NCBI GenBank assembly: GCA_032622095.1
Contig: CP136061.1
Span: 214,860,373-214,924,372 of the forward strand
DNA from: Siphonodentalium dalli
Taxonomy: Eukaryota > Mollusca > Scaphopoda > Gadilida > Siphonodentaliidae
DNA: 64,000 nt
Reading direction: 5' to 3'
Below are positions 1 through 64,000 of the stretch, piece after piece. Under the pieces are notes generated by a model. That model saw only the letters and a list, made by a program, of their open reading frames with translations, did no database searches and was not told where the DNA came from. Position 1 is the first letter of the stretch, and every line of letters starts with the position of its first letter. A program made the translations under genes and the position numbers.

Positions 1-72
1 TTTCAGTGCATATCCAGTCTATAAATAAAATAAAAACTTGAAAAAATTACGCTAGAATATTGTTTTTTTCGA

Positions 73-186
73 TGGTACGAAACGACCAAAAAGATTGGTA
101 CGAAACAACCAAAATAATGGTACGTATCGACCAGAGTGTACGAAACGTCTTTGTACGAAACGACCAAGGTACGAAACGTCCAGCAC
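73..186. repeat. Degenerate GTACGAAACGACC short repeat
   Basis: Six spaced, imperfect copies of a 13-nt motif, GTACGAAACGACC, lie in one orientation; variants end in ACAACC or ACGTCC. Spacing is irregular (about 15-30 nt), so this is a degenerate minisatellite rather than a clean array. No coding potential is seen. Confidence 0.75.
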
Positions 187-480
187 CCTACTAGTACATG
201 TACCTGCGTAACCTGGTTAATAATATCTTTTTATTTTTTGGAACTTGAAATATAGAAACATCGACCGGTTACACTAATTGCAGCAAGTGCCTGGAAATTC
301 AGCAAGTCCCCGAGAAATTCAGCAAGTCCCTCTCGCCTAGGGTGGATTACGGCGGATTTGTCATGCGTGTTTACACAACGATATGTTTAATCAGAGGAGG
401 AGCTGATTACAAAGGGCATTAATCAAAGGGCTTTAATTTGGCAATTATACTGATAGATTATTGAAGGGAATTGGACTGAA
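187..480. other. Intergenic, no gene seen
   Basis: No credible coding region. A short direct repeat (gaaattcagcaagtccc) occurs twice near 300-333. The stretch abuts the left inverted repeat of the next element. Confidence 0.5.
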
Positions 481-2095
481 TGGGAGGCACCGCGCGAGGC
501 CTCACCAGGCGGCGCTGTTATCCGATTGGTTATAGCATTACTTTCGATTTCGCTATCGGCGTTTGTTTACCTTAGTCGACATGCGTATTTTGTACCCATC
601 GGATCGTTCTTTACACTACCATAACACATTTATTGAGATGTGTCTTCGCGTGATTATAATAATTATACCATAAAGAAACTAAAGATAGGACTTGAGAAGC
701 GTGGAACTATCCTGACTGGTCGAAAACATGACTTAATAGAGAGGTAGATTTTCGTGTACTATCCATCGTGGTCTATTTCTGACATCGCAAACGTGTTATA
801 CTTTACAAGTTCCCGAGGAATAATTCTAGCGTATATTTCCATTCAATGGTTGTTATATGCCATACAATATACTATTTAACAGAAATAATGTTATTTTATG
901 AAAATTTCACAACTGTATTACTATTCTGCCCTATTTATTTGGTCCGAATTGGTCATTCTCATCGGGTTTTTTGTGACAAAGTTACTCAGGTTCACGAAAT
1001 TGTGATAAAGTTACCAGGTTGTGGATAATTGTGATTTAGTTACATAGATTATTACAATATCATGTTTTATAACAACAATATTCATATTTTACGATACACA
1101 TGACTACATGTACTTCCAGTATACTATATTAATATTTATTGGGGTTGTTGACAAAATCTGCACAGAGAACCTGCAGACATTTCATCAACCAAAATCGAAA
1201 CATCAAGGTAAATTTACAGCTATAATTAATTTACCTAAAGCATGGTATACTCTGAACAAAATGCGAAGCCTTCTTAAAGGCCATCGCTCAACTCAGCTGT
1301 CATCAGACAGACTGTATCTACCACGAATACATACGCACATACATGTATGTGACGATCCCTCAGTTACTTTGAGGAATCTAACTTCCGCTCTCTCCTGACG
1401 AGACCTTGCGGGTCACCAATTTCTAAATTGGTTGACAAAATAGGTCGAAACACTAATAGGCAGTGTAGAGTGCTACATAGAATTCCCCGTCCATAGATCG
1501 GATGGGATGTTGGTAGTTATCCAATTTTATATAAGAACATGGACAGATTAATAAGCATATGTGGTAACAATATTAATACAGTTCTGTCAGACTAAACTTT
1601 TTTCGTACCTAGAATGCAGGTCAGATCGTTTCACGTTCACGCTCGTGACATTATTCGCAATCATTATAAATACTATTCAAATAGCAAAATATTGATTGTT
1701 GTGTTATTTGACTCGACCAACAATGTCAGTTTGGTAGTCAGATGGTAGGAAATGATTACGACAAACAACAGGTTTTCCAATCTGACTTTCGGGTGTCCAC
1801 TGTTTGTTGGAATTCGGCAAATTCCTTTTCACTGCAAAAATCCATTTTTCTCTTCAATTTCTGATCTTTCGAGAATCGATGTCCGACTATGACTTTTCGA
1901 CAAAGCGGTACACAACAATTTGTTGGCATTGTTGTTCTCACAATTGTCTAAGCGATCGATAATAGTCACCTGTAATTGTACTGATTTGTATGCGCTAACA
2001 GTAGTAACCAAACGTAAACAAAGCTGACCCAAATATTTTATAACACATCGCGTAGCGGCGACGTCTATCGGGAGTTCTCAGCGCGGTGCCTCCCA
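481..2095. mobile_element. TIR-bounded element, 1.6 kb, non-autonomous
   Basis: A perfect 15-nt inverted repeat, TGGGAGGCACCGCGC, lies at 481-495 and, inverted, at 2081-2095. The outer flanks are related: ttg-gactgaa on the left and ttgtgggactgaa on the right, possibly a target-site duplication with a small indel. The interior contains a THAP-like coding relic on the minus strand and no intact transposase. P-element, Kolobok and some hAT families carry THAP domains, so one of these is a plausible source. This is inference from a short terminus and a relic. Confidence 0.5.
1756..1929 (-). pseudogene. THAP-type zinc-finger relic
   Basis: The translated start MPTNCCVPLCRK resembles the N-terminus of THAP DNA-binding domains, which open with MP-x2-C-x-x-x-C and continue into an HRF/HKFP-like segment. 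Here an HRFSKDQKLKRKM segment follows almost directly, so the loop between the two parts is shortened. The later C-x2-H zinc ligands are not recognisable and the frame ends after about 58 codons. THAP domains bind DNA in P-element, Kolobok and host THAP proteins. It lies inside the 481-2095 TIR pair and reads toward its left end, so it is probably what remains of a transposase N-terminus. A chance resemblance is possible because only a short stretch matches. Confidence 0.35.
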
Positions 2096-2521
2096 TTGTG
2101 GGACTGAATGAATAAATTACAGGGATTTTTTTAGGTGTCCTCAGGCCCAGGGTCCGGTAAACGGCCCCATTCCCAATGGGAAAAAGGCACCTTTATTCCC
2201 AATTTTCAACCACCAAATTCCCAATTGCAGGCATGTATATAATACCATCGGGTTTATTGAATAATTATCAATTTTTTTCCGAGTTTCGTGTACACTCAGT
2301 CGATCGATATACGGCTGAAAACCCGTAGTAAATCAGGAACATGCCCGCATCGTGTAATGGCGACCTAACTATTAGCTTACCATGTGAATTACCTCCCCTC
2401 TACGCATTTATGAAAGAGGGATGATAACTCTAAATAAATTGCTGATTTAAAACATGTGTACAGTTAATATAAATATAAATGTTTCGACCAACACATCCTT
2501 GGAAAGTCTTAGTGTCCCCCA

Positions 2522-3161
2522 TTAAAGGGGTACTGTACGCCAATTTCAATAAATTCCTAGTAACAATTGCGATCTAATATCAATATTATATTTTAAAATA
2601 ACGTATTTGAGTCGAAGATGTCTACTGAAAACGTTCCGGTTAACAGGCTATCATAAAAGTCAAATTGAATTATTTAATATAAATGAATTTATGGCTGGAG
2701 TCATAAAATGGCTAATTATGCCATTACGAGTTACCGTTCTTGAAATATCACATGTTGGGTGTCTTTTATCGACGGCCGTTTACGACGAACATTATTGAGT
2801 TGCGAACAAAACATGTTACATGCAAAAAGAAGTCCCGCTATAACCAATTTGGAAAAAAAGAGAAGAAACAAGATTCATAAAGCGTCAAGTATTTTTATAG
2901 GGTGTGAGATTGTTCGATGGAAGAGATTGCAGTCATCAATTGAACTTCCGGTTCATCCTGCAACCTGCGTCTTCTCCGGTGAAGGTCAAAAACATGACGC
3001 GTAGTTTGAAATCGTAATATTTTTATTTCCAAGATCAATATTTTCGTCGCTAAATTAGGTTTATACGAAACTCATATAACACGAACACAATCTAACTTGA
3101 AAGTTATGTCAATGGGAGTAAATAACAAAATTCCCTATCTCTGTGTACAGTACCCCTTTAA
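2522..3161. mobile_element. Nested TTAA-specific element
   Basis: TTAA at 2522-2525 is followed by AGGGGTACTGTAC, and GTACAGTACCCCT precedes TTAA at 3158-3161. A TTAA duplication with a 13-nt perfect inverted repeat is the signature of piggyBac or Kolobok insertions. Two short plus-strand frames inside show no transposase features. It sits wholly inside the hAT-like element, so it inserted later. Confidence 0.65.
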
Positions 3162-3359
3162 GTAGTATTTAATATGTGTACACAGCAAGGACTTGCATAA
3201 AGTTTAAAACAACTTGTCAATTTAATTCACCCCGAAATCAACTGTATTCAGTAAACTAATTGCGTAGGTGATGAAAAAAACAGCATTTCACAATGACACC
3301 GCTGCCTGGATGAACATGAAAGATGCCGCCGACGTTATTCACACTTTCCCTGAACATCG

Positions 3360-3432
3360 TGATTAGCAATCGCTGGGTGGCAGCGAGGGACCCTGGACAG
3401 TGGGCTGGCTGCCACTCAGTGATTGCTAATCA
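3360..3432. repeat. Hairpin, about 25-nt arms
   Basis: Arms at 3360-3384 and 3408-3432 are inverted copies with one or two mismatches (tgattagcaatcgctgggtg opposed to its complement). A 23-nt loop separates them. Confidence 0.7.
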
Positions 3433-3983
3433 TGTTGTTACATTGTTGTCATGTGAGAGCGCAGTGGAGTGAAAAGAACTCATGCATGCTTTTTTAAAAT
3501 ATGTCTTCGATGAGCGGTAATCACCCGTGTTCAGCGTGTTGTCTCTTCATTGTGGTAGTACTGTATTGGTAGCTCAATATGGGAATTATAACACGGACAC
3601 ATTGATTTGGTATTAATTATTTTATTTTATTTATTGAATTACAACTAGATACCTATCCATCCTTGGGTGTTTCATTACCGTTTTTCCGTCGAAGTTTGGT
3701 GCATGGCTTGAATTCTTGCGTTGCTATCTGTGAATTTTCAACTTACCTGAGGCTGAGAAATGGACCTCAATGGGCTGGGATTTTACTCCATCTTTGAGTT
3801 ACCTGTGTTTAAGTTGCGTTATACACCGATAATTATGGTATTAGTACTATTTACTTGTGCGTAACAGTGATTAATTTAATTTTTCTAAAACATGGAAAAT
3901 TCCCAATTTTGGTCTGTAAAGACACCTTTTTCCCAATTCGAACGGACCCGGACCCATTCCCAAAATAGGCAGAAAAATCCCTG

Positions 3984-4859
3984 AATTAAGAGTTGGATTT
4001 CTTTGATTTTTTCATTGGTATAATTCAAACAACTAACACGAGAATAGTAGAACAGCAACAAAAGAAAAATAGAGCACAGTTTTATAAATATACATATATA
4101 TATATAGCAGTGAGCTGAAAGAAAAGTTTATTAGAATAAATTATATATACATGGGCAGGTGGGGAAGGGAAAAAACCAAGATATTGAGGCATTCGTTTGG
4201 GAAGATTTTATTGAATAAAAAATATTTGGATATATGTATTAAAATTGTATTTGTTTAGCTTTATTTTTCAGGGGACAATGATTGTCATTTTGTTGTTTAA
4301 CTGTCCGGTCCTGAAAATTTGCTAGCAGGGATTGTGGTAGTCTTTGCCGTGTTTTGCTTTTGCGTTGTCCCGGTTTTTTCCTTGCACTTACAGCTGCAAG
4401 TACCATCCTCTGGCCGTCTGTTGTTCTCATCATCTCGTGACTGGCTTTATTTCACGTAAAAATCTATTATTCAGTCTGGTTAAGAAAACAAACATCACAT
4501 AAACAAATCTTCAAATGAGCTTCAAAGGAGAAACTCCCAGAAAGTTCCTTTGTCCTACAAAAACAAACACCAGTCCAGTGATAATTAATCACTGACATGT
4601 GTTTACACAGTGAAAACAGCAATATCACAAAGATAATTAGAATAATTATATAAACAGTAAATGATATATATACACATTCAAAAATATATAAATCATATTA
4701 ATTAAATTATATTAAATTGTGAGTAGAATAAAAGAAATAGCAACTTAATAAAACTTTGAAAAACTTTTATTTTATAGTTAAAAATCTACAAATACCCATC
4801 TTAAATAATTATAAAGGGATAAAGATTTCCAATCATAAACACAATTTTATTTCATTTTA
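3984..4859. other. AT-rich intergenic stretch
   Basis: No supportable gene. It holds a short TA/ATAC microsatellite around 4085-4108. Its AT content is high up to the LINE fragment. Confidence 0.5.
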
Positions 4860-5895
4860 TCTAGAACTCGAAATGAGACAGAGTACACAAAGGAAGCAGT
4901 TATGTCTCGATTACTCCCTAGGACTGAAAATGGTCAACTTGGAACATTTTAACGACGCAATGAAAATCACATGGCTGAGACGTCTAATATGTAAACAATC
5001 AAAATGGGCCCCTCTCCTAAAAGACAATCCCATTATCTATGACCCCCTGTTCCTAACATGATGCTAAGTTCCTGTCAAAACAAACTTCAAAAATTTCTAA
5101 CCCATTTTGGAGGGATGTTCTCAGCTCTTGGTGCAAATTCATAAGCATAGATGATAAAAATGGTAATATCATGTCAGCGACCATATGGAATAATTCTAAC
5201 ATTAGAATGGAAGGAAACCCAATTAACTTTAATTCGTGGAGAAATGCAGGCATTTATTTTGTAAACGATATGTTCCAAGTCAATTGGGGAATTTCGCACC
5301 CCGACTCCCTCAAGGATACATTCAATATTTCTACTAACTTCATTACTATGGCTAGCCTAAAACGCCAAATATATAGCCTTTCAAACTCTCGAAATCAGCC
5401 CCTCCTACGATTACCCTCTCTGTTCTTACCCTCTCTGTTCTGAGCCCGTTATTAAGGGATCATAAAAGCGGTCAACTCTTTCATAGAACCCTGTCAATAG
5501 GGAACCGGGTGCCAAACTCATGTAAAAAATGGAATTCGGAAATAAAAGACGACTCACAATCATGGGACAATATATTTCGCAATCCATTTACTACCACACC
5601 TGACACCAAACTTCAATGGCTCCAATATAGAATTAATACGAGAATCCTCTCGACGAACAAATTTCTGAAGATAGCAGGCATAAGAGCTGATGATCTATGT
5701 AAGCGAAGCGAAAATACTCACATTTTCTGGGACTGCCCACACACAAATCTGTTCATAACCGAACTTCAGTCTTGGTTGAAAATAAATCAAGTGTGTATAC
5801 ATTTTACCAAACCAAATATGCTTTTTGGCGCTAATCATTGTCAAGTGAATTCCATCATAAACTACTTTCCACTTGTGCTAAAGCAATTTATTATA
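4860..5895 (+). pseudogene. LINE ORF2 3' part (L1/Tx1-like), segment 1
   Basis: Three consecutive plus-strand frames together read as the part of a non-LTR retrotransposon polymerase downstream of the RT core. A GLKMVNLEHFNDAMKITWLR block is followed by a region with FWRDVL and an NGNI-like stretch, then LQWLQYRINTRILSTNKFL, and finally a zinc-binding-like segment, DLCKRSENTHIFWDCP, close to 5690-5740. At least two frameshifts (near 5061 and 5443-5509) and loss of the second Cys of the usual C-x2-C show decay. The RT catalytic domain is absent, so the copy is 5'-truncated, as is common for LINEs. The reading stops at KQFIIY near 5893 and resumes at 8114, on the far side of the recombinase insertion. 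Confidence 0.75.
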
Positions 5896-5944
5896 TACTT
5901 GCCCATGAATTATAAGGTTTTAGCAGTGAGATATAAGTGATATC

Positions 5945-5973
5945 CCACTAGTGAGATATCGATATCTCACTGG
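5945..5973. repeat. 29-bp palindrome at insertion left end
   Basis: The core gtgagatatcgatatctcac is a perfect 20-nt palindrome, extended to 29 nt with one mismatched pair. A related direct stretch (gtgagatataagtgatatcc) precedes it, and a similar one (atgagatataacccatatcc) lies in the right-end hairpin at about 8068-8088. Confidence 0.8.
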
Positions 5974-6094
5974 TATTATTGCGCCTGAATGAACCGGACT
6001 ACAACGCCGAAATAACCGGAATTTACTCTCACTTCGTGTTTAGAGTTGTTGCCCATCTGGGAATGCCAAGGTCGATGCCAATGTTTACTTCCGT

Positions 6095-7591
6095 TTGTTT
6101 TGGCAGTCTGCCGGAATAAAAATGGCAATGCAAGATTTATGGATGGATACTTTGTCAGACGATGAACTGGAACAAATTTTCCTTGGTCATGCTGCTGGCA
6201 ATATAACACATGAAGCACACACGGAGCCCGCTACTTCGACCGTGTCAGCCGTCGCTTCCCGATTCGTCGAGGTTTTGCCCGGTGATGTCCAGGCGTTCAA
6301 CGAGACACAACAAAATGTCAACACTGCTCGTAAAACGGCCTATGATGTGAATTTGCTGATGACATTTCTCAAAAGTGGCGGCGAAACAAGGCAACTGGAA
6401 TTTATCCCGCCGAAGGAGCTGTGTGAATACTTGTGCAATTTTGTCATTTCCGTCAGAAAACAGGATGGATCAGAATATGAACCTGTGAGTTTACGAGCAT
6501 TTCTATCCTCATTTGATAGATATCTTAAGAGCAGAGACTATGCAGTTTCAATAATAAACGACATTCAGTTTTCAAAGCTTAAAATAACATTAAAGAACAA
6601 ACAAAAACACCTAAAATCACAAGGTAAAGGAAACAAGCCGATGGCGGCGGATCCAATTTCTAACATGGATATGGACATCATGTACGAGAAAGGAGTTATG
6701 GGACCAACAAATCCAAAGTCCCTTCAGAATTCTATGTGGCTGGTGTGCGCCTTATATTTCGGAATGAGAACAGGAACCTAGACTCATGCATTACGATGGG
6801 GAGATATTGAGGTAAAAGTTGACGAGACTGGTCATAAATACCTTGTTTACAGCCAAGAGCGTAACACGAAAACGAGGACTGGCAGTAATCCACGAGACAT
6901 TCGCCAAACCAAACCACGAGCGTATGCTCTGGATGATTCAACTCGTGATCCTGTTTCTCTCTACGAACTATATGAGGCTAAACGACCTATCGACATGTGC
7001 CAAGCTGACAGCCCCTTCTTCCTCGCTGTGAATCACCAAGGATGGATGCGCGGAGATTGGTACAAAAGGAACGCCCTTGGTATTAACTCTTTATACGGGA
7101 TCATGAAGAATATGGTGGCAGATGCAGATATTGTAAGTGACAAGCGACTAACTCCATACAGCGTCAGGAAACACTTAGTACAGACCCTGAATGATGAAGG
7201 AATTCCACCGACACAGATTGTGCAGATTTCCGGACACAAAAATGTTAATTCCTTAAATAATTATTCCAGGATCAATGACGAACAATCGAAAACAATTTCT
7301 ACAATTCTCTCTAACAAACAACCAAGCAGTAAATCTTCAACCGCAACCCGTGAAATGGACATTTCGTTCAAAGAAAACACCAGCTTGAGTTCAGTTTTCT
7401 CCGGAAATACATTTCATGGTAGTGTAAATGTAAATTTTAATGCTTCGCAGAGTAGAAAGTTCACTAGTAGCAATGAAATGAATCTGTTCTGCTCCCAAGG
7501 ACCGAGATCACCTGTTAACAGCTATGATGGTCAGCGTAAGCCTTTCAAAAGGATCAGAGTTATCGAGAGTGACAGCGAAAACAGTCAATGA
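6095..7591 (+). pseudogene. Crypton/KIAA1958-like tyrosine recombinase, one stop
   Basis: One frame of about 498 codons is broken only by TAG at 6779-6781 (codon 229). The N-terminal half, to about residue 210, has the SAM-like core-binding character of tyrosine recombinases: a run near RKTAYDVNLLMTFL, then RAFLSSFDRYL. The catalytic half shows box I around R225 (YFGMRTGT, then the stop, then THALRWGDIE), R358 in a PYSVRKHL context, H381 in SGH and Y390 in NNYS. The usual R-x-x-R-H-Y set is thus present, with Ser-Val before the second Arg instead of the commoner His. Such enzymes cut and rejoin DNA through a 3'-phosphotyrosine, and Crypton-derived copies became host genes (KIAA1958, ZMYM, QRICH1 and KCTD1 families). 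The Ser/Asn-rich tail after about residue 405 carries a basic KPFKRIR patch. The start ATG at 6095 precedes a second in-frame ATG at 6122. The stop falls inside box I, so the copy is inactive unless read through or a sequence error. Confidence 0.8.
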
Positions 7592-7710
7592 TTCCATAAT
7601 AGTTTCTGATGACTCGCATTATCACTTCTTGGAGGAACATTGTAATTTGCATATTTGTTAATTATTAAATTAATTAAATCTGAACTTGACACCATTATTC
7701 CCTAAATTAA

Positions 7711-7970
7711 TGTTTTAAATATGGCACTATTTTTTTGGGCGTAATGTGTCAACATGAAATTTATGATGTACTGACATACATTGGGGGCCATCGGCAAGTA
7801 ACGAAAGTATATAATAAATACAAAATCTATACTTTTTGAGTGTTTTAAATATGGGACTATTTTTTTGGGCGTAATGTGTCAGCTTGAAATTTCTGATGTA
7901 TTGACATTCATTGGGGGCCATAGGCAAGTAACTAAAGTATATAATAAACAGAATATCCACACTTTTTCAG
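7711..7970. repeat. Two-copy 130-bp tandem repeat
   Basis: Units at 7711-7840 and 7841-7970 share about 85-90% identity, both starting tgttttaaatatgg and including tttttttgggcgtaatgtgtc. They lie between the recombinase gene and the right-end hairpin. Confidence 0.85.
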
Positions 7971-8105
7971 TGGATATGGGTTAAATCTCATTCGTGATGA
8001 CAAAACATTTGAATTTCCACTCGTGGCTAAAGCCACTCGTGGAAATTCAATGTTTTGTCATCACTCATGAGATATAACCCATATCCACTGAAAAAGTGTG
8101 GATAT
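7953..8105. repeat. Long hairpin, about 75-nt arms
   Basis: Arms at about 7953-8028 and 8031-8105 pair almost throughout (for example cactttttcagtggatatgg against its complement), leaving a two-base centre. It ends within ten bases of where the interrupted LINE resumes, so it is the right terminus of the recombinase insertion or a foldback beside it. Confidence 0.9.
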
Positions 8106-8113
8106 CCTCTATA

Positions 8114-8285
8114 TATTTATAGGACTAAATTTGACCCTATCCAACTCTCAATAAAGGCATTTGTCGCTGAATTGAAATTCAAATATGAATGCGATAAGTA
8201 CACATCCAGATGCAACATGCGATATCAAGAGTTTCAAAAGCGATGGCTACCCTTAGAAAATGTAATTAATGACAACACTGATTGA
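8114..8285 (+). pseudogene. LINE ORF2 3' part, segment 2
   Basis: The frame reads RTKFDPIQLS, then AFVAELKFKYECDKY and EFQKRWLPLENV, the C-terminal block of L1/Tx1-like polymerases (a helical ELK..Y..EK segment followed by F.KRW.P). It continues in order from the segment ending near 5893. The frame ends at 8285; the next 200 bases may be LINE 3' untranslated sequence, with no recognisable tail. Confidence 0.7.
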
Positions 8286-10119
8286 CTTTCTGATATCCAC
8301 AAACAAAACTAACTTTATACATGTACATACCCCGAATTACACAGTTATATACAAAGAGCCCGGAACCCGAGCTATCTCTCAAATTTACAATAATCATTTC
8401 TTAACTCGATCATCAAAAGGCCGACACGAATTTATCTGCGCCAAACCTAACACTTTATTTTACAGTATAAATGACATTCTTAATTAAGTGTGCTAACAGT
8501 GTGTCGCCCAATGGCCAACGGAATAACAATCTATTTATCAATTTACAAAAACTACACCACAACTATATGATTCACGTATGATTTTATTAATGTCGCCAGT
8601 GAGAAAGTAGCCCAAGTGAAATTCACTTGGGAGCGTGCAAAAGTGAGTGCTAGAATATAATATTTATCAATATATTGTTACTATAGTGCTTGTGCTATAC
8701 GTACGGTATGTCTGCCTGTCTCATTGTCCGCCGACCCAACGGGTCCGGAGGACTATTATAATCAGCACGTCCCATGATTTTTCCCAGAGTTATGGGCCTT
8801 TCGACTTTGAAAAACATTTTTTATAATTTTCTGTATGAGGGTACCTTCATGGTGTAATCTACTCCTCCTACAGTTTTGATCGTAGATATTTGAAACTTCA
8901 GAGTATTGTTACCTACATATTGGAGATGTGCAACATGAAAATAGATGATGGGAAAATTATTTTTCTACAGAATTATTAACCCTTTCAACTTAGAACATTT
9001 CAACATTTAAAAAAATTTCTTTAACAAAGCGGCATCGACTTGCCACGTTGTCGGGGGACACTGTGGTCGGCCGACCTTTTATTGTTTTGGCTTGTAACGC
9101 AAACCAGACATTTAAATTTTTTTTGTCTTATATATCCCCACGACAACAGGTTTTATTTGCGAGACGATTTTATACCTTCATCGGACAGACAAAGAATGAC
9201 CGGTGTCAGTGCAAAATTGTACACATAAAATAAAAGGAGCGAGAATCTGTGCCATTTTTTTTTAATGGCAAATATTTCTGAATATATCGAAACGAGAAAA
9301 GGGAGTGATTTGTTAGTAACATTTACAAGATTTGGACCGAAATATTCAGAATTTGTTTTGGCAGAGTTTCCTCAAGACCGTCGGTTCGTGTGAGTGCTCA
9401 ACTAACTGTAACAAGTAGAGTTCATATGTCAGTAATATAATGTCACGTGATAATGCTGAGCTGCCGGCCAGACCTGTTAAGTTTTGAAAATGGCCATCCA
9501 TGAGATTTTTGTGGGAGGAATGCCCAGATATGCTCCAGTTAAAATTTTTTTTTTAATTCAGTAATTGATTTTCTTCTTTAATTCGTTTGATTTGCAATGA
9601 AGATTATAGAATTTTATGAGTTTCTATTTGTTTTTATTTAATAAATATCTATTATATACCTAAATAACACAGTAATTAAAACTACAGCTACTGTGAGAAA
9701 CATGTACATTCATGTTATATGAAATAATACAATGCTTGAACAGCTGACAAATCGTCAAACTTACTCAAAGGTCATGGACAACTGGGCTATACCAATTGTG
9801 ATCTGCAAGAAAGAAGAGCACTTCCTGTTAAAAATACAGTTTCCCCCCTTCAATTGTCCACATTGTACATATCACCTTGCAATCACAGTTAACAGCTGTT
9901 AGTATTGAAGTTACCCACAATGCATTTGCATTGGATGGAAGGTCTCCCGTATTTTGGATGTTTTTTGTATAGCAATCCGCGAGTCTCATGCACAATTCTT
10001 GAAACTTAACAGCTCTGCTGCTGGCTGACCTAATAAAACTATGTTACCAGCTGATACTACAGGAATATTATTGCCACTTTATGGGGCATTCTCTATGCAT
10101 TATCAATGTTTACTGGGCA
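8286..10119. other. Gene-poor stretch
   Basis: No supportable gene. A perfect 21-nt palindrome, cccaagtgaaattcacttggg without its centre, lies at about 8610-8630. TTAACCCTTTCAAC at 8976 resembles one end of the TTAACCCTTT elements seen elsewhere in the window, and a possible partner ends at 13608, but this pairing is weak. Confidence 0.45.
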
Positions 10120-10359
10120 TTAACCCTTTGAGTGCCAGGGGCCGATCTCATCGGCCCTAAACCTACAAAATAAGTCTGTTAAAGAATATAAGAATAAATT
10201 ATTAAAATTGTAAAAAATTGTGAAAAAAAAAAATTGTTAGGCCAATGCATTCTCTTATATATGCGAGGCGACCCATGGTCGACTCGCATATATAAGAGAA
10301 TGCATTGGCACAGGGTATATGGGTTGATACAAAAATCGACCTGGCACTCAAAGGGTTAA
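10120..10359. mobile_element. piggyBac-type MITE with TTAA duplication
   Basis: TTAA at 10120-10123 and 10356-10359 encloses inverted repeats CCCTTTGAGTGCCAGG and CCTGGCACTCAAAGGG (one or two mismatches). TTAA duplication plus a CCCTTT terminus fits piggyBac. The 240-bp element is too short to code and carries a 69-bp palindrome at 10241-10309. Confidence 0.8.
10241..10309. repeat. 69-bp palindrome (ATGCATTCTCTTATA family)
   Basis: Perfect 27-nt arms begin GCCAATGCATTCTCTTATAT and end with GCGAG, with a short, partly self-complementary centre (gcgacccatggtcga). The same arms recur at 34880-34948 and 35029-35096, and as partial copies near 42245, 42509 and 43503. Confidence 0.9.
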
Positions 10360-11460
10360 TGAGACTAACTATCAACACATAATGTGAGGTCAACACGTCG
10401 CATGACTTGTATGGCCGATAATGAGCTTTCAACTCATTATCTGCACTACACCAGGGTTTCTGTTACTACGGCTCAGCGTACATGTAACGGCCTCATCCCC
10501 CTCGCTGATGATATGTTTGAGACATACATGTACCTAAAGTCTATAGCAGTCTATCGTAAAAAGAATCTGACTGCAACGGAAGTTTGAGGAGGGTTAAACA
10601 GAATACTGGTGAATAGGTGGGTCAATTGAGCACAGTATGTTACACAACTTACACTATAGTGTAACCCTTTGAACTAAAAGCGTTTGGTGTGCGGTCAAAT
10701 AGAGATGTTAATTGTAATTGTATACCGCGTATTACATGTACACATATGAAAACGTCGCGGTGACATCAAAGAATGCCGGACTGCTGTGTATGGATATTTT
10801 GTGCACGGGATTTCTGTGGATGAAACTACTCATGCACGGAGATCCCATGCAAAACATATCCCCCAATATGGAGATAATGTCAAAGTACGGTCAATAATAG
10901 TTTCATTATCCCGCGTGCCCCCCCCCCCCCCCCCCCCCCAAGCACAAACGCATACACAACAACACACGCGTTCACATTTACCGCCAAAACTCAATTATAT
11001 TCAAAACACAGGGGCTTAAACTCGGTTCATAGCAGTTTGTCCTAACTATAGTTGTTGGACTAATGCAGACTATTGAACAAGCTTCTAGTACGTGTTCCGA
11101 ATTTGAACGATTTTGATACCATTTATACTACGCCGCTATAAATATCTTCTGCAATATGACGTCACAGCACACAAATAGTTTTATGATTGACAGAATATAT
11201 CCTTTCGGTTTCATTTTCGCGGAAGCTACCTGTTGACATTTTTGGAAATACTTAATTCAATTCCCCTTGCTAGGCATTATTGGTCAATGCATAGATGCTT
11301 TTTAGTGTTTGAATATACCTGTCGGAGTCGGAATCTTATAAATTAGTAAGCACTGTAACTTGTAACTTGTAACTTGTTCATTTATTATTCCATCCGTCCG
11401 TCTGCTGTCGAGCCGTCTGTCCATCCCGAATTTGTAAGAGTCATAACTTGAACAACTGTC
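10360..11460. other. Gene-poor stretch with poly-C run
   Basis: A run of 23 C residues occupies 10917-10939. The surrounding short frames show no domain. Another TAACCCTTTGAAC motif occurs at 10662. Confidence 0.5.
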
Positions 11461-12015
11461 AATGGATTTCAAAGATTTGTGGTATATGAGTTCACCTGAC
11501 CATTACCTAGAACGAGTTCGCAAGCCAGGTCCGGCCGGATATTTTTACCGGAGTTATTGGACTTTGTTTATTATTTTTGTCGAATTTACCAAATAGCAAA
11601 TAGACGACGTCACAGGGCTCATTTCCACAAATCTCAAAGATATTTGATATATGAGTTCACCTGACATTTGATATATGAGTTCACCTGACCACTAACTAGA
11701 ATGAGTTTGCAAGCCAGGTCCGGCCGGATATTTTTACCGGAGTTATTGGACTTTGTTTATTATTTTTGTCGAATTTACCAAATAGCAAATAGACGACGTC
11801 ACAGGGCTCATTTCCACAAATGTCAACAGATTTCAAATATTTTTGGTATATGAGTTCACATGACCAGTATCTAGAACGAGTTCGCAAACCAGGTCCAGCC
11901 AGATATTTTCAGCAGAGTTATTGGACTTTGTTTATTATTTTTGGTGCAAATGGACGACGTCACATGGCTAATTTCCACAAATGTCAGTACCTAAAATGAG
12001 TTCGCAAGCCATTTT
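11461..12015. repeat. Three-unit tandem repeat, about 175-190 bp
   Basis: Units are anchored by gagttcacctgacc at 11488, 11677 and 11852 (last copy gagttcacatgacc), with a partial fourth ending near 12011. Each contains ccaggtccggccggatattt-like sequence and agacgacgtcac. The second unit has an extra internal duplication of tatatgagttcacctgac. Confidence 0.85.
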
Positions 12016-14254
12016 GACAAAATTCCACCTCTTGTTTAGCATATACTGAGAATGCAAACATTATTGAGAATGTACTTCCCCAACTGCACAATTCGGCGGG
12101 GGATACCGTCGTCTGCGACTGCTTGTTTAGTCTTCAATCAGACGGTGGTCTCATGTGTAATTTCATGATCAATGCTCTGGGTACCATCAATAGAATTAAT
12201 GGGTTGCTTTATGAGTATTTCAGGTGCAAGGAAGTGACTACTTTTCAGTGATAAATACAACAAATTTCTCCGTCACATTATATATTTGCCCAATGCGGCC
12301 TCATTTATTTTTCCCTGGCAGAAACCCTGCCCTACACGTCACATGACTGGTAAAATAGTCCAATAGTCCTATTCAACTTATAATATACCTTTGCTGGCGA
12401 ATACAGACATCGACAAACAATAATTCGGTACTTGATAATAACAATAATAATGTTTTTCTCAGGCATTTCGCTCCATTATGATTTTCCAGGGTGTTGCGGT
12501 CCATTATCGGACCTCCATTAGTGATTAGCGGGGGTGGGTGGGTACCCGAGGCCGGAAACAGTTTTTGACCACCTTTTTTGCTTTTTTTTTTCATTGACAT
12601 ATTTTCAACTGTTTTAAACATATTTGTTTATATGTTGTGGCTTGTTGCAATATGAGAAGCACTAATACATTCAATATTGTTATAATTACCCCCATAAGTT
12701 GATATAAAATGGAAAAATAGTGAATATTGTGGGGGTGGGTCCCAAAATTTTCATTGATTTTTTTTGCGCGCAAATTTTTTTTATTGTGTCTGTTTCAGTT
12801 TGCTTGGCAGTTTTTATATTGAAATTTGTCTAGTTCACGGTGTAGATCAATAACAAAATACTTCAGATAGCTCTAGGGTAGGGTGAACTTAATGCAGTCT
12901 GACAATATCAGCTGACAACTCATGACAGAATATTACAATAATTATTATAATTCATGACAGTCTCTTTACTCATACAGTTAGTTGATGCATGAGTGTAATG
13001 TATGAATAAGTATTTGTATCAGTGTTTGTATACTAAATTGATTTTTAAATATACTTTTGTCAAATAATTATTTGAATTGTCAAATTATTAGTTTCAGTGT
13101 TGTTGACAACCATCAGTAAGTAAATAAGTAGACATGAAATAAAGTTTAATAACATTTATTGAAAGAAAAACAAATATAACCTTCCTTGGATAGTCTTCTG
13201 AAAAGCATAAAAATATTATTTAAATAGATGTGAAGAGGGGCCAGGACACATTACAGTTTTGTTCACATTGTAATTATTACATGTATATCCTATAACTACC
13301 TGCATATACTACAATGTAAATGACACTTAATATCTAATTCAGGCTAATTTGAAAATTATCAAAGAAGAAAACTTAATTTACTTAATTATTGTATATTTAT
13401 AAGATGATGTGCATGCAAGGTGGTCTAGTTTGAAGGCACACATAAAGGTCATGTACACAATGTGTGTGAATTTCTTATTGCACATGAATTCCATCCAGTA
13501 CATGACCGAAGTTCAGTTCTGATTGTCCAAATGAATCTCAGTAATATACATCCGTGTATATGGATTTGGCACTAAATTGACCATCAACGTTCAAACTCAA
13601 AGGGTTAAGCCATTATTTTAGGCAAAGTTCTAAGTCGTAATGCGAGGTCGGGTCGGTGGTCATGCAGGCATACATAAAAGTTAATTCGTACACTGGTTCA
13701 TATGTACATTTTCCTTTTTGGTATTACTATAGGCTCTTGGCCTACTAGTTGATGCTGGTTGATGTCTGAAAAAAGATAAATTTAATTTTGTGTAATTTTT
13801 TATTCTACTATAGGCCCTAACACTGGCCCTAGTTATTTTTTGTTGTCATTCCAGGGGATTCAACATATTTTTCATCTACTCACACAGCTGTACTCACACA
13901 GATGAATAGGCTGGGTTATAAATTTACCAATATAATCACATCATATTCTACCTTTGTTGATTGCTTAGAGTTCAATTTTGCACATGTTTGTTAATAGGAA
14001 GTAACATTTAATTTGGTCTTTCAAAGAAGGGACCATTATAGAGCGGTTGGTCGTTTTAACAGAGGAGACCAACATAAAGCTTTGATGTTTTGGGGTGGGT
14101 GTCTAAAATTTTATGAAAAAAAAATGCAAGAAAGGGTGGGTGGGTGTAAAAAAATGGAAATGTAAAAAAAAGACCCCCATGTCTCGCAACTTTTTTATGC
14201 CCCCCCCCCTGATTACCTCGCCTTTATATAGTCCGTGTGGGGAGAAGCTTCGTT
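12016..14254. other. Gene-poor AT-rich stretch
   Basis: No supportable gene. It includes poly-T and GGGTGGG-containing low-complexity patches near 12530-12780 and 14090-14160, and a TTAA-element-like end (actcaaagggttaa) at 13594-13608. Confidence 0.45.
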
Positions 14255-14455
14255 GTGATTGGCTATTGCCATATATGGTTATCATGTGTGGAATGGTTCT
14301 CATATGGTTCTCATAAATGGTTCTCATGTGGTTTTCATAATGGTTCTCATGTGTGGGATAGATGGTTCTCATGTGTGGGATGGTTCTCATATGGTTCTCA
14401 TAAATGGTTCTCATGTGGTTTTCATATATGGTTCTCATGTGTAGGCTGGTTCTCA
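14255..14455. repeat. ATGGTTCTCAT minisatellite
   Basis: About a dozen imperfect copies of an 11-18-nt unit built on ATGGTTCTCAT and ATGTGTGGGATGG. All three forward frames stay open across it only because of the repeat, so the open frames here are not genes. Confidence 0.85.
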
Positions 14456-14568
14456 AGCCCACAGTTAGGGTCCCAGGGGCAGGCCAGAGCGCGGAATAGG
14501 GTTCCAGAATCCCATGGGAAAAAACATTTTCATTTCTAATCCTGAAAAATGCTATGTCCTTGCATCTA

Positions 14569-14733
14569 CAGTAATGCCCCAAATAATCGAATCCTTAACC
14601 ACAGCAGAAATATGGGTAATTTTTCAGGATTTAGTCGGAAATATGGCTTGTTGCCATTCATCGGAAAGCTCTCAGTGAAAAGTTACCCATAATTCTGCTG
14701 TGGTTACAGAGTCGATTATTTAGGGCATTACTG
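14569..14733. mobile_element. Mariner/Tc1-type MITE, copy 1
   Basis: The termini CAGTAATGCCC and GGGCATTACTG are flanked by TA at 14567 and 14734. The element is almost a single long inverted repeat, with a ccacagcagaa block near each end. TA duplication and CAGT ends fit the Tc1/mariner group. Confidence 0.8.
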
Positions 14734-14938
14734 TATATCTGAAATCAGGAATCAGGAACCAATATCCCTTGAATTTATTCAAGATATTCTCACGCAATCT
14801 TCATTCATAAAAAATTAAGTATTGTAAGTCATCTCCATAGATTAGCATTGACTCATTTTATTTTAAATACCTGAATGACACTATAAACAGGGTACATGGA
14901 CCTATACTACTACAAGCTAAACCCATGCACATCTTGCA

Positions 14939-15398
14939 CAAGCCTGAGTTTAGTGTGTCTGTCATTTGCAGAATGTGGTCCCCAGAGGGTGAATTTAGTG
15001 ACGCTATCCCACATAGCAGGCTAACATCACTAAATTCACCCTCTGGTAACCTCATTCTGCTTAGGCCTCATCTTCTCTGGAAAGTTTCTTTATTATCAAA
15101 TTTCTATATAAACTTCTTCACATAGATTCTATTTCTTTTTTAGTTTAGTTTCTCTATATCCCCAAATTGGTGGATGACACACTTCATAATCGAGGTTCCC
15201 AGTGGGTATAGATCACAATATTCACCATTTGGGAACTTCAATCTGAGTCTATGTCTCCCATAGTAGATAAGGCCATGCAGAATGTGGTCCCCAGAGGGTG
15301 AATATGGTTATGCTATCCCTCTCTGTGGGATAGCGTCACTATATTTGCCCTCTGGGGACCTCATTCTGCAAATGACAGGCACACTAAACTCAGACTTG
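14939..15398. mobile_element. Foldback element with nested hairpins, copy 1
   Basis: Outer arms of about 74 nt (14939-15012 and 15325-15398) are inverted and about 90% identical; both contain ctgagtttagtgtg and gcagaatg. Each end also forms its own smaller hairpin (about 14968-15060 and 15275-15370). A diverged relative occupies 35243-35700. Confidence 0.8.
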
Positions 15399-16217
15399 AT
15401 CTTGCAGCCAGAATTTCCTGTCAGGCTAGTTTGATATATATTCATCCTATAAGCCTTTTTGCTGGGTCGCGATTTTCAAGATGGCCGATGGTTCTATATG
15501 GTCCGATTCCTAGCTTTTTATCCAACCCACCGGTAAAAGCCGGTAAAAGGTCAAAGTTGAGAAGTAGCATCCATTTGTTTACATTCGACAGCTGAGTGGG
15601 AGAATTTTTTATCAACATTTTATGGCTTAATTTCATTTATTCTGAGTGCAACTACTTGTTTAAGAATTGTTTTGTGGCCATGTCATCTATAGAGTTAGGA
15701 TCTGGTGACGATGCAGACATTCAGACGCCCTTTTTTTGTCAACGAACTTCCCACAAGTAAAGTTACTGATAAATAGCGAGTTCTTGCGTTAAAAAAATAA
15801 CTCAAAAACATACGTGATACATCCAATCTATCTACTGTGCGAAACCTACGTATTGTATGTATCCAGGGTGAGTGTTTAATTAGTTTTATGAAGTTCTCGC
15901 ACCTGCGATTCGGTAACGACCTGTTGCTATTTTATTTTGGGAATTCCCAGACTGGAGCCGTATGCTAAAAATAGATGCTACTTGTTAACTTTGACCTCCG
16001 GAGACCAAATGGCGGATTCACCGCGACTAAGTGAAGTCACTTATTGACAGAATTCTCACTGTCTAGACAAAAAATTGCAGCCTGTCTGCCCAGTGGATAC
16101 AAAGGCATTAGGTACCGGTATAACAACACATTGATTAATTAGAGCATTGCTTGGCTTAGACTTCGAGTATTGTTGACATATTCATTGTTAAAACACATTT
16201 AATGTCTCATTTTCCAG
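15399..16217. other. Possible 5' region of the 16.2-kb gene
   Basis: No definite exon. A short frame starts at ATG 15680 (MSSIELGSGDDAD...) but its phase does not join the downstream exon, so it could be untranslated leader or chance. Confidence 0.3.
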
Positions 16218-16228
16218 TGTCAGCGATC

Positions 16229-16623
16229 ATGTCCCACTCAAAGAGAAACATTGGGAGGATAAAAAATAATGTGATGTTCAATACAGGAGAGATCGTTGCC
16301 CAGGTGACAGAAATTAAGGAAGAACTCGAGAGTTATGCAGATGAGGTAAGATACTAGTAGGGTAATTAACCCTTTCTTTTCTGAATTGATACTCCCACCC
16401 AGTTATAAAAGTATATATTGGAATGGTCTATTGTTCATTTGAGTCAAATTCCAATTACTCTTATACCTATGTCTTAATTTTTAGGCAGAACAGATTCGGG
16501 ATGAGTTGTTCTCACTGGAAGGAGAGAACACCTTCTTTCAACGATGTGTTGACACAGTGCAGGTTCTCAGTGAGCGGTATGCCACAATGATAACACTAAA
16601 CAACCATATATGTGATGTACTAG
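16229..16623 (+). CDS. Two exons of an unrecognised host gene
   Basis: An acceptor (tttccag) ends at 16217. ATG 16229 opens a 39-codon exon segment that ends in GATGAG before a consensus donor gtaaga at 16346. After a 139-nt intron with a pyrimidine-rich acceptor ending ttttttag-like at 16484, a second exon (16485-16623, 46 codons plus one base) stays in the same frame and ends before gtaagt at 16624. The joined peptide (MSHSKRNIGRIKN..., then EIKEELESYADE, then AEQIRDELFSLEGE, then ERYATMITLNNHI) is acidic, helix-prone and could form a coiled coil; no family is recognised. In-frame codons before the ATG (TCA GCG ATC) allow the true start to lie in an upstream exon. Later exons were not found; the phase-1 end means the gene continues, perhaps beyond the 18-22-kb transposon. 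Confidence 0.5.
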
Positions 16624-16843
16624 GTAAGTCCAGTTATTCAACACATTAATAGAGCGCAGAACCTGTTTGAAAACCTGAAATGAATCAAAATTAATATCAC
16701 ACATCAGTCCAAAAATCAAATTACTGTTTCCGCACATGACCGACCCTACAGAAAAAGCTATTGGTTTCTGAAATTCTTTTCTTTTCTTTTCTTTTTTAAC
16801 TTTTGGGGCAGAATAATTGCTGTACAGACTAAACTTGTTTAAA

Positions 16844-17231
16844 CAGATATTTAGTACCATGGGAACCTGTGCATCTCTGATTATGAGGTCTGTCTGACTT
16901 TTTTGTAGAGTTAGTCCCCTTTTTCGACAGAAAAATATCAATACAGGGATATACATTTGTCCGAACTTTTATTACTACATTTTTTGGTTAATTTTTTTTT
17001 AACTTGGCACATATATCTATCACCATGGGAACCTGTGCATCTGTGATTATGAGGTCTGTCCAACTTTTGTTTTGTAGAGTTAGCCCCATTTTTCGACTTC
17101 AGGGGTATACCTATTTTCTATCTTTTATTCCTACATTATTTTGAATCTTAAGCACAGATATTTAGTACCATGGGAACCTGTGCACCTGCGATTATATGTC
17201 CGACTTTTGTGTGGAGTTATCCCCCTTTGTG
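16844..17231. repeat. Three diverged copies of an intronic repeat
   Basis: The block around accatgggaacctgtgca followed by gattatgaggtctgtc occurs at about 16855, 17022 and 17168, spaced about 150-165 nt. A further copy is at 35877-35945. The copies lie downstream of the exon pair, probably in its intron. Confidence 0.75.
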
Positions 17232-17974
17232 TTTCTATTAGCATACCATCCCATGCTTAAGCTCAATAGCTTATATGGTCACACAGAAACAATTGAATTT
17301 ACCCTATAGTTGGACACATGTGTTGAATGCTGCATGTAATGCATAGCCATCGGCTGATAATAGCTCATTGGATATTAATTGGACCTTGTTGTTGAGCATC
17401 AGATTTTGCTGATTGCCAAAAGAAAATCCCTTCCAATTTCTCAGTGCAATTATTAAAATATACTAACTTTTAATAAACTTACGCCTCACAGTTGGCATAT
17501 TGAATGCAATCACAGTTGTAACAGTGTAAAATCATAATTTAAATAGTCTCATATGGTTATAGTTGAACATTTCAATGCACATACCTGACAGAGGCCATTG
17601 AATAAGAAGTTATTTGTTCAATCTAACATGGACAAAAAAGAGACCTAAAAAAAACTATTAAAAGCTGACATCATTACATATTTTCATTTATCATATGACT
17701 CAATCATTATTTACGTTGGAAACTATGTCATAAATCAATTTCATATCAATTACTAATTCATATCACCTTCCGATAATTTGATTGGTTTGTTGACAAAAAG
17801 TGTGTTCTGATTGGCTGAATGGCAGGTGGGGGGCGAGCCGCATCTCTGACTAAATACAGGTCAAATTCGTGCGCGTCAATCAACGCGATGCCGAAATTCT
17901 CGCAATTATAATCTTGAAATATATAGTTTTGGACATTGTTATACGATAAATAGAATATGTAATTCGTATTTATC

Positions 17975-18011
17975 TATTAGGCCATATAAAATAAAGTGTT
18001 TGTTTCTCAGG
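17975..18011. repeat. Left TIR of the 4.2-kb transposon
   Basis: Starts TATTAGGCCATATAAAATAA and ends TTTGTTTCTCAGG. It pairs with 22129-22165 (33/37). The sequence just outside (ataaatagaatatgtaattc at 17946) also occurs at 22371 in a hairpin outside the right end. Confidence 0.85.
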
Positions 18012-18651
18012 CAACTTTTTTTTCAAAATGGTGAGGCAGGGAGGAATTTATTTTATTAATTTATTTCAGGATTTTGTGAGCATGAGGCAGGTATTTATTA
18101 ATGAAAATATTTATTTATCCAGTATATTGAATATTCCTATAGCTATTCAAGTTGTTGGTGAACTTTGTGCTCTAAGGGGTGTATTAAATCTACCTGCACC
18201 TTTTCTGGCCCGATTAGGACCACGAAACACAACTGGGTCATGTACCTTTTGTAGCTATAGATGTCACCAAACATCTGTTTTTGTGAATAGTCAGTGCTGA
18301 TGTTCAAGCCCATTTTTAATAGTCAGGATAGAATAGAAACAAGCAGTATAATGCAATCATTTATTCATATTTGGATCATATTATTGCTTTTGTGAAAGAA
18401 AAATGAAGACAAAATATGTGACAAACTGTCATTCAAAATAGTCTAAGACAAAAGAATTTGCCATCACACCTCAAGTCTGGTGGGGGGGTAGTTTCAAAAC
18501 AAAATGTTTGCGCAAAAACAAAACAAAACACAAAAAGCCATCTTGGCTGTAATTTCTTAACAAGAACACACATGTAAGCCTGGTATAAAAGTGCATCATT
18601 GCATACAAAACACATACTTGTATAATACAATGCACTTGTCAACAATGCTTA

Positions 18652-21600
18652 TCATTTTTTGCGTTTTTTAGTCTGAGCACTTGATTTGACATTTTGGGCT
18701 TTCCTCCTCCTTGTTGTTATTGGGAACTTTGATGAACAATCAGAACATTGAGGGAAACAACCATCATTTTTCAGCAAATTATTGGCATCACCACATTTGA
18801 CACAAACATCAATAAAACAATGAGAGCTATAATAGGATGTTTCAATATCATTCAAACAGGTGAAATTCTTTATATACAGCTTGTCTAAAACTTTACTGGT
18901 CTGTGGTGCCTTCTCGAAGGAGATCAAGTCTCGAATGTTTGCACCACAGCTATAATCATAGTACTGTAATACTTTATCCAATATCTGTTTCTCAACTGAT
19001 GTGAGCATGGACTTACTGTGAAGAAGCCTGGGCTTATCACACTCAACACAAGTGAGATTTTGCTTTACATTTTTAGCAGTTTGGCCTGTCAGAGTGAATG
19101 GCAACTTATTTGAAGACTCACCAGTCACTACAACAGGCTTAGACTTATTAGATGGCCTGTGTGTCTCGGTAGTTTCTTTTTTACCATAGAGATCTTCGAA
19201 TTTCAGATAATGGTTCCCTGATTCATCTGGTACAGGGTCAGGAAAATTGTGGAGTTTACCAAAATTCTCTTCAGAAAGTCTTGGTGAACCACACATTTGA
19301 CAATTTAATGAACCACATTTCTTAATTGCAAAAGTGTATCGTTTGGATACACAGCAATGATCCATGAATTTCTGCAAAGATTTTTTACCTTTGAGGTCAG
19401 CTGCACTTTTGCCATTGTCACTGATTGTGTCATCTATCTCTTGGATAGCTTTCCAGAGTGATAAAATGTCAGAATCAGTGGCAGCTTGAAACATCTGGAA
19501 ATTTTTATCCTTTAAGGATAATCTACTGATCAAATTCTCAAGAAGTGACTTAACTGGGGCAAGACTTTCTCCAACTGCATCAGAGAGACCCTCATGTTTT
19601 TCTGCGGCTTTTCTTACTGATTTCATAGTATTACAAGACTTGAGCACCTTTTCGAATTTGTCATCAACATTTTTTCTCATCAAAGCAACACAATTTAAAG
19701 CCAAATTTATGATGCTCATAATACGTTCAGGAGGGTTTCTCCAAGAGGCATTTGGGGCCGTCCTTGCCGCAACCAACATGTCGAGGTCCAAGTATTTGAA
19801 AATGCTAATGAGAGATGCTTGGACACTTAAAAAATTTGTCCGGTGGTCAGGCCCACCGTCGGTATACAACAGTAAAATAGGGGGGACCTCATTCTGACCT
19901 TGAGACAACACATTTTTTAGCTCGGTCATGTGACGCAGAGGACTGGATGCTTCAAAAATATGATCTTTAACCCCTACATGTACAGCACCCCTGTAAAATG
20001 ACCCTTCAATGTTCTCCGGTATATCAATGTTCATTATCACACTTGGAATCACAGACATTTTGGAGAAATCGTGGTCAGATGCCGCCATGACTTTGTTCTC
20101 CGACACGATGACCTGACGTCCTCGATCTACAGCTGCTAGTGGGTTCCCTGGTTCGCCGACCTTGACAAAATGTTTATCGTCCATACATATCAGTGAACAG
20201 TGATCACGGTGCTGTATCGCCATCTCCCTGAGATACCTGAATATACCCGCGCAGTAATGGTCATCTTCATGTTTTGAACGGAAAACCCTCGCTTGAACCA
20301 TGAATTTGAGTCCCAAGTCACCAGTGTACTTCAATGAAGACGATGCATATGGGTTGCGTGGTGCAAACTGGTACCTAACACATTGTTCACTCGGTATCGG
20401 TGTACCGTCCTCGCAAAGTTTTTGAACTTGTCGAACCAAGTCCGGCACTGATATGGCATTAGCCAAATAAAGAAGTTTATCGTGCCTCCGGTCTTGACAA
20501 GTCTCTTCCACAACATTTTGTAAGTATTCCTTGCACTTGGCAAAGAATGTCGAGAATTGTTTTGGGCGGCCTTCATTCTGTGAACGCAAGTCCATAATTA
20601 TATCTGGGTCTTCCTCAGAGAATGCAAATTCAGTTCTCTCATCTATCAATTTAGACAATTTGTGCTCAGAAACAGAATTGTCTCCAGTTAACCGCTTATA
20701 AATTATTCGTAGTTTGTGAGATTTCACGTCACACATTCTACCACACATGACAGAAAATTGTCGCTTCATTTCTCTGGTGTGGTATTCAGGTAAGTCTGCT
20801 TTTAACTTCTGCACAATTTTTGCATTCAGGGCAAGAGTTTCATTTTCATCACAATCTGGCTCTGTTTTCCAAATGTAGTTATATGTTCCTAAATTGTTCC
20901 CATAAGAATATGAAAACATATATGTTTTCAAAGGCATAGCCTGCGGCAAGAAATGAATGTAATGTCGTCTGGCATCAGTATCTGATGGCGTGAAATTGTC
21001 CACAGATATTGGGGTAGAATATGCTGTATCTTCTAACGCATCAACAAGAGGTTTGTACTCCGATAATTCACGCACTGGTTGTGGTTGGCTTTGGTTGGCT
21101 TGCATGTTAATCCTCTGAGTTTCTAAATAAATCAAATACCGATGGATTGCTTCTACAAAGTCAAACAGCAGTGTTTTGATTTCTGTCCAGATAGCAGCTT
21201 TCAAGAATGGCTGCTCCAGCACATCATTCAAAGTGTCATTCAAGTCTATCAATTTTCTCGAGTCAAGTTTTTGAATTTTATGTTTAGATTTAGTCGGGTC
21301 GTTGAATCCAAAGAATTGATGGAATGGCGATGGAATATGACAGGCACGCTCTTCAAGTTTCTGATAATGTGGATCTATTAGCCATAAACAATCAGAAAAA
21401 GAACTCACAAATTGACGGCCTATCATATTCACACTGTCTTTGTTGAAGCCAACATGTTTGTCATCAAGCCATTGTAAAATTGCATTTGTCAGTTCATCTC
21501 TGTTGTTATTAACTTTCACTTTTGGGGGCAGAACTAACTCCTTTTGACTATTCATCATCAAAGTGAATGCATCCTTTACTCCGCTAGCTGCCTCCTTGTC

Positions 21601-21876
21601 AGCATCATTGTCTGTGTTCTGATGTTTTAAACAAAATCGAAAATATCTTCCGAAATGTTCGACAATTTCCGCCACAGAAATACAATCGTCCGACACGATA
21701 TCGAAATCGCCGTTTTTGGATTTTGACACCGCAACAATCCAGTCAGAACTATCGATGTCGCTGGATAAAATGTCTTGCTGCATTTCCCGAATTGTGCATG
21801 CTTTATCCACGCTACGTATCGACCATTTGGTCTCCGATTTATTGCGTTCAACGACGAAATTGATTAGCGTCGCCAT
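18652..21876 (-). CDS. Putative DDE-type transposase, 1074 aa
   Basis: An intact single-exon gene; the ATG at 21876 has a favourable context (A at -3, G at +4). The centre has the spacing of an RNase H-like DDE domain: D566/D567 in ICMDDKHF, D673 in LLYTDGGPDHR and E717 in WRNPPERIMS, giving about 106 residues between the Asp and 43 to the Glu. A conserved-looking VKVGEPGNPLAAVDRGR block follows the first Asp. Cysteine groups at C854/C859/C862, C943/C946 and C1025/C1028 with C1040/C1044/C1047 look like zinc-binding modules, and the tail is very basic (RRRK, KKRKK), suiting a nuclear DNA-binding protein. The N-terminal 90 residues include a possible ubiquitin-like or protein-interaction fold, not recognised with confidence. 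Placement between matching TIRs argues for a transposase. I cannot assign a named superfamily; the active-site assignment is inference from motif spacing. A domesticated host gene is less likely, given the TIRs. Confidence 0.75.
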   Translation of the reverse strand: MATLINFVVERNKSETKWSIRSVDKACTIREMQQDILSSDIDSSDWIVAVSKSKNGDFDIVSDDCISVAEIVEHFGRYFRFCLKHQNTDNDADKEAASGVKDAFTLMMNSQKELVLPPKVKVNNNRDELTNAILQWLDDKHVGFNKDSVNMIGRQFVSSFSDCLWLIDPHYQKLEERACHIPSPFHQFFGFNDPTKSKHKIQKLDSRKLIDLNDTLNDVLEQPFLKAAIWTEIKTLLFDFVEAIHRYLIYLETQRINMQANQSQPQPVRELSEYKPLVDALEDTAYSTPISVDNFTPSDTDARRHYIHFLPQAMPLKTYMFSYSYGNNLGTYNYIWKTEPDCDENETLALNAKIVQKLKADLPEYHTREMKRQFSVMCGRMCDVKSHKLRIIYKRLTGDNSVSEHKLSKLIDERTEFAFSEEDPDIIMDLRSQNEGRPKQFSTFFAKCKEYLQNVVEETCQDRRHDKLLYLANAISVPDLVRQVQKLCEDGTPIPSEQCVRYQFAPRNPYASSSLKYTGDLGLKFMVQARVFRSKHEDDHYCAGIFRYLREMAIQHRDHCSLICMDDKHFVKVGEPGNPLAAVDRGRQVIVSENKVMAASDHDFSKMSVIPSVIMNIDIPENIEGSFYRGAVHVGVKDHIFEASSPLRHMTELKNVLSQGQNEVPPILLLYTDGGPDHRTNFLSVQASLISIFKYLDLDMLVAARTAPNASWRNPPERIMSIINLALNCVALMRKNVDDKFEKVLKSCNTMKSVRKAAEKHEGLSDAVGESLAPVKSLLENLISRLSLKDKNFQMFQAATDSDILSLWKAIQEIDDTISDNGKSAADLKGKKSLQKFMDHCCVSKRYTFAIKKCGSLNCQMCGSPRLSEENFGKLHNFPDPVPDESGNHYLKFEDLYGKKETTETHRPSNKSKPVVVTGESSNKLPFTLTGQTAKNVKQNLTCVECDKPRLLHSKSMLTSVEKQILDKVLQYYDYSCGANIRDLISFEKAPQTSKVLDKLYIKNFTCLNDIETSYYSSHCFIDVCVKCGDANNLLKNDGCFPQCSDCSSKFPITTRRRKAQNVKSSAQTKKRKK

Positions 21877-22128
21877 GGTTAAAAAGCTTGATTTTTTATG
21901 ATTACGTCATGGCTTCCCCCGCATACGTCATGGGATTTCCTGCGCGAATTACTTCCCTTCCCGGAAGTTACAAACTCCGGACTGAATTAACTCCGTTTTT
22001 GCCGGCGAAACGCACTGACCCAAAGATACTTTTGTGGTGTTTTTTTACGAGAGGAATTTATTCATTTATTAATTTTTCAGACCTAATAAAGACTTACCAT
22101 GCGCAGGTTTTCCGAACGGGCGGCGATC

Positions 22129-22165
22129 CCTGAGAAACAAACTATTAATTTTATTTGGCCTAATA
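22129..22165. repeat. Right TIR of the 4.2-kb transposon
   Basis: The reverse complement starts TATTAGGCCAAATAAAATTA and ends TTTGTTTCTCAGG. It lies 253 nt upstream of the transposase-like start codon, so the promoter must be within or next to the TIR. Confidence 0.85.
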
Positions 22166-22370
22166 AACATACAATATAATGTCACAAACTGAGAACAGAA
22201 TAGCGCACTATATCTTCGCGTGCATATTATTTCTGCTAGTTCACCAGGTGTAATTGGGCTTCCGGTGCAATGAAGTGACGTCACATTAACCTTTTGCTGC
22301 CAATGTCATATAGCTATTTAGTGATTTGTGTGCGTTTTGGACATCATAATCAATTTATAGGTGTCATATA

Positions 22371-22514
22371 ATAAATAGAATATGTAATTCGTGTTTCTCT
22401 CATATGATATTTATGAAACTCGTCACAAATTTTTCAGTTTTCTCTTGCTGGAGGCTCTTAGACACGTTTCATAAATATCATATGAGAGAAACACTCATTT
22501 CATATTCTCTATAT
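22371..22514. repeat. Hairpin, about 49-nt arms
   Basis: Arms at 22371-22419 and 22466-22514 are inverted, with the inner 29 nt perfect (contains tctcatatgatatttatgaa). The outer left arm repeats the sequence found just outside the left TIR of the transposon. An upstream TTAACCTTTTGCTGCC at 22286 may mark a TTAA-element end. Confidence 0.8.
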
Positions 22515-23110
22515 ATGGGATATTTGACAATGGGAAATCTCGAAAAAAATTGACAGCAATTATTTATTATCCGTCAATCTAAATTTAGTTAATCATCGCA
22601 ACTAGACTTCGATGAAGATTCGATTCGATTCAAAATCATCCAAATGATTTGATTTGAAATCCGTTGGGAGAATCGTTTATATTTTGAATATTGGTTACAC
22701 CATTTATTTCCTTGTTTCATTTCATGAAAATTTAGCAGAATTAAGCAAATATGCATGTATTGCCACGTAAGACTCCAGTCAATACCCGAACACATGGCAA
22801 ACTTCACAGGTTAAGGCAGTTGAGTAATAGAGTTATCCAGCTTGCAAAAAGTACTTACGTTCTGTAACCACAGTACTGTGAATACAATCAGGTGGTCACA
22901 ATCAATAACACAGTGTCACACATCTATCAAGTATCTAATCTATCCATTTCCAAAAACTGTACGAAACAGTATGATTACATTACTTTGAACCGTATATTTT
23001 TGTCTCCGAAAATTCTTCCGAAGTTCAGCGACAAAAATATAAAGGTCCAAGTAATGTGATCGTGTAAATTGCAACCAAAATTACATTTCAGAACATTTGA
23101 AACAATGTAA

Positions 23111-23972
23111 GGCCAAAAAAAAACTGGTAGGAAAACAAATGTTTTGGCAATTTTTTTTTCTTCAAAATCCATCTATAATGCACCATATTCTAAAAACACC
23201 GTTAAACGTTGGTATTCTCAATACCTTTGTGTCCAGTTGCTGCAGTTTCTGACAGAAAACTAGTTTTATATCTGACAATGTACCCAGAATGTGCACCAGA
23301 AAGTTTGGAGCGATCTGAGTTCCAAGAAGGGACACGAAAATGCTATCTTCCGTGGCTCACATCACCATGACACAATGTTGCGCAATACTGTACATGACAA
23401 CATTGATAGTAACGGCATTGCTAGCTAAAGTCTAGACAACTTCTGTGCCATCGTGTTGACATCGCATTTTCACCTGGCCTTGCGACTCTCAGAACAGAAC
23501 AGATTTATTCCTGAGATTGGGATTCATCTGCAACCACAAATACATGTACCCATGTATCTTAATAGAAGTAAATTGTTTTTGAAAATTCCATCGAAAATTA
23601 GTCGTTAACGTCTATTAAATTTGTTTAAATGGGAAAAGAAATTAATGGGGAATTTCTTTAGGAAACAATTAATCGATTGCATGATTTTTGGTTGTAGTTC
23701 TGAGCGCGTGACTTGATTATGATAGCTGAAGTATCTGTGGTTTATTATCCATGGTTTATTTTGCAGACTTTGTCTATATAGTAGACGGACGACAAAGGTG
23801 ATGGATAAAAAAACGATATAGATGTGTTTTACTTGTCAATTACATGCATAAAAAAAATAAAAACAATTTTGAATTTTTTTTGTTGTTGAAAATTTTGGAA
23901 AACAAATCCAGGTTGGCCCAATTTCAGCTGGTAGGTCGGGAAATCGGAAACACAGATGTTTTTTTTTTGGCC
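23111..23972. mobile_element. Harbinger-type non-autonomous element
   Basis: TAA at 23108-23110 and 23973-23975 flanks GGCCAAAAAAAAA and TTTTTTTTTTGGCC. The right subterminal sequence (ctgtgtttcc on the complement) matches the larger element at 25739. A three-base TAA duplication with GGCC ends fits PIF/Harbinger. Confidence 0.65.
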
Positions 23973-24183
23973 TAAGGTAAAAATGTGAGCACCGGCTGAT
24001 TGTATACCTAATAGTAAATTCATATGGTTATAGCTATCCCGGCCAGGATTCAAGAGCTCGACTGGTACGAGAATTCCAATTGTACATAAATTCGTAAAAA
24101 AATATGCTAGATAAAACGTGCATAGACTCCGTTGTTGGAAAACTTCTCTCGGTGGGCTGCAATAACCAATTGTTCCAAACATA

Positions 24184-24336
24184 CAGTAATGCCCAAAGTA
24201 ATTGAACACTTAACCACAGCAGAATCACGGTGAGCGCTTTCCGATGAATGGCAATAAGCCATATTTCCGACTAAATCCTGAAAAATTACCCATAATTCTG
24301 CTGTGGTTAAGTGTTCAATTACTTTGGGCATTACTG
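24184..24336. mobile_element. Mariner/Tc1-type MITE, copy 2
   Basis: CAGTAATGCCCAAAGTAATT and its complement form the two ends, with TA on both sides (24182, 24337). The long inverted repeat shares the ccacagcagaat and gatttagtcgg blocks with copies 1 and 3. Confidence 0.85.
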
Positions 24337-24913
24337 TATTGTTAGGATTTTATTTGAGTTTTGATTTGATGTGAAATCCTTGAACTGATTCGATTTGAGA
24401 TTCGATTCGAGCCGTAAATGCCTAATTCATCAGAGTCTAGTCGCAACTTACAAAAGTAGTCAATCATAACTTGAAAACTTATTATACCGCATGCACATGC
24501 TTCACGCATGATTATAACATTACTCAGGAGTCGCTAATTCATGTCCACATCTGTGATCTCTTTGTCAAAGCAACTATCAAAGGCAGCGTGCAGCAGACGC
24601 CAGTAGAATGAGCTTCATGACAGTGTCCATCTTTCTTTAATGTATTTGACTTTGAAAGTGTAACGATATACATGTACATATATGTCGGAATTGGACATTT
24701 GCCGGTTGTGCCTCTGGGTAATCAGAAATCATCCAGAGAGGCTTTTTCCTTATCTGAACATCACAGGGATCAGCCGAGAAGTTATAAATTGGGGGAAGTC
24801 ACGCACGTCTCCATATTTGCTTATTAGGGAGGAGTGGACTATTATCACAGGGAAGTCATAATGGCTGAAGTTCAGTTCATGCCCCCAAATACCATTTCTA
24901 TGATCTAATCAAG

Positions 24914-25354
24914 TAGGGCTGCAACAATTAATCGCGATTCTGATGCATTGCGTTTTAAAGTTCACGATGCAATGCATCATTTTGGGAGGGTGCGATGTGA
25001 TGCAAAAACAATTCATGCATGCAGAGTTAACGATAGTCAGAGATCCAAACTTTTTCACACAAAACTTCCATCTGGGCAGATCTGGGGACTCTACGATGTA
25101 TTAGCTATTATAGTCTACTTGTAATACCTGGCCATACATTTTGGTCATTTTAGTTAGGTCTTGTAATTGACTTCAATGAATATGCTGAGGTGAACACTGA
25201 TGAGAATATTCATACTAAAAATGATTAATTAAGAGGTTCATCTAGTTTTCACAGCCGTCAGTTGCCAAAAAATTGCAAAACGATGCGCATCGTATTGTGA
25301 TAGTAAAATCATGATTTGCATCGCATCTTGAAGGCCTGAATCGTTGCAGCCCTA
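24914..25354. mobile_element. hAT-like MITE
   Basis: Ends TAGGGCTGCAACAATTAATC and the complement of gaatcgttgcagcccta. The adjacent 8-mers CTAATCAA and CTAATAAA (7/8) suggest an 8-bp target duplication, as expected for hAT. Non-coding. The same element is at 36332-36768 in copy 2. Confidence 0.75.
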
Positions 25355-25738
25355 CTAATAAATATTATGCAATAAAAAGCCCATATATATACAACCAGTA
25401 TAATTAGTAATTACACCATTATAATCAGGAAATACATTTTAAATATGATGTTTGAAAATATGATTACTGGTATACTAGTAAGAGAGAGAAATCACTTCTC
25501 ACTTGGACAAAAATAAGGAGACGTGGCACAAATTTTGGAGAAGATTTCTCCCTAGTCTGCTGGTCCTTGAAACATCACTACTCCTAGATTGTTTTCAAGA
25601 CTTAGTTTGAACACAATAAGTTGTACATGTAATACGAATCGTATGTGAAAGGTAGTGGAGCAACCACACACGCTGTGCCTCGAATTTGCTTTTAATCGCT
25701 GACATAACGCTAAGAATAATTTAAGTAAGGCCAAAAAA

Positions 25739-27208
25739 AAAAAAGACCTGTGTTTCCGGTGACACGCCCGCCCCTATTTCAGAGCTCCCGACGGTTTTCA
25801 TTTTATTCATTTTGCAAAATTAGTACGCATCCCGTTTTATTTTTGTGCCACCTGGAAAAATTCCATGTCAAATATGCAAAATCATCTTCCATTTTCTATT
25901 AGTTGCAGTCATTAATTTAATTCAATGAGTCAGTAGCATAAATAAGTTAATTAACTGTGTAAATCATGCTCACAAAACACATCAAACATCCAAAAACGGG
26001 AATTTCATCGCAAAATAACGGACTACCGCCGTAGTACCGGTACCTCGAAAATAGGGAACATGAAACAAGAATAAAACGATGTCTTTTAGGCTTATGGTTC
26101 ATGATTGAGCCTATATACGTTTTTTAACTCAATGTGTTATGTGAACACAACTGATGCATGTGTAGGCCAGCGTATGAAATCGCGTATTCTAGATATAAAT
26201 ATAAGACAACCCGGTCGGCCACGCTACACCGCGATTAGCATGGCTTAAATAAAACTATACCCTGACAAGTCACTTCGGAAATCCCCCAATCTTTTTATTG
26301 TGCTGTGTATTTTACAATATATTATACCGGTAGCTCCCTTGAATCCCTTCGCGGAATTGGGGACAAACCATGCTAGAAAGCGAACTCAAAATTAAGCAGT
26401 GAAAAGCACATGCTTTTTGGCGGGAAAATGACAGTCCGTATTCCGTAATCGGCCCTGGGAATTAGCGTCAGCAATCGACATTGCCGAGGTAAAAGCCGAA
26501 ATCGCCATCATTCACCATTGACCAGAAGAAAGCAGTATCCAATATAAAATGCATAGGCATCCTGGAGTATTCAGAGAAACCAGAGCTTAACCCATTTTAA
26601 ATAAACAACAGCCTGTTATGAAGGACACACCAAACACGTGCGGGTCACGCGAATCAACTCAGCGTAACTATTTACAGCAGACTCTTTAATGTTACCGACT
26701 TAGTAGCAAATACTAGTAAGATAGAAACAACTCACACTGTATGCAAATATTAAACACGCATTTCTGATCATCTGATGTCCTAACATGTACTTGTACTGTA
26801 AGGAATATGTGATAACTTGCTGTTAATTGCACTGAAAGATAGCAGGTAATAAATTCTGCTAATTAAAACTTTCGGGGATTGAAACGAAATAGGTCGGAAA
26901 TATGTGACCTTAAACAACAATACTATATAGTGATTTGATAATATGGACAAGTTGTCATATAAAAATAATGATCTTCTATGAAGAGAAATATGAGGGAATG
27001 AACATACAATATTTGGGTTTGATTGAAAGGGCAAGTATTTATTGCATAAAATGATCTCCCTTTCAACACCAGCACCTGGAAAATTGCGTATGCAGAAATG
27101 AATAGAATGGCATAAAATGTGTAACCTCAAGCCCATCAACATCACCACCCCCCCGCCCCTATTTTTTTCTGCATGTCACCAGAAACACAGGTATATATTT
27201 TTTTGGCC
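25739..27208. mobile_element. Harbinger-type non-autonomous element, 1.47 kb
   Basis: The left end GGCCAAAAAAAAAAAAGACC runs into ctgtgtttccggtgac; the right end is its inverted counterpart ending TTTTTTTGGCC. TAA precedes the left end; the right flank is TAT here and TAA in the second copy. Open frames inside are AT-driven and show no DDE or Myb-like motif, so it is non-autonomous. Confidence 0.75.
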
Positions 27209-27476
27209 TATAAATGTTCAGCATGCAATGGCCCTGGTGGAGACGACATGACAAGTATCGTCATGGATTGTGCAATCTTGTCTGGATTCTGGCCCACAAA
27301 GCCAACATGACGTAAATGTCATGAACCATGCCATGACATATTCTCTGGTTTTCATTAAGCTGCCGCAATTTAACAATCTCCAGACAGTTGCTAACCGGAA
27401 GTCACTTGTCAATTTCACAAAAAAAATGTACACACCACCAGAATTTGGCTTATCACTATAGAAAAAATGGCAACAA

Positions 27477-27514
27477 TTTTACTTCGCAGTCAATCTCTCG
27501 TCTTTAAATAGGAA
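27477..27514. repeat. DIRS left inverted terminal repeat
   Basis: Starts TTTTACTTCGCAGTCAATCT and is perfectly complementary to 31722-31759. The following 27503-27557 is complementary to 32009-32061. Confidence 0.9.
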
Positions 27515-27647
27515 GCACTCTTGCGCATGCGCCAAATCGAGCTAAATTCACTCTGTACTTTGCGTTGTCGTGAACGGTCACGATTTCAATTTGTCGCAGA
27601 CAAATCTTTTGCGCCAAGCGAGTTGTATGTACAAAATATAAGTCATT

Positions 27648-28721
27648 ATGTCCCAGTTGGACAAGAACTTAGACCTTCCGGGCAGTTCGACGAACTGTGA
27701 TAAACTTATGGACGCCGTTCATAAACCGCCGGTTGTAAAACCGACCAAGCCTTTATCAAAAGGGAAGGCTCCCATTTCCGGGAAGGTTGCCACGAAAATG
27801 GGTGATATCACCCCACGTGGTAATGGCGATTCAGAAGTGCTTCGCCATTTGCAGCTTATTGCTGAAAATCAATCAAAGCAGGGAGCCAAGTTGGTGGATA
27901 TGGCCGAGAGGTTAGTTAACCTCGAAAACCAACAGTATGTGTATCCTGATTATTCCGCCAATGACGGTGATTGTAACTATTACGAATCCTATTCCAACGA
28001 CGTTGGCGACACGGAACAATTTCAACCAGATGAAGAATCTGTGGCAGCCGAAAAACAGGCACATTCCCGATTTACCGCGATGCGGAATAAGTTCGACTCG
28101 CAAGAGATTGTGGGTTCACATATAGACCCAATTCTTGCTGATTCTGTAACTAACATGTTTCGAAAAGGCATCGAGGATGACCAGTTTCAAAAAATGACAC
28201 GGGACGAAACCAATGCTAGACCTGAGAACTGTGAAGGTTTACAGGTCGTAAAAGTTAATCAACTTGTGTGGGACTTGATGTCCCAGCCTGCACGGACTTC
28301 TGACAAAAAGTTTCAGAATGTGGAAACCGCTCTGGTCAAGGCAGCTGTTATTCTCACAAAAATGGTTGATTCGGCGGCCCAGGTGGAAACTAGTAACCAG
28401 TTTCTCTCCACGGTTATTGATCAAACAAATGATGCTTTGGCTGTATTAGGGCATGGCAATTTCCTTCTAAATACGGTTCGGAAAGATCTCCTAAAACCGG
28501 AACTAAAAGGTGAATATGTTCATCTATGCCAACATTCACTGCCGTACACGGATTTCCTGTTCGGCGACGATGTCTCGAAAGCAGCAAGAGATATCGAAGA
28601 TACATGGAAAATTGGCAATAAAATGGTACATGGCTCGGGACGTGGAAAGTACCCGCCCAGAGGTCGTGGTCGTGGTGGCAGAGGTCACAGGGCAAAGCCG
28701 TACTCCCATCGTGAACAGTGA
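27648..28721 (+). CDS. DIRS Gag-like protein, 357 aa
   Basis: First gene of the DIRS element, from ATG 27648 (MSQLDKNLDLPGSS), 171 nt after the left inverted repeat begins. The N-terminal quarter is Lys/Pro/Ser-rich (KPPVVKPTKPLSKGKAP). The centre (about 80-310) is acidic to mixed and helix-prone, as in capsid-like Gag of this group. The C-terminus is a Gly/Arg-rich nucleic-acid-binding tail (GRGKYPPRGRGRGGRGHR) instead of CCHC knuckles. It presumably packages the element RNA. The stop overlaps the start of the RT frame by four bases, so RT translation could depend on frameshifting or reinitiation. No break is seen. The assignment rests on position and composition, since Gag sequences diverge strongly. 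Confidence 0.8.
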   Translation: MSQLDKNLDLPGSSTNCDKLMDAVHKPPVVKPTKPLSKGKAPISGKVATKMGDITPRGNGDSEVLRHLQLIAENQSKQGAKLVDMAERLVNLENQQYVYPDYSANDGDCNYYESYSNDVGDTEQFQPDEESVAAEKQAHSRFTAMRNKFDSQEIVGSHIDPILADSVTNMFRKGIEDDQFQKMTRDETNARPENCEGLQVVKVNQLVWDLMSQPARTSDKKFQNVETALVKAAVILTKMVDSAAQVETSNQFLSTVIDQTNDALAVLGHGNFLLNTVRKDLLKPELKGEYVHLCQHSLPYTDFLFGDDVSKAARDIEDTWKIGNKMVHGSGRGKYPPRGRGRGGRGHRAKPYSHREQ

Positions 28722-30778
28722 CCTACCGGTACCTATCCTGCCAGTTACTCGAGAGATCCAAAAAACGTACAGCGGGGATCCAGAGGGCGTGCTGGTCGTT
28801 AAATCGGCCTCCCACACAGGTATGTGAATGTCATCTTGATCCCGATCAGAAATTTATTGCGGGTAACCTTAAAAACTTTTTAGAAAATTGGCGAGCTCTC
28901 ACACGAGACCCAGTTATTCTTGATGTTGTTCAACATTGCCACATTGAGTTTGGTGAAAAAGGGCCACCTGTGCAAGCCACAGGAAAGTATGTCCAAAATC
29001 ATGTCAAATCATCAGAACTTGATCAGATTGATGATGCCATCGAAAAGCTTTTGGCACAAAAAGTCCTTCTTAAAGTCCCAGAAACTGAGGGGCAATATAT
29101 ATCGCCAATATTCATCCGACCTAAGCCAGATACCACTGAAGTGAGGTTGATTCTGAACTTGAAAAAATTTAACGAATTTGTTCCCTATCACCACTTCAAG
29201 ATGGAAACTTTTGAAGCAGCTTTGGCACTTATAAAACCAAACATGTTTATGTGCATTGCTGACATACGTCATGCTTACTACTCGGTCTTTTTGGCAGAAC
29301 AACATCAAAAATACTTCAGGTTTCGATGGAAGGGTTCTACTTACCAATACAATTGCCTTCCTAACGGGTTTGCGGCGGCACCCCGATTATTCACAAAGCT
29401 AATGAAACCTGTTTTTTCTAACCTGCGATTGCAAGGTTACCTAAATACCAGCTTTATTGACGATACTCTCTGTATGGCTAATACAGAAGAAGACTGCGTC
29501 AGAAATGTGCATGCTACTATCACATTACTTACCAACCTGGGTTTCATGATTCACCCAATAAAGTCCGTGCTGAAACCCACTCAAGAAATCACTTTTCTGG
29601 GCAATATTATTAATACTGTGACCATGACGGTTCACTTACCTCCAGATAAAATAAACAGGGTCAAAGACTCCTGTTCAAGTATGTCCAAATTGTCATTTAG
29701 TACCATTCGAGAAGTGGCTCGTGTTATTGGCATACTGATTTCAACCTTTGCGGCTGTCGAATATGGAAGGCTGCATTATCGAGTACTGGAACTCAATAAG
29801 GTTAACGCACTCCGACAAAGTGCTGGTCGGTTTGATGCTTTGATGCCTATAACACAAGCCATGAAGCATGAACTTGCATGGTGGTTTCTAAATATAGAAA
29901 GTCAGGTTCGGCATATCATTAGAGCCACTCCCTCTATAACGATTTACACAGATAGTAGCCTCAAAGGTTGGGGAGCTGTTCAATCTGGTCACTCTGTAGG
30001 TGGCCGTTGGTCAGTGTCTGAAAGTAACATGCACATAAATTTTTTGGAAATGTTAGCAATCAAATTTGCATTACAAGCTTTCATGGCGAAATTGAGAAAT
30101 AAAAATGTGTTAATATTAACTGACAGCACAACTGCCATGGCATACATTAAAAACATGGGTGGGATGAAATCCCTCAAATGTAATTCTCTTAGTCAAGCCA
30201 TATGGAACCTATGTCATGCTAATGGGATTTGGTTATTCTGTTCTCACATACCTGGATCGAAAAATGTAGCTGATGGTCCTTCAAGGGTCTTTAATGATCG
30301 ACTAGATTGGGAACTGCATGAAAATGTGTTCAATGACATCTGCCAGCTCTGGGGTATCCCCAACATTGATCTTTTTGCTTCTAGACTAAATGCAAAAACA
30401 CCATTATACTGTGCATGGAAAATGGAGCCTGAGGCTACCCATATTGATGCATTCACCTTGAATTGGGGAAACTATGATTTATGTTATCTATTTCCACCTT
30501 TCAGTTTAATAGCTCGCTGCATTCAGAATATCAGTCAGGATCGGGCCACATGCATCATGATCCTTCCATTGTGGCCCACACAACCATGGTATCCTTTGGT
30601 GAGGGACCTCATGGTAGACAGTCCCAGAGTTCTTCCAAAGGCGCAGGATTTACTGCAGCTACCGCGGCAGAAGACGGTACATCCACTCTTCCCACACTTG
30701 ACGTTGATCGCCTGCAAAGTGTTCAGCAACAATACAGCTGTGCTGGATTTTTATCGCAAGCAACCTCTATTCTTATGA
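28718..30778 (+). CDS. DIRS reverse transcriptase / RNase H
   Basis: The second frame, open for 686 codons, copies element RNA to DNA and removes the RNA strand. RT motifs lie between about residues 100 and 310: ISPIFIRPKPD, VRLILNLKKFN, D182 in CIADIRHAYYS, the PNGFAAAPRLFTKLM block, and the catalytic D248-D249 in SFIDDTL (F-x-D-D variant of YxDD). RNase H follows with D412 (YTDSSLKGWG), E444 (FLEMLA), D469 (LTDSTTA) and D519 (NVADGPSR); all four acidic residues are present. The segment after 525 (IDLFASRLNAKTPLYCAW, WPTQPWYPLV) is typical of DIRS polymerases. The first codon is GTG, so initiation is not at this point in a normal way; expression as a Gag fusion by -1/+2 frameshift in the overlap is likely. 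No stop or frameshift is seen, so the polymerase could be functional. Confidence 0.92.
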   Translation: MTYRYLSCQLLERSKKRTAGIQRACWSLNRPPTQVCECHLDPDQKFIAGNLKNFLENWRALTRDPVILDVVQHCHIEFGEKGPPVQATGKYVQNHVKSSELDQIDDAIEKLLAQKVLLKVPETEGQYISPIFIRPKPDTTEVRLILNLKKFNEFVPYHHFKMETFEAALALIKPNMFMCIADIRHAYYSVFLAEQHQKYFRFRWKGSTYQYNCLPNGFAAAPRLFTKLMKPVFSNLRLQGYLNTSFIDDTLCMANTEEDCVRNVHATITLLTNLGFMIHPIKSVLKPTQEITFLGNIINTVTMTVHLPPDKINRVKDSCSSMSKLSFSTIREVARVIGILISTFAAVEYGRLHYRVLELNKVNALRQSAGRFDALMPITQAMKHELAWWFLNIESQVRHIIRATPSITIYTDSSLKGWGAVQSGHSVGGRWSVSESNMHINFLEMLAIKFALQAFMAKLRNKNVLILTDSTTAMAYIKNMGGMKSLKCNSLSQAIWNLCHANGIWLFCSHIPGSKNVADGPSRVFNDRLDWELHENVFNDICQLWGIPNIDLFASRLNAKTPLYCAWKMEPEATHIDAFTLNWGNYDLCYLFPPFSLIARCIQNISQDRATCIMILPLWPTQPWYPLVRDLMVDSPRVLPKAQDLLQLPRQKTVHPLFPHLTLIACKVFSNNTAVLDFYRKQPLFL

Positions 30779-31687
30779 GTTCGTGGAGAACCTCCACCAA
30801 ACAACAGTATCAAGTGTATCTTCAGAGGTGGTTTGACTACTGCAAGCGACAGGATGTTCCTCCCTTCTCGCCATCTGTCCCCAACGTTATCGAATTTCTA
30901 ATGAGACTATTCCAAAAAGGGCTCGGCTATAGTGCTCTAAATACTGCCAGATCGGCACTGTCAGCGGTGGGGATTCGACTCGACAACTCTCCAGCGGGAG
31001 GAAATTCAACTGTTATACGTTTCATGAAGGGTGTATTTAACATGCGTCTACCTTCTGCTCCGACAGCTATTACCTGGGATGTTAACTCTGTTCTGCAATA
31101 TCTCCGAACTCTGTCACCTGTACGGCATTTGCCATTTAAGCCTTAAAAAGTTATCACTAAAACTATTAATGTTGATTGCTCTTCTAAATGTGGCGAGAGT
31201 TCAAACCTTGCATTTAATTTCAATTAATGAACGGCGAAGTACGCGTTCACAGTACGTGTTTAATTTGAGCGGTCTACTCAAGCAAAGCCGAGCAGGCTTT
31301 AACCCCCAGACATTGGAACTGAGGGCATATCTTCCAGATAGGAGGTTGTGTGTATATACGGTTATCAAGGAATATTTAGTTCGTACGCGAGGACTGCGTC
31401 AGGACGAGTCGTCCCTTTTCATAAGTTATGTGAAGCCACACAAAAAAGTTTCACGCGATACCATAGCTCGTTGGATAAAGACAGTTATGGCCAGTTCTGG
31501 TATTAACATTAAGGACTACTCATCTCATAGTGTGCGAGCGGCTAGCTCATCCAAAGCCTTCAAGCAAAATGTGCCTATCAAAGATATTATGGCGAAAGCA
31601 GGCTGGACTGCTGAGTCTACATATAAGAAGTTTTACTTGAAACACACTAATACCGATCAGTTTGCAGAAGCAGTTCTCCAAACATAG
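30481..31687 (+). pseudogene. DIRS tyrosine recombinase, one-base frameshift
   Basis: The third gene overlaps the 3' 300 nt of the polymerase in another frame. The first part (to 31146) holds the core-binding domain: SSWRTSTKQQYQVYLQRW, then FSPSVPNVIEFLMRLF and LGYSALNTARSALSAV. The frame ends at TAA 31144-31146, and coding resumes one base out of step (LKKLSLKLLMLIALLNVARV). One missing T near 31141 explains both halves. The second part has R (31196, NVARVQTLH), H-x-x-R (31526-31537, SSHSVRAAS) and the nucleophile Tyr (31622, STYKKFY). The usual second His is replaced by Trp/Thr-like residues (KAGWTAES), as is common in DIRS. This enzyme would insert the circular DNA without target duplication. 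The true start may be ATG 30589. A sequencing error or a programmed shift cannot be excluded. Confidence 0.85.
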
Positions 31688-31721
31688 GTAAGAACAAAAT
31701 TTCTCTTTCTTGGCTTTGAAG

Positions 31722-31759
31722 TTCCTATTTAAAGACGAGAGATTGACTGCGAAGTAAAA
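31722..31759. repeat. DIRS right inverted terminal repeat
   Basis: Starts TTCCTATTTAAAGACGAGAG; perfect complement of 27477-27514. It lies 35 nt after the recombinase stop. Confidence 0.9.
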
Positions 31760-32008
31760 TTCAAAAAATAAACGAGACTTACCTTGGGAAGGTGAAGTTC
31801 ATTTTGAATTTGACGAGTAGTTAATCACGAGAGTTTAAATACCCTCCCACCCTGCCCAATGTTGGTGCAGTCAATCCGGGTAAATATTAATTTTAACTTT
31901 ATTCTAGTTCTAGCGTTGCTAAAAGGGGAACCTAGACAGACAAAATCCTCGTTGCTCGCAGAGCAAGTCGGTGTTTTTTGTGGCAAAAAAGCGAAAAATT
32001 TGCTGCAA

Positions 32009-32061
32009 AGAGTGAATTTAGCTCGATTTGGCGCATGCGCAAGAGTGCTATCCTATTTAAA
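32009..32061. repeat. DIRS internal complementary region
   Basis: Contains gagtgaatttagctcgattt and gcgcatgcgcaagagtgct, complementary to 27503-27557 at the left end with a two-base gap (ggaagc against ggatagc). In DIRS elements this region aligns the termini during replication. Confidence 0.8.
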
Positions 32062-32369
32062 CCCTCGTGATTAACTACTCGTAAAATTCAAAATGAACTT
32101 CACCTTCCCAAGGTGAGTTTCGTTTATTTTTTGAATTAAATGTCATCATTCACCTGCGCCTAAGGTATAAGCACCAACGCATTCTTCGCGCCCTTGTGGT
32201 TGCTATAATCACGGTTCATACCGGTGCAAAGCTTTAAAACTTTGAAAGTGCTTGAATTTGGTTTAATTTTTTCCAGGCCTGGAAACCCTTGGAAAAAAAA
32301 CATGGTTTTTATTTCGGGTCTTTGAAAAGTTCTTGGGATATTTAACTTTCATACATGGCTGTTTATTTA

Positions 32370-32970
32370 CTAAGGTAGCAGTACACGATTTCACGGGTTG
32401 TAGGGGGTCTGAAAAATAGAAATATAAGTATCTGGGGGGCATAACGGCCAGTGTAGCCTGTGTTAACTGTGTCATTACTGGTTTGAAGGTTTATTTATTT
32501 TACAAAACTGGGAAAGTTCTCAAAAAAGTGAAAAATTTGGATACGCAACAGGGTTTTCGTATTCAGTGAAGGCCAACTCTGTGTTATTGATTACAGGAAA
32601 ATAGCCCGATTCTCTCCCCTGAATTCTGTCATCTGGGCTCGCAAGACTTTTTTTTCAAATCGATACGATAACTTTTTTTCTATTTCAAATATTTCTCAGC
32701 TCTAGCATAGCTCTATCAGGTGGAATAATCTTATTTACTGACATTCGTTCTATCATGGTCTGTTTTTGGGTTGAAAATGGCCAATTTGAGTAAAAAAATG
32801 GGTAAAATTGAGCGGTTCGTGTGTGCTAACCAAGGGGCATAACTCAATGACAAACTGTACGAAGAACCAAAAGTACATTTAACCAATGATAATGGCTTAG
32901 CATTGATTTGAAGTACAGTACCCCCTCCCAGGTTGGCAAAATTGCTGGAAATCGTGTATTGCTACCTAAG
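32370..32970. mobile_element. TIR element CTAAGGTAGC, copy 1
   Basis: Ends CTAAGGTAGCAGTACACGAT at 32370 and its inverted counterpart (23 nt, about 3 mismatches) at 32948-32970. Non-coding, 601 bp, no clear target duplication. Its right end is exactly the right border of the duplicated unit. Confidence 0.7.
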
Positions 32971-33340
32971 AGTAACAAATTGTATGAACATTTTCTGCTT
33001 ACAGTCAATTAATAATTGTTGTGAACATTAATGAAAATTGCTTACAACAGATAAAGTGATTCACAGTTGTGTATATTAAGTCGCAAATTTTAACGATCTG
33101 CATAACACGGTTGGTGATTTGTTTTATACTTTTTAAATAAATGAAAAACTTTTATGAAAATATGTAATTTTGAAATTTCTGTGATAAATGAAGGTTCTAA
33201 AAGGTGTTACTTATTTATATCCAAAGCTGGATTAATCAGAATGCTATTATTTTATTATTATTTATTATTTATTATTTTTTGTACACCAATCAAACACATA
33301 AATATCATAGCAGTACAGATATAGTGACCATGTACATGTA

Positions 33341-33527
33341 CAGTAATGCCCAAAGTAATTGATCACTTAACCACAGCAGAATTATGGGTAATTTTTCAGG
33401 ATTTAGTCGGAAATATGGCTTGTTGCCATTCATCGGAAAGCTCTCAGCGAGAGCTTTCCGTTGAATGGCAACAAGCCATATTTCCGACTAAATCCTGAAA
33501 AATTACCCATAATTCTGCTGTGGTTAA
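33341..33527. mobile_element. Mariner/Tc1-type MITE, copy 3, truncated
   Basis: TA then CAGTAATGCCCAAAGTAATT at 33341, followed by a near-perfect long hairpin. The right arm stops at TTAA (33524-33527), where TTAACCCTTTAGCG begins. The final 30 bases expected from copies 1 and 2 are missing. Confidence 0.8.
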
Positions 33528-33630
33528 CCCTTTAGCGTTCATAACACCCCAGAGCGCCCTGCCGTGTAGCGTCCATAAAGCCCTAGAGCGCCCTGCCGCG
33601 TAGCGTCCATAGAGCCCCAGAGAGCCCGGA
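33524..33630. repeat. TTAA-element end with 34-bp tandem repeat
   Basis: TTAACCCTTTAGCG starts at the broken end of the MITE. Units of 34 bp begin at 33535 (gcgttcataac), 33569 (gcgtccataaag) and 33603 (gcgtccatagag), the third partial; each holds agagcgccctgccg or a variant. It looks like the left end of a piggyBac-type element whose right end was not found. Confidence 0.65.
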
Positions 33631-34715
33631 GTTTTGCGTTTTTTTCAGTCATAGTTTACAACAAAACTATTGCATTATAACACAACAAATTGCTTTCATT
33701 GTTAATGTAAATAATAAAATATATGTTACATTATTAATTGTTAAGTTTTTGTGGGGTTTTGTGACAGATTTTGTACAATTTAATCAATAGTTGTCAATAA
33801 AATCGCAATAAAACGAAAAGTGGAATGCGGCGGTGCTATTTTTTGAAGTCGACTAGAGAAATCAGCGTACTCAGGTAACTGTGTACGGTCGTCTAACTGA
33901 CATTTATTTATTTTCGAACTTTATTTTTATTTCCAATAAAATATTCACTTGACTTGTTTATGTTTTTATATCATATGCATCCAAATATAAAACAATCACT
34001 ACCATTAATTTGACTAACGAAGCTACGGTAAGAGCAAGACGACATGCTGATGTTAGTTTTTGTTACTAAGGACGCCGTGTTTGTTCTTACTGCTGTGTAG
34101 GCCTATTCCCAAATAAAACTGTTTCCAATTATTATTTTATTTTTCCTAATTCTTCACATGATCATATTGACAATATTATATTTTTTATAGAGTGTATAAA
34201 ATGTATAGAATAGCAATGCGAGGAACTAATTAGAAGCTTCCAGCAAACAGCGCGTTCGCGTTTACCAATTTCTGAACACGTGGCTTCCATCCAAGCTGGG
34301 CGCGAATTTCAATCTTATAGTTATCAATAATTTTTCAAGAGATATTTATCATTTAATCGAACAAAATTGCACTATAAGTATGCTGGAGCAGCAAATACGG
34401 TATACAATACAGTATGCCTATATAGGGTTGTTAATTACATATACTGTACAATTTCATATCTATTATCCAATTTTGTATATTGTTGAATCATACGCATGTT
34501 TATGGTTTACAAAAACCTTGTTAGTTATTGTAGTTCTTGACTTTTTAGCAACTTAAAACATTTTTTGATTTAAATCAATGATTTAAAAAAAAAAAAATCA
34601 TTTGAGTTAAATCATGATTTAATTAAATAAAAGATTTAAATCAGCCAACCCTGCTGTTATGAATTCAATGAAAGTCTTTGATATAAAAAAAAATTCAAAT
34701 GTGTTAGTACACTGG
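33631..34715. other. AT-rich gene-poor stretch
   Basis: No supportable gene. At about 34564-34662 a gatttaaatca-rich block ends in cagccaaccctg, which resembles a hAT terminus (CAGGGTTGGCTGATTTAAAT inverted); a matching left end was not found. Confidence 0.4.
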
Positions 34716-34879
34716 TTAACCCTTTACCCAACAAACCGGCCAAAAACGGCCAAATAAAGCTGCAACAGCCTAAATTATCTTGGGTCTGTCTCAATAAAAC
34801 GGTATTAAAACCATACAAATATGGATATCATTGGAACCGGCTCATTGACCACATTGTGATGGTTACAGTTATACCCTGT

Positions 34880-34948
34880 GCCAATGCATTCTCTTATATA
34901 TGCGAGTCGACCATAGGTCGCCTCGCATATATAAGAGAATGCATTGGC
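34880..34948. repeat. 69-bp palindrome, copy 2
   Basis: Arms of 27 nt identical to those at 10241-10309 (GCCAATGCATTCTCTTATAT...GCGAG); the centre is tcgaccataggtcgc. Confidence 0.9.
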
Positions 34949-35028
34949 CTAAAAAAAATAAAAAATTTAATACTTTTTACCATTTTTTCTTACATTCTTT
35001 AACAATTTTATAATTTTTAATGTGTTAA

Positions 35029-35096
35029 GCCAATGCATTCTCTTATATATGCGAGGCGACCTATGGTCGACTCGCATATATAAGAGAATGCATTGA
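35029..35096. repeat. 69-bp palindrome, copy 3
   Basis: Same 27-nt arms with one end mismatch (attga in place of attggc); the centre is gcgacctatggtcga. Confidence 0.9.
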
Positions 35097-35242
35097 CCCA
35101 TGGCCGTTATGTTGGGTAAAGGGTTAGTACAGCAATATTATTACTATTAGCCTATTATGTTGAGTGAAATCCTGGAATTCCTTGTGGAATCCTTGAAAAA
35201 TCATGGAAAAGTCCTCAAAATTTGATCATGATCAAAGTGTAT

Positions 35243-35700
35243 GAGCCAGCCTTGGTCTGAAATTTGCAGAACGAGGTCGCCAAAGTGTGAATTTAGTGAT
35301 GCTATTCCACACAGCAGACTAGCATTTATAACCTCATTCTGCTATCATCACAAATTTTACCCTCTGGGGACCTCATTCTGCTTAGACCTCATCTTCTGGG
35401 AAGTATCTATAGTTTCAAATTAACATTGTTTTTAGTAAATTTTTCCCTTCTGTTCAGTTTCTATATCTCCTAATTTGCAGGGGGATAAAAATGCATAACC
35501 GAGGTGACTGATGGGTGAATATCCCCAACTTCAAATGGGGAAACTTCAATTTGATCCTAGGTATCCCATAGCAGTTGACGGTTAAGCAGAATGATGTCCC
35601 CAGAGGGTGAATTTAATGGTGCTAGCCCGTTGTGCGGGCTATCATCACTAAATTTGCCCTCTGCAGTGGACATCATTCTGCAAATGTCAGACACGCTATT
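35243..35700. mobile_element. Foldback element with nested hairpins, copy 2
   Basis: Same plan as 14939-15398: outer ends with ggtctgaaatttgcagaacg and the complement of cattctgcaaatgtcagac, inner hairpins ending in cattctgc, and a shared central tttctatatctcc block. It is clearly diverged from copy 1. Confidence 0.65.
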
Positions 35701-35739
35701 TATATTCACCCTGGTATAATGTACTGTTTCACAATCAAA

Positions 35740-36119
35740 TATTCACTTATTATATCCCCTGCAATGATATGATATGTGGGGGGATATACTGGAATCAGCT
35801 TGTCCGTCTGTCGGGGACGTCCGTCCGTCTATCCATGGACACAATTTGATATTTGCTGTATTTAGATATTTTGTATCGTGGGAGCCTGTGCACCTGAGAT
35901 TATGAGGTCCGTCCAACTTTTTTATGTGGAGTTATCCCCCTTTTTAGACTTAGAAAATTTGGTCAAGATACATTATTTTGTCCAAGCTTTTATTCCTACA
36001 TGTTTTGGTCAATTTTTAGCTCACCTGAGACGAAGTCTCCGGTGGAGCTATAGTCATCACCCCTCGTCCATCGTCCGTCCGTCCATCCGTCCGTCCATCC
36101 GTCCGTCCGTCAACAATTC
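35740..36119. repeat. Fragments of dispersed repeats with ccgt runs
   Basis: It includes a tatatcccctgcaatgat / ggggggatatactgg module, a copy of the 'gggagcctgtgca' repeat seen at 16.8 kb, and the module agctcacctgagacgaag followed by gtccgtccgtccatccgtcc. Such modules are widespread in molluscan genomes as I know them. The last one is cut at 36120 by the start of duplicated unit copy 2. Confidence 0.6.
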
Positions 36120-36331
36120 TTTGCCGGTTGTGCCTCTGGGTAATCAGAAATCATCCAGAGAGGCTTTTTCCTTATCTGAACATCACAGGGATCAGCCGAG
36201 AAGTTATAAATTGGGGGAAGTCACGTCTTCATATTTGCTTATTAGGGTGGAGTGGACTGTTATCACAGGGAAGTCATAATGGCTGAAGTTCAGTTCATGC
36301 CCCCAAATACCATTTCTATGATCTAATCAAG

Positions 36332-36768
36332 TAGGGCTGCAACAATTAATCGCAATTGTGATGCATTGCGTTTTAAAGTTCACGATGCAATGCATCATTT
36401 TGGGAGGGTGCGATGTGATGCAAAAACAATTCATGCATGCAGAGTTAACGATAGTCAGAGATCCAAACTTTTTCACACAAAACTTCCATCTGGGCAGATC
36501 TGGGGACTCTACGATGTATCAGCTATTATAGTCTACTTGTAATACCTGGCCATACATTTTGGTCATTTTAGTTAGGTCTTGTAATTGACTTCAATGAATA
36601 TGCTGAGGTGAACACTGATGAGAATATTCATACTAAAAATGATTAAGTGGTTCATCTAGTTTTCACAGCCGTCAGTTGCCAAAAAATTGCAAAACGATGC
36701 GCATCGTATTGTGATAGTAAAATCATGATTTGCATCGCATCTTGAAGGCCTGAATCGTTGCAGCCCTA
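36332..36768. mobile_element. hAT-like MITE, duplicate copy
   Basis: Near-identical to 24914-25354, with the same TAGGGCTGCAAC ends; it lacks a few bases (gattaagtgg against gattaattaagagg). Confidence 0.75.
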
Positions 36769-37142
36769 CTAATAAATATTATGCAATAAAAAGCCCATAT
36801 ATATACAACCAGTATAATTAGTAATTACACCATTATAATCAGGAAATACATTTTAAATATGATGTTTGAAAATATGATTATTGGTATACTAGTAAGAGAG
36901 AGAAATCACTTCTCACTTGGACAAAAATAAGGAGACGTGGCACAAATTTTGGAGAAGATTTCTCCCTAGTCTGCTGGTCCTTGAAACATCACTACTCCTA
37001 GATTGTTTTCAAGACTTAGTTTGAACACAATAAGTTGTACATGTAATACGAATCGTATGTGAAAGGTAGTGGAGCAACCACACACGCTGTGCCTCGAATT
37101 TGCTTTTAATCGCTGACATAACGCTAAGAATAATTTAAGTAA

Positions 37143-38684
37143 GGCCAAAAACAAAAAAGACCTGTGTTTCCGGTGACACGCCCGCCCCTATTTCAGAGCT
37201 CCCGTCGGTTTTCATTTTATTCATTTTGCAAAATTAGTACGCATCCCGTTTTATTTTTGTGCCACCTGGAAAAATTCCATGTACAAATATGCAAAATCAT
37301 CTTCCATTTTCTATTAGTTGCAGTCATTAATTTAATTCAATGAGTCAGTAGCATAAATAAGTTAATTAACTGTGTAAATCATGCTCACAAAACACATCAA
37401 ACATCCAAAAACGGGAATTTCATCGCAAAATAACGGACTACCGCCGTAGTACCGGTACCTCGAAAATAGGGAACATGAAACAAGAATAAAACGATGTCTT
37501 TTAGCTTATGGTTCATGATTGAGCCTATATACGTTTATTAACTCAATGTGTTATGTGAACACAACTGATGCATGTGTAGGCCAGCGTATGAAATCGCGCA
37601 TTCTAGATATAAATATAAGACAACCCGGTCGGCCACGCTACACCGCGATTAGCATGGCTTAAATAAAACTATACCCTGACAAGTCACTTCGGAAATCCCC
37701 CAATCTTTTTATTGTGCTGTGTATTTTACAATATATTATACCGGTAGCTCCCTTGAATCCCTTCGCGGAATTGGGGACAAACCATGCTAGAAAGCGAACT
37801 CAAAATTAAGCAGTGAAAAGCGCATGCTTTTTGGTGGGAAAATGACAGTCCGTATTCCGTAATCGGCCCTGGGAATTAGCGTCGGCAATCGACATTGCCG
37901 AGGTAAAAGCCGGAAATGGCCATCATTCACCATTGACCAGAAGAAAGCAGTATCCAATATAAAATGCATAGGCATCCTGGAGTATTCAGAGAAACCAGAG
38001 CTTAACCCATTTTAAATAAACAACAGCCTGTTATGAAGGACACACCAAACACGTGCGGGTCACGCGAATCAACTCAGCGTAACTATTTACAGCAGACTCT
38101 TTAATGTTACCGACTTAGTAGCAAATACTAGTAAGATAGAAACAACTCACACTGTATGCAAATATTAAACACGCATTTCTGATCATCTGATGTCCTAACA
38201 TGTACTTGTACTGTAAGGAATATGTGATAACTTGCTGTTAATTGCACTGAAAGATAGCAGGTAATAAATTCTGCTAATTAAAACTTTCGGGGATTGAAAC
38301 GAAATAGGTCGGAAATATGTGACCTTAAACAACAATACTATATAGTGATTTGATAATATGGATAAGTTGTCATATAAAAATAATGATCTTCTATGAAGAG
38401 AAATATGAGGGAATGAACATACAATATTTGGGTTTGATTGAAAGGGCAAGTATTTATTGCATAAAATGATCTCCCTTTCAACACCAGCACCTGGAAAATT
38501 GCGTATGCAGAAATGAATAGAATGGCATAAAATGTGTAACCTCAAGCCCATCAACATCAGAGAGATATTCCATGCAAGAGGAAAATAAAATGAAAAAATA
38601 AAATAAAATAAAATGAAAAGCCACCCCCCGCCCCTATTTTTTTCTTGCATGTCACCAGAAACACAGGTATATATTTTTTTGGCC
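37143..38684. mobile_element. Harbinger-type element, duplicate copy
   Basis: GGCCAAAAACAAAAAAGACC to TTTTTTTGGCC with perfect TAA on both sides (37140-37142 and 38685-38687), which resolves the target duplication of the copy at 25739. Confidence 0.8.
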
Positions 38685-38953
38685 TAATGTTCAGCATGCA
38701 ATGAATGGCCCTGGTGGAGACGACATGACAAGTATCGTCATGGATTGTGCAATCTTGTCTGGATTCTGGCCCACAAAGCCAACATGACGTAAATGTCATG
38801 AACCATGCCATGACATATTCTCTGGTTTTCATTAAGCTGCCGCAATTTAACAATCTCCAGACAGTTGCTAACCGGAAGTCACTTGTCAATTTCACAAAAA
38901 AAATGTACACACCACCAGAATTTGGCTTATCACTATAGAAAAAATGGCAACAA

Positions 38954-40022
38954 TTTTACTTCGCAGTCAATCTCTCGTCTTTAAATAGGATAGCACTCTT
39001 GCGCATGCGCCAAATCAAGCTAAATTCACTCTGTACTTTGCGTTGTCGTGAGCGGTCACGATTTCAATTTGTCGCAGACAAATCTTTTGCGCCAAGCGAG
39101 TTGTATGCCAAGCGAGTTGTACGTTGTACAAAATATAAGTCATTATGTCCCAGTTGGACAAGAACTTAGACCTTCCGGGCAGTTCGACGAACTGTGATAA
39201 ACTTATGGACGCCGTTCATAAACCGCCGGTTGTAAAACCGACCAAGCCTTTATCAAAAGGGAAGGCTCCCATTTCCGGGAAGGTTGCCACGAAAACGGGT
39301 GATATCACCCCACGTGGTAATGGCGATTCAGAAGTGCTTCGCCATTTGCAGCTTATTGCTGAAAATCAATCAAAGCAGGGAGCCATAGCTCGTTGGATAA
39401 AGACAGTTATGGCCAGTTCTGGTATTAACATTAAGGACTACTCATCTCATAGTGTGCGAGCGGCTAGCTCATCCAAAGCCTTCAAGCAAAATGTGCCTAT
39501 CAAAGATATTATGGCGAAAGCAGGCTGAGTCTACATTTAAGAAGTTTTACTTGAAACACACTAATACCGATCAGTTTGCAGAAGCAGTTCTCCAAACGGC
39601 TTTGAAGTTCCTATTTAAAGACGAGAGATTGACTGCGAAGTAAAATTCAAAAAATAAACGAGACTTACCTTGGGAAGGTGAAGTTCATTTTGAATTTTAC
39701 GAGTAGTTAATCACGAGGGTTTAAATACCCTCCCACCCTGCCCAATGTTGGTGCAGTCAATCTGGGTAAATATTAATTTTAACTTTATTCTAGTTCTAGC
39801 GTTGCTAAAAGGGGAACCTAGACAGACAAAATCCTCGTTGTTCGCAGAGCAAGTCGGTGTTTTTTGTGGCAAAAAAGCGAAAAATTTGCTGCAAAGAGTG
39901 AATTTAGCTCGATTTGGCGCATGCGCAAGAGTGCTATCCTATTTAAACCCTCGTGATTAACTACTCGTAAAATTCAAAATGAACTTCACCTTCCCAAGGT
40001 AAGTCTCGTTTATTTTTTTAAT
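38954..40022 (+). mobile_element. DIRS retrotransposon, internally deleted copy
   Basis: It keeps the left inverted repeat (from 38954), the 5' part of Gag, the recombinase C-terminus, the right inverted repeat (39608-39645) and the complementary region. All RT/RNase H is gone. Two further small deletions (8 nt near 39526, 28 nt near 39597) affect the recombinase tail. Confidence 0.9.
39145..39643 (+). pseudogene. Gag-recombinase fusion relic
   Basis: Starting at ATG 39145, 80 Gag residues (MSQLDKNLDL... to NQSKQGA) continue directly into the recombinase catalytic tail (IARWIKTVM..., with the SSHSVRAAS H-x-x-R pair) to a TGA at 39526-39528. The join is at a CCA shared by both parent sites (27886-27888 and 31461-31463). 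The 3575-bp deletion changes frame by exactly what is needed to fuse the two reading frames. An 8-nt loss at a gctg repeat then truncates the protein before the nucleophilic Tyr; the Tyr region (STFKKFY) survives in another frame to 39643. No function is expected; the box I Arg is missing. Confidence 0.85.
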
Positions 40023-40255
40023 TAAATGTCATCATTCACCTGCGCCTAAGGTATAAGCACCAACGCATTCTTCGCGCCCTTGTGGTTGCTATAATCAGGG
40101 TTCATACCGGTGCAAAGCTTTAAAACTTTGAAAGTGCTTGAATTTGGTTTAATTTTTTCCAGGCCTGGAAACCCTTGGAAAAAAAACATGGTTTTTATTT
40201 CGGGTCTTTGAAAAGTTCTTGGGATATTTAACTTTCATACATGGCTGTTTATTTA

Positions 40256-40912
40256 CTAAGGTAGCAGTACACGATTTCACGGGTTGTAGGGGGTCTGAAA
40301 AATAGAAATATAAGTATCTGGGGGGCATAACGGCCAGTGTAGCCTGTGTTAACTGTGTCATTACTGGTTTGAAGGTTTATTTATTTTACAAAACTGGGAA
40401 AGTTCTCAAAAAAGTGAAAAATTTGGATACGCAACAGGGTTTTCGTATTCAGTGAAGGCCAACTCTGTGTTATTGATTACAGGAAAATAGCCCGATTTCT
40501 CTCCCCTGAATTCTGTCATCTGGGCTCGCAAGACTTTTTTTTCAAATTGATACGATAACTTTTTTTCTATTTCAAATATTTCTCAGCTCTAGCATAGCTC
40601 TATCAGGTGGAAGAATCTTATTTACTGACATTCGCTCTATCATGGTCTGTTTTTGGGTTGAAAATGGCCAATTTGAGTAAAAAAAATGGGTAAAATTGAG
40701 CGGTTCGTGTGTGCTAACCAAGGGGCATAACTCAATGACAAACTGTACGAAGAACCAAAAGTACATTTAAATGATTACACCTAAAATTTCTGTCGAAATT
40801 AAAACATGCTTGATGGGATATTTGCCAACGATAATGGCTTAGCATTGATTTGAAGTACAGTACCCCCTCCGAGGTTGGCAAAATTGCTGGAAATCGTGTA
40901 TTGCTACCTAAG
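40256..40912. mobile_element. TIR element CTAAGGTAGC, duplicate copy
   Basis: Same 23-nt ends as 32370-32970. The interior is about 55 bp longer because of an insertion near 40770-40825. Confidence 0.7.
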
Positions 40913-40978
40913 GTGATAAAAGCAGACCACAGAAAAATAAAAGTGAAAAAGGAGCCCTATTTATTGAGGGAAATGTTT

Positions 40979-41167
40979 AGATATAGATAGAACCGCATGA
41001 GTGTCTGGATTTTGACGAAATTATCACACGAGAATTGTTGGTCCCGCACGAGAGGTATCGCGTTCTGCCAACAAATCGAGTGTGATAATTCGTCAAAATC
41101 CAGACACTCTTGCGGTTCTATTTTTATTACATATCTCCGTATCATAGTAAGTTGACTAACAATCGTA
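40979..41167. repeat. Foldback repeat, unit 1
   Basis: Arms from tagaaccgcatgagtgtctg (40988) pair with the complement ending cttgcggttcta (about 41120), then a tail to ttgactaac. The second unit follows 345 nt later. Confidence 0.85.
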
Positions 41168-41323
41168 CAATAAAATAAAATAGTAACGGCGAGAGACAGT
41201 CTAACAACACTGCATGAAATAGTTCCGTCGACAGATTGCACTAGTGCGATTCTAAGAATTATCACACACCTGGAACGTTGTGCGATCATGCAAATTACGT
41301 TGATAGATATATAATAAATAGAT

Positions 41324-41503
41324 AGAATCGCATGAGTGTCTGGATTTTGACGAAATTATTGCACGAGATTTGTTGGTCCCGCACGAGAGGTATCACGTTC
41401 CGTCAACAAATCGAGTGTGATAATTCGTCAAAATCCAGACACTCTTGCGGTTCTATTTTTATTACATATCTCTGTATCATAGTAAGTTGACTAACAAGCG
41501 TAC
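41324..41503. repeat. Foldback repeat, unit 2
   Basis: About 93% match to unit 1 including the centre (ggtcccgcacgagaggtatc) and tail. It lacks nothing obvious, so the pair is a tandem duplication of 345-nt period. Confidence 0.85.
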
Positions 41504-41559
41504 ATCTCCGGTACAGAAAATGTGAATTTAATTGAGTTTTAACGGCATTTTAAGGTTAA

Positions 41560-44240
41560 CGCAACAATCAGACAGGGAGCCTGTCTATCCGCGGGTGTGG
41601 ATGTTCCCTAGGTGACTCGCATTCAGATTTGTTCAAATGATGTCACCAGGTCCATTAGTTGCGAAACCAGGGCCATAACTCTGTTAATTATTGGAACAAC
41701 TTCTTCTTATGAACCATTGGACCGATTTAGCCTATATTTAGCATGGAAGGTCCTTGGGTGACTGGGGTTCAGATTTGTTCAAATGGGGTCACTGAGTCAA
41801 ATAGGGGCAGAGCCAGGGACATAACTATTTAAAAAAAATTTTTTTATTTAAATCCTTGCTCAATTAAAAAAAATATATAGACTCACCACACCCTCAAAAC
41901 CCCCCCCCCATTACCTGTCCCTGCCACCCCCACACTGGATCCCTGTGTAGTTCACCCCATTAAAAGCCTTCTACAGCTTTAGTTATCTGACATGCCATGA
42001 ACTGGCCTTCCTTCTCACAACTGTGTTTGCCCAGTCATTATAAAGTAATTAACTTTTATCTCAATAACCACATTACTCCTGGCTAAGAGAGATAGAGGTG
42101 CATGAATGAAATTTAATCCTATGTGTTTACAGCAATCTCAAATACAACTCTAACCTGTTTGATAGTTTACACCTTTATTATTAGTATTAGTATTAATCAT
42201 TTCATGACCAGAGCTGTGCTGGTACCACAATAAAGACCCTGCGACAGTGAATTCTCTTATAAATAAGATAATGCACTGGGGAAGGCCAAGGAAATAATGT
42301 TAGGCCATTGTAGTCAGGCATCCAAATACATCACACATGTCCTATTCTCCCAAGGGATGTCCCCACAGGGGTTTGGGGGGAATTTTCAGATTTATTCAAT
42401 GAGATGTAATTTTTTCCAAAACCAATTACATATACATAGATCAAAAGAAGGGAGCTCCTAGTTTTAATATTTACCCAATAGTTATTATTTTATAACAAGA
42501 TATCATGTCAGTGCATTCTCTTATTAGCTCACCTGAGATGAAGTCTCCAGTGGAGCTATAGTCATCACTCCTCGTCCATCGTCCGTCCATCCGTCCGTCC
42601 ATCCATCAACAATTATTTAAACTTCTTCTTCTCTGGAACCATCAGACCAAATGGGTTCATATTTGGTGTGGATGTTCCCCAGGTGACTCACATTCAGATT
42701 TGTTCAAATGTGGTCACTGGGTCAAATAGTTGCGAAGCCAGGGCCATAACTCTATCCCTCTATAGTAATTCTTAAAACGTCTTCTTCTCAAGAACTATTG
42801 GGCCTATTTAGCTTATATTTGATATGGATGGTCATTGGGTGACTCGGGTTCAGATTTGTTCAAATTGTGTCACTGGGTCATATATAGGCAGAGCCAGGGA
42901 CATAACTCTTAAACTTTTAGATTGAACACCTTGCTCAATTTAACAAACAAAAATATTTTTTTTTAAATAAACAGAAACAAATAATATTTAAATTTTGGTA
43001 TTTTTTTTATATTTGTTTTTCAAATAATTTTTTTTTATTTTAATTTAGATTTAATTCCTTGCTCATATTTAATTTTTTTTAAAACTTATTTAAAAAAAAC
43101 AACTAACACCATTATAATAGCCACCAGGTTGACCACACAAAATTTGATTTAAATCAGTCTAAAATCGAGAACATGCAAACAGGGATACTTAGATCTAAAT
43201 GAGATATGAGGAGGGTTCCTGAGAAGACAGAATGTTTACTTAACACCATATAGAAGTCACATTGTGCTGGCTAAGGTGATTAATTAGATGGCAGTATTAA
43301 CAAAATCTGCTTGGATTGACAGCTTTGTTGATTGATGTCCTAGAGCTATCTGCTTGGTAGAGAGTTGTATATAAATGACCTGTGGCTTATGATAACAAAC
43401 TAATTCCAAAGCCTTAGTGTGAATCTGACAGTTAGCTAGGCCATTATTTATAAACCCTTCGATGAAGGGAGCTCCGCTGGTGCAGCATTAAATATCATGT
43501 AACAGTGCATTCTCTTATATATGCGAGCCTCCCATAGGGAGCTAGGGACATAACGTGTCCATCCATTGTAATTCTTAAAATGCCTTCATATCAAGAACCA
43601 TCAGGCCAATTCAGCTTTTTATTGGTATGGGTTACTGGGATTCAGATTTGATTCAGAATTGGATCACTGGGTCAGATATGGGTAGAGCCATGGACATAAT
43701 TCTTTCCCTAAATAGTTATTCTTAAAACATCGTCGCAAGAACCATTTGGCATATTTAGCATATATTTGGTATGGAGAGTCCTTGGGTGACTGGTATTCAT
43801 ATTTGTTCAATTGGGTCACCATGTCAAATAGGGGTGCGACCCTATAGTAATTCTTAAAATGGCTCCTCCTTGAGACCCACCAGGCCTATTTAGCTTATAT
43901 GTAGTATGGAGGGTCTTTGTGTTATTTGGGACTGGGTTACAGATTTGTTAAAATGGGTTCAACCAGTCACATTTGGTGTATATGACCTATGGAGAGTTGG
44001 GATCAAAATTTGTTTGATTGTCGGCCACAATTAAAAAGGGGGGATGTCAGGTTGGAAGTTTGCAACAGTTAGGAAATATTGAGGTATCAGTTGTAAAATT
44101 CCAACATGTGCAAAGGAATTTTACGAACTTGGGAGTGTGTTTGCTTCATTGGGAGTGTGTTTGCTTCAGTTAGGAGGGAGCAGACTGTGGGGTGGGGGTG
44201 ATCAGGCTCATGCAGTTGAAAATTTCAAAGTTGACAACCT
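41560..44240. repeat. Degenerate dispersed-repeat field
   Basis: Modules of about 150-170 bp recur with much divergence, at about 41620-41830, 42600-42920 and 43555-43980. Each runs roughly from aaccattggaccgatttagc through ttgggtgactggggttcaga and ttgttcaaatgggtcact to agccagggacataact. At 42534 the agctcacctgagatgaagtc plus gtccatccgtccgtccatcc head is present. Partial ATGCATTCTCTTATA palindromes lie near 42245, 42509 and 43503. No gene is seen. Confidence 0.65.
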
Positions 44241-44354
44241 ACTGCTCAATGGAGACCCAATAGCTACGTCCCTCTTTAGGACTACTTGTTTTTAAGTGAT
44301 TTTGACAAGTACTATTTCTTATGGTCTTCCTAGTCCCAGTCTTCTCAGTCTTTA

Positions 44355-44454
44355 NNNNNNNNNNNNNNNNNNNNNNNNNNNNNNNNNNNNNNNNNNNNNN
44401 NNNNNNNNNNNNNNNNNNNNNNNNNNNNNNNNNNNNNNNNNNNNNNNNNNNNNN
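44355..44454. other. Assembly gap, 100 N
   Basis: Exactly 100 undetermined bases; the conventional size indicates unknown true length. It hides the left border of the satellite array. Confidence 0.98.
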
Positions 44455-47400
44455 TTGACAACCATGCACGACTTCAGCCCAATTTTAGAAAATTTGGAAG
44501 GGGCTGTATGGTCGCGTGACTTTCCTATAGTTGCCCGCGGGGTGGCACCGCACGACAATACAAGGATTCCCGGGTGACCACCATGACTCAGGATACGGCA
44601 GCCGAATTTAGTAACGAAAAGTGCTATTTTGACACCCCATGCACGACTTCAGCCCAATTTTAGAAAATTTGGAAGGGGCTGCATGGTCGCGTGACTTTCC
44701 TATAGTTGCCCGCGGGGTGGCACCGCACGAAAATACAAGGATTCCCGAGTTGCCACCATGACTCAGGATACGGCAGCCGATTTAGTAACGAAAAGTGCTA
44801 TTTTGACACCCCATGCACGACTTCAGCCCAATTTTAGAAAATTTGGAAGGGGCTGCATGGTCGCGTGACTTTCCTATAGTTGCCCGCGGGGTGGCACCGC
44901 ACGAAAATACAAGGATTCCCGGGTGACCACCATGACTCAGGATACGGCAGCCGATTTAGTAACGAAAAGTGCTATTTTGACACCCCATGCACGACTTCAG
45001 CCCAATTTTAGAAAATTTGGAAGGGGATGCATGGTCGCGTGACTTTCCTATAGATGCCAGCTGGGTGGCACCGCACGAAAATACAAGGATTCCCGGGTGA
45101 CCACCATGACTCAGGGTACGGCAGCCGATTTAGTAACGAAAAGTGCTATTTTGACACCCCATGCACGACTTCAGCCCAATTTTTGAAAAATTGGAAGGGG
45201 CTGCATGGTCGCGTGACTTTCGTATAGTTGCCCGCGGGTTGGCACCGCACGAAAATACAAGGATTCCCGGGTTGCCACCATGACTCAGGATATGGCAGCC
45301 GATTTAGTAACGAAAAGTGCTATTTTGACACCCCTTGCACGACTTCAGCCCAATTTTAGAAAATTTGGAAGGGGCTGCATGGTCGCGTGACTTTCCTATA
45401 GTTGCCCGCGGGGTGGCACCGCACGAAAATACAAGGATTTCCGGGTTGCCACCATGACTCAGGATACGGCAGCCGATTTAGTAACGAAAAGTGCTATTTT
45501 GACACCCCATGCACGACTTCAGCCCAATTTTAGAAAATTTGGAAGGGGCTGCATGGTCGCGTGACTTTCCTATAGTTGCCCGCGGGGTGGCACCGCACGA
45601 AAATACAAGGATTCCCGGGTTGCCACCATGACTCAGGATACGGCAGCCAATTTAGTAACGAAAAGTGCTATTTTGACACCCCATGCACGACTTCAGCCCA
45701 ATTTTTAAAAATTTGGAAGGGGCTGTATGGTCGCGTGACTTTCCTATAGATGTCAGCTGGGTGGCACCGCACGAATATACAAGGATTCCCGGGTGACCAC
45801 CATGACTCAGGATACGGCAGCCGATTTAGTAACGAAAAGTGCTATTTTGACACCCCATGCACGACTTCAGCCCAATTTTAGAAAATTGGGAAGGGGCTGC
45901 ATGGTCGCGTGACTTTCCTATAGTTGCCCGCGGGGTGGCACCGCACGAAAGTACAAGGATTCCCGGGTGACCACCATTACTCAGGATACGGCAGCCGATT
46001 TAGTAACGAAAAGTGCTATTTTGACACCCCATGCACGACTTCAGCCCAATTTTAGAAAATTTGGAAGGGGCTGCATGGTCGCGTGACTTTCCTATAGTTG
46101 CCCGCGGGGTGGCACCGCACGAAAATACAAGGATTCCCGGGTGACCACCATGACTCAGGATACGGCAGCCGATTTAGTAACGAAAAGTGCTATTTTGACA
46201 CCCCATGCACGACTTCAGCCCAATTTTAGAAAATTTGGAAGGGGCTGCATGGTCGCGTGACTTTCCTATAGTTTCCCGCGGGGTGGCACCACACGAAAAT
46301 ACAAGGATTCCCGGGTTTCCACCATGACTCAGGATACGGCAGCCGATTTAGTAACGAAAAGGGCTATTTTGACACCCCATGCACGACTTCAGCCCAATTA
46401 GAAAATTTGGAAGGGGCTGCATGGTCGCGTGACTTTCCTATAGTTGCCCGCGGGGTGGCACCGCGCGAAAATACAAGGATTCCCGGGTTTCCACCATGAC
46501 TCAGGATACGGCAGCCGATTTAGTAACGAAAAGGGCTATTTTGACACCCCATGCACGACTTCGGCCCAATTAGAAAATTTGGAAGGGGCTGCATGGTCGC
46601 GTGACTTTCCTATAGTTGCCCGCGGGGTGGCACCGCACGACAATACAAGGATTCCCGGGTGACCACCATGACTCACGATACGGCAGCCGATTTAGTAACG
46701 AAAAGTGCTATTTTGACACCCCATGCACGACTTCAGCCCAATTTTAGAAAATTTGGAAGGGGCTGCATGGTCGCGTGACTTTCCTATAGTTGCCCGCGGG
46801 GTGGCACCGCACGAAAATACAAGGATTCCCGAGTTGCCACCATGACTCAGGATACGGCAGCCGATTTAGTAACGAAAAGTGCTATTTTGACACCCCATGC
46901 ACGACTTCAGCCCAATTTTAGAAAATTTGGAAGGGGCTGCATGGTCGCGTGACTTTCCTATAGTTTCCCGCGGGGTGGCACCGCACGAAAATACAAGGAT
47001 TCCCGGGTGACCACCATGACTCAGGATACGGCAGCCGATTTAGTAACGAAAAGTACTATTTTGACACCCCATGCACGACTTCAGCCCAATTTTAGAAAAT
47101 TTGGAAGGGGCTGCATGGTCGCGTGACTTTCCTATAGTTGCCCGCGGGGTGGCACCGCACGAAAATACAAGGATTCCCGGGTGACCACCATTACTCAGGA
47201 TACGGCAGCCGATTTAGTAACGAAAAGTGCTATTTTGACACCCCATGCACGACTTCAGCCCAATTTTAGAACATTTGGAAGGGGCTGCATGGTCGCGTGA
47301 CTTTCCTATAGATGCCAGCTGGGTGGCACCGCACGAAAATACAAGGATTCCCGGGTGACCACCATGACTCAGGATACGGCAGCCGATTTAGTAACGAAAA

Positions 47401-50400
47401 GTGCTATTTTGACAACCATGCACGACTTCAGCCCAATTTTAGAAAATTTGGAAGGGGCTGCATGGTCGCGTGACTTTCCTATAGTTGCCCGCGGGGTGGC
47501 ACCGCACGACAATACAAGGAATCCCGGGTGACCACCATGACTCAGGATACGGCAGCCGATTTAGTAACGAAAAGTGCTATTTTGACACCCCATGCACGAC
47601 TTCAGCCCAATTTTAGAAAATTTGGAAGGGGCTGCATGGTCGCGTGACTTTCCTATAGTTGCCCGCGGGGTGGCACCGCACGAAAATACAAGGATTCCCG
47701 AGTTGCCACCATGACTCAGGATACGGCAGCCGATTTAGTAACGAAAAGTGCTATTTTGACACCCATGCACGACTTCAGCCCAATTTTAGAAAATTTGGAA
47801 GGGGCTGCATGGACGCGTGACTTTCCTATAGTTGCCCGCGGGGTGGCACCGCACGAAAATACAAGGATTCCCGGGTGACCACCATGACTCAGGATACGGC
47901 AGCCGATTTAGTAACGAAAAGTGCTATTTTGACACCCCATGCACGACTTCAGCCCAATTTTAGAAAATTTGGAAGGGGCTGCATGGTCGCGTGACTTTCC
48001 TATAGATGCCAGCTGGGTGGCACCGCTCGAAAATACAAGGATTCCCGGGTGACCACCATGACTCAGGGTACGGCAGCCGATTTAGTAACGAAAAGTGCTA
48101 TTTTGACACCCCATGCACGACTTCAGCCCAATTTTTGAAAATTTGGAAGGGGCTGCATGGTCGCGTGACTTTCGTATAGTTGCCCGCGGGTTGGCACCGC
48201 ACGAAAATACAAGGATTCCCGGGTTGCCACCATGACTCAGGATACGGCAGCCGATTTAGTAACGAAAAGTGCTATTTTGACACCCCTTGCACGACTTCAG
48301 CCCAATTATAGAAAATTTGGAAGGGGCTGCATGGTCGCGTGACTTTCCTATAGTTGCCCGCGGGGTGGCACCGCACGAAAATACAAGGATTCCCGGGTGA
48401 CCACCATGACTCAGGATACGGCAGCCGATTTAGTAACGAAAAGTGCTATTTTGACACCCCATGCACGACTTCAGCCCAATTTTAGAAAATTTGGAAGGGG
48501 CTGCATGGTCGCGTGACTTTCCTATAGTTTCCCGCGGGGTGGCACCGCACGAAAATACAAGGATTCCCGGGTTTCCACCATGACTCAGGATACGGCAGCC
48601 GATTTAGCAACGAAAAGGGCTATTTTGACACCCCATTCACGACTTCGGCCCAATTAGAAAATTTGGAAGGGGCTGCATGGTCGCGTGACTTTCCTATAGT
48701 TGCCCTCGGGGTGGCACCGCACGACAATACAAGGATTCCCGGGTGACCACCATGACTCAGGATACGGCAGCCGATTTAGTAACGAAAAGTGCTATTTTGA
48801 CACCCCATGCACGACTTCAGCCCAATTTTAGAAAATTTGGAAGGGGCTGCATGGTCGCGTGACTTTCCTATAGTTGCCCGAGGGGTGGCACCGCACGAAA
48901 ATACAAGGATTCCCGAGTTGCCACCATGACTCAGGATACGGCAGCCGATTTAGTAACGAAAAGTGCTATTTTGACACCCCATGCACGACTTCAGCCCAAT
49001 TTTAGAAAATTTGGAAGGGGCTGCATGGTCGCGTGACTTTCCTATAGTTGCCCGCGGGGTGGCACCGCACGAAAATACAAGGATTCCCGGGTGACCACCA
49101 TGATTCAGGATACGGCAGCCGATTTAGTAACGAAAAGTGCTATTTTGACACCCCATGCACGACTTCAGCCCAATTTTAGAAAATTTGGAAGGGGCTGCAT
49201 GGTCGCGTGACTTTCCTATAGTTGCCCGCGGGGTGGCACCGCACGGAAATACAAGGATTCCCGGGTGACCACCATTACTCAGGATACGGCAGCCGATTTA
49301 GTAACGAAAAGTGCTATTTTGACACCCCATGCACGACTTCAGCCCAATTTTAGAACATTTGGAAGGGGCTGCATGGTCGCGTGACTTTCCTATAGATGCC
49401 AGCTGGGTGGCACCGCACGAAAATACAAGGATTCCCGGGTGACCACCATGACTCAGGATACGGCAGCCGATTTAGTAACGAAAAGTGCTATTTTGACAAC
49501 CATGCACGACTTCAGCCCAATTTTAGAAAATTTGGAAGGGGCTGTATGGTCGCGTGACTTTCCTATAGTTGCCCGCGGGGTGGCACCGCACGACAATACA
49601 AGGATTCCCGGGTGACCACCATGACTCAGGATACGGCAGCCGATTTAGTAACGAAAAGTGCTATTTTGACACCCCATGCACGACTTCAGCCCAATTTTAG
49701 AAAATTTGGAAGGGGCTGCATGGTCGCGTGACTTTCCTATAGTTGCCCGCGGGGTGGCACCGCACGAAAATACAAGGATTCCCGAGTTGCCACCATGACT
49801 CAGGATACGGCAGCCGATTTAGTAACGAAAAGTGCTATTTTGACACCCCATGCACGACTTCAGCCCAATTTTAGAAAATTTGGAAGGGGCTGCATGGTCG
49901 CGTGACTTTCCTATAGTTGCCCGCGGGGTGGCACCGCACGAAAATACAAGGATTCCCGGGTGACCACCATGACTCAGGATACGGCAGCCGATTTAGTAAC
50001 GAAAAGTGCTATTTTGACACCCCATGCACGACTTCAGCCCAATTTTAGAAAATTTGGAAGGGGATGCATGGTCGCGTGACTTTCCTATAGATGCCAGCTG
50101 GGTGGCACCGCACGAAAATACAAGGATTCCCGGGTGACCACCATGACTCAGGGTACGGCAGCCGATTTAGTAACGAAAAGTGCTATTTTGACACCCCATG
50201 CACGACTTCAGCCCAATTTTTGAAAAATTGGAAGGGGCTGCATGGTCGCGTGACTTTCGTATAGTTGCCCGCGGGTTGGCACCGCACGAAAATACAAGGA
50301 TTCCCGGGTTGCCACCATGACTCAGGATATGGCAGCCGATTTAGTAACGAAAAGTGCTATTTTGACACCCCTTGCACGACTTCAGCCCAATTTTAGAAAA

Positions 50401-53400
50401 TTTGGAAGGGGCTGCATGGTCGCGTGACTTTCCTATAGTTGCCCGCGGGGTGGCACCGCACGAAAATACAAGGATTTCCGGGTTGCCACCATGACTCAGG
50501 ATACGGCAGCCGATTTAGTAACGAAAAGTGCTATTTTGACACCCCATGCACGACTTCAGCCCAATTTTAGAAAATTTGGAAGGGGCTGCATGGTCGCGTG
50601 ACTTTCATATAGTTGCCTGCGGGGTGGCACCGCACGAAAATACAAGGATTCCCGGGTGTCCACCATGACTCGGAATACGGCAGCCGATTTAGTAACGAAA
50701 AGTGCTATTTTGACACCCCATGCACGACTTCAGCCCAATTTTAGAAAATTTGGAAGGGGCTGCATGGTCGCGTGACTTTCCTATAGTTGCCCGCGGGGTG
50801 GCACCGCACGAAAATACAAGGATTCCCGGGTGTCCACCATGACTCAGGATACGGCAGCCGATTTAGTAACGAAAAGTGCTATTTTGACACCCCATGCACG
50901 ACTTCAGCCCAATTTTATAAAATTTGGAAGGGGCTGCATGGTCGCGTGACTTTCCTATAGTTGCCCGCGGGGTGGCACCGCACGAAAATACAAGGATTCC
51001 CGGGTGACTATTATGACTCAGGATACGGCAGCCGATTTAGTAACGAAAAGTGCTATTTTGACACCCCATGCACGACTTGAGCCCAATTTTAGAAAATTTG
51101 GAAGGGGCTGCATGGTCGCGTGACTTTCCTATAGTTGCCCGCGGGGTGGCACCGCTCGAAAATACAAGGATTCCCGGGTGTCCACCATGACTCAGGATAC
51201 GGCAGCCGATTTAGTAACGAAAAGTGCTATTTTGACACCCCATGCACGACTTCAGCCCAATTTTATAAAATTTGGAAGGGGCTGTATGGTCGCGTGACTT
51301 TCCTATAGATGCCAGCTGGGTGGCACCGCACGAAAATACAAGGATTCCCGGGTGACCACCATGACTCAGGATACGGCAGCCGATTTAGTAACGAAAAGTG
51401 CTATTTTGACACCCCATGCACGACTTCAGCCCAATTTTAGAAAATTTGGAAGGGGCTGCATGGTCGCGTGACTTTCCTATAGTTGCCCGCGGGGTGGCAC
51501 CGCACGAAAATACAAGGATTCCCGGGTGACCACCGTTACTCAGGATACGGCAGCCGATTTAGTAACGAAAAGTGCTATTTTGACACCCCATGCACGACTT
51601 CAGCCCAATTTTAGAACATTTGGAAGGGGCTGCATGGTCGCGTGACTTTCCTATAGATGCCAGCTGGGTGGCACCGCACGAAAATACAAGGATTCCCGGG
51701 TGACCACCATGACTCAGGATACGGCAGCCGATTTAGTAACGAAAAGTGCTATTTTGACAACCATGCACGACTTCAGCCCAATTTTAGAAAATTTGGAAGG
51801 GGCTGCATGGTCGCGTGACTCTCCTATAGTTGTCCGCGGGGTGGCACCGCACGACAATACAAGGATTCCCGGGTGACCACCATGACTCAGGATACGGCAG
51901 CCGATTTAGTAACGAAAAGTGCTATTTTGACACCCCATGCACGACTTCAGCCCAATTTTAGAAAATTTGGAAGGGGCTGCATGGTCGCGTGACTTTCCTA
52001 TAGTTGCCCGCGGGGTGGCACCGCACGAAAATACAAGGATTCCCGAGTTGCCACCATGACTCAGGATACGGCAGCCGATTTAGTAACGAAAAGTGCTATT
52101 TTGACACCCATGCACGACTTCAGCCCAATTTTAGAAAATTTGGAAGGGGCTGCACGGTCGCGTGACTTTCCTATAGTTGCCCGCGGGGTGGCACCGCACG
52201 AAAATACAAGGATTCCCGGGTGACCACCATGACTCAGGATACGGCAGCCGATTTAGTAACGAAAAGTGCTATTTTGACACCCCATGCACGACTTCAGCCC
52301 AATTTTAGAAACTTTGGAAGGGGCTGCATGGTCGCGTGACTTTCCTATAGATGCCAGCTGGGTGGCACCGCACGAAAATACAAGGATTCCCGGGTGACCA
52401 CCATGACTCAGGGTACGGCAGCCGATTTAGTAACGAAAAGTGCTATTTTGACACCCCATGCACGACTTCAGCCCAATTTTTGAAAATTTGGAAGGGGCTG
52501 CATGGTCGCGTGACTTTCGTATAGTTGCCCGCGGGTTGGCACCGCACGAAAATACAAGGATTCCCGGGTTGCCACCATGACTCAGGATACGGCAGCCGAT
52601 TTAGTAACGAAAAGTGCTATTTTGACACCCCTTGCACGACTTCAGCCCAATTATAGAAAATTTGGAAGGGGCTGCATGGTCGCGTGACTTTCCTATAGTT
52701 GCCCGCGGGGTGGCACCGCACGAAAATACAAGGATTCCCGGGTGACCACCATGAATCAGGATACGGCAGCCGATTTAGTAACGAAAAGTGCTATTTTGAC
52801 ACCCCATGCATGACTTCAGCCCAATTTTAGAAAATTTGGAAGGGGCTGCATGGTCGCGTGACTTTCCTATAGTTTCTCGCGGGGTGGCACCGCGCGAAAA
52901 TACAAGGATTCCCGGGTTTCCACCATGACTCAGGATACGGCAGCCGATTTAGTAACGAAAAGGGCTATTTTGACACCCCATGCACGACTTCGGCCCAATT
53001 AGAAAATTTGGAAGGGGCTGCATGGTCGCGTGACTTTCCTATAGTTGCCCGCGGGGTGGCACCGCACGACAATACAAGGATTCCCGGGTGACCACCATGA
53101 CTCAGGATACGGCAGCCGATTTAGTAACGAAAAGTGCTATTTTGACACCCCATGCACGACTTCAGCCCAATTTTAGAAAATTTGGAAGGGGCTGCATGGT
53201 CGCGTGACTTTCCTATAGTTGCCCGCGGGGTGGCACCGCACGAAAATACAAGGATTCCCGAGTTGCCACCATGACTCAGGATACGGCAGCCGATTTAGTA
53301 ACGAAAAGTGCTATTTTGACACCCCATGCACGACTTCAGCCCAATTTTAGAAAATTTGGAAGGGGCTGCATGGTCGCGTGACTTTCCTATAGTTGCCCGC

Positions 53401-56400
53401 GGGGTGGCACCGCACGAAAATACAAGGATTCCCGGGTGACCACCATGACTCAGGATACGGCAGCCGATTTAGTAACGAAAAGTGCTATTTTGACACCCCA
53501 TGCACGACTTGAGCCCAATTTTAGAAAATTTGGAAGGGGCTGCATGGTCGCTTGACTTTCCTATAGTTGCCCGCGGGGTGGCACCGCACGAAAATACAAG
53601 GATTCCCGGGTGACCACCATTACTCAGGATACGGCAGCCGATTTAGTAACGAAAAGTGCTATTTTGACACCCCATGCACGACTTCAGCCCAATTTTAGAA
53701 CATTTGGAAGGGGCTGCATGGTCGCGTGACTTTCCTATAGATGCCAGCTGGGTGGCACCGCACGAAAATACAAGGATTCCCGGGTGACCACCATGACTCA
53801 GGATACGGCAGCCGATTTAGTAACGAAAAGTGCTATTTTGACACCCCATGCACGACTTCAGCCCAATTTTAGAAACTTTGGAAGGGGCTGCATGGTCGCG
53901 TGACTTTCCTATAGATGCCAGCTGGGTGGCACCGCACGAAAATACAAGGATTCCCGGGTGACCACCATGACTCAGGGTACGGCAGCCGATTTAGTAACGA
54001 AAAGTGCTATTTTGACACCCCATGCACGACTTCAGCCCAATTTTTGAAAATTTGGAAGGGGCTGCATGGTCGCGTGACTTTCGTATAGTTGCCCGCGGGT
54101 TGGCACCGCACGAAAATACAAGGATTCCCGGGTTGCCACCATGACTCAGGATACGGCAGCCGATTTAGTAACGAAAAGTGCTATTTTGACACCCCTTGCA
54201 CGACTTCAGCCCAATTATAGAAAATTTGGAAGGGGCTGCATGGTCGCGTGACTTTCCTATAGTTGCCCGCGGGGTGGCACCGCACGAAAATACAAGGATT
54301 CCCGGGTGACCACCATGAATCAGGATACGGCAGCCGATTTAGTAACGAAAAGTGCTATTTTGACACCCCATGCATGACTTCAGCCCAATTTTAGAAAATT
54401 TGGAAGGGGCTGCATGGTCGCGTGACTTTCCTATAGTTTCTCGCGGGGTGGCACCGCGCGAAAATACAAGGATTCCCGGGTTTCCACCATGACTCAGGAT
54501 ACGGCAGCCGATTTAGTAACGAAAAGGGCTATTTTGACACCCCATGCACGACTTCGGCCCAATTAGAAAATTTGGAAGGGGCTGCATGGTCGCGTGACTT
54601 TCCTATAGTTGCCCGCGGGGTGGCACCGCACGACAATACAAGGATTCCCGGGTGACCACCATGACTCAGGATACGGCAGCCGATTTAGTAACGAAAAGTG
54701 CTATTTTGACACCCCATGCACGACTTCAGCCCAATTTTAGAAAATTTGGAAGGGGCTGCATGGTCGCGTGACTTTCCTATAGTTGCCCGCGGGGTGGCAC
54801 CGCACGAAAATACAAGGATTCCCGAGTTGCCACCATGACTCAGGATACGGCAGCCGATTTAGTAACGAAAAGTGCTATTTTGACACCCCATGCACGACTT
54901 CAGCCCAATTTTAGAAAATTTGGAAGGGGCTGCATGGTCGCGTGACTTTCCTATAGTTGCCCGCGGGGTGGCACCGCACGAAAATACAAGGATTCCCGGG
55001 TGACCACCATGACTCAGGATACGGCAGCCGATTTAGTAACGAAAAGTGCTATTTTGACACCCCATGCACGACTTGAGCCCAATTTTAGAAAATTTGGAAG
55101 GGGCTGCATGGTCGCGTGACTTTCCTATAGTTGCCCGCGGGGTGGCACCGCACGAAAATACAAGGATTCCCGGGTGACCACCATTACTCAGGATACGGCA
55201 GCCGATTTAGTAACGAAAAGTGCTATTTTGACACCCCATGCACGACTTCAGCCCAATTTTAGAACATTTGGAAGGGGCTGCATGGTCGCGTGACTTTCCT
55301 ATAGATGCCAGCTGGGTGGCACCGCACGAAAATACAAGGATTCCCGGGTGACCACCATGACTCAGGATACGGCAGCCGATTTAGTAACGAAAAGTGCTAT
55401 TTTGACAACCATGCACGACTTCAGCCCAATTTTAGAAAATTTGGAAGGGGCTGCATGGTCGCGTGACTTTCCTATAGTTGCCCGCGGGGTGGCACCGCAC
55501 GACAATACAAGGAATCCCGGGTGACCACCATGACTCAGGATACGGCAGCCGATTTAGTAACGAAAAGTGCTATTTTGACACCCCATGCACGACTTCAGCC
55601 CAATTTTAGAAAATTTGGAAGGGGCTGCATGGTCGCGTGACTTTCCTATAGTTGCCCGCGGGGTGGCACCGCACGAAAATACAAGGATTCCCGAGTTGCC
55701 ACAATGACTCAGGATACGGCAGCCGATTTAGTAACGAAAAGTGCTATTTTGACACCCATGCACGACTTCAGCCCAATTTTAGAAAATTTGGAATGGGCTG
55801 CATGGTCGCGTGACTTTCCTATAGTTGCCCGCGGGGTGGCACCGCACGAAAATACAAGGATTCCCGGGTGACCACCATGACTCAGGATACGGCAGCCGAT
55901 TTAGTAACGAAAAGTGCTATTTTGACACCCCATGCACGACTTCAGCCCAATTTTAGAAAATTTGGAAGGGGCTGCATGGTCGCGTGACTTTCCTATAGAT
56001 GCCAGCTGGGTGGCACCGCACGAAAATACAAGGATTCCCGGGTGACCACCATGACTCAGGGTACGGCAGCCGATTTAGTAACGAAAAGTGCTATTTTGAC
56101 ACCCCATGCACGACTTCAGCCCAATTTTTGAAAATTTGGAAGGGGCTGCATGGTCGCGTGACTTTCGTATAGTTGCCCGCGGGTTGGCACCGCACGACAA
56201 TACAAGGATTCCCGGGTGACCACCATGACTCAGGATACGGCAGCCGATTAAGTAACGAAAAGTGCTATTTTGACACCCCATGCACGACTTCAGCCCAATT
56301 TTAGAAAATTTGGAAGGGGCTGCATGGTCGCGTGACTTTCCTATAGTTGCCCGCGGGGTGGCACCGCACGACAATACAAGGATTCCCGGGTGACCACCAT

Positions 56401-59221
56401 GACTCAGGATACGGCAGCCGATTTAGTAACGAAAAGTGCTATTTTGACAACCATGCACGACTTCAGCCCAATTTTAGAAAATTTGGAAGGGGCTGCATGG
56501 TCGCGTGACTTTCCTATAGTTGCCCGCGGGGTGGCACCGCACGACAATACAAGGATTCCCGGGTGACCACCATGACTCAGGATACGGCAGCCGATTTAGT
56601 AACGAAAAGTGCTATTTTGACACCCCATGCACGACTTCAGCCCAATTTTAGAAAATTTGGAAGGGGCTGCATGGTCGCGTGACTTTCCTATAGTTGCCCG
56701 CGGGGTGGCACCGCACGACAATACAAGGATTCCCGGGTGACCACCATGACTCAGGATACGGCAGCCGATTTAGTAACGAAAAGTGCTATTTTGACACCCC
56801 ATGCACGACTTCAGCCCAATTTTAGAAAATTTGGAAGGGGCTGCATGGTCGCGTGACTTTCCTATAGTTGCCCGCGGGGTGGCACCGCACGACAATACAA
56901 GGATTCCCGGGTGACCACCATGACTCAGGATACGGCAGCCGATTTAGTAACGAAAAGTGCTATTTTGACACCCCATGCACGACTTCAGCCCAATTTTAGA
57001 ACATTTGGAAGGGGCTGCATGGTCGCGTGACTTTCCTATAGATGCCAGCTGGGTGGCACCGCACGAAAATACAAGGATTCCCGGGTTGCCACCATGACTC
57101 AGGATATGGCAGCCGATTTAGTAACGAAAAGTGCTATTTTGACACCCCTTGCACGACTTCAGCCCAATTTTAGAAAATTTGGAAGGGGCTGCATGGTCGC
57201 GTGACTTTCCTATAGTTGCCCGCGGGTTGGCACCGCACGAAAATACAAGGATTTCCGGGTTGCCACCATGACTCAGGATACGGCAGCCGATTTAGTAACG
57301 AAAAGTGCTATTTTGACACCCCATGCACGACTTCAGCCCAATTTTAGAAAATTTGGAAGGGGCTGCATGGTCGCGTGACTTTCATATAGTTGCCCGCGGG
57401 GTGGCACCGCACGAAAATACAAGGATTCCCGGGTGTCCACCATGACTCGGAATACGGCAGCCGATTTAGTAACGAAAAGTGCTATTTTGACACCCCATGC
57501 ACGACTTCAGCCCAATTTTAGAAAATTTGGAAGGGGCTGCATGGTCGCGTGACTTTCCTATAGTTGCCCGCGGGGTGGCACCGCACGAAAATACAAGGAT
57601 TCCCGGGTGTCCACCATGACTCAGGATACGGCAGCCGATTTAGTAACGAAAAGTGCTATTTTGACACCCCATGCACGACTTCAGCCCAATTTTATAGAAT
57701 TTGGAAGGGGCTGCATGGTCGCGTGACTTTCCTATAGTTGCCCGCGGGGTGGCACCGCACGAAAATACAAGGATTCCCGGGTGACTATTATGACTCAGGA
57801 TACGGCAGCCGATTTAGTAACGAAAAGTGCTATTTTGACACCCCATGCACGACTTGAGCCCAATTTTAGAAAATTTGGAAGGGGCTGCATGGTCGCGTGA
57901 CTTTCCTATAGTTGCCCGCGGGGTGGCACCGCTCGAAAATACAAGGATTCCCGGGTGTCCACCATGACTCAGGATACGGCAGCCGATTTAGTAACGAAAA
58001 GTGCTATTTTGACACCCCATGCACGACTTCAGCCCAATTTTAGAAAATTTGGAAGGGGCTGCATGGTCGCGTGACTTTCCTATAGTTGCCCGCGGGGTGA
58101 CACCGCACGAAAATACAAGGATTCCCGAGTTGCCACCATGACTCAGGATACGGCAGCCGATTTAGTAACGAAAAGTGCTATTTTGACACCCCATGCACGA
58201 CTTCAGCCCAATTTTAGAAAATTTGGAAGGGGCTGCATGGTCGCGTGACTTTCCTATAGATGCCAGCTGGGTGGCACCGCACGAAAATACAAGGATTCCC
58301 GGGTGACCACCATGACTCAGGATACGGCAGCCGATTTAGTAACGAAAAGTGCTATTTTGACAACCATGCACGACTTCAGCCCAATTTTAGAAAATTTGGA
58401 AGGGGCTGCATGGTCGCGTGACTTTCCTATAGTTGCCCGCGGGGTGGCACCGCACGACAATACAAGGATTCCCGGGTGACCACCATGACTCAGGATACGG
58501 CAGCCGATTTAGTAACGAAAAGTGCTATTTTGACACCCCATGCACGACTTCAGCCCAATTTTATAAAATTTGGAAGGGGCTGCATGGTCGCGTGACTTTC
58601 CTATAGTTGCCCGCGGGGTGGCACCGCACGAAAATACAAGGATTCCCGGGTGACCACTATGACTCAGGATACGGCAGCCGATTTAGTAACGAAAAGTGCT
58701 ATTTTGACACCCCATGCACGACTTGAGCCCAATTTTAGAAAATTTGGAAGGGGCTGCATGGTCGCGTGACTTTCCTATAGTTGCCCGCGGGGTGGCACCG
58801 CACGAAAATACAAGGATTCCCGGGTGTCCACCATGACTCAGGATACGGCAGCCGATTTAGTAACGAAAAGTGCTATTTTGACACCCCATGCACGACTTCA
58901 GCCCAATTTTAGAAAATTTGGAAGGGGCTGCATGGTCGCGTGACTTTCCTATAGTTGCCCGCGGGGTGGCACCGCACGAAAATACAAGGATTCCCGGGTT
59001 GCCACCATGACTCGGGATACGGCAGCCGATTTAGTAACGAAAAGTGCTATTTTGACACCCCATGCACGACTTTAGCCCAATTTTAGAAAATTTGGAAGGG
59101 GCTGGATGGTCGCGTGACTTTCCTATAGTTGCCCGCGGGGTGGCACCGCACGAAAATACAAGGATTCCCGGGTTTCCACCATGACTCAGGATACGGCAGC
59201 CGATTTAGTAACGAAAAGTGT
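44455..59221. repeat. 174-bp satellite array, about 85 monomers
   Basis: Head-to-tail monomers, for example starting at 44639, 44813 and 44987, have a 174-bp period. Each contains atgcacgacttcagcccaat, a near-palindrome ccaattttagaaaatttgg, tggtcgcgtgactttcctat, cccgcggggtggcaccgcac and gactcaggatacggcagccg. Variants of 173 and 170 bp exist (loss of C in caccccatg; loss of ttta). Diagnostic substitutions (tagatgccagctgg, tcgtatagttgcc, ccccttgcacg, gagttgcc) recur in the same order in distant blocks. GC and CpG are clearly higher than in the flanks. The few open frames are repeat artefacts. The right end is sharp, at aacgaaaagtg. Confidence 0.97.
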
Positions 59222-60840
59222 AATTTTAGGAGAATAGGGAACTGGGAACTGGGAACGGAATTCATGGAGCTCAGTATATTTATAGTGCAATTCGTTGTTT
59301 TAAGCCAAATATCGAACATTTTCCTATACGTTCGCTTACTTTCGGTTATCAGTTGGGAAATTTCCAACCATGCATATAGGGATGATATCAGTTTGGAAAT
59401 TTACAACAGTTGGAAAGCTTGGGGTACCAGTTTGAAATTCCAACCCAAGTGCGATGGTGTGCATATGGAATTTCACTGACTTGGATATTGGGCATGGTTC
59501 AATGGTTGTGCAGTGGCACCTGCAATGTGGACACATCCAACAGCTGACACAAGCTTCATGCTTTCTGTCAAATCTCATTTTCTAATTTAATTTGTTTCTC
59601 TTTGTTACAGGCTATACAATTTATGTTCATTGATGATACGATACGATATATTTGCATAAGCGCCAACAAAGGCAGTATGCTAACCAAACAATACAATTCA
59701 CAATAAAACAAAACTTAACAAATAAATACACGTATACATGACGTGTCTAGCCATGTATACATGTATTTTTATTGTGTGATGGCATGCATAATATTTATTC
59801 AGAACGCTTATCAAAGAAGCGCCGGGCCACGTTGCGCAATTTACAGAAGCTAAATATCTTATTTTCACCAAGCATATATAATTAATACGTACCTCATATA
59901 ATATAGCGTTTTCAACTTTCAAAGAATTCATCTTTGCCAAATTTCGAGCATCTTATCGCGTTTTGTGATAACTGATATTACTTCGCCTATATTTTAAGTG
60001 CCAACAAGACAGCATTATAAGTATTAAGCTATACTATAGTTACTTAAGTTCAGCTGTTAAAGGCGTTAAGAAAACTAACCCTCAGGCTCAGCCCCTTCTT
60101 CAACCAACCTTCCTGCTCTGACATGTTCATCGTTGCGACAAATTTACATAACGGTATACTATACATGCATGTACGGTACGCTTAAAGTGTTGTGTGTCTG
60201 TGGTGGACGTTTGTGCTAATCACTATAGACCTTCCATCAATCCAGTTCTCATATAGGTTCCTTTGTCTGGTTCATTTACACAATGCAATCAATATTACTT
60301 TTCCAAACACATCAATAATGATCAATTATAATTTAATTAATTATTTTCCCCGAACGAGACTTATTTCATGAGTTTGAAAAATAAGTTACTCCGGTCTATC
60401 CGTAGCATTCAACATCACATTCTCAGAACTCTTGGTAACACCTTCACCGTACTGTCGTTAACAACAATTTCGAGTGATCGATTTCTGTTGTGGCGATTCA
60501 TGAAGAGTTCGCGATTTCTGGAACAAATAATATTTCAACAAGTTGTCGGTGCGTGATTTTTCCTCATATATATGTTCCATTAAATGGGCTATTAACACTG
60601 GAATTGTGTCGTGAAATGGATAAAACACAGGTTTTTGTCAATTCTTCTCGAATATTTTACGTAAATACTGCCAATCGCATGTACATATTAAATATGCTAC
60701 ATCCGTGTAAAATCAACTTATGTCGTCAAAACAGTGTTTTGTGTTAAAACATGGGATTATTTTGAGTGACATCCACTATTTGTCCTGCTCCGAACTGTGT
60801 TTGTCCTCCGATTGTCTGTATCCGTTACAGGGCGTGCTCA
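59222..60840. other. Gene-poor right flank of the satellite
   Basis: Starts with a gggaactgggaactgggaac patch. At 59380-59490 sequence related to 44044-44145 (left of the gap) appears: tatcagtttggaaattta, caacagttggaaagc and cttggggtaccagtttgaaa. Short frames after 60360 lack start context or domains. Confidence 0.45.
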
Positions 60841-61345
60841 TGGGGGGGGGGGGGGGATAGTTTAATTATTCGTCATTGGACCATATTTTAATTGACCCCC
60901 CCCCCCCGTGGGACTATATTTGTATTTAACCCACATGGGACCGTAGCTTAATCAACACTGATTACACCATAATTTTTAGTTTAATTGACCCTCATAGTGG
61001 GGTAGTGTGTTAACTTTAATTAACCCTCATGGTAACACATTGACCTTCATGTGGCCATGTTTCAATTAACCCCAATGTGTCCATATTTGTATTAAACCTC
61101 ATGGGCCATATTTGAATTAAACCTGATCAGTGATGGGACCATATTTTAATTAATAAGCATGGTACCATTTTAATGAACATCATGTGACCAGATATATTTA
61201 ACTCCCATGTGACCATATTATAATTGACCGTCATCGAACCATATTTTAATTAACCCTCTTTGGATGTGGCCATATTTTAATTAACCATCATGTCTCATGA
61301 TGGGACCATATGTCCAGTATGTATTTTAATTAACCCCAACGATAG
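60841..61345. repeat. Degenerate 30-bp minisatellite with G/C runs
   Basis: A G run at about 60843-60855 and a C run near 60897-60907 border about a dozen imperfect units built on catgggaccatattttaatt followed by aaccctcatg. No coding role is seen. Confidence 0.75.
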
Positions 61346-62557
61346 ACCACATTTTCAAAGTTGATACCAGGGACCGGTGCATTACCTACCTGGGGCCATG
61401 CATAGATCAGCATTACGTCCTCTTAGGGTGCACGTATGTGACATGTATATTGGCAAGTACCGGCCATATCTGGCCCTGTCCGTAGGAGATGATGGACTAA
61501 ATGTGATTAAAAACGTGCTCGATATTTGCGTCAAATAACAAAGAAAAAGTACATGCCAGCCGAAAACAATTCAAATGTGGTATAATATAACCGAGAAATC
61601 AACAGTTTAGTGTATTTGACGCGAGCGGGCAGCGCGTTAACATAATAACGTTCGTGACTTTTTTTTGGCAATGGGTGTACGTGTGGTTATATGCCTATTG
61701 TTGTATCAATGCAATAGCCGTTGCGTGTTTGGCGATGAACATTTCAACCAATTGGAACATAAGCGCCCTTTGTGAACACATAGGCCTATCGTGCGTGACG
61801 TAGGCCTATTGTGTATAAATATTTCAAATTAAACTTTAGTTTGGCACGTCCGATTTTTAAAACAACCTTTCTCACCAAGTGCACTGCAGTATACACACAT
61901 ATACAAACATAAACACCACCACATATGAATTATGATATCAAATTTCCCAAAACGTGTTATTTATCAACATTTTGTTCAACGAAATATCGCCGTATTGTCA
62001 CTTGAGTATTCACGAAATTTTTCCGATACTACCACTTGTTTTTAGAGTTAGGCCTATTCATCTTCGATCATCCACAATTTTGACCGAGACCATTCGTTTG
62101 ATGGCGTGTTTCTGGGCCACACACAATTGAAATAACAAACTTCAAAAATCTATAGGGGATCACTCTGAATGTTGATGGGTTGGTTTCTGGACTCAAATCA
62201 AATATTTGTTCACCCTCGAAGCCAAAGAAATAGTAATTTATGGTTGTTTAATCGGATTGAGTAGATCTGAGTAGGCATATATAGGCCTACCTTTAAACGA
62301 AAGTATTTTATTTTTACTATCTCGGAATGTGGGCATTATATTGGCCTATCGAATAGGCCCAATGGCTCCCTTTGGATTCCCTATGTTTTTCGTAGGTCAA
62401 TTTACACACAGATATTATTACTGTGGTAAGTAAGCCCACCTGTTTATTTACTATCGAACAAATCGGTCTTGAACTGCAGTAGTTAAATGGAACACACCAT
62501 GTGGAATTCCCTATTGATGACGTCTGTTATTTATTTTAAGATTGTAAACCTAAATCT
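61346..62557. other. Intergenic, no gene seen
   Basis: AT-rich sequence with repeated ataggcctat words. Nothing beyond this is supportable. It ends at the putative promoter. Confidence 0.4.
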
Positions 62558-62558
62558 G

Positions 62559-62571
62559 ATTGGTTTATAAA
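62559..62571 (+). promoter_or_regulatory. Inverted CCAAT plus TATA-like box
   Basis: ATTGG at 62559-62563 is followed directly by TTTATAAA at 62564-62571, about 50 nt before the candidate start codon at 62617. Suggestive only; these words are not rare in AT-rich DNA. Confidence 0.35.
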
Positions 62572-62616
62572 CGCCACACAATATTTATGTGAAGGTCGTG
62601 TGGCATTTTCTTGACA

Positions 62617-62736
62617 ATGGCTGTGTTCCGTGGGTTGTCTTTCTCGAAATGTCACAGGATTTTAAGGAAATTACAGTCTCTTCACCCAAACGAAGGCGAT
62701 CTACTATTCAAATATCGTGGATTATGTACAAGTCAT
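62617..62736 (+). CDS. Candidate first exon, unrecognised protein
   Basis: ATG 62617 lies in a good context (acaATGG) and opens 40 codons ending exactly at a consensus donor, CAT|gtaagt, at 62737 (phase 0). The peptide starts MAVFRGLSFSKCHRILRKLQ and ends KYRGLCTSH. It is short, basic and Leu/Arg-rich at the N-terminus, as in mitochondrial presequences or small mitochondrial assembly proteins, but I recognise no family. A TATA-like box lies about 50 nt upstream. Later exons would be in or beyond the repeat at 63.2-64 kb and were not found. A chance ATG-to-donor frame of this length is possible, so the call rests on start context, donor and promoter-like words together. Confidence 0.45.
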
Positions 62737-63196
62737 GTAAGTGCCACATTAATTTATACGTAATATTATGTCATTTAGTGGTTTTCCTTCTTTATGACTT
62801 TAAATTGAAAATTTCGAGTCATTTCGTCTGCCTCCACCACTGGCACCAGGTCTGGCAAATGTGAGAATACAGCTACAATAGGCTGTATTCAGCTAACCTA
62901 GCTGTATTCAGCTATATATTATACTCTCAAACCGGCTGTTTTTCGATAATAAACTAGAAGCGCTAATTTGCGCATCAAAATTAGGCTACCCTATTCTCCG
63001 GTCACCCTCAACCAAATCAAAATCGTCGCTTGTGTTCTGACAAAGTGTTGCCTTTTGTCGGCACGGCGATGGTGATTATATGTGAAAACTTACTATGGTG
63101 GTCGATGTCGGTCATAACGTTTAATAACTCTCTTATGCAATGCGGAATACCTTGAAAAATACATTAAATACAATATTTATCACCGAAGATGGAACT

Positions 63197-64000
63197 TCTT
63201 AACCCTTTGAACCCTGGCGGCAGTGGCGCCCCACAGTGATCGACAACCTGACCCGGGGCTCCCAGTGGTATGTCCGCTTAAATTAGATAGTTTCTAGTAG
63301 CATGGTGTTGATTATGTTCAAATTGCGACACCGGTCTGAAACTTTACAGGTTTGTCCCCCATGGATCAGCGATCATTATAAGATCGCGAGACTTTGCCTC
63401 GCGGCAACTCCTTGGTAACGGTTGCTAGGCAACTACCCGGAATTGACTGGAAAATGTAAATATAGTTTATAGCGTCGTAATTCAACCTCAGTGATTGCGT
63501 TTTTTGATGCAGGTACTACCCTAACGTGAAATTTGAGATATACCCGACCAGAATAGTGAACCAAATATCCCATTTAAGGGTAGCAACGGTTGCTAAGCAA
63601 ATACCACAACTGATCGAATGACATAATTGCACTAACCATTCAGTGGTATGTTTTGCCTTAATTTAGACAGTGTCTAGTCGCATGGTGTTGGTTATGTTGA
63701 AAGGGGATACCTACCTGAAACTGTGCAGGCATGATATATGCATGCACGGACCACTGATCATTGTAAGATCGGGAGACTTTGCCACCTGATCTCGCCTTAG
63801 AAACGGTTACTAGGCAACTACCCGAAATTTGCAGGATAAACGAATTCTAGCTTATAACGTTGTAATTATACATCAGCGAATTGCGTTTCGATGCAACCAA
63901 TATCCTAATGTGAAATTAAGATATACCTGACCATGCGCGAGTAAGTCAACTTGATATGCAATAGACTTTTTGCTGCATGTGGCACAACAGAGACTGATAT
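63197..64000. repeat. TTAA-element end and 378-bp direct repeat
   Basis: TTAACCCTTTGAACCC near 63199 resembles the ends of the TTAA elements elsewhere. Two diverged units start at cagtggtatg 63263 and 63641 and share tctagt.gcatggtgttg, taagatcg.gagactttgcc and ggcaactacccg blocks. The second unit runs to or near the window end, so the full element is not visible. Confidence 0.65.

Follow-up and report, generated by a model that had tools for sequence, protein, structure and literature searches.

The question raised by this locus, which lies in a 64,000-nt stretch of Siphonodentalium dalli DNA (the window), is whether a long reading frame between inverted repeats belongs to a mobile element and, if it does, whether the encoded protein moves it and to which lineage it should be assigned. 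We consider it very probable that what lies here is one copy, recently moved, of a family of autonomous cut-and-paste DNA transposons, and that the protein of about 1,100 aa is its transposase. The coordinates of its parts are collected in Table 1.

Table 1. Features of the transposon copy, by position in the window.
Feature	Positions	Strand	Remarks
Left target duplicate, disrupted	17975..17979		TATTA vs TAA in empty sites (two extra bases)
Whole transposon, 4,181 bp	17980..22160		Gene on minus strand; GGCC-to-GGCC limits, from the end of likeness between copies and the closure of empty sites
Left terminal inverted repeat	17980..18011	+	GGCCATATAAAATAAAGTGTTTGTTTCTCAGG
1,074-aa protein, putative DDE-type transposase	18652..21876	-	Single ATG-to-stop frame
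C-terminal cysteine-rich region (C841 to C1047), then basic tail	18736..19356	-
Codon of E717 (WRNPPERIMS), putative third catalytic acid	19726..19728	-	Invariant in 13/13 rows
Codon of D673 (TDGGPDHR), putative second catalytic acid	19858..19860	-	Invariant in 13/13 rows
Codons of D566 and D567, putative first catalytic acid	20176..20181	-	Invariant in 13/13 covering rows
Site of 60-bp in-frame deletion (20 aa)	21056..21057		Segment kept in L001-L004; its residues also in proteins of other subfamilies
Right terminal inverted repeat	22129..22160	-	Matched with left repeat; GGCC end
Right target duplicate	22161..22163		TAA

An earlier note on this DNA had described ungapped 37-nt terminal inverted repeats (TIRs), and these indeed match at 33 of 37 positions (89%) between 17975-18011 and 22129-22165, beyond the 18-25 of 37 that the best-matching 37-mers attain when 20 pairs of 200-bp regions, about 4 kb apart, are drawn at random. 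As judged from the breaks in the copy alignments and from the empty sites, the element itself extends from one GGCC to the other, and the letters beyond are target DNA. The same note had named a lack of further genomic copies with these TIRs as grounds for giving up its view of an autonomous DNA transposon, but such copies are present. Near-identical ones at different loci lose their likeness at the GGCC termini, and the core of the window copy's left TIR, GTTTCTCAGG, also occurs in L001-L005, L019 and deletion derivatives. Eighteen copies were fetched initially, two of which (L006 and L018) show a single end; in the remaining 16, GGCC is found at both ends.

Just outside GGCC...GGCC, a perfect 3-bp duplication, either TTA/TTA or TAA/TAA, flanks 15 of these 16 two-ended copies, the sole exception being the window copy. 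Since L003 and L004 represent one insertion in duplicated DNA, this amounts to 14 of 15 independent insertions. In this window, the chance of equal flanking 3-mers is 0.018, and that of equal TTA/TAA is 0.0009. Empty sites close exactly for four insertions, namely L001 (TAA), L002 (TTA), L012 (TTA), and the window copy (TAA). Here, 13 joined flanks were searched, and three found a match among the best 40 of 7,417 candidates, a list filled by high-copy repeats; the window junction was recovered in a separate empty-site search. All five empty sites fetched for the window insertion read ATTTATC-TAA-TAAACATAC, which gives TAA as its target and shows that two extra bases have split the left duplicate. 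It is because of this split that the earlier reader saw no three-base duplication at the flanks, a claim that is not supported by the duplications of the other copies or by the empty sites, whose comparison had been proposed for defining the target. A TA or TTAA target, as the window flanks by themselves might suggest, is ruled out by the 15 three-base duplications and the four empty sites.

Deletion derivatives follow this target rule in part. Both ends are retained in L030 (974 bp, TTA/TTA), L031 (965 bp, TAA/TAA), and L032, the last with TTA/TTA flanks and one TIR mutated to GGAC; another one-end variant, GGCA, occurs in L055. Off the rule is L034 (TAG/TAA). One end of L033 is damaged and its only readable end is flanked by ATA, and the right end of L035 is degraded. 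Among eight derivatives having the left end only, the flank is TTA or TAA in five, and the other three are L037 (TAT), L040 (TAT), and L041 (AAT). More widely, relatives in the same genome fall into at least 11 groups, each no more than 69% identical to the others. For clade B (L056-L060), the alignment of L058 with L059 ends after GGCC-TAA on the right; no end was found on the left of this pair, nor any for L056, L057, and L060. No relatives were found in phages, nor in viral contigs and prokaryote genomes, where the short-peptide-pattern prefilter is one that distant relatives can escape.

The single 1,074-aa frame proposed earlier stands as described, on the minus strand. Apart from it, the only ATG frames of at least 80 aa in the window copy are one of 90 aa, which has no match in a Pfam scan, and one of 81 aa. 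The latter sits within the transposase gene in a different reading frame. The suggestion that the element is apparently still intact holds for the frame, which is open, but not for its content, as 20 conserved residues (60 bp) are absent in comparison with related copies. Reading this 60-bp segment as an intron was rejected because the residues it encodes are retained in other subfamilies.

For judging conservation, we used an alignment of 13 rows from eleven groups, with pairwise identity down to 29%. The acidic residues D566/D567, D673, and E717 are located where the earlier note had placed them, D673 following D567 by 106 residues and E717 following D673 by 44, and conservation extends to both these acids and the clustered cysteines. 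All 13 rows have C854, C859, C862, C943, C946, C977, C1007, C1025, C1028, C1044, and C1047, while position 841 is cysteine in eight rows and histidine in five. In the same alignment, D601, D603, D699, and E652 are just as invariant, and therefore the triad is not singled out by conservation. By eye, we take the motif order to be integrase-like, with an aspartate at a strand end, DGGPDH in place of DNGxEF, and a glutamate in the next helix. Between subfamilies, pS is 0.77-0.86 against a pN of 0.19-0.50, so that the protein has been kept while synonymous sites are saturated. Near-identical pairs differ by four synonymous and five or four non-synonymous changes, too few for a selection test.

That the protein could not be assigned to a family was likewise our experience, as neither the window protein nor its relatives matched a transposase or any other named family in the libraries and profiles searched. 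No Pfam transposase model matched any scanned member. For the Harbinger model PF13359, there was no match at E<=10 in 13 A1 members, L056-L060, and L015, and for PF07592 (DDE_Tnp_ISAZ013) none in the scanned proteins; a genome-wide PF07592 search, run without a positive control, gave no match anywhere. Nuclease and helicase Pfam models had no match in the frames scanned, these being the transposase-like proteins and the 90-aa frame. In profile comparisons by hhalign, the Harbinger, rve, and MULE sets taken from the same genome all scored below 1% probability, though with shallow and poor profiles (Harbinger rows L022 and L023 are fragments of about 100 aa, and the rve and MULE rows are nearly alike). 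The top sub-threshold alignment, with a probability of 0.49%, placed E717 on the glutamate of an integrase 'QCER' stretch, which is presumably catalytic. Single-sequence AlphaFold runs on residues 496-800 and 545-745 had mean pLDDT values of 35.8 and 33.9 and provided no usable model. Because no Pfam transposase model matched and single-sequence folding failed, we only infer the RNase H fold. A literature search of titles and abstract openings found no paper in which this family is described.

The data thus far establish that the element is mobile, along with its termini, target, and duplication, its multiple copies, and its conserved acids and cysteines, and they suggest how it might move. 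The protein would consist of an N-terminal half with no assigned role, then a DDE core of the RNase H type (D566 or D567, D673, and E717), and a C-terminal region that may bind zinc and whose basic tail could serve in nuclear targeting. Such a transposase would pair the two GGCC-ended TIRs, then excise the element and insert it where TTA, or TAA on the opposite strand, has been cut with a 3-bp stagger, with repair of this cut yielding the 3-bp duplication.

Other accounts of the locus differ widely in what they can explain. An immobile gene lying between chance inverted repeats is hardly credible, being refuted by the empty sites, the duplications, the same-ended copies, and the random-pair control. 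Somewhat less improbable, yet still unlikely, is that a canonical PIF/Harbinger transposase moves the element in trans, with the large protein as a passenger or an accessory factor. This genome is rich in canonical Harbinger genes, and PIF/Harbinger elements are described as having a 3-bp TWA target duplication and a TIR beginning with A or G (PMC4482050), as would fit the TTA/TAA target and G-starting TIR here. However, in every group whose ends were examined, the large protein and the GGCC termini have been retained together, and the protein has a DDE-like conserved triad. Moreover, the GTTTCTCAGG core is found in none of 10 fetched canonical Harbinger loci, which is weak evidence because the Harbinger ends are not resolvable there.

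A stronger contender, to which we give somewhat less than an even chance, is that the lineage is already in Repbase, for instance as an Academ relative or an unusual Harbinger, and is missing only from the libraries searched. In keeping with this, target-site duplications of 3 or 4 bp are reported for AcademX (PMC10045372), and curated bivalve Academ elements have a mean length of 5,565 bp (PMC10294476). Against an Academ origin, no nuclease or helicase model was matched in the scanned proteins, and against a Harbinger one, PF13359 matches none of them, though it scores 150 places in the same genome. On our preferred reading of an autonomous family moved by its own large protein, the lineage is not assignable to any family in the libraries searched, which did not include Repbase or Dfam, and it may already have a name. 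More tentatively still, and with a slightly lower probability than for a lineage already catalogued, we propose a new eukaryotic DDE lineage of superfamily rank, in which a single-protein transposase, unrelated to that of Harbinger and more than twice its size, came to use the TWA target and GGCC ends; this lineage, recently mobile, could be active even now. Were the lineage indeed separate, two transposases with no detectable similarity would be serving one and the same 3-bp target and GGCC ends. In Repbase, the classing of non-autonomous elements is described as based on the length of the duplication and on their first 11 terminal bases (PMC4455052); with a separate lineage, short GGCC-ended elements at TTA/TAA could not be called Harbinger by target and first bases alone. 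Also, the near-identical open-frame copies would make a candidate tool for strict-target transposition, if active.

Among known groups, PIF/Harbinger shares with this family the TWA 3-bp duplication (some derivatives being off target), the G-starting TIR, and a similar overall length, the Harbinger mean being about 4,124 bp (PMC4482050). The GGCC termini had thus been aptly said to recall Harbinger. In contrast, a single protein of about 1,100 aa is found here rather than the Harbinger pair of transposase and Myb/SANT protein; no second Myb/SANT ORF is seen in the window copy, where the scan covered the larger of the two other ATG frames of at least 80 aa. PF13359 matches Harbinger and not the large protein, whose acid spacing of 106 and 44 residues is a further point of difference, and among the matches listed, none of the Harbinger frames in this genome exceeds 524 aa. 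Academ, compared by description rather than by transposase sequence, is alike in its long elements and in AcademX duplications whose range takes in 3 bp, but may differ in its accessory nuclease, for which the scanned frames gave no match; the duplication length of the two Academ lineages seems tied to the encoded helicase or nuclease (PMC10045372). Zator also makes 3-bp duplications and resembles the prokaryotic ISAzo13 (PMC10045372), whereas the large protein has no PF07592 match. Lastly, rve integrases show no significant similarity to it, and termini of the TG..CA type, as described for integrase relatives (PMC10045372), contrast with the GGCC termini of this family.

The transposon in the window belongs to a genuine, recently mobile family of DNA transposons with precise ends, a choice of target, a 3-bp duplication, spread, and derivatives; the family's large putative transposase lies outside the libraries searched, and its target is Harbinger-like. 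Searching the Siphonodentalium dalli assembly (2.23 Gb, 9 contigs) with the window protein (1,074 residues from the first ATG), we obtained at least 49 matches with identities between 36% and 100% (43 scored among 1,307 candidates), some spanning almost the entire query without a stop. Querying instead with L015, whose protein has diverged most in our 13-sequence alignment, gave at least 41 matches and more groups (41 of 758 candidates scored). Altogether, 16 loci, three later stretches (two extending earlier copies), and the window make up a sample of 18 distinct copies. The other copies that the earlier note had proposed to look for are indeed present, and the 16 with both ends visible all run from GGCC to GGCC over 4,152 to 5,323 bp. 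Moreover, where near-identical copies lie at unrelated loci (e.g., L001/L002 and L007/L008), the likeness ends at the GGCC ends. The 37-nt terminal inverted repeats (TIRs) of the earlier note likewise hold up, with 33 of 37 positions alike, against 18 to 25 in a control of 20 randomly chosen pairs of 200-bp regions separated by some 4 kb.

Here, we noticed that the same trinucleotide, always TTA or TAA, stands at both flanks in 15 of the 16 two-ended copies. Since L003 and L004 are one insertion inside duplicated DNA, this amounts to 14 of 15 independent insertions; the expectation in the window is 0.018 for equal 3-mers and 0.0009 for equal TTA or TAA. TTA and TAA are a single site on opposite strands, entered in both orientations. 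A copy fetched later (L055) has TTA at both flanks and one TIR starting GGCA, and in two members of a second clade (L058 and L059), visible at the right end only, GGCC is followed by TAA. For the empty sites, 13 joined flanks, each with one trinucleotide copy, were searched in the genome. Among the best 40 of 7,417 candidates, the junctions of L001, L002, and L012 were spanned at 99–100% identity, and the remaining ten had no match. A separate search with the window junction gave at least 40 matches at 97–99% (40 of 64 candidates scored). Eight empty sites were fetched and inspected: the target reads TAA for L001, TTA for L002 and L012, and ATTTATC-TAA-TAAACATAC in all five for the window. Because the filled window site has ATTTATC-TATTA at the left and TAA at the right, its target is TAA, with two extra bases in the left duplicate. 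It is owing to these bases that the earlier note found no three-base duplication; the TAA duplicate is in fact there, its left copy disrupted.

The window element differs from L001 at 14 single bases and by one 60-bp gap, which removes 20 residues; the segment is also present in L002, L003, and L004. Judging from the lost residues, which are present in L001 and recognisable in other subfamilies, the gap is an in-frame deletion in the window copy. The frame is open, as the word "intact" in the earlier note implied, but the protein is shortened. Elements that keep their ends and have lost most of the gene also exist in the genome (see the table). Eight further loci (L036–L043) show, within 1 kb, the left end only, flanked by TTA or TAA in five and by TAT, TAT, and AAT in the others. 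This left end is about 80% alike to the element, with a TIR as in locus L005, and the right end lies beyond the fetched 1 kb. Some derivatives may reflect a looser target, or be decayed copies.

Table. Features of the window element, deletion derivatives, and other elements
Feature	Location	Length	Flanks (left/right)	Remarks
Transposon, GGCC to GGCC	window 17980-22160			gene on minus strand
Gene frame	window 18652-21876, minus strand
Inverted repeat	window 17975-18011 / 22129-22165
Host DNA of the insertion	window 17880-17979 and 22161-22270			repeat; at least 40 other places, 97-99% identical
Deletion derivative	L030	974 bp	TTA/TTA
Deletion derivative	L031	965 bp	TAA/TAA
Deletion derivative	L032		TTA/TTA	one TIR starting GGAC
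Deletion derivative	L033		ATA at right	left end damaged; misfit to TTA/TAA target
Deletion derivative	L034		TAG/TAA	misfit to TTA/TAA target
Tandem array, satellite-like	window 44455-59227	174-bp unit		85 copies, 96% matches; G+C above surroundings
DIRS-like retroelement	window 27642-31687			reverse transcriptase/RNase H frame, then Phage_integrase (tyrosine recombinase) frame
Predicted Crypton-like or related tyrosine recombinase gene	window 6044-7591			two in-register frames split by one stop; QRICH1 (below cut-off) and Phage_integrase/DUF3504 matches
Different GGCC-ended repeat, possibly a MITE	L026 4804-5010; L059 5432			GGCCAATGCATTCTCTTATATA, adjoining TTA/TAA

Conservation of the protein was read from the 13-sequence alignment and from a second of 14; as the region is missing from L055, this one provides 13 rows from eleven groups at most 69% identical (lowest 29%). 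The inferred catalytic acids D566, D567, D673, and E717 are invariant in all 13 rows, with 106 residues from D567 to D673 and 44 from D673 to E717, and D601, D603, D699, and E652 are equally conserved. Also invariant throughout are the cysteines C854, C859, C862, C943, C946, C977, C1007, C1025, C1028, C1044, and C1047. On visual inspection, D566 and D673 are each preceded by a hydrophobic stretch and E717 sits in a helix-like one, an arrangement that suggests the DDE order. Between subfamilies, pN is 0.19–0.50 while synonymous sites have reached saturation (pS 0.77–0.86), which points to selection acting on the protein. Two pairs of near-identical copies (window/L001 and L012/L014) differ by just 4 synonymous and by 5 or 4 non-synonymous substitutions and are little informative on selection. 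The large protein would be the transposase, whose DDE triad would make the cuts and joins, with a 3-bp stagger in the target cut; the cysteine clusters may bind zinc, and the basic tail may direct nuclear entry.

The earlier note could not name the family of this protein, and neither does Pfam, where at E ≤ 10 the 13 aligned members found no transposase match, nor did the second clade (L056–L060) or L015; in both cases the rows returned were unrelated and below the cut-off. As positive controls, other window frames gave clear Pfam matches, and PF13359, the Harbinger model, scored at no fewer than 150 places in the genome. The window protein had no match in NCBIfam or, by sequence, in the PDB, and a PDB search with the alignment profile gave five chance-level rows only (best E 0.12). 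PHROGs returned weak rows of unknown function only, for three proteins; comparison of poor profiles gave probabilities of 0.08% for Harbinger, 0.49% for rve, and 0.55% for MULE; two single-sequence AlphaFold models yielded no usable structure; and searches of phages, viral contigs, and prokaryote genomes turned up no relatives. There is a substantial chance that the family is already named in a database beyond those searched here, such as Repbase, whose superfamilies are put at 24 (PMC12730594) or 23 (PMC10045372).

Among known superfamilies, AcademX is described as having 3 or 4 bp duplications and a link to a nuclease (PMC10045372). Our family shares the 3-bp duplication; the nuclease was not found in the proteins scanned, and the family may yet be a relative of Academ. 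Zator, described with 3-bp duplications and an ISAzo13-like enzyme (PMC10045372), is likewise similar in its duplication, though the ISAzo13-type Pfam model has no match in the family proteins. PIF/Harbinger elements are described as making TWA duplications; their TIRs usually begin with A or G, and most carry two ORFs, one encoding a DDE/HTH transposase and the other a Myb/SANT protein (PMC4482050). Alike in the present family are the TWA duplication and a TIR starting with G, while the frames scanned hold neither a Harbinger-type transposase nor a Myb/SANT ORF. Because the first two features are shared and the other two fail as tested, the family is Harbinger-like at its target, yet should not be filed as Harbinger.
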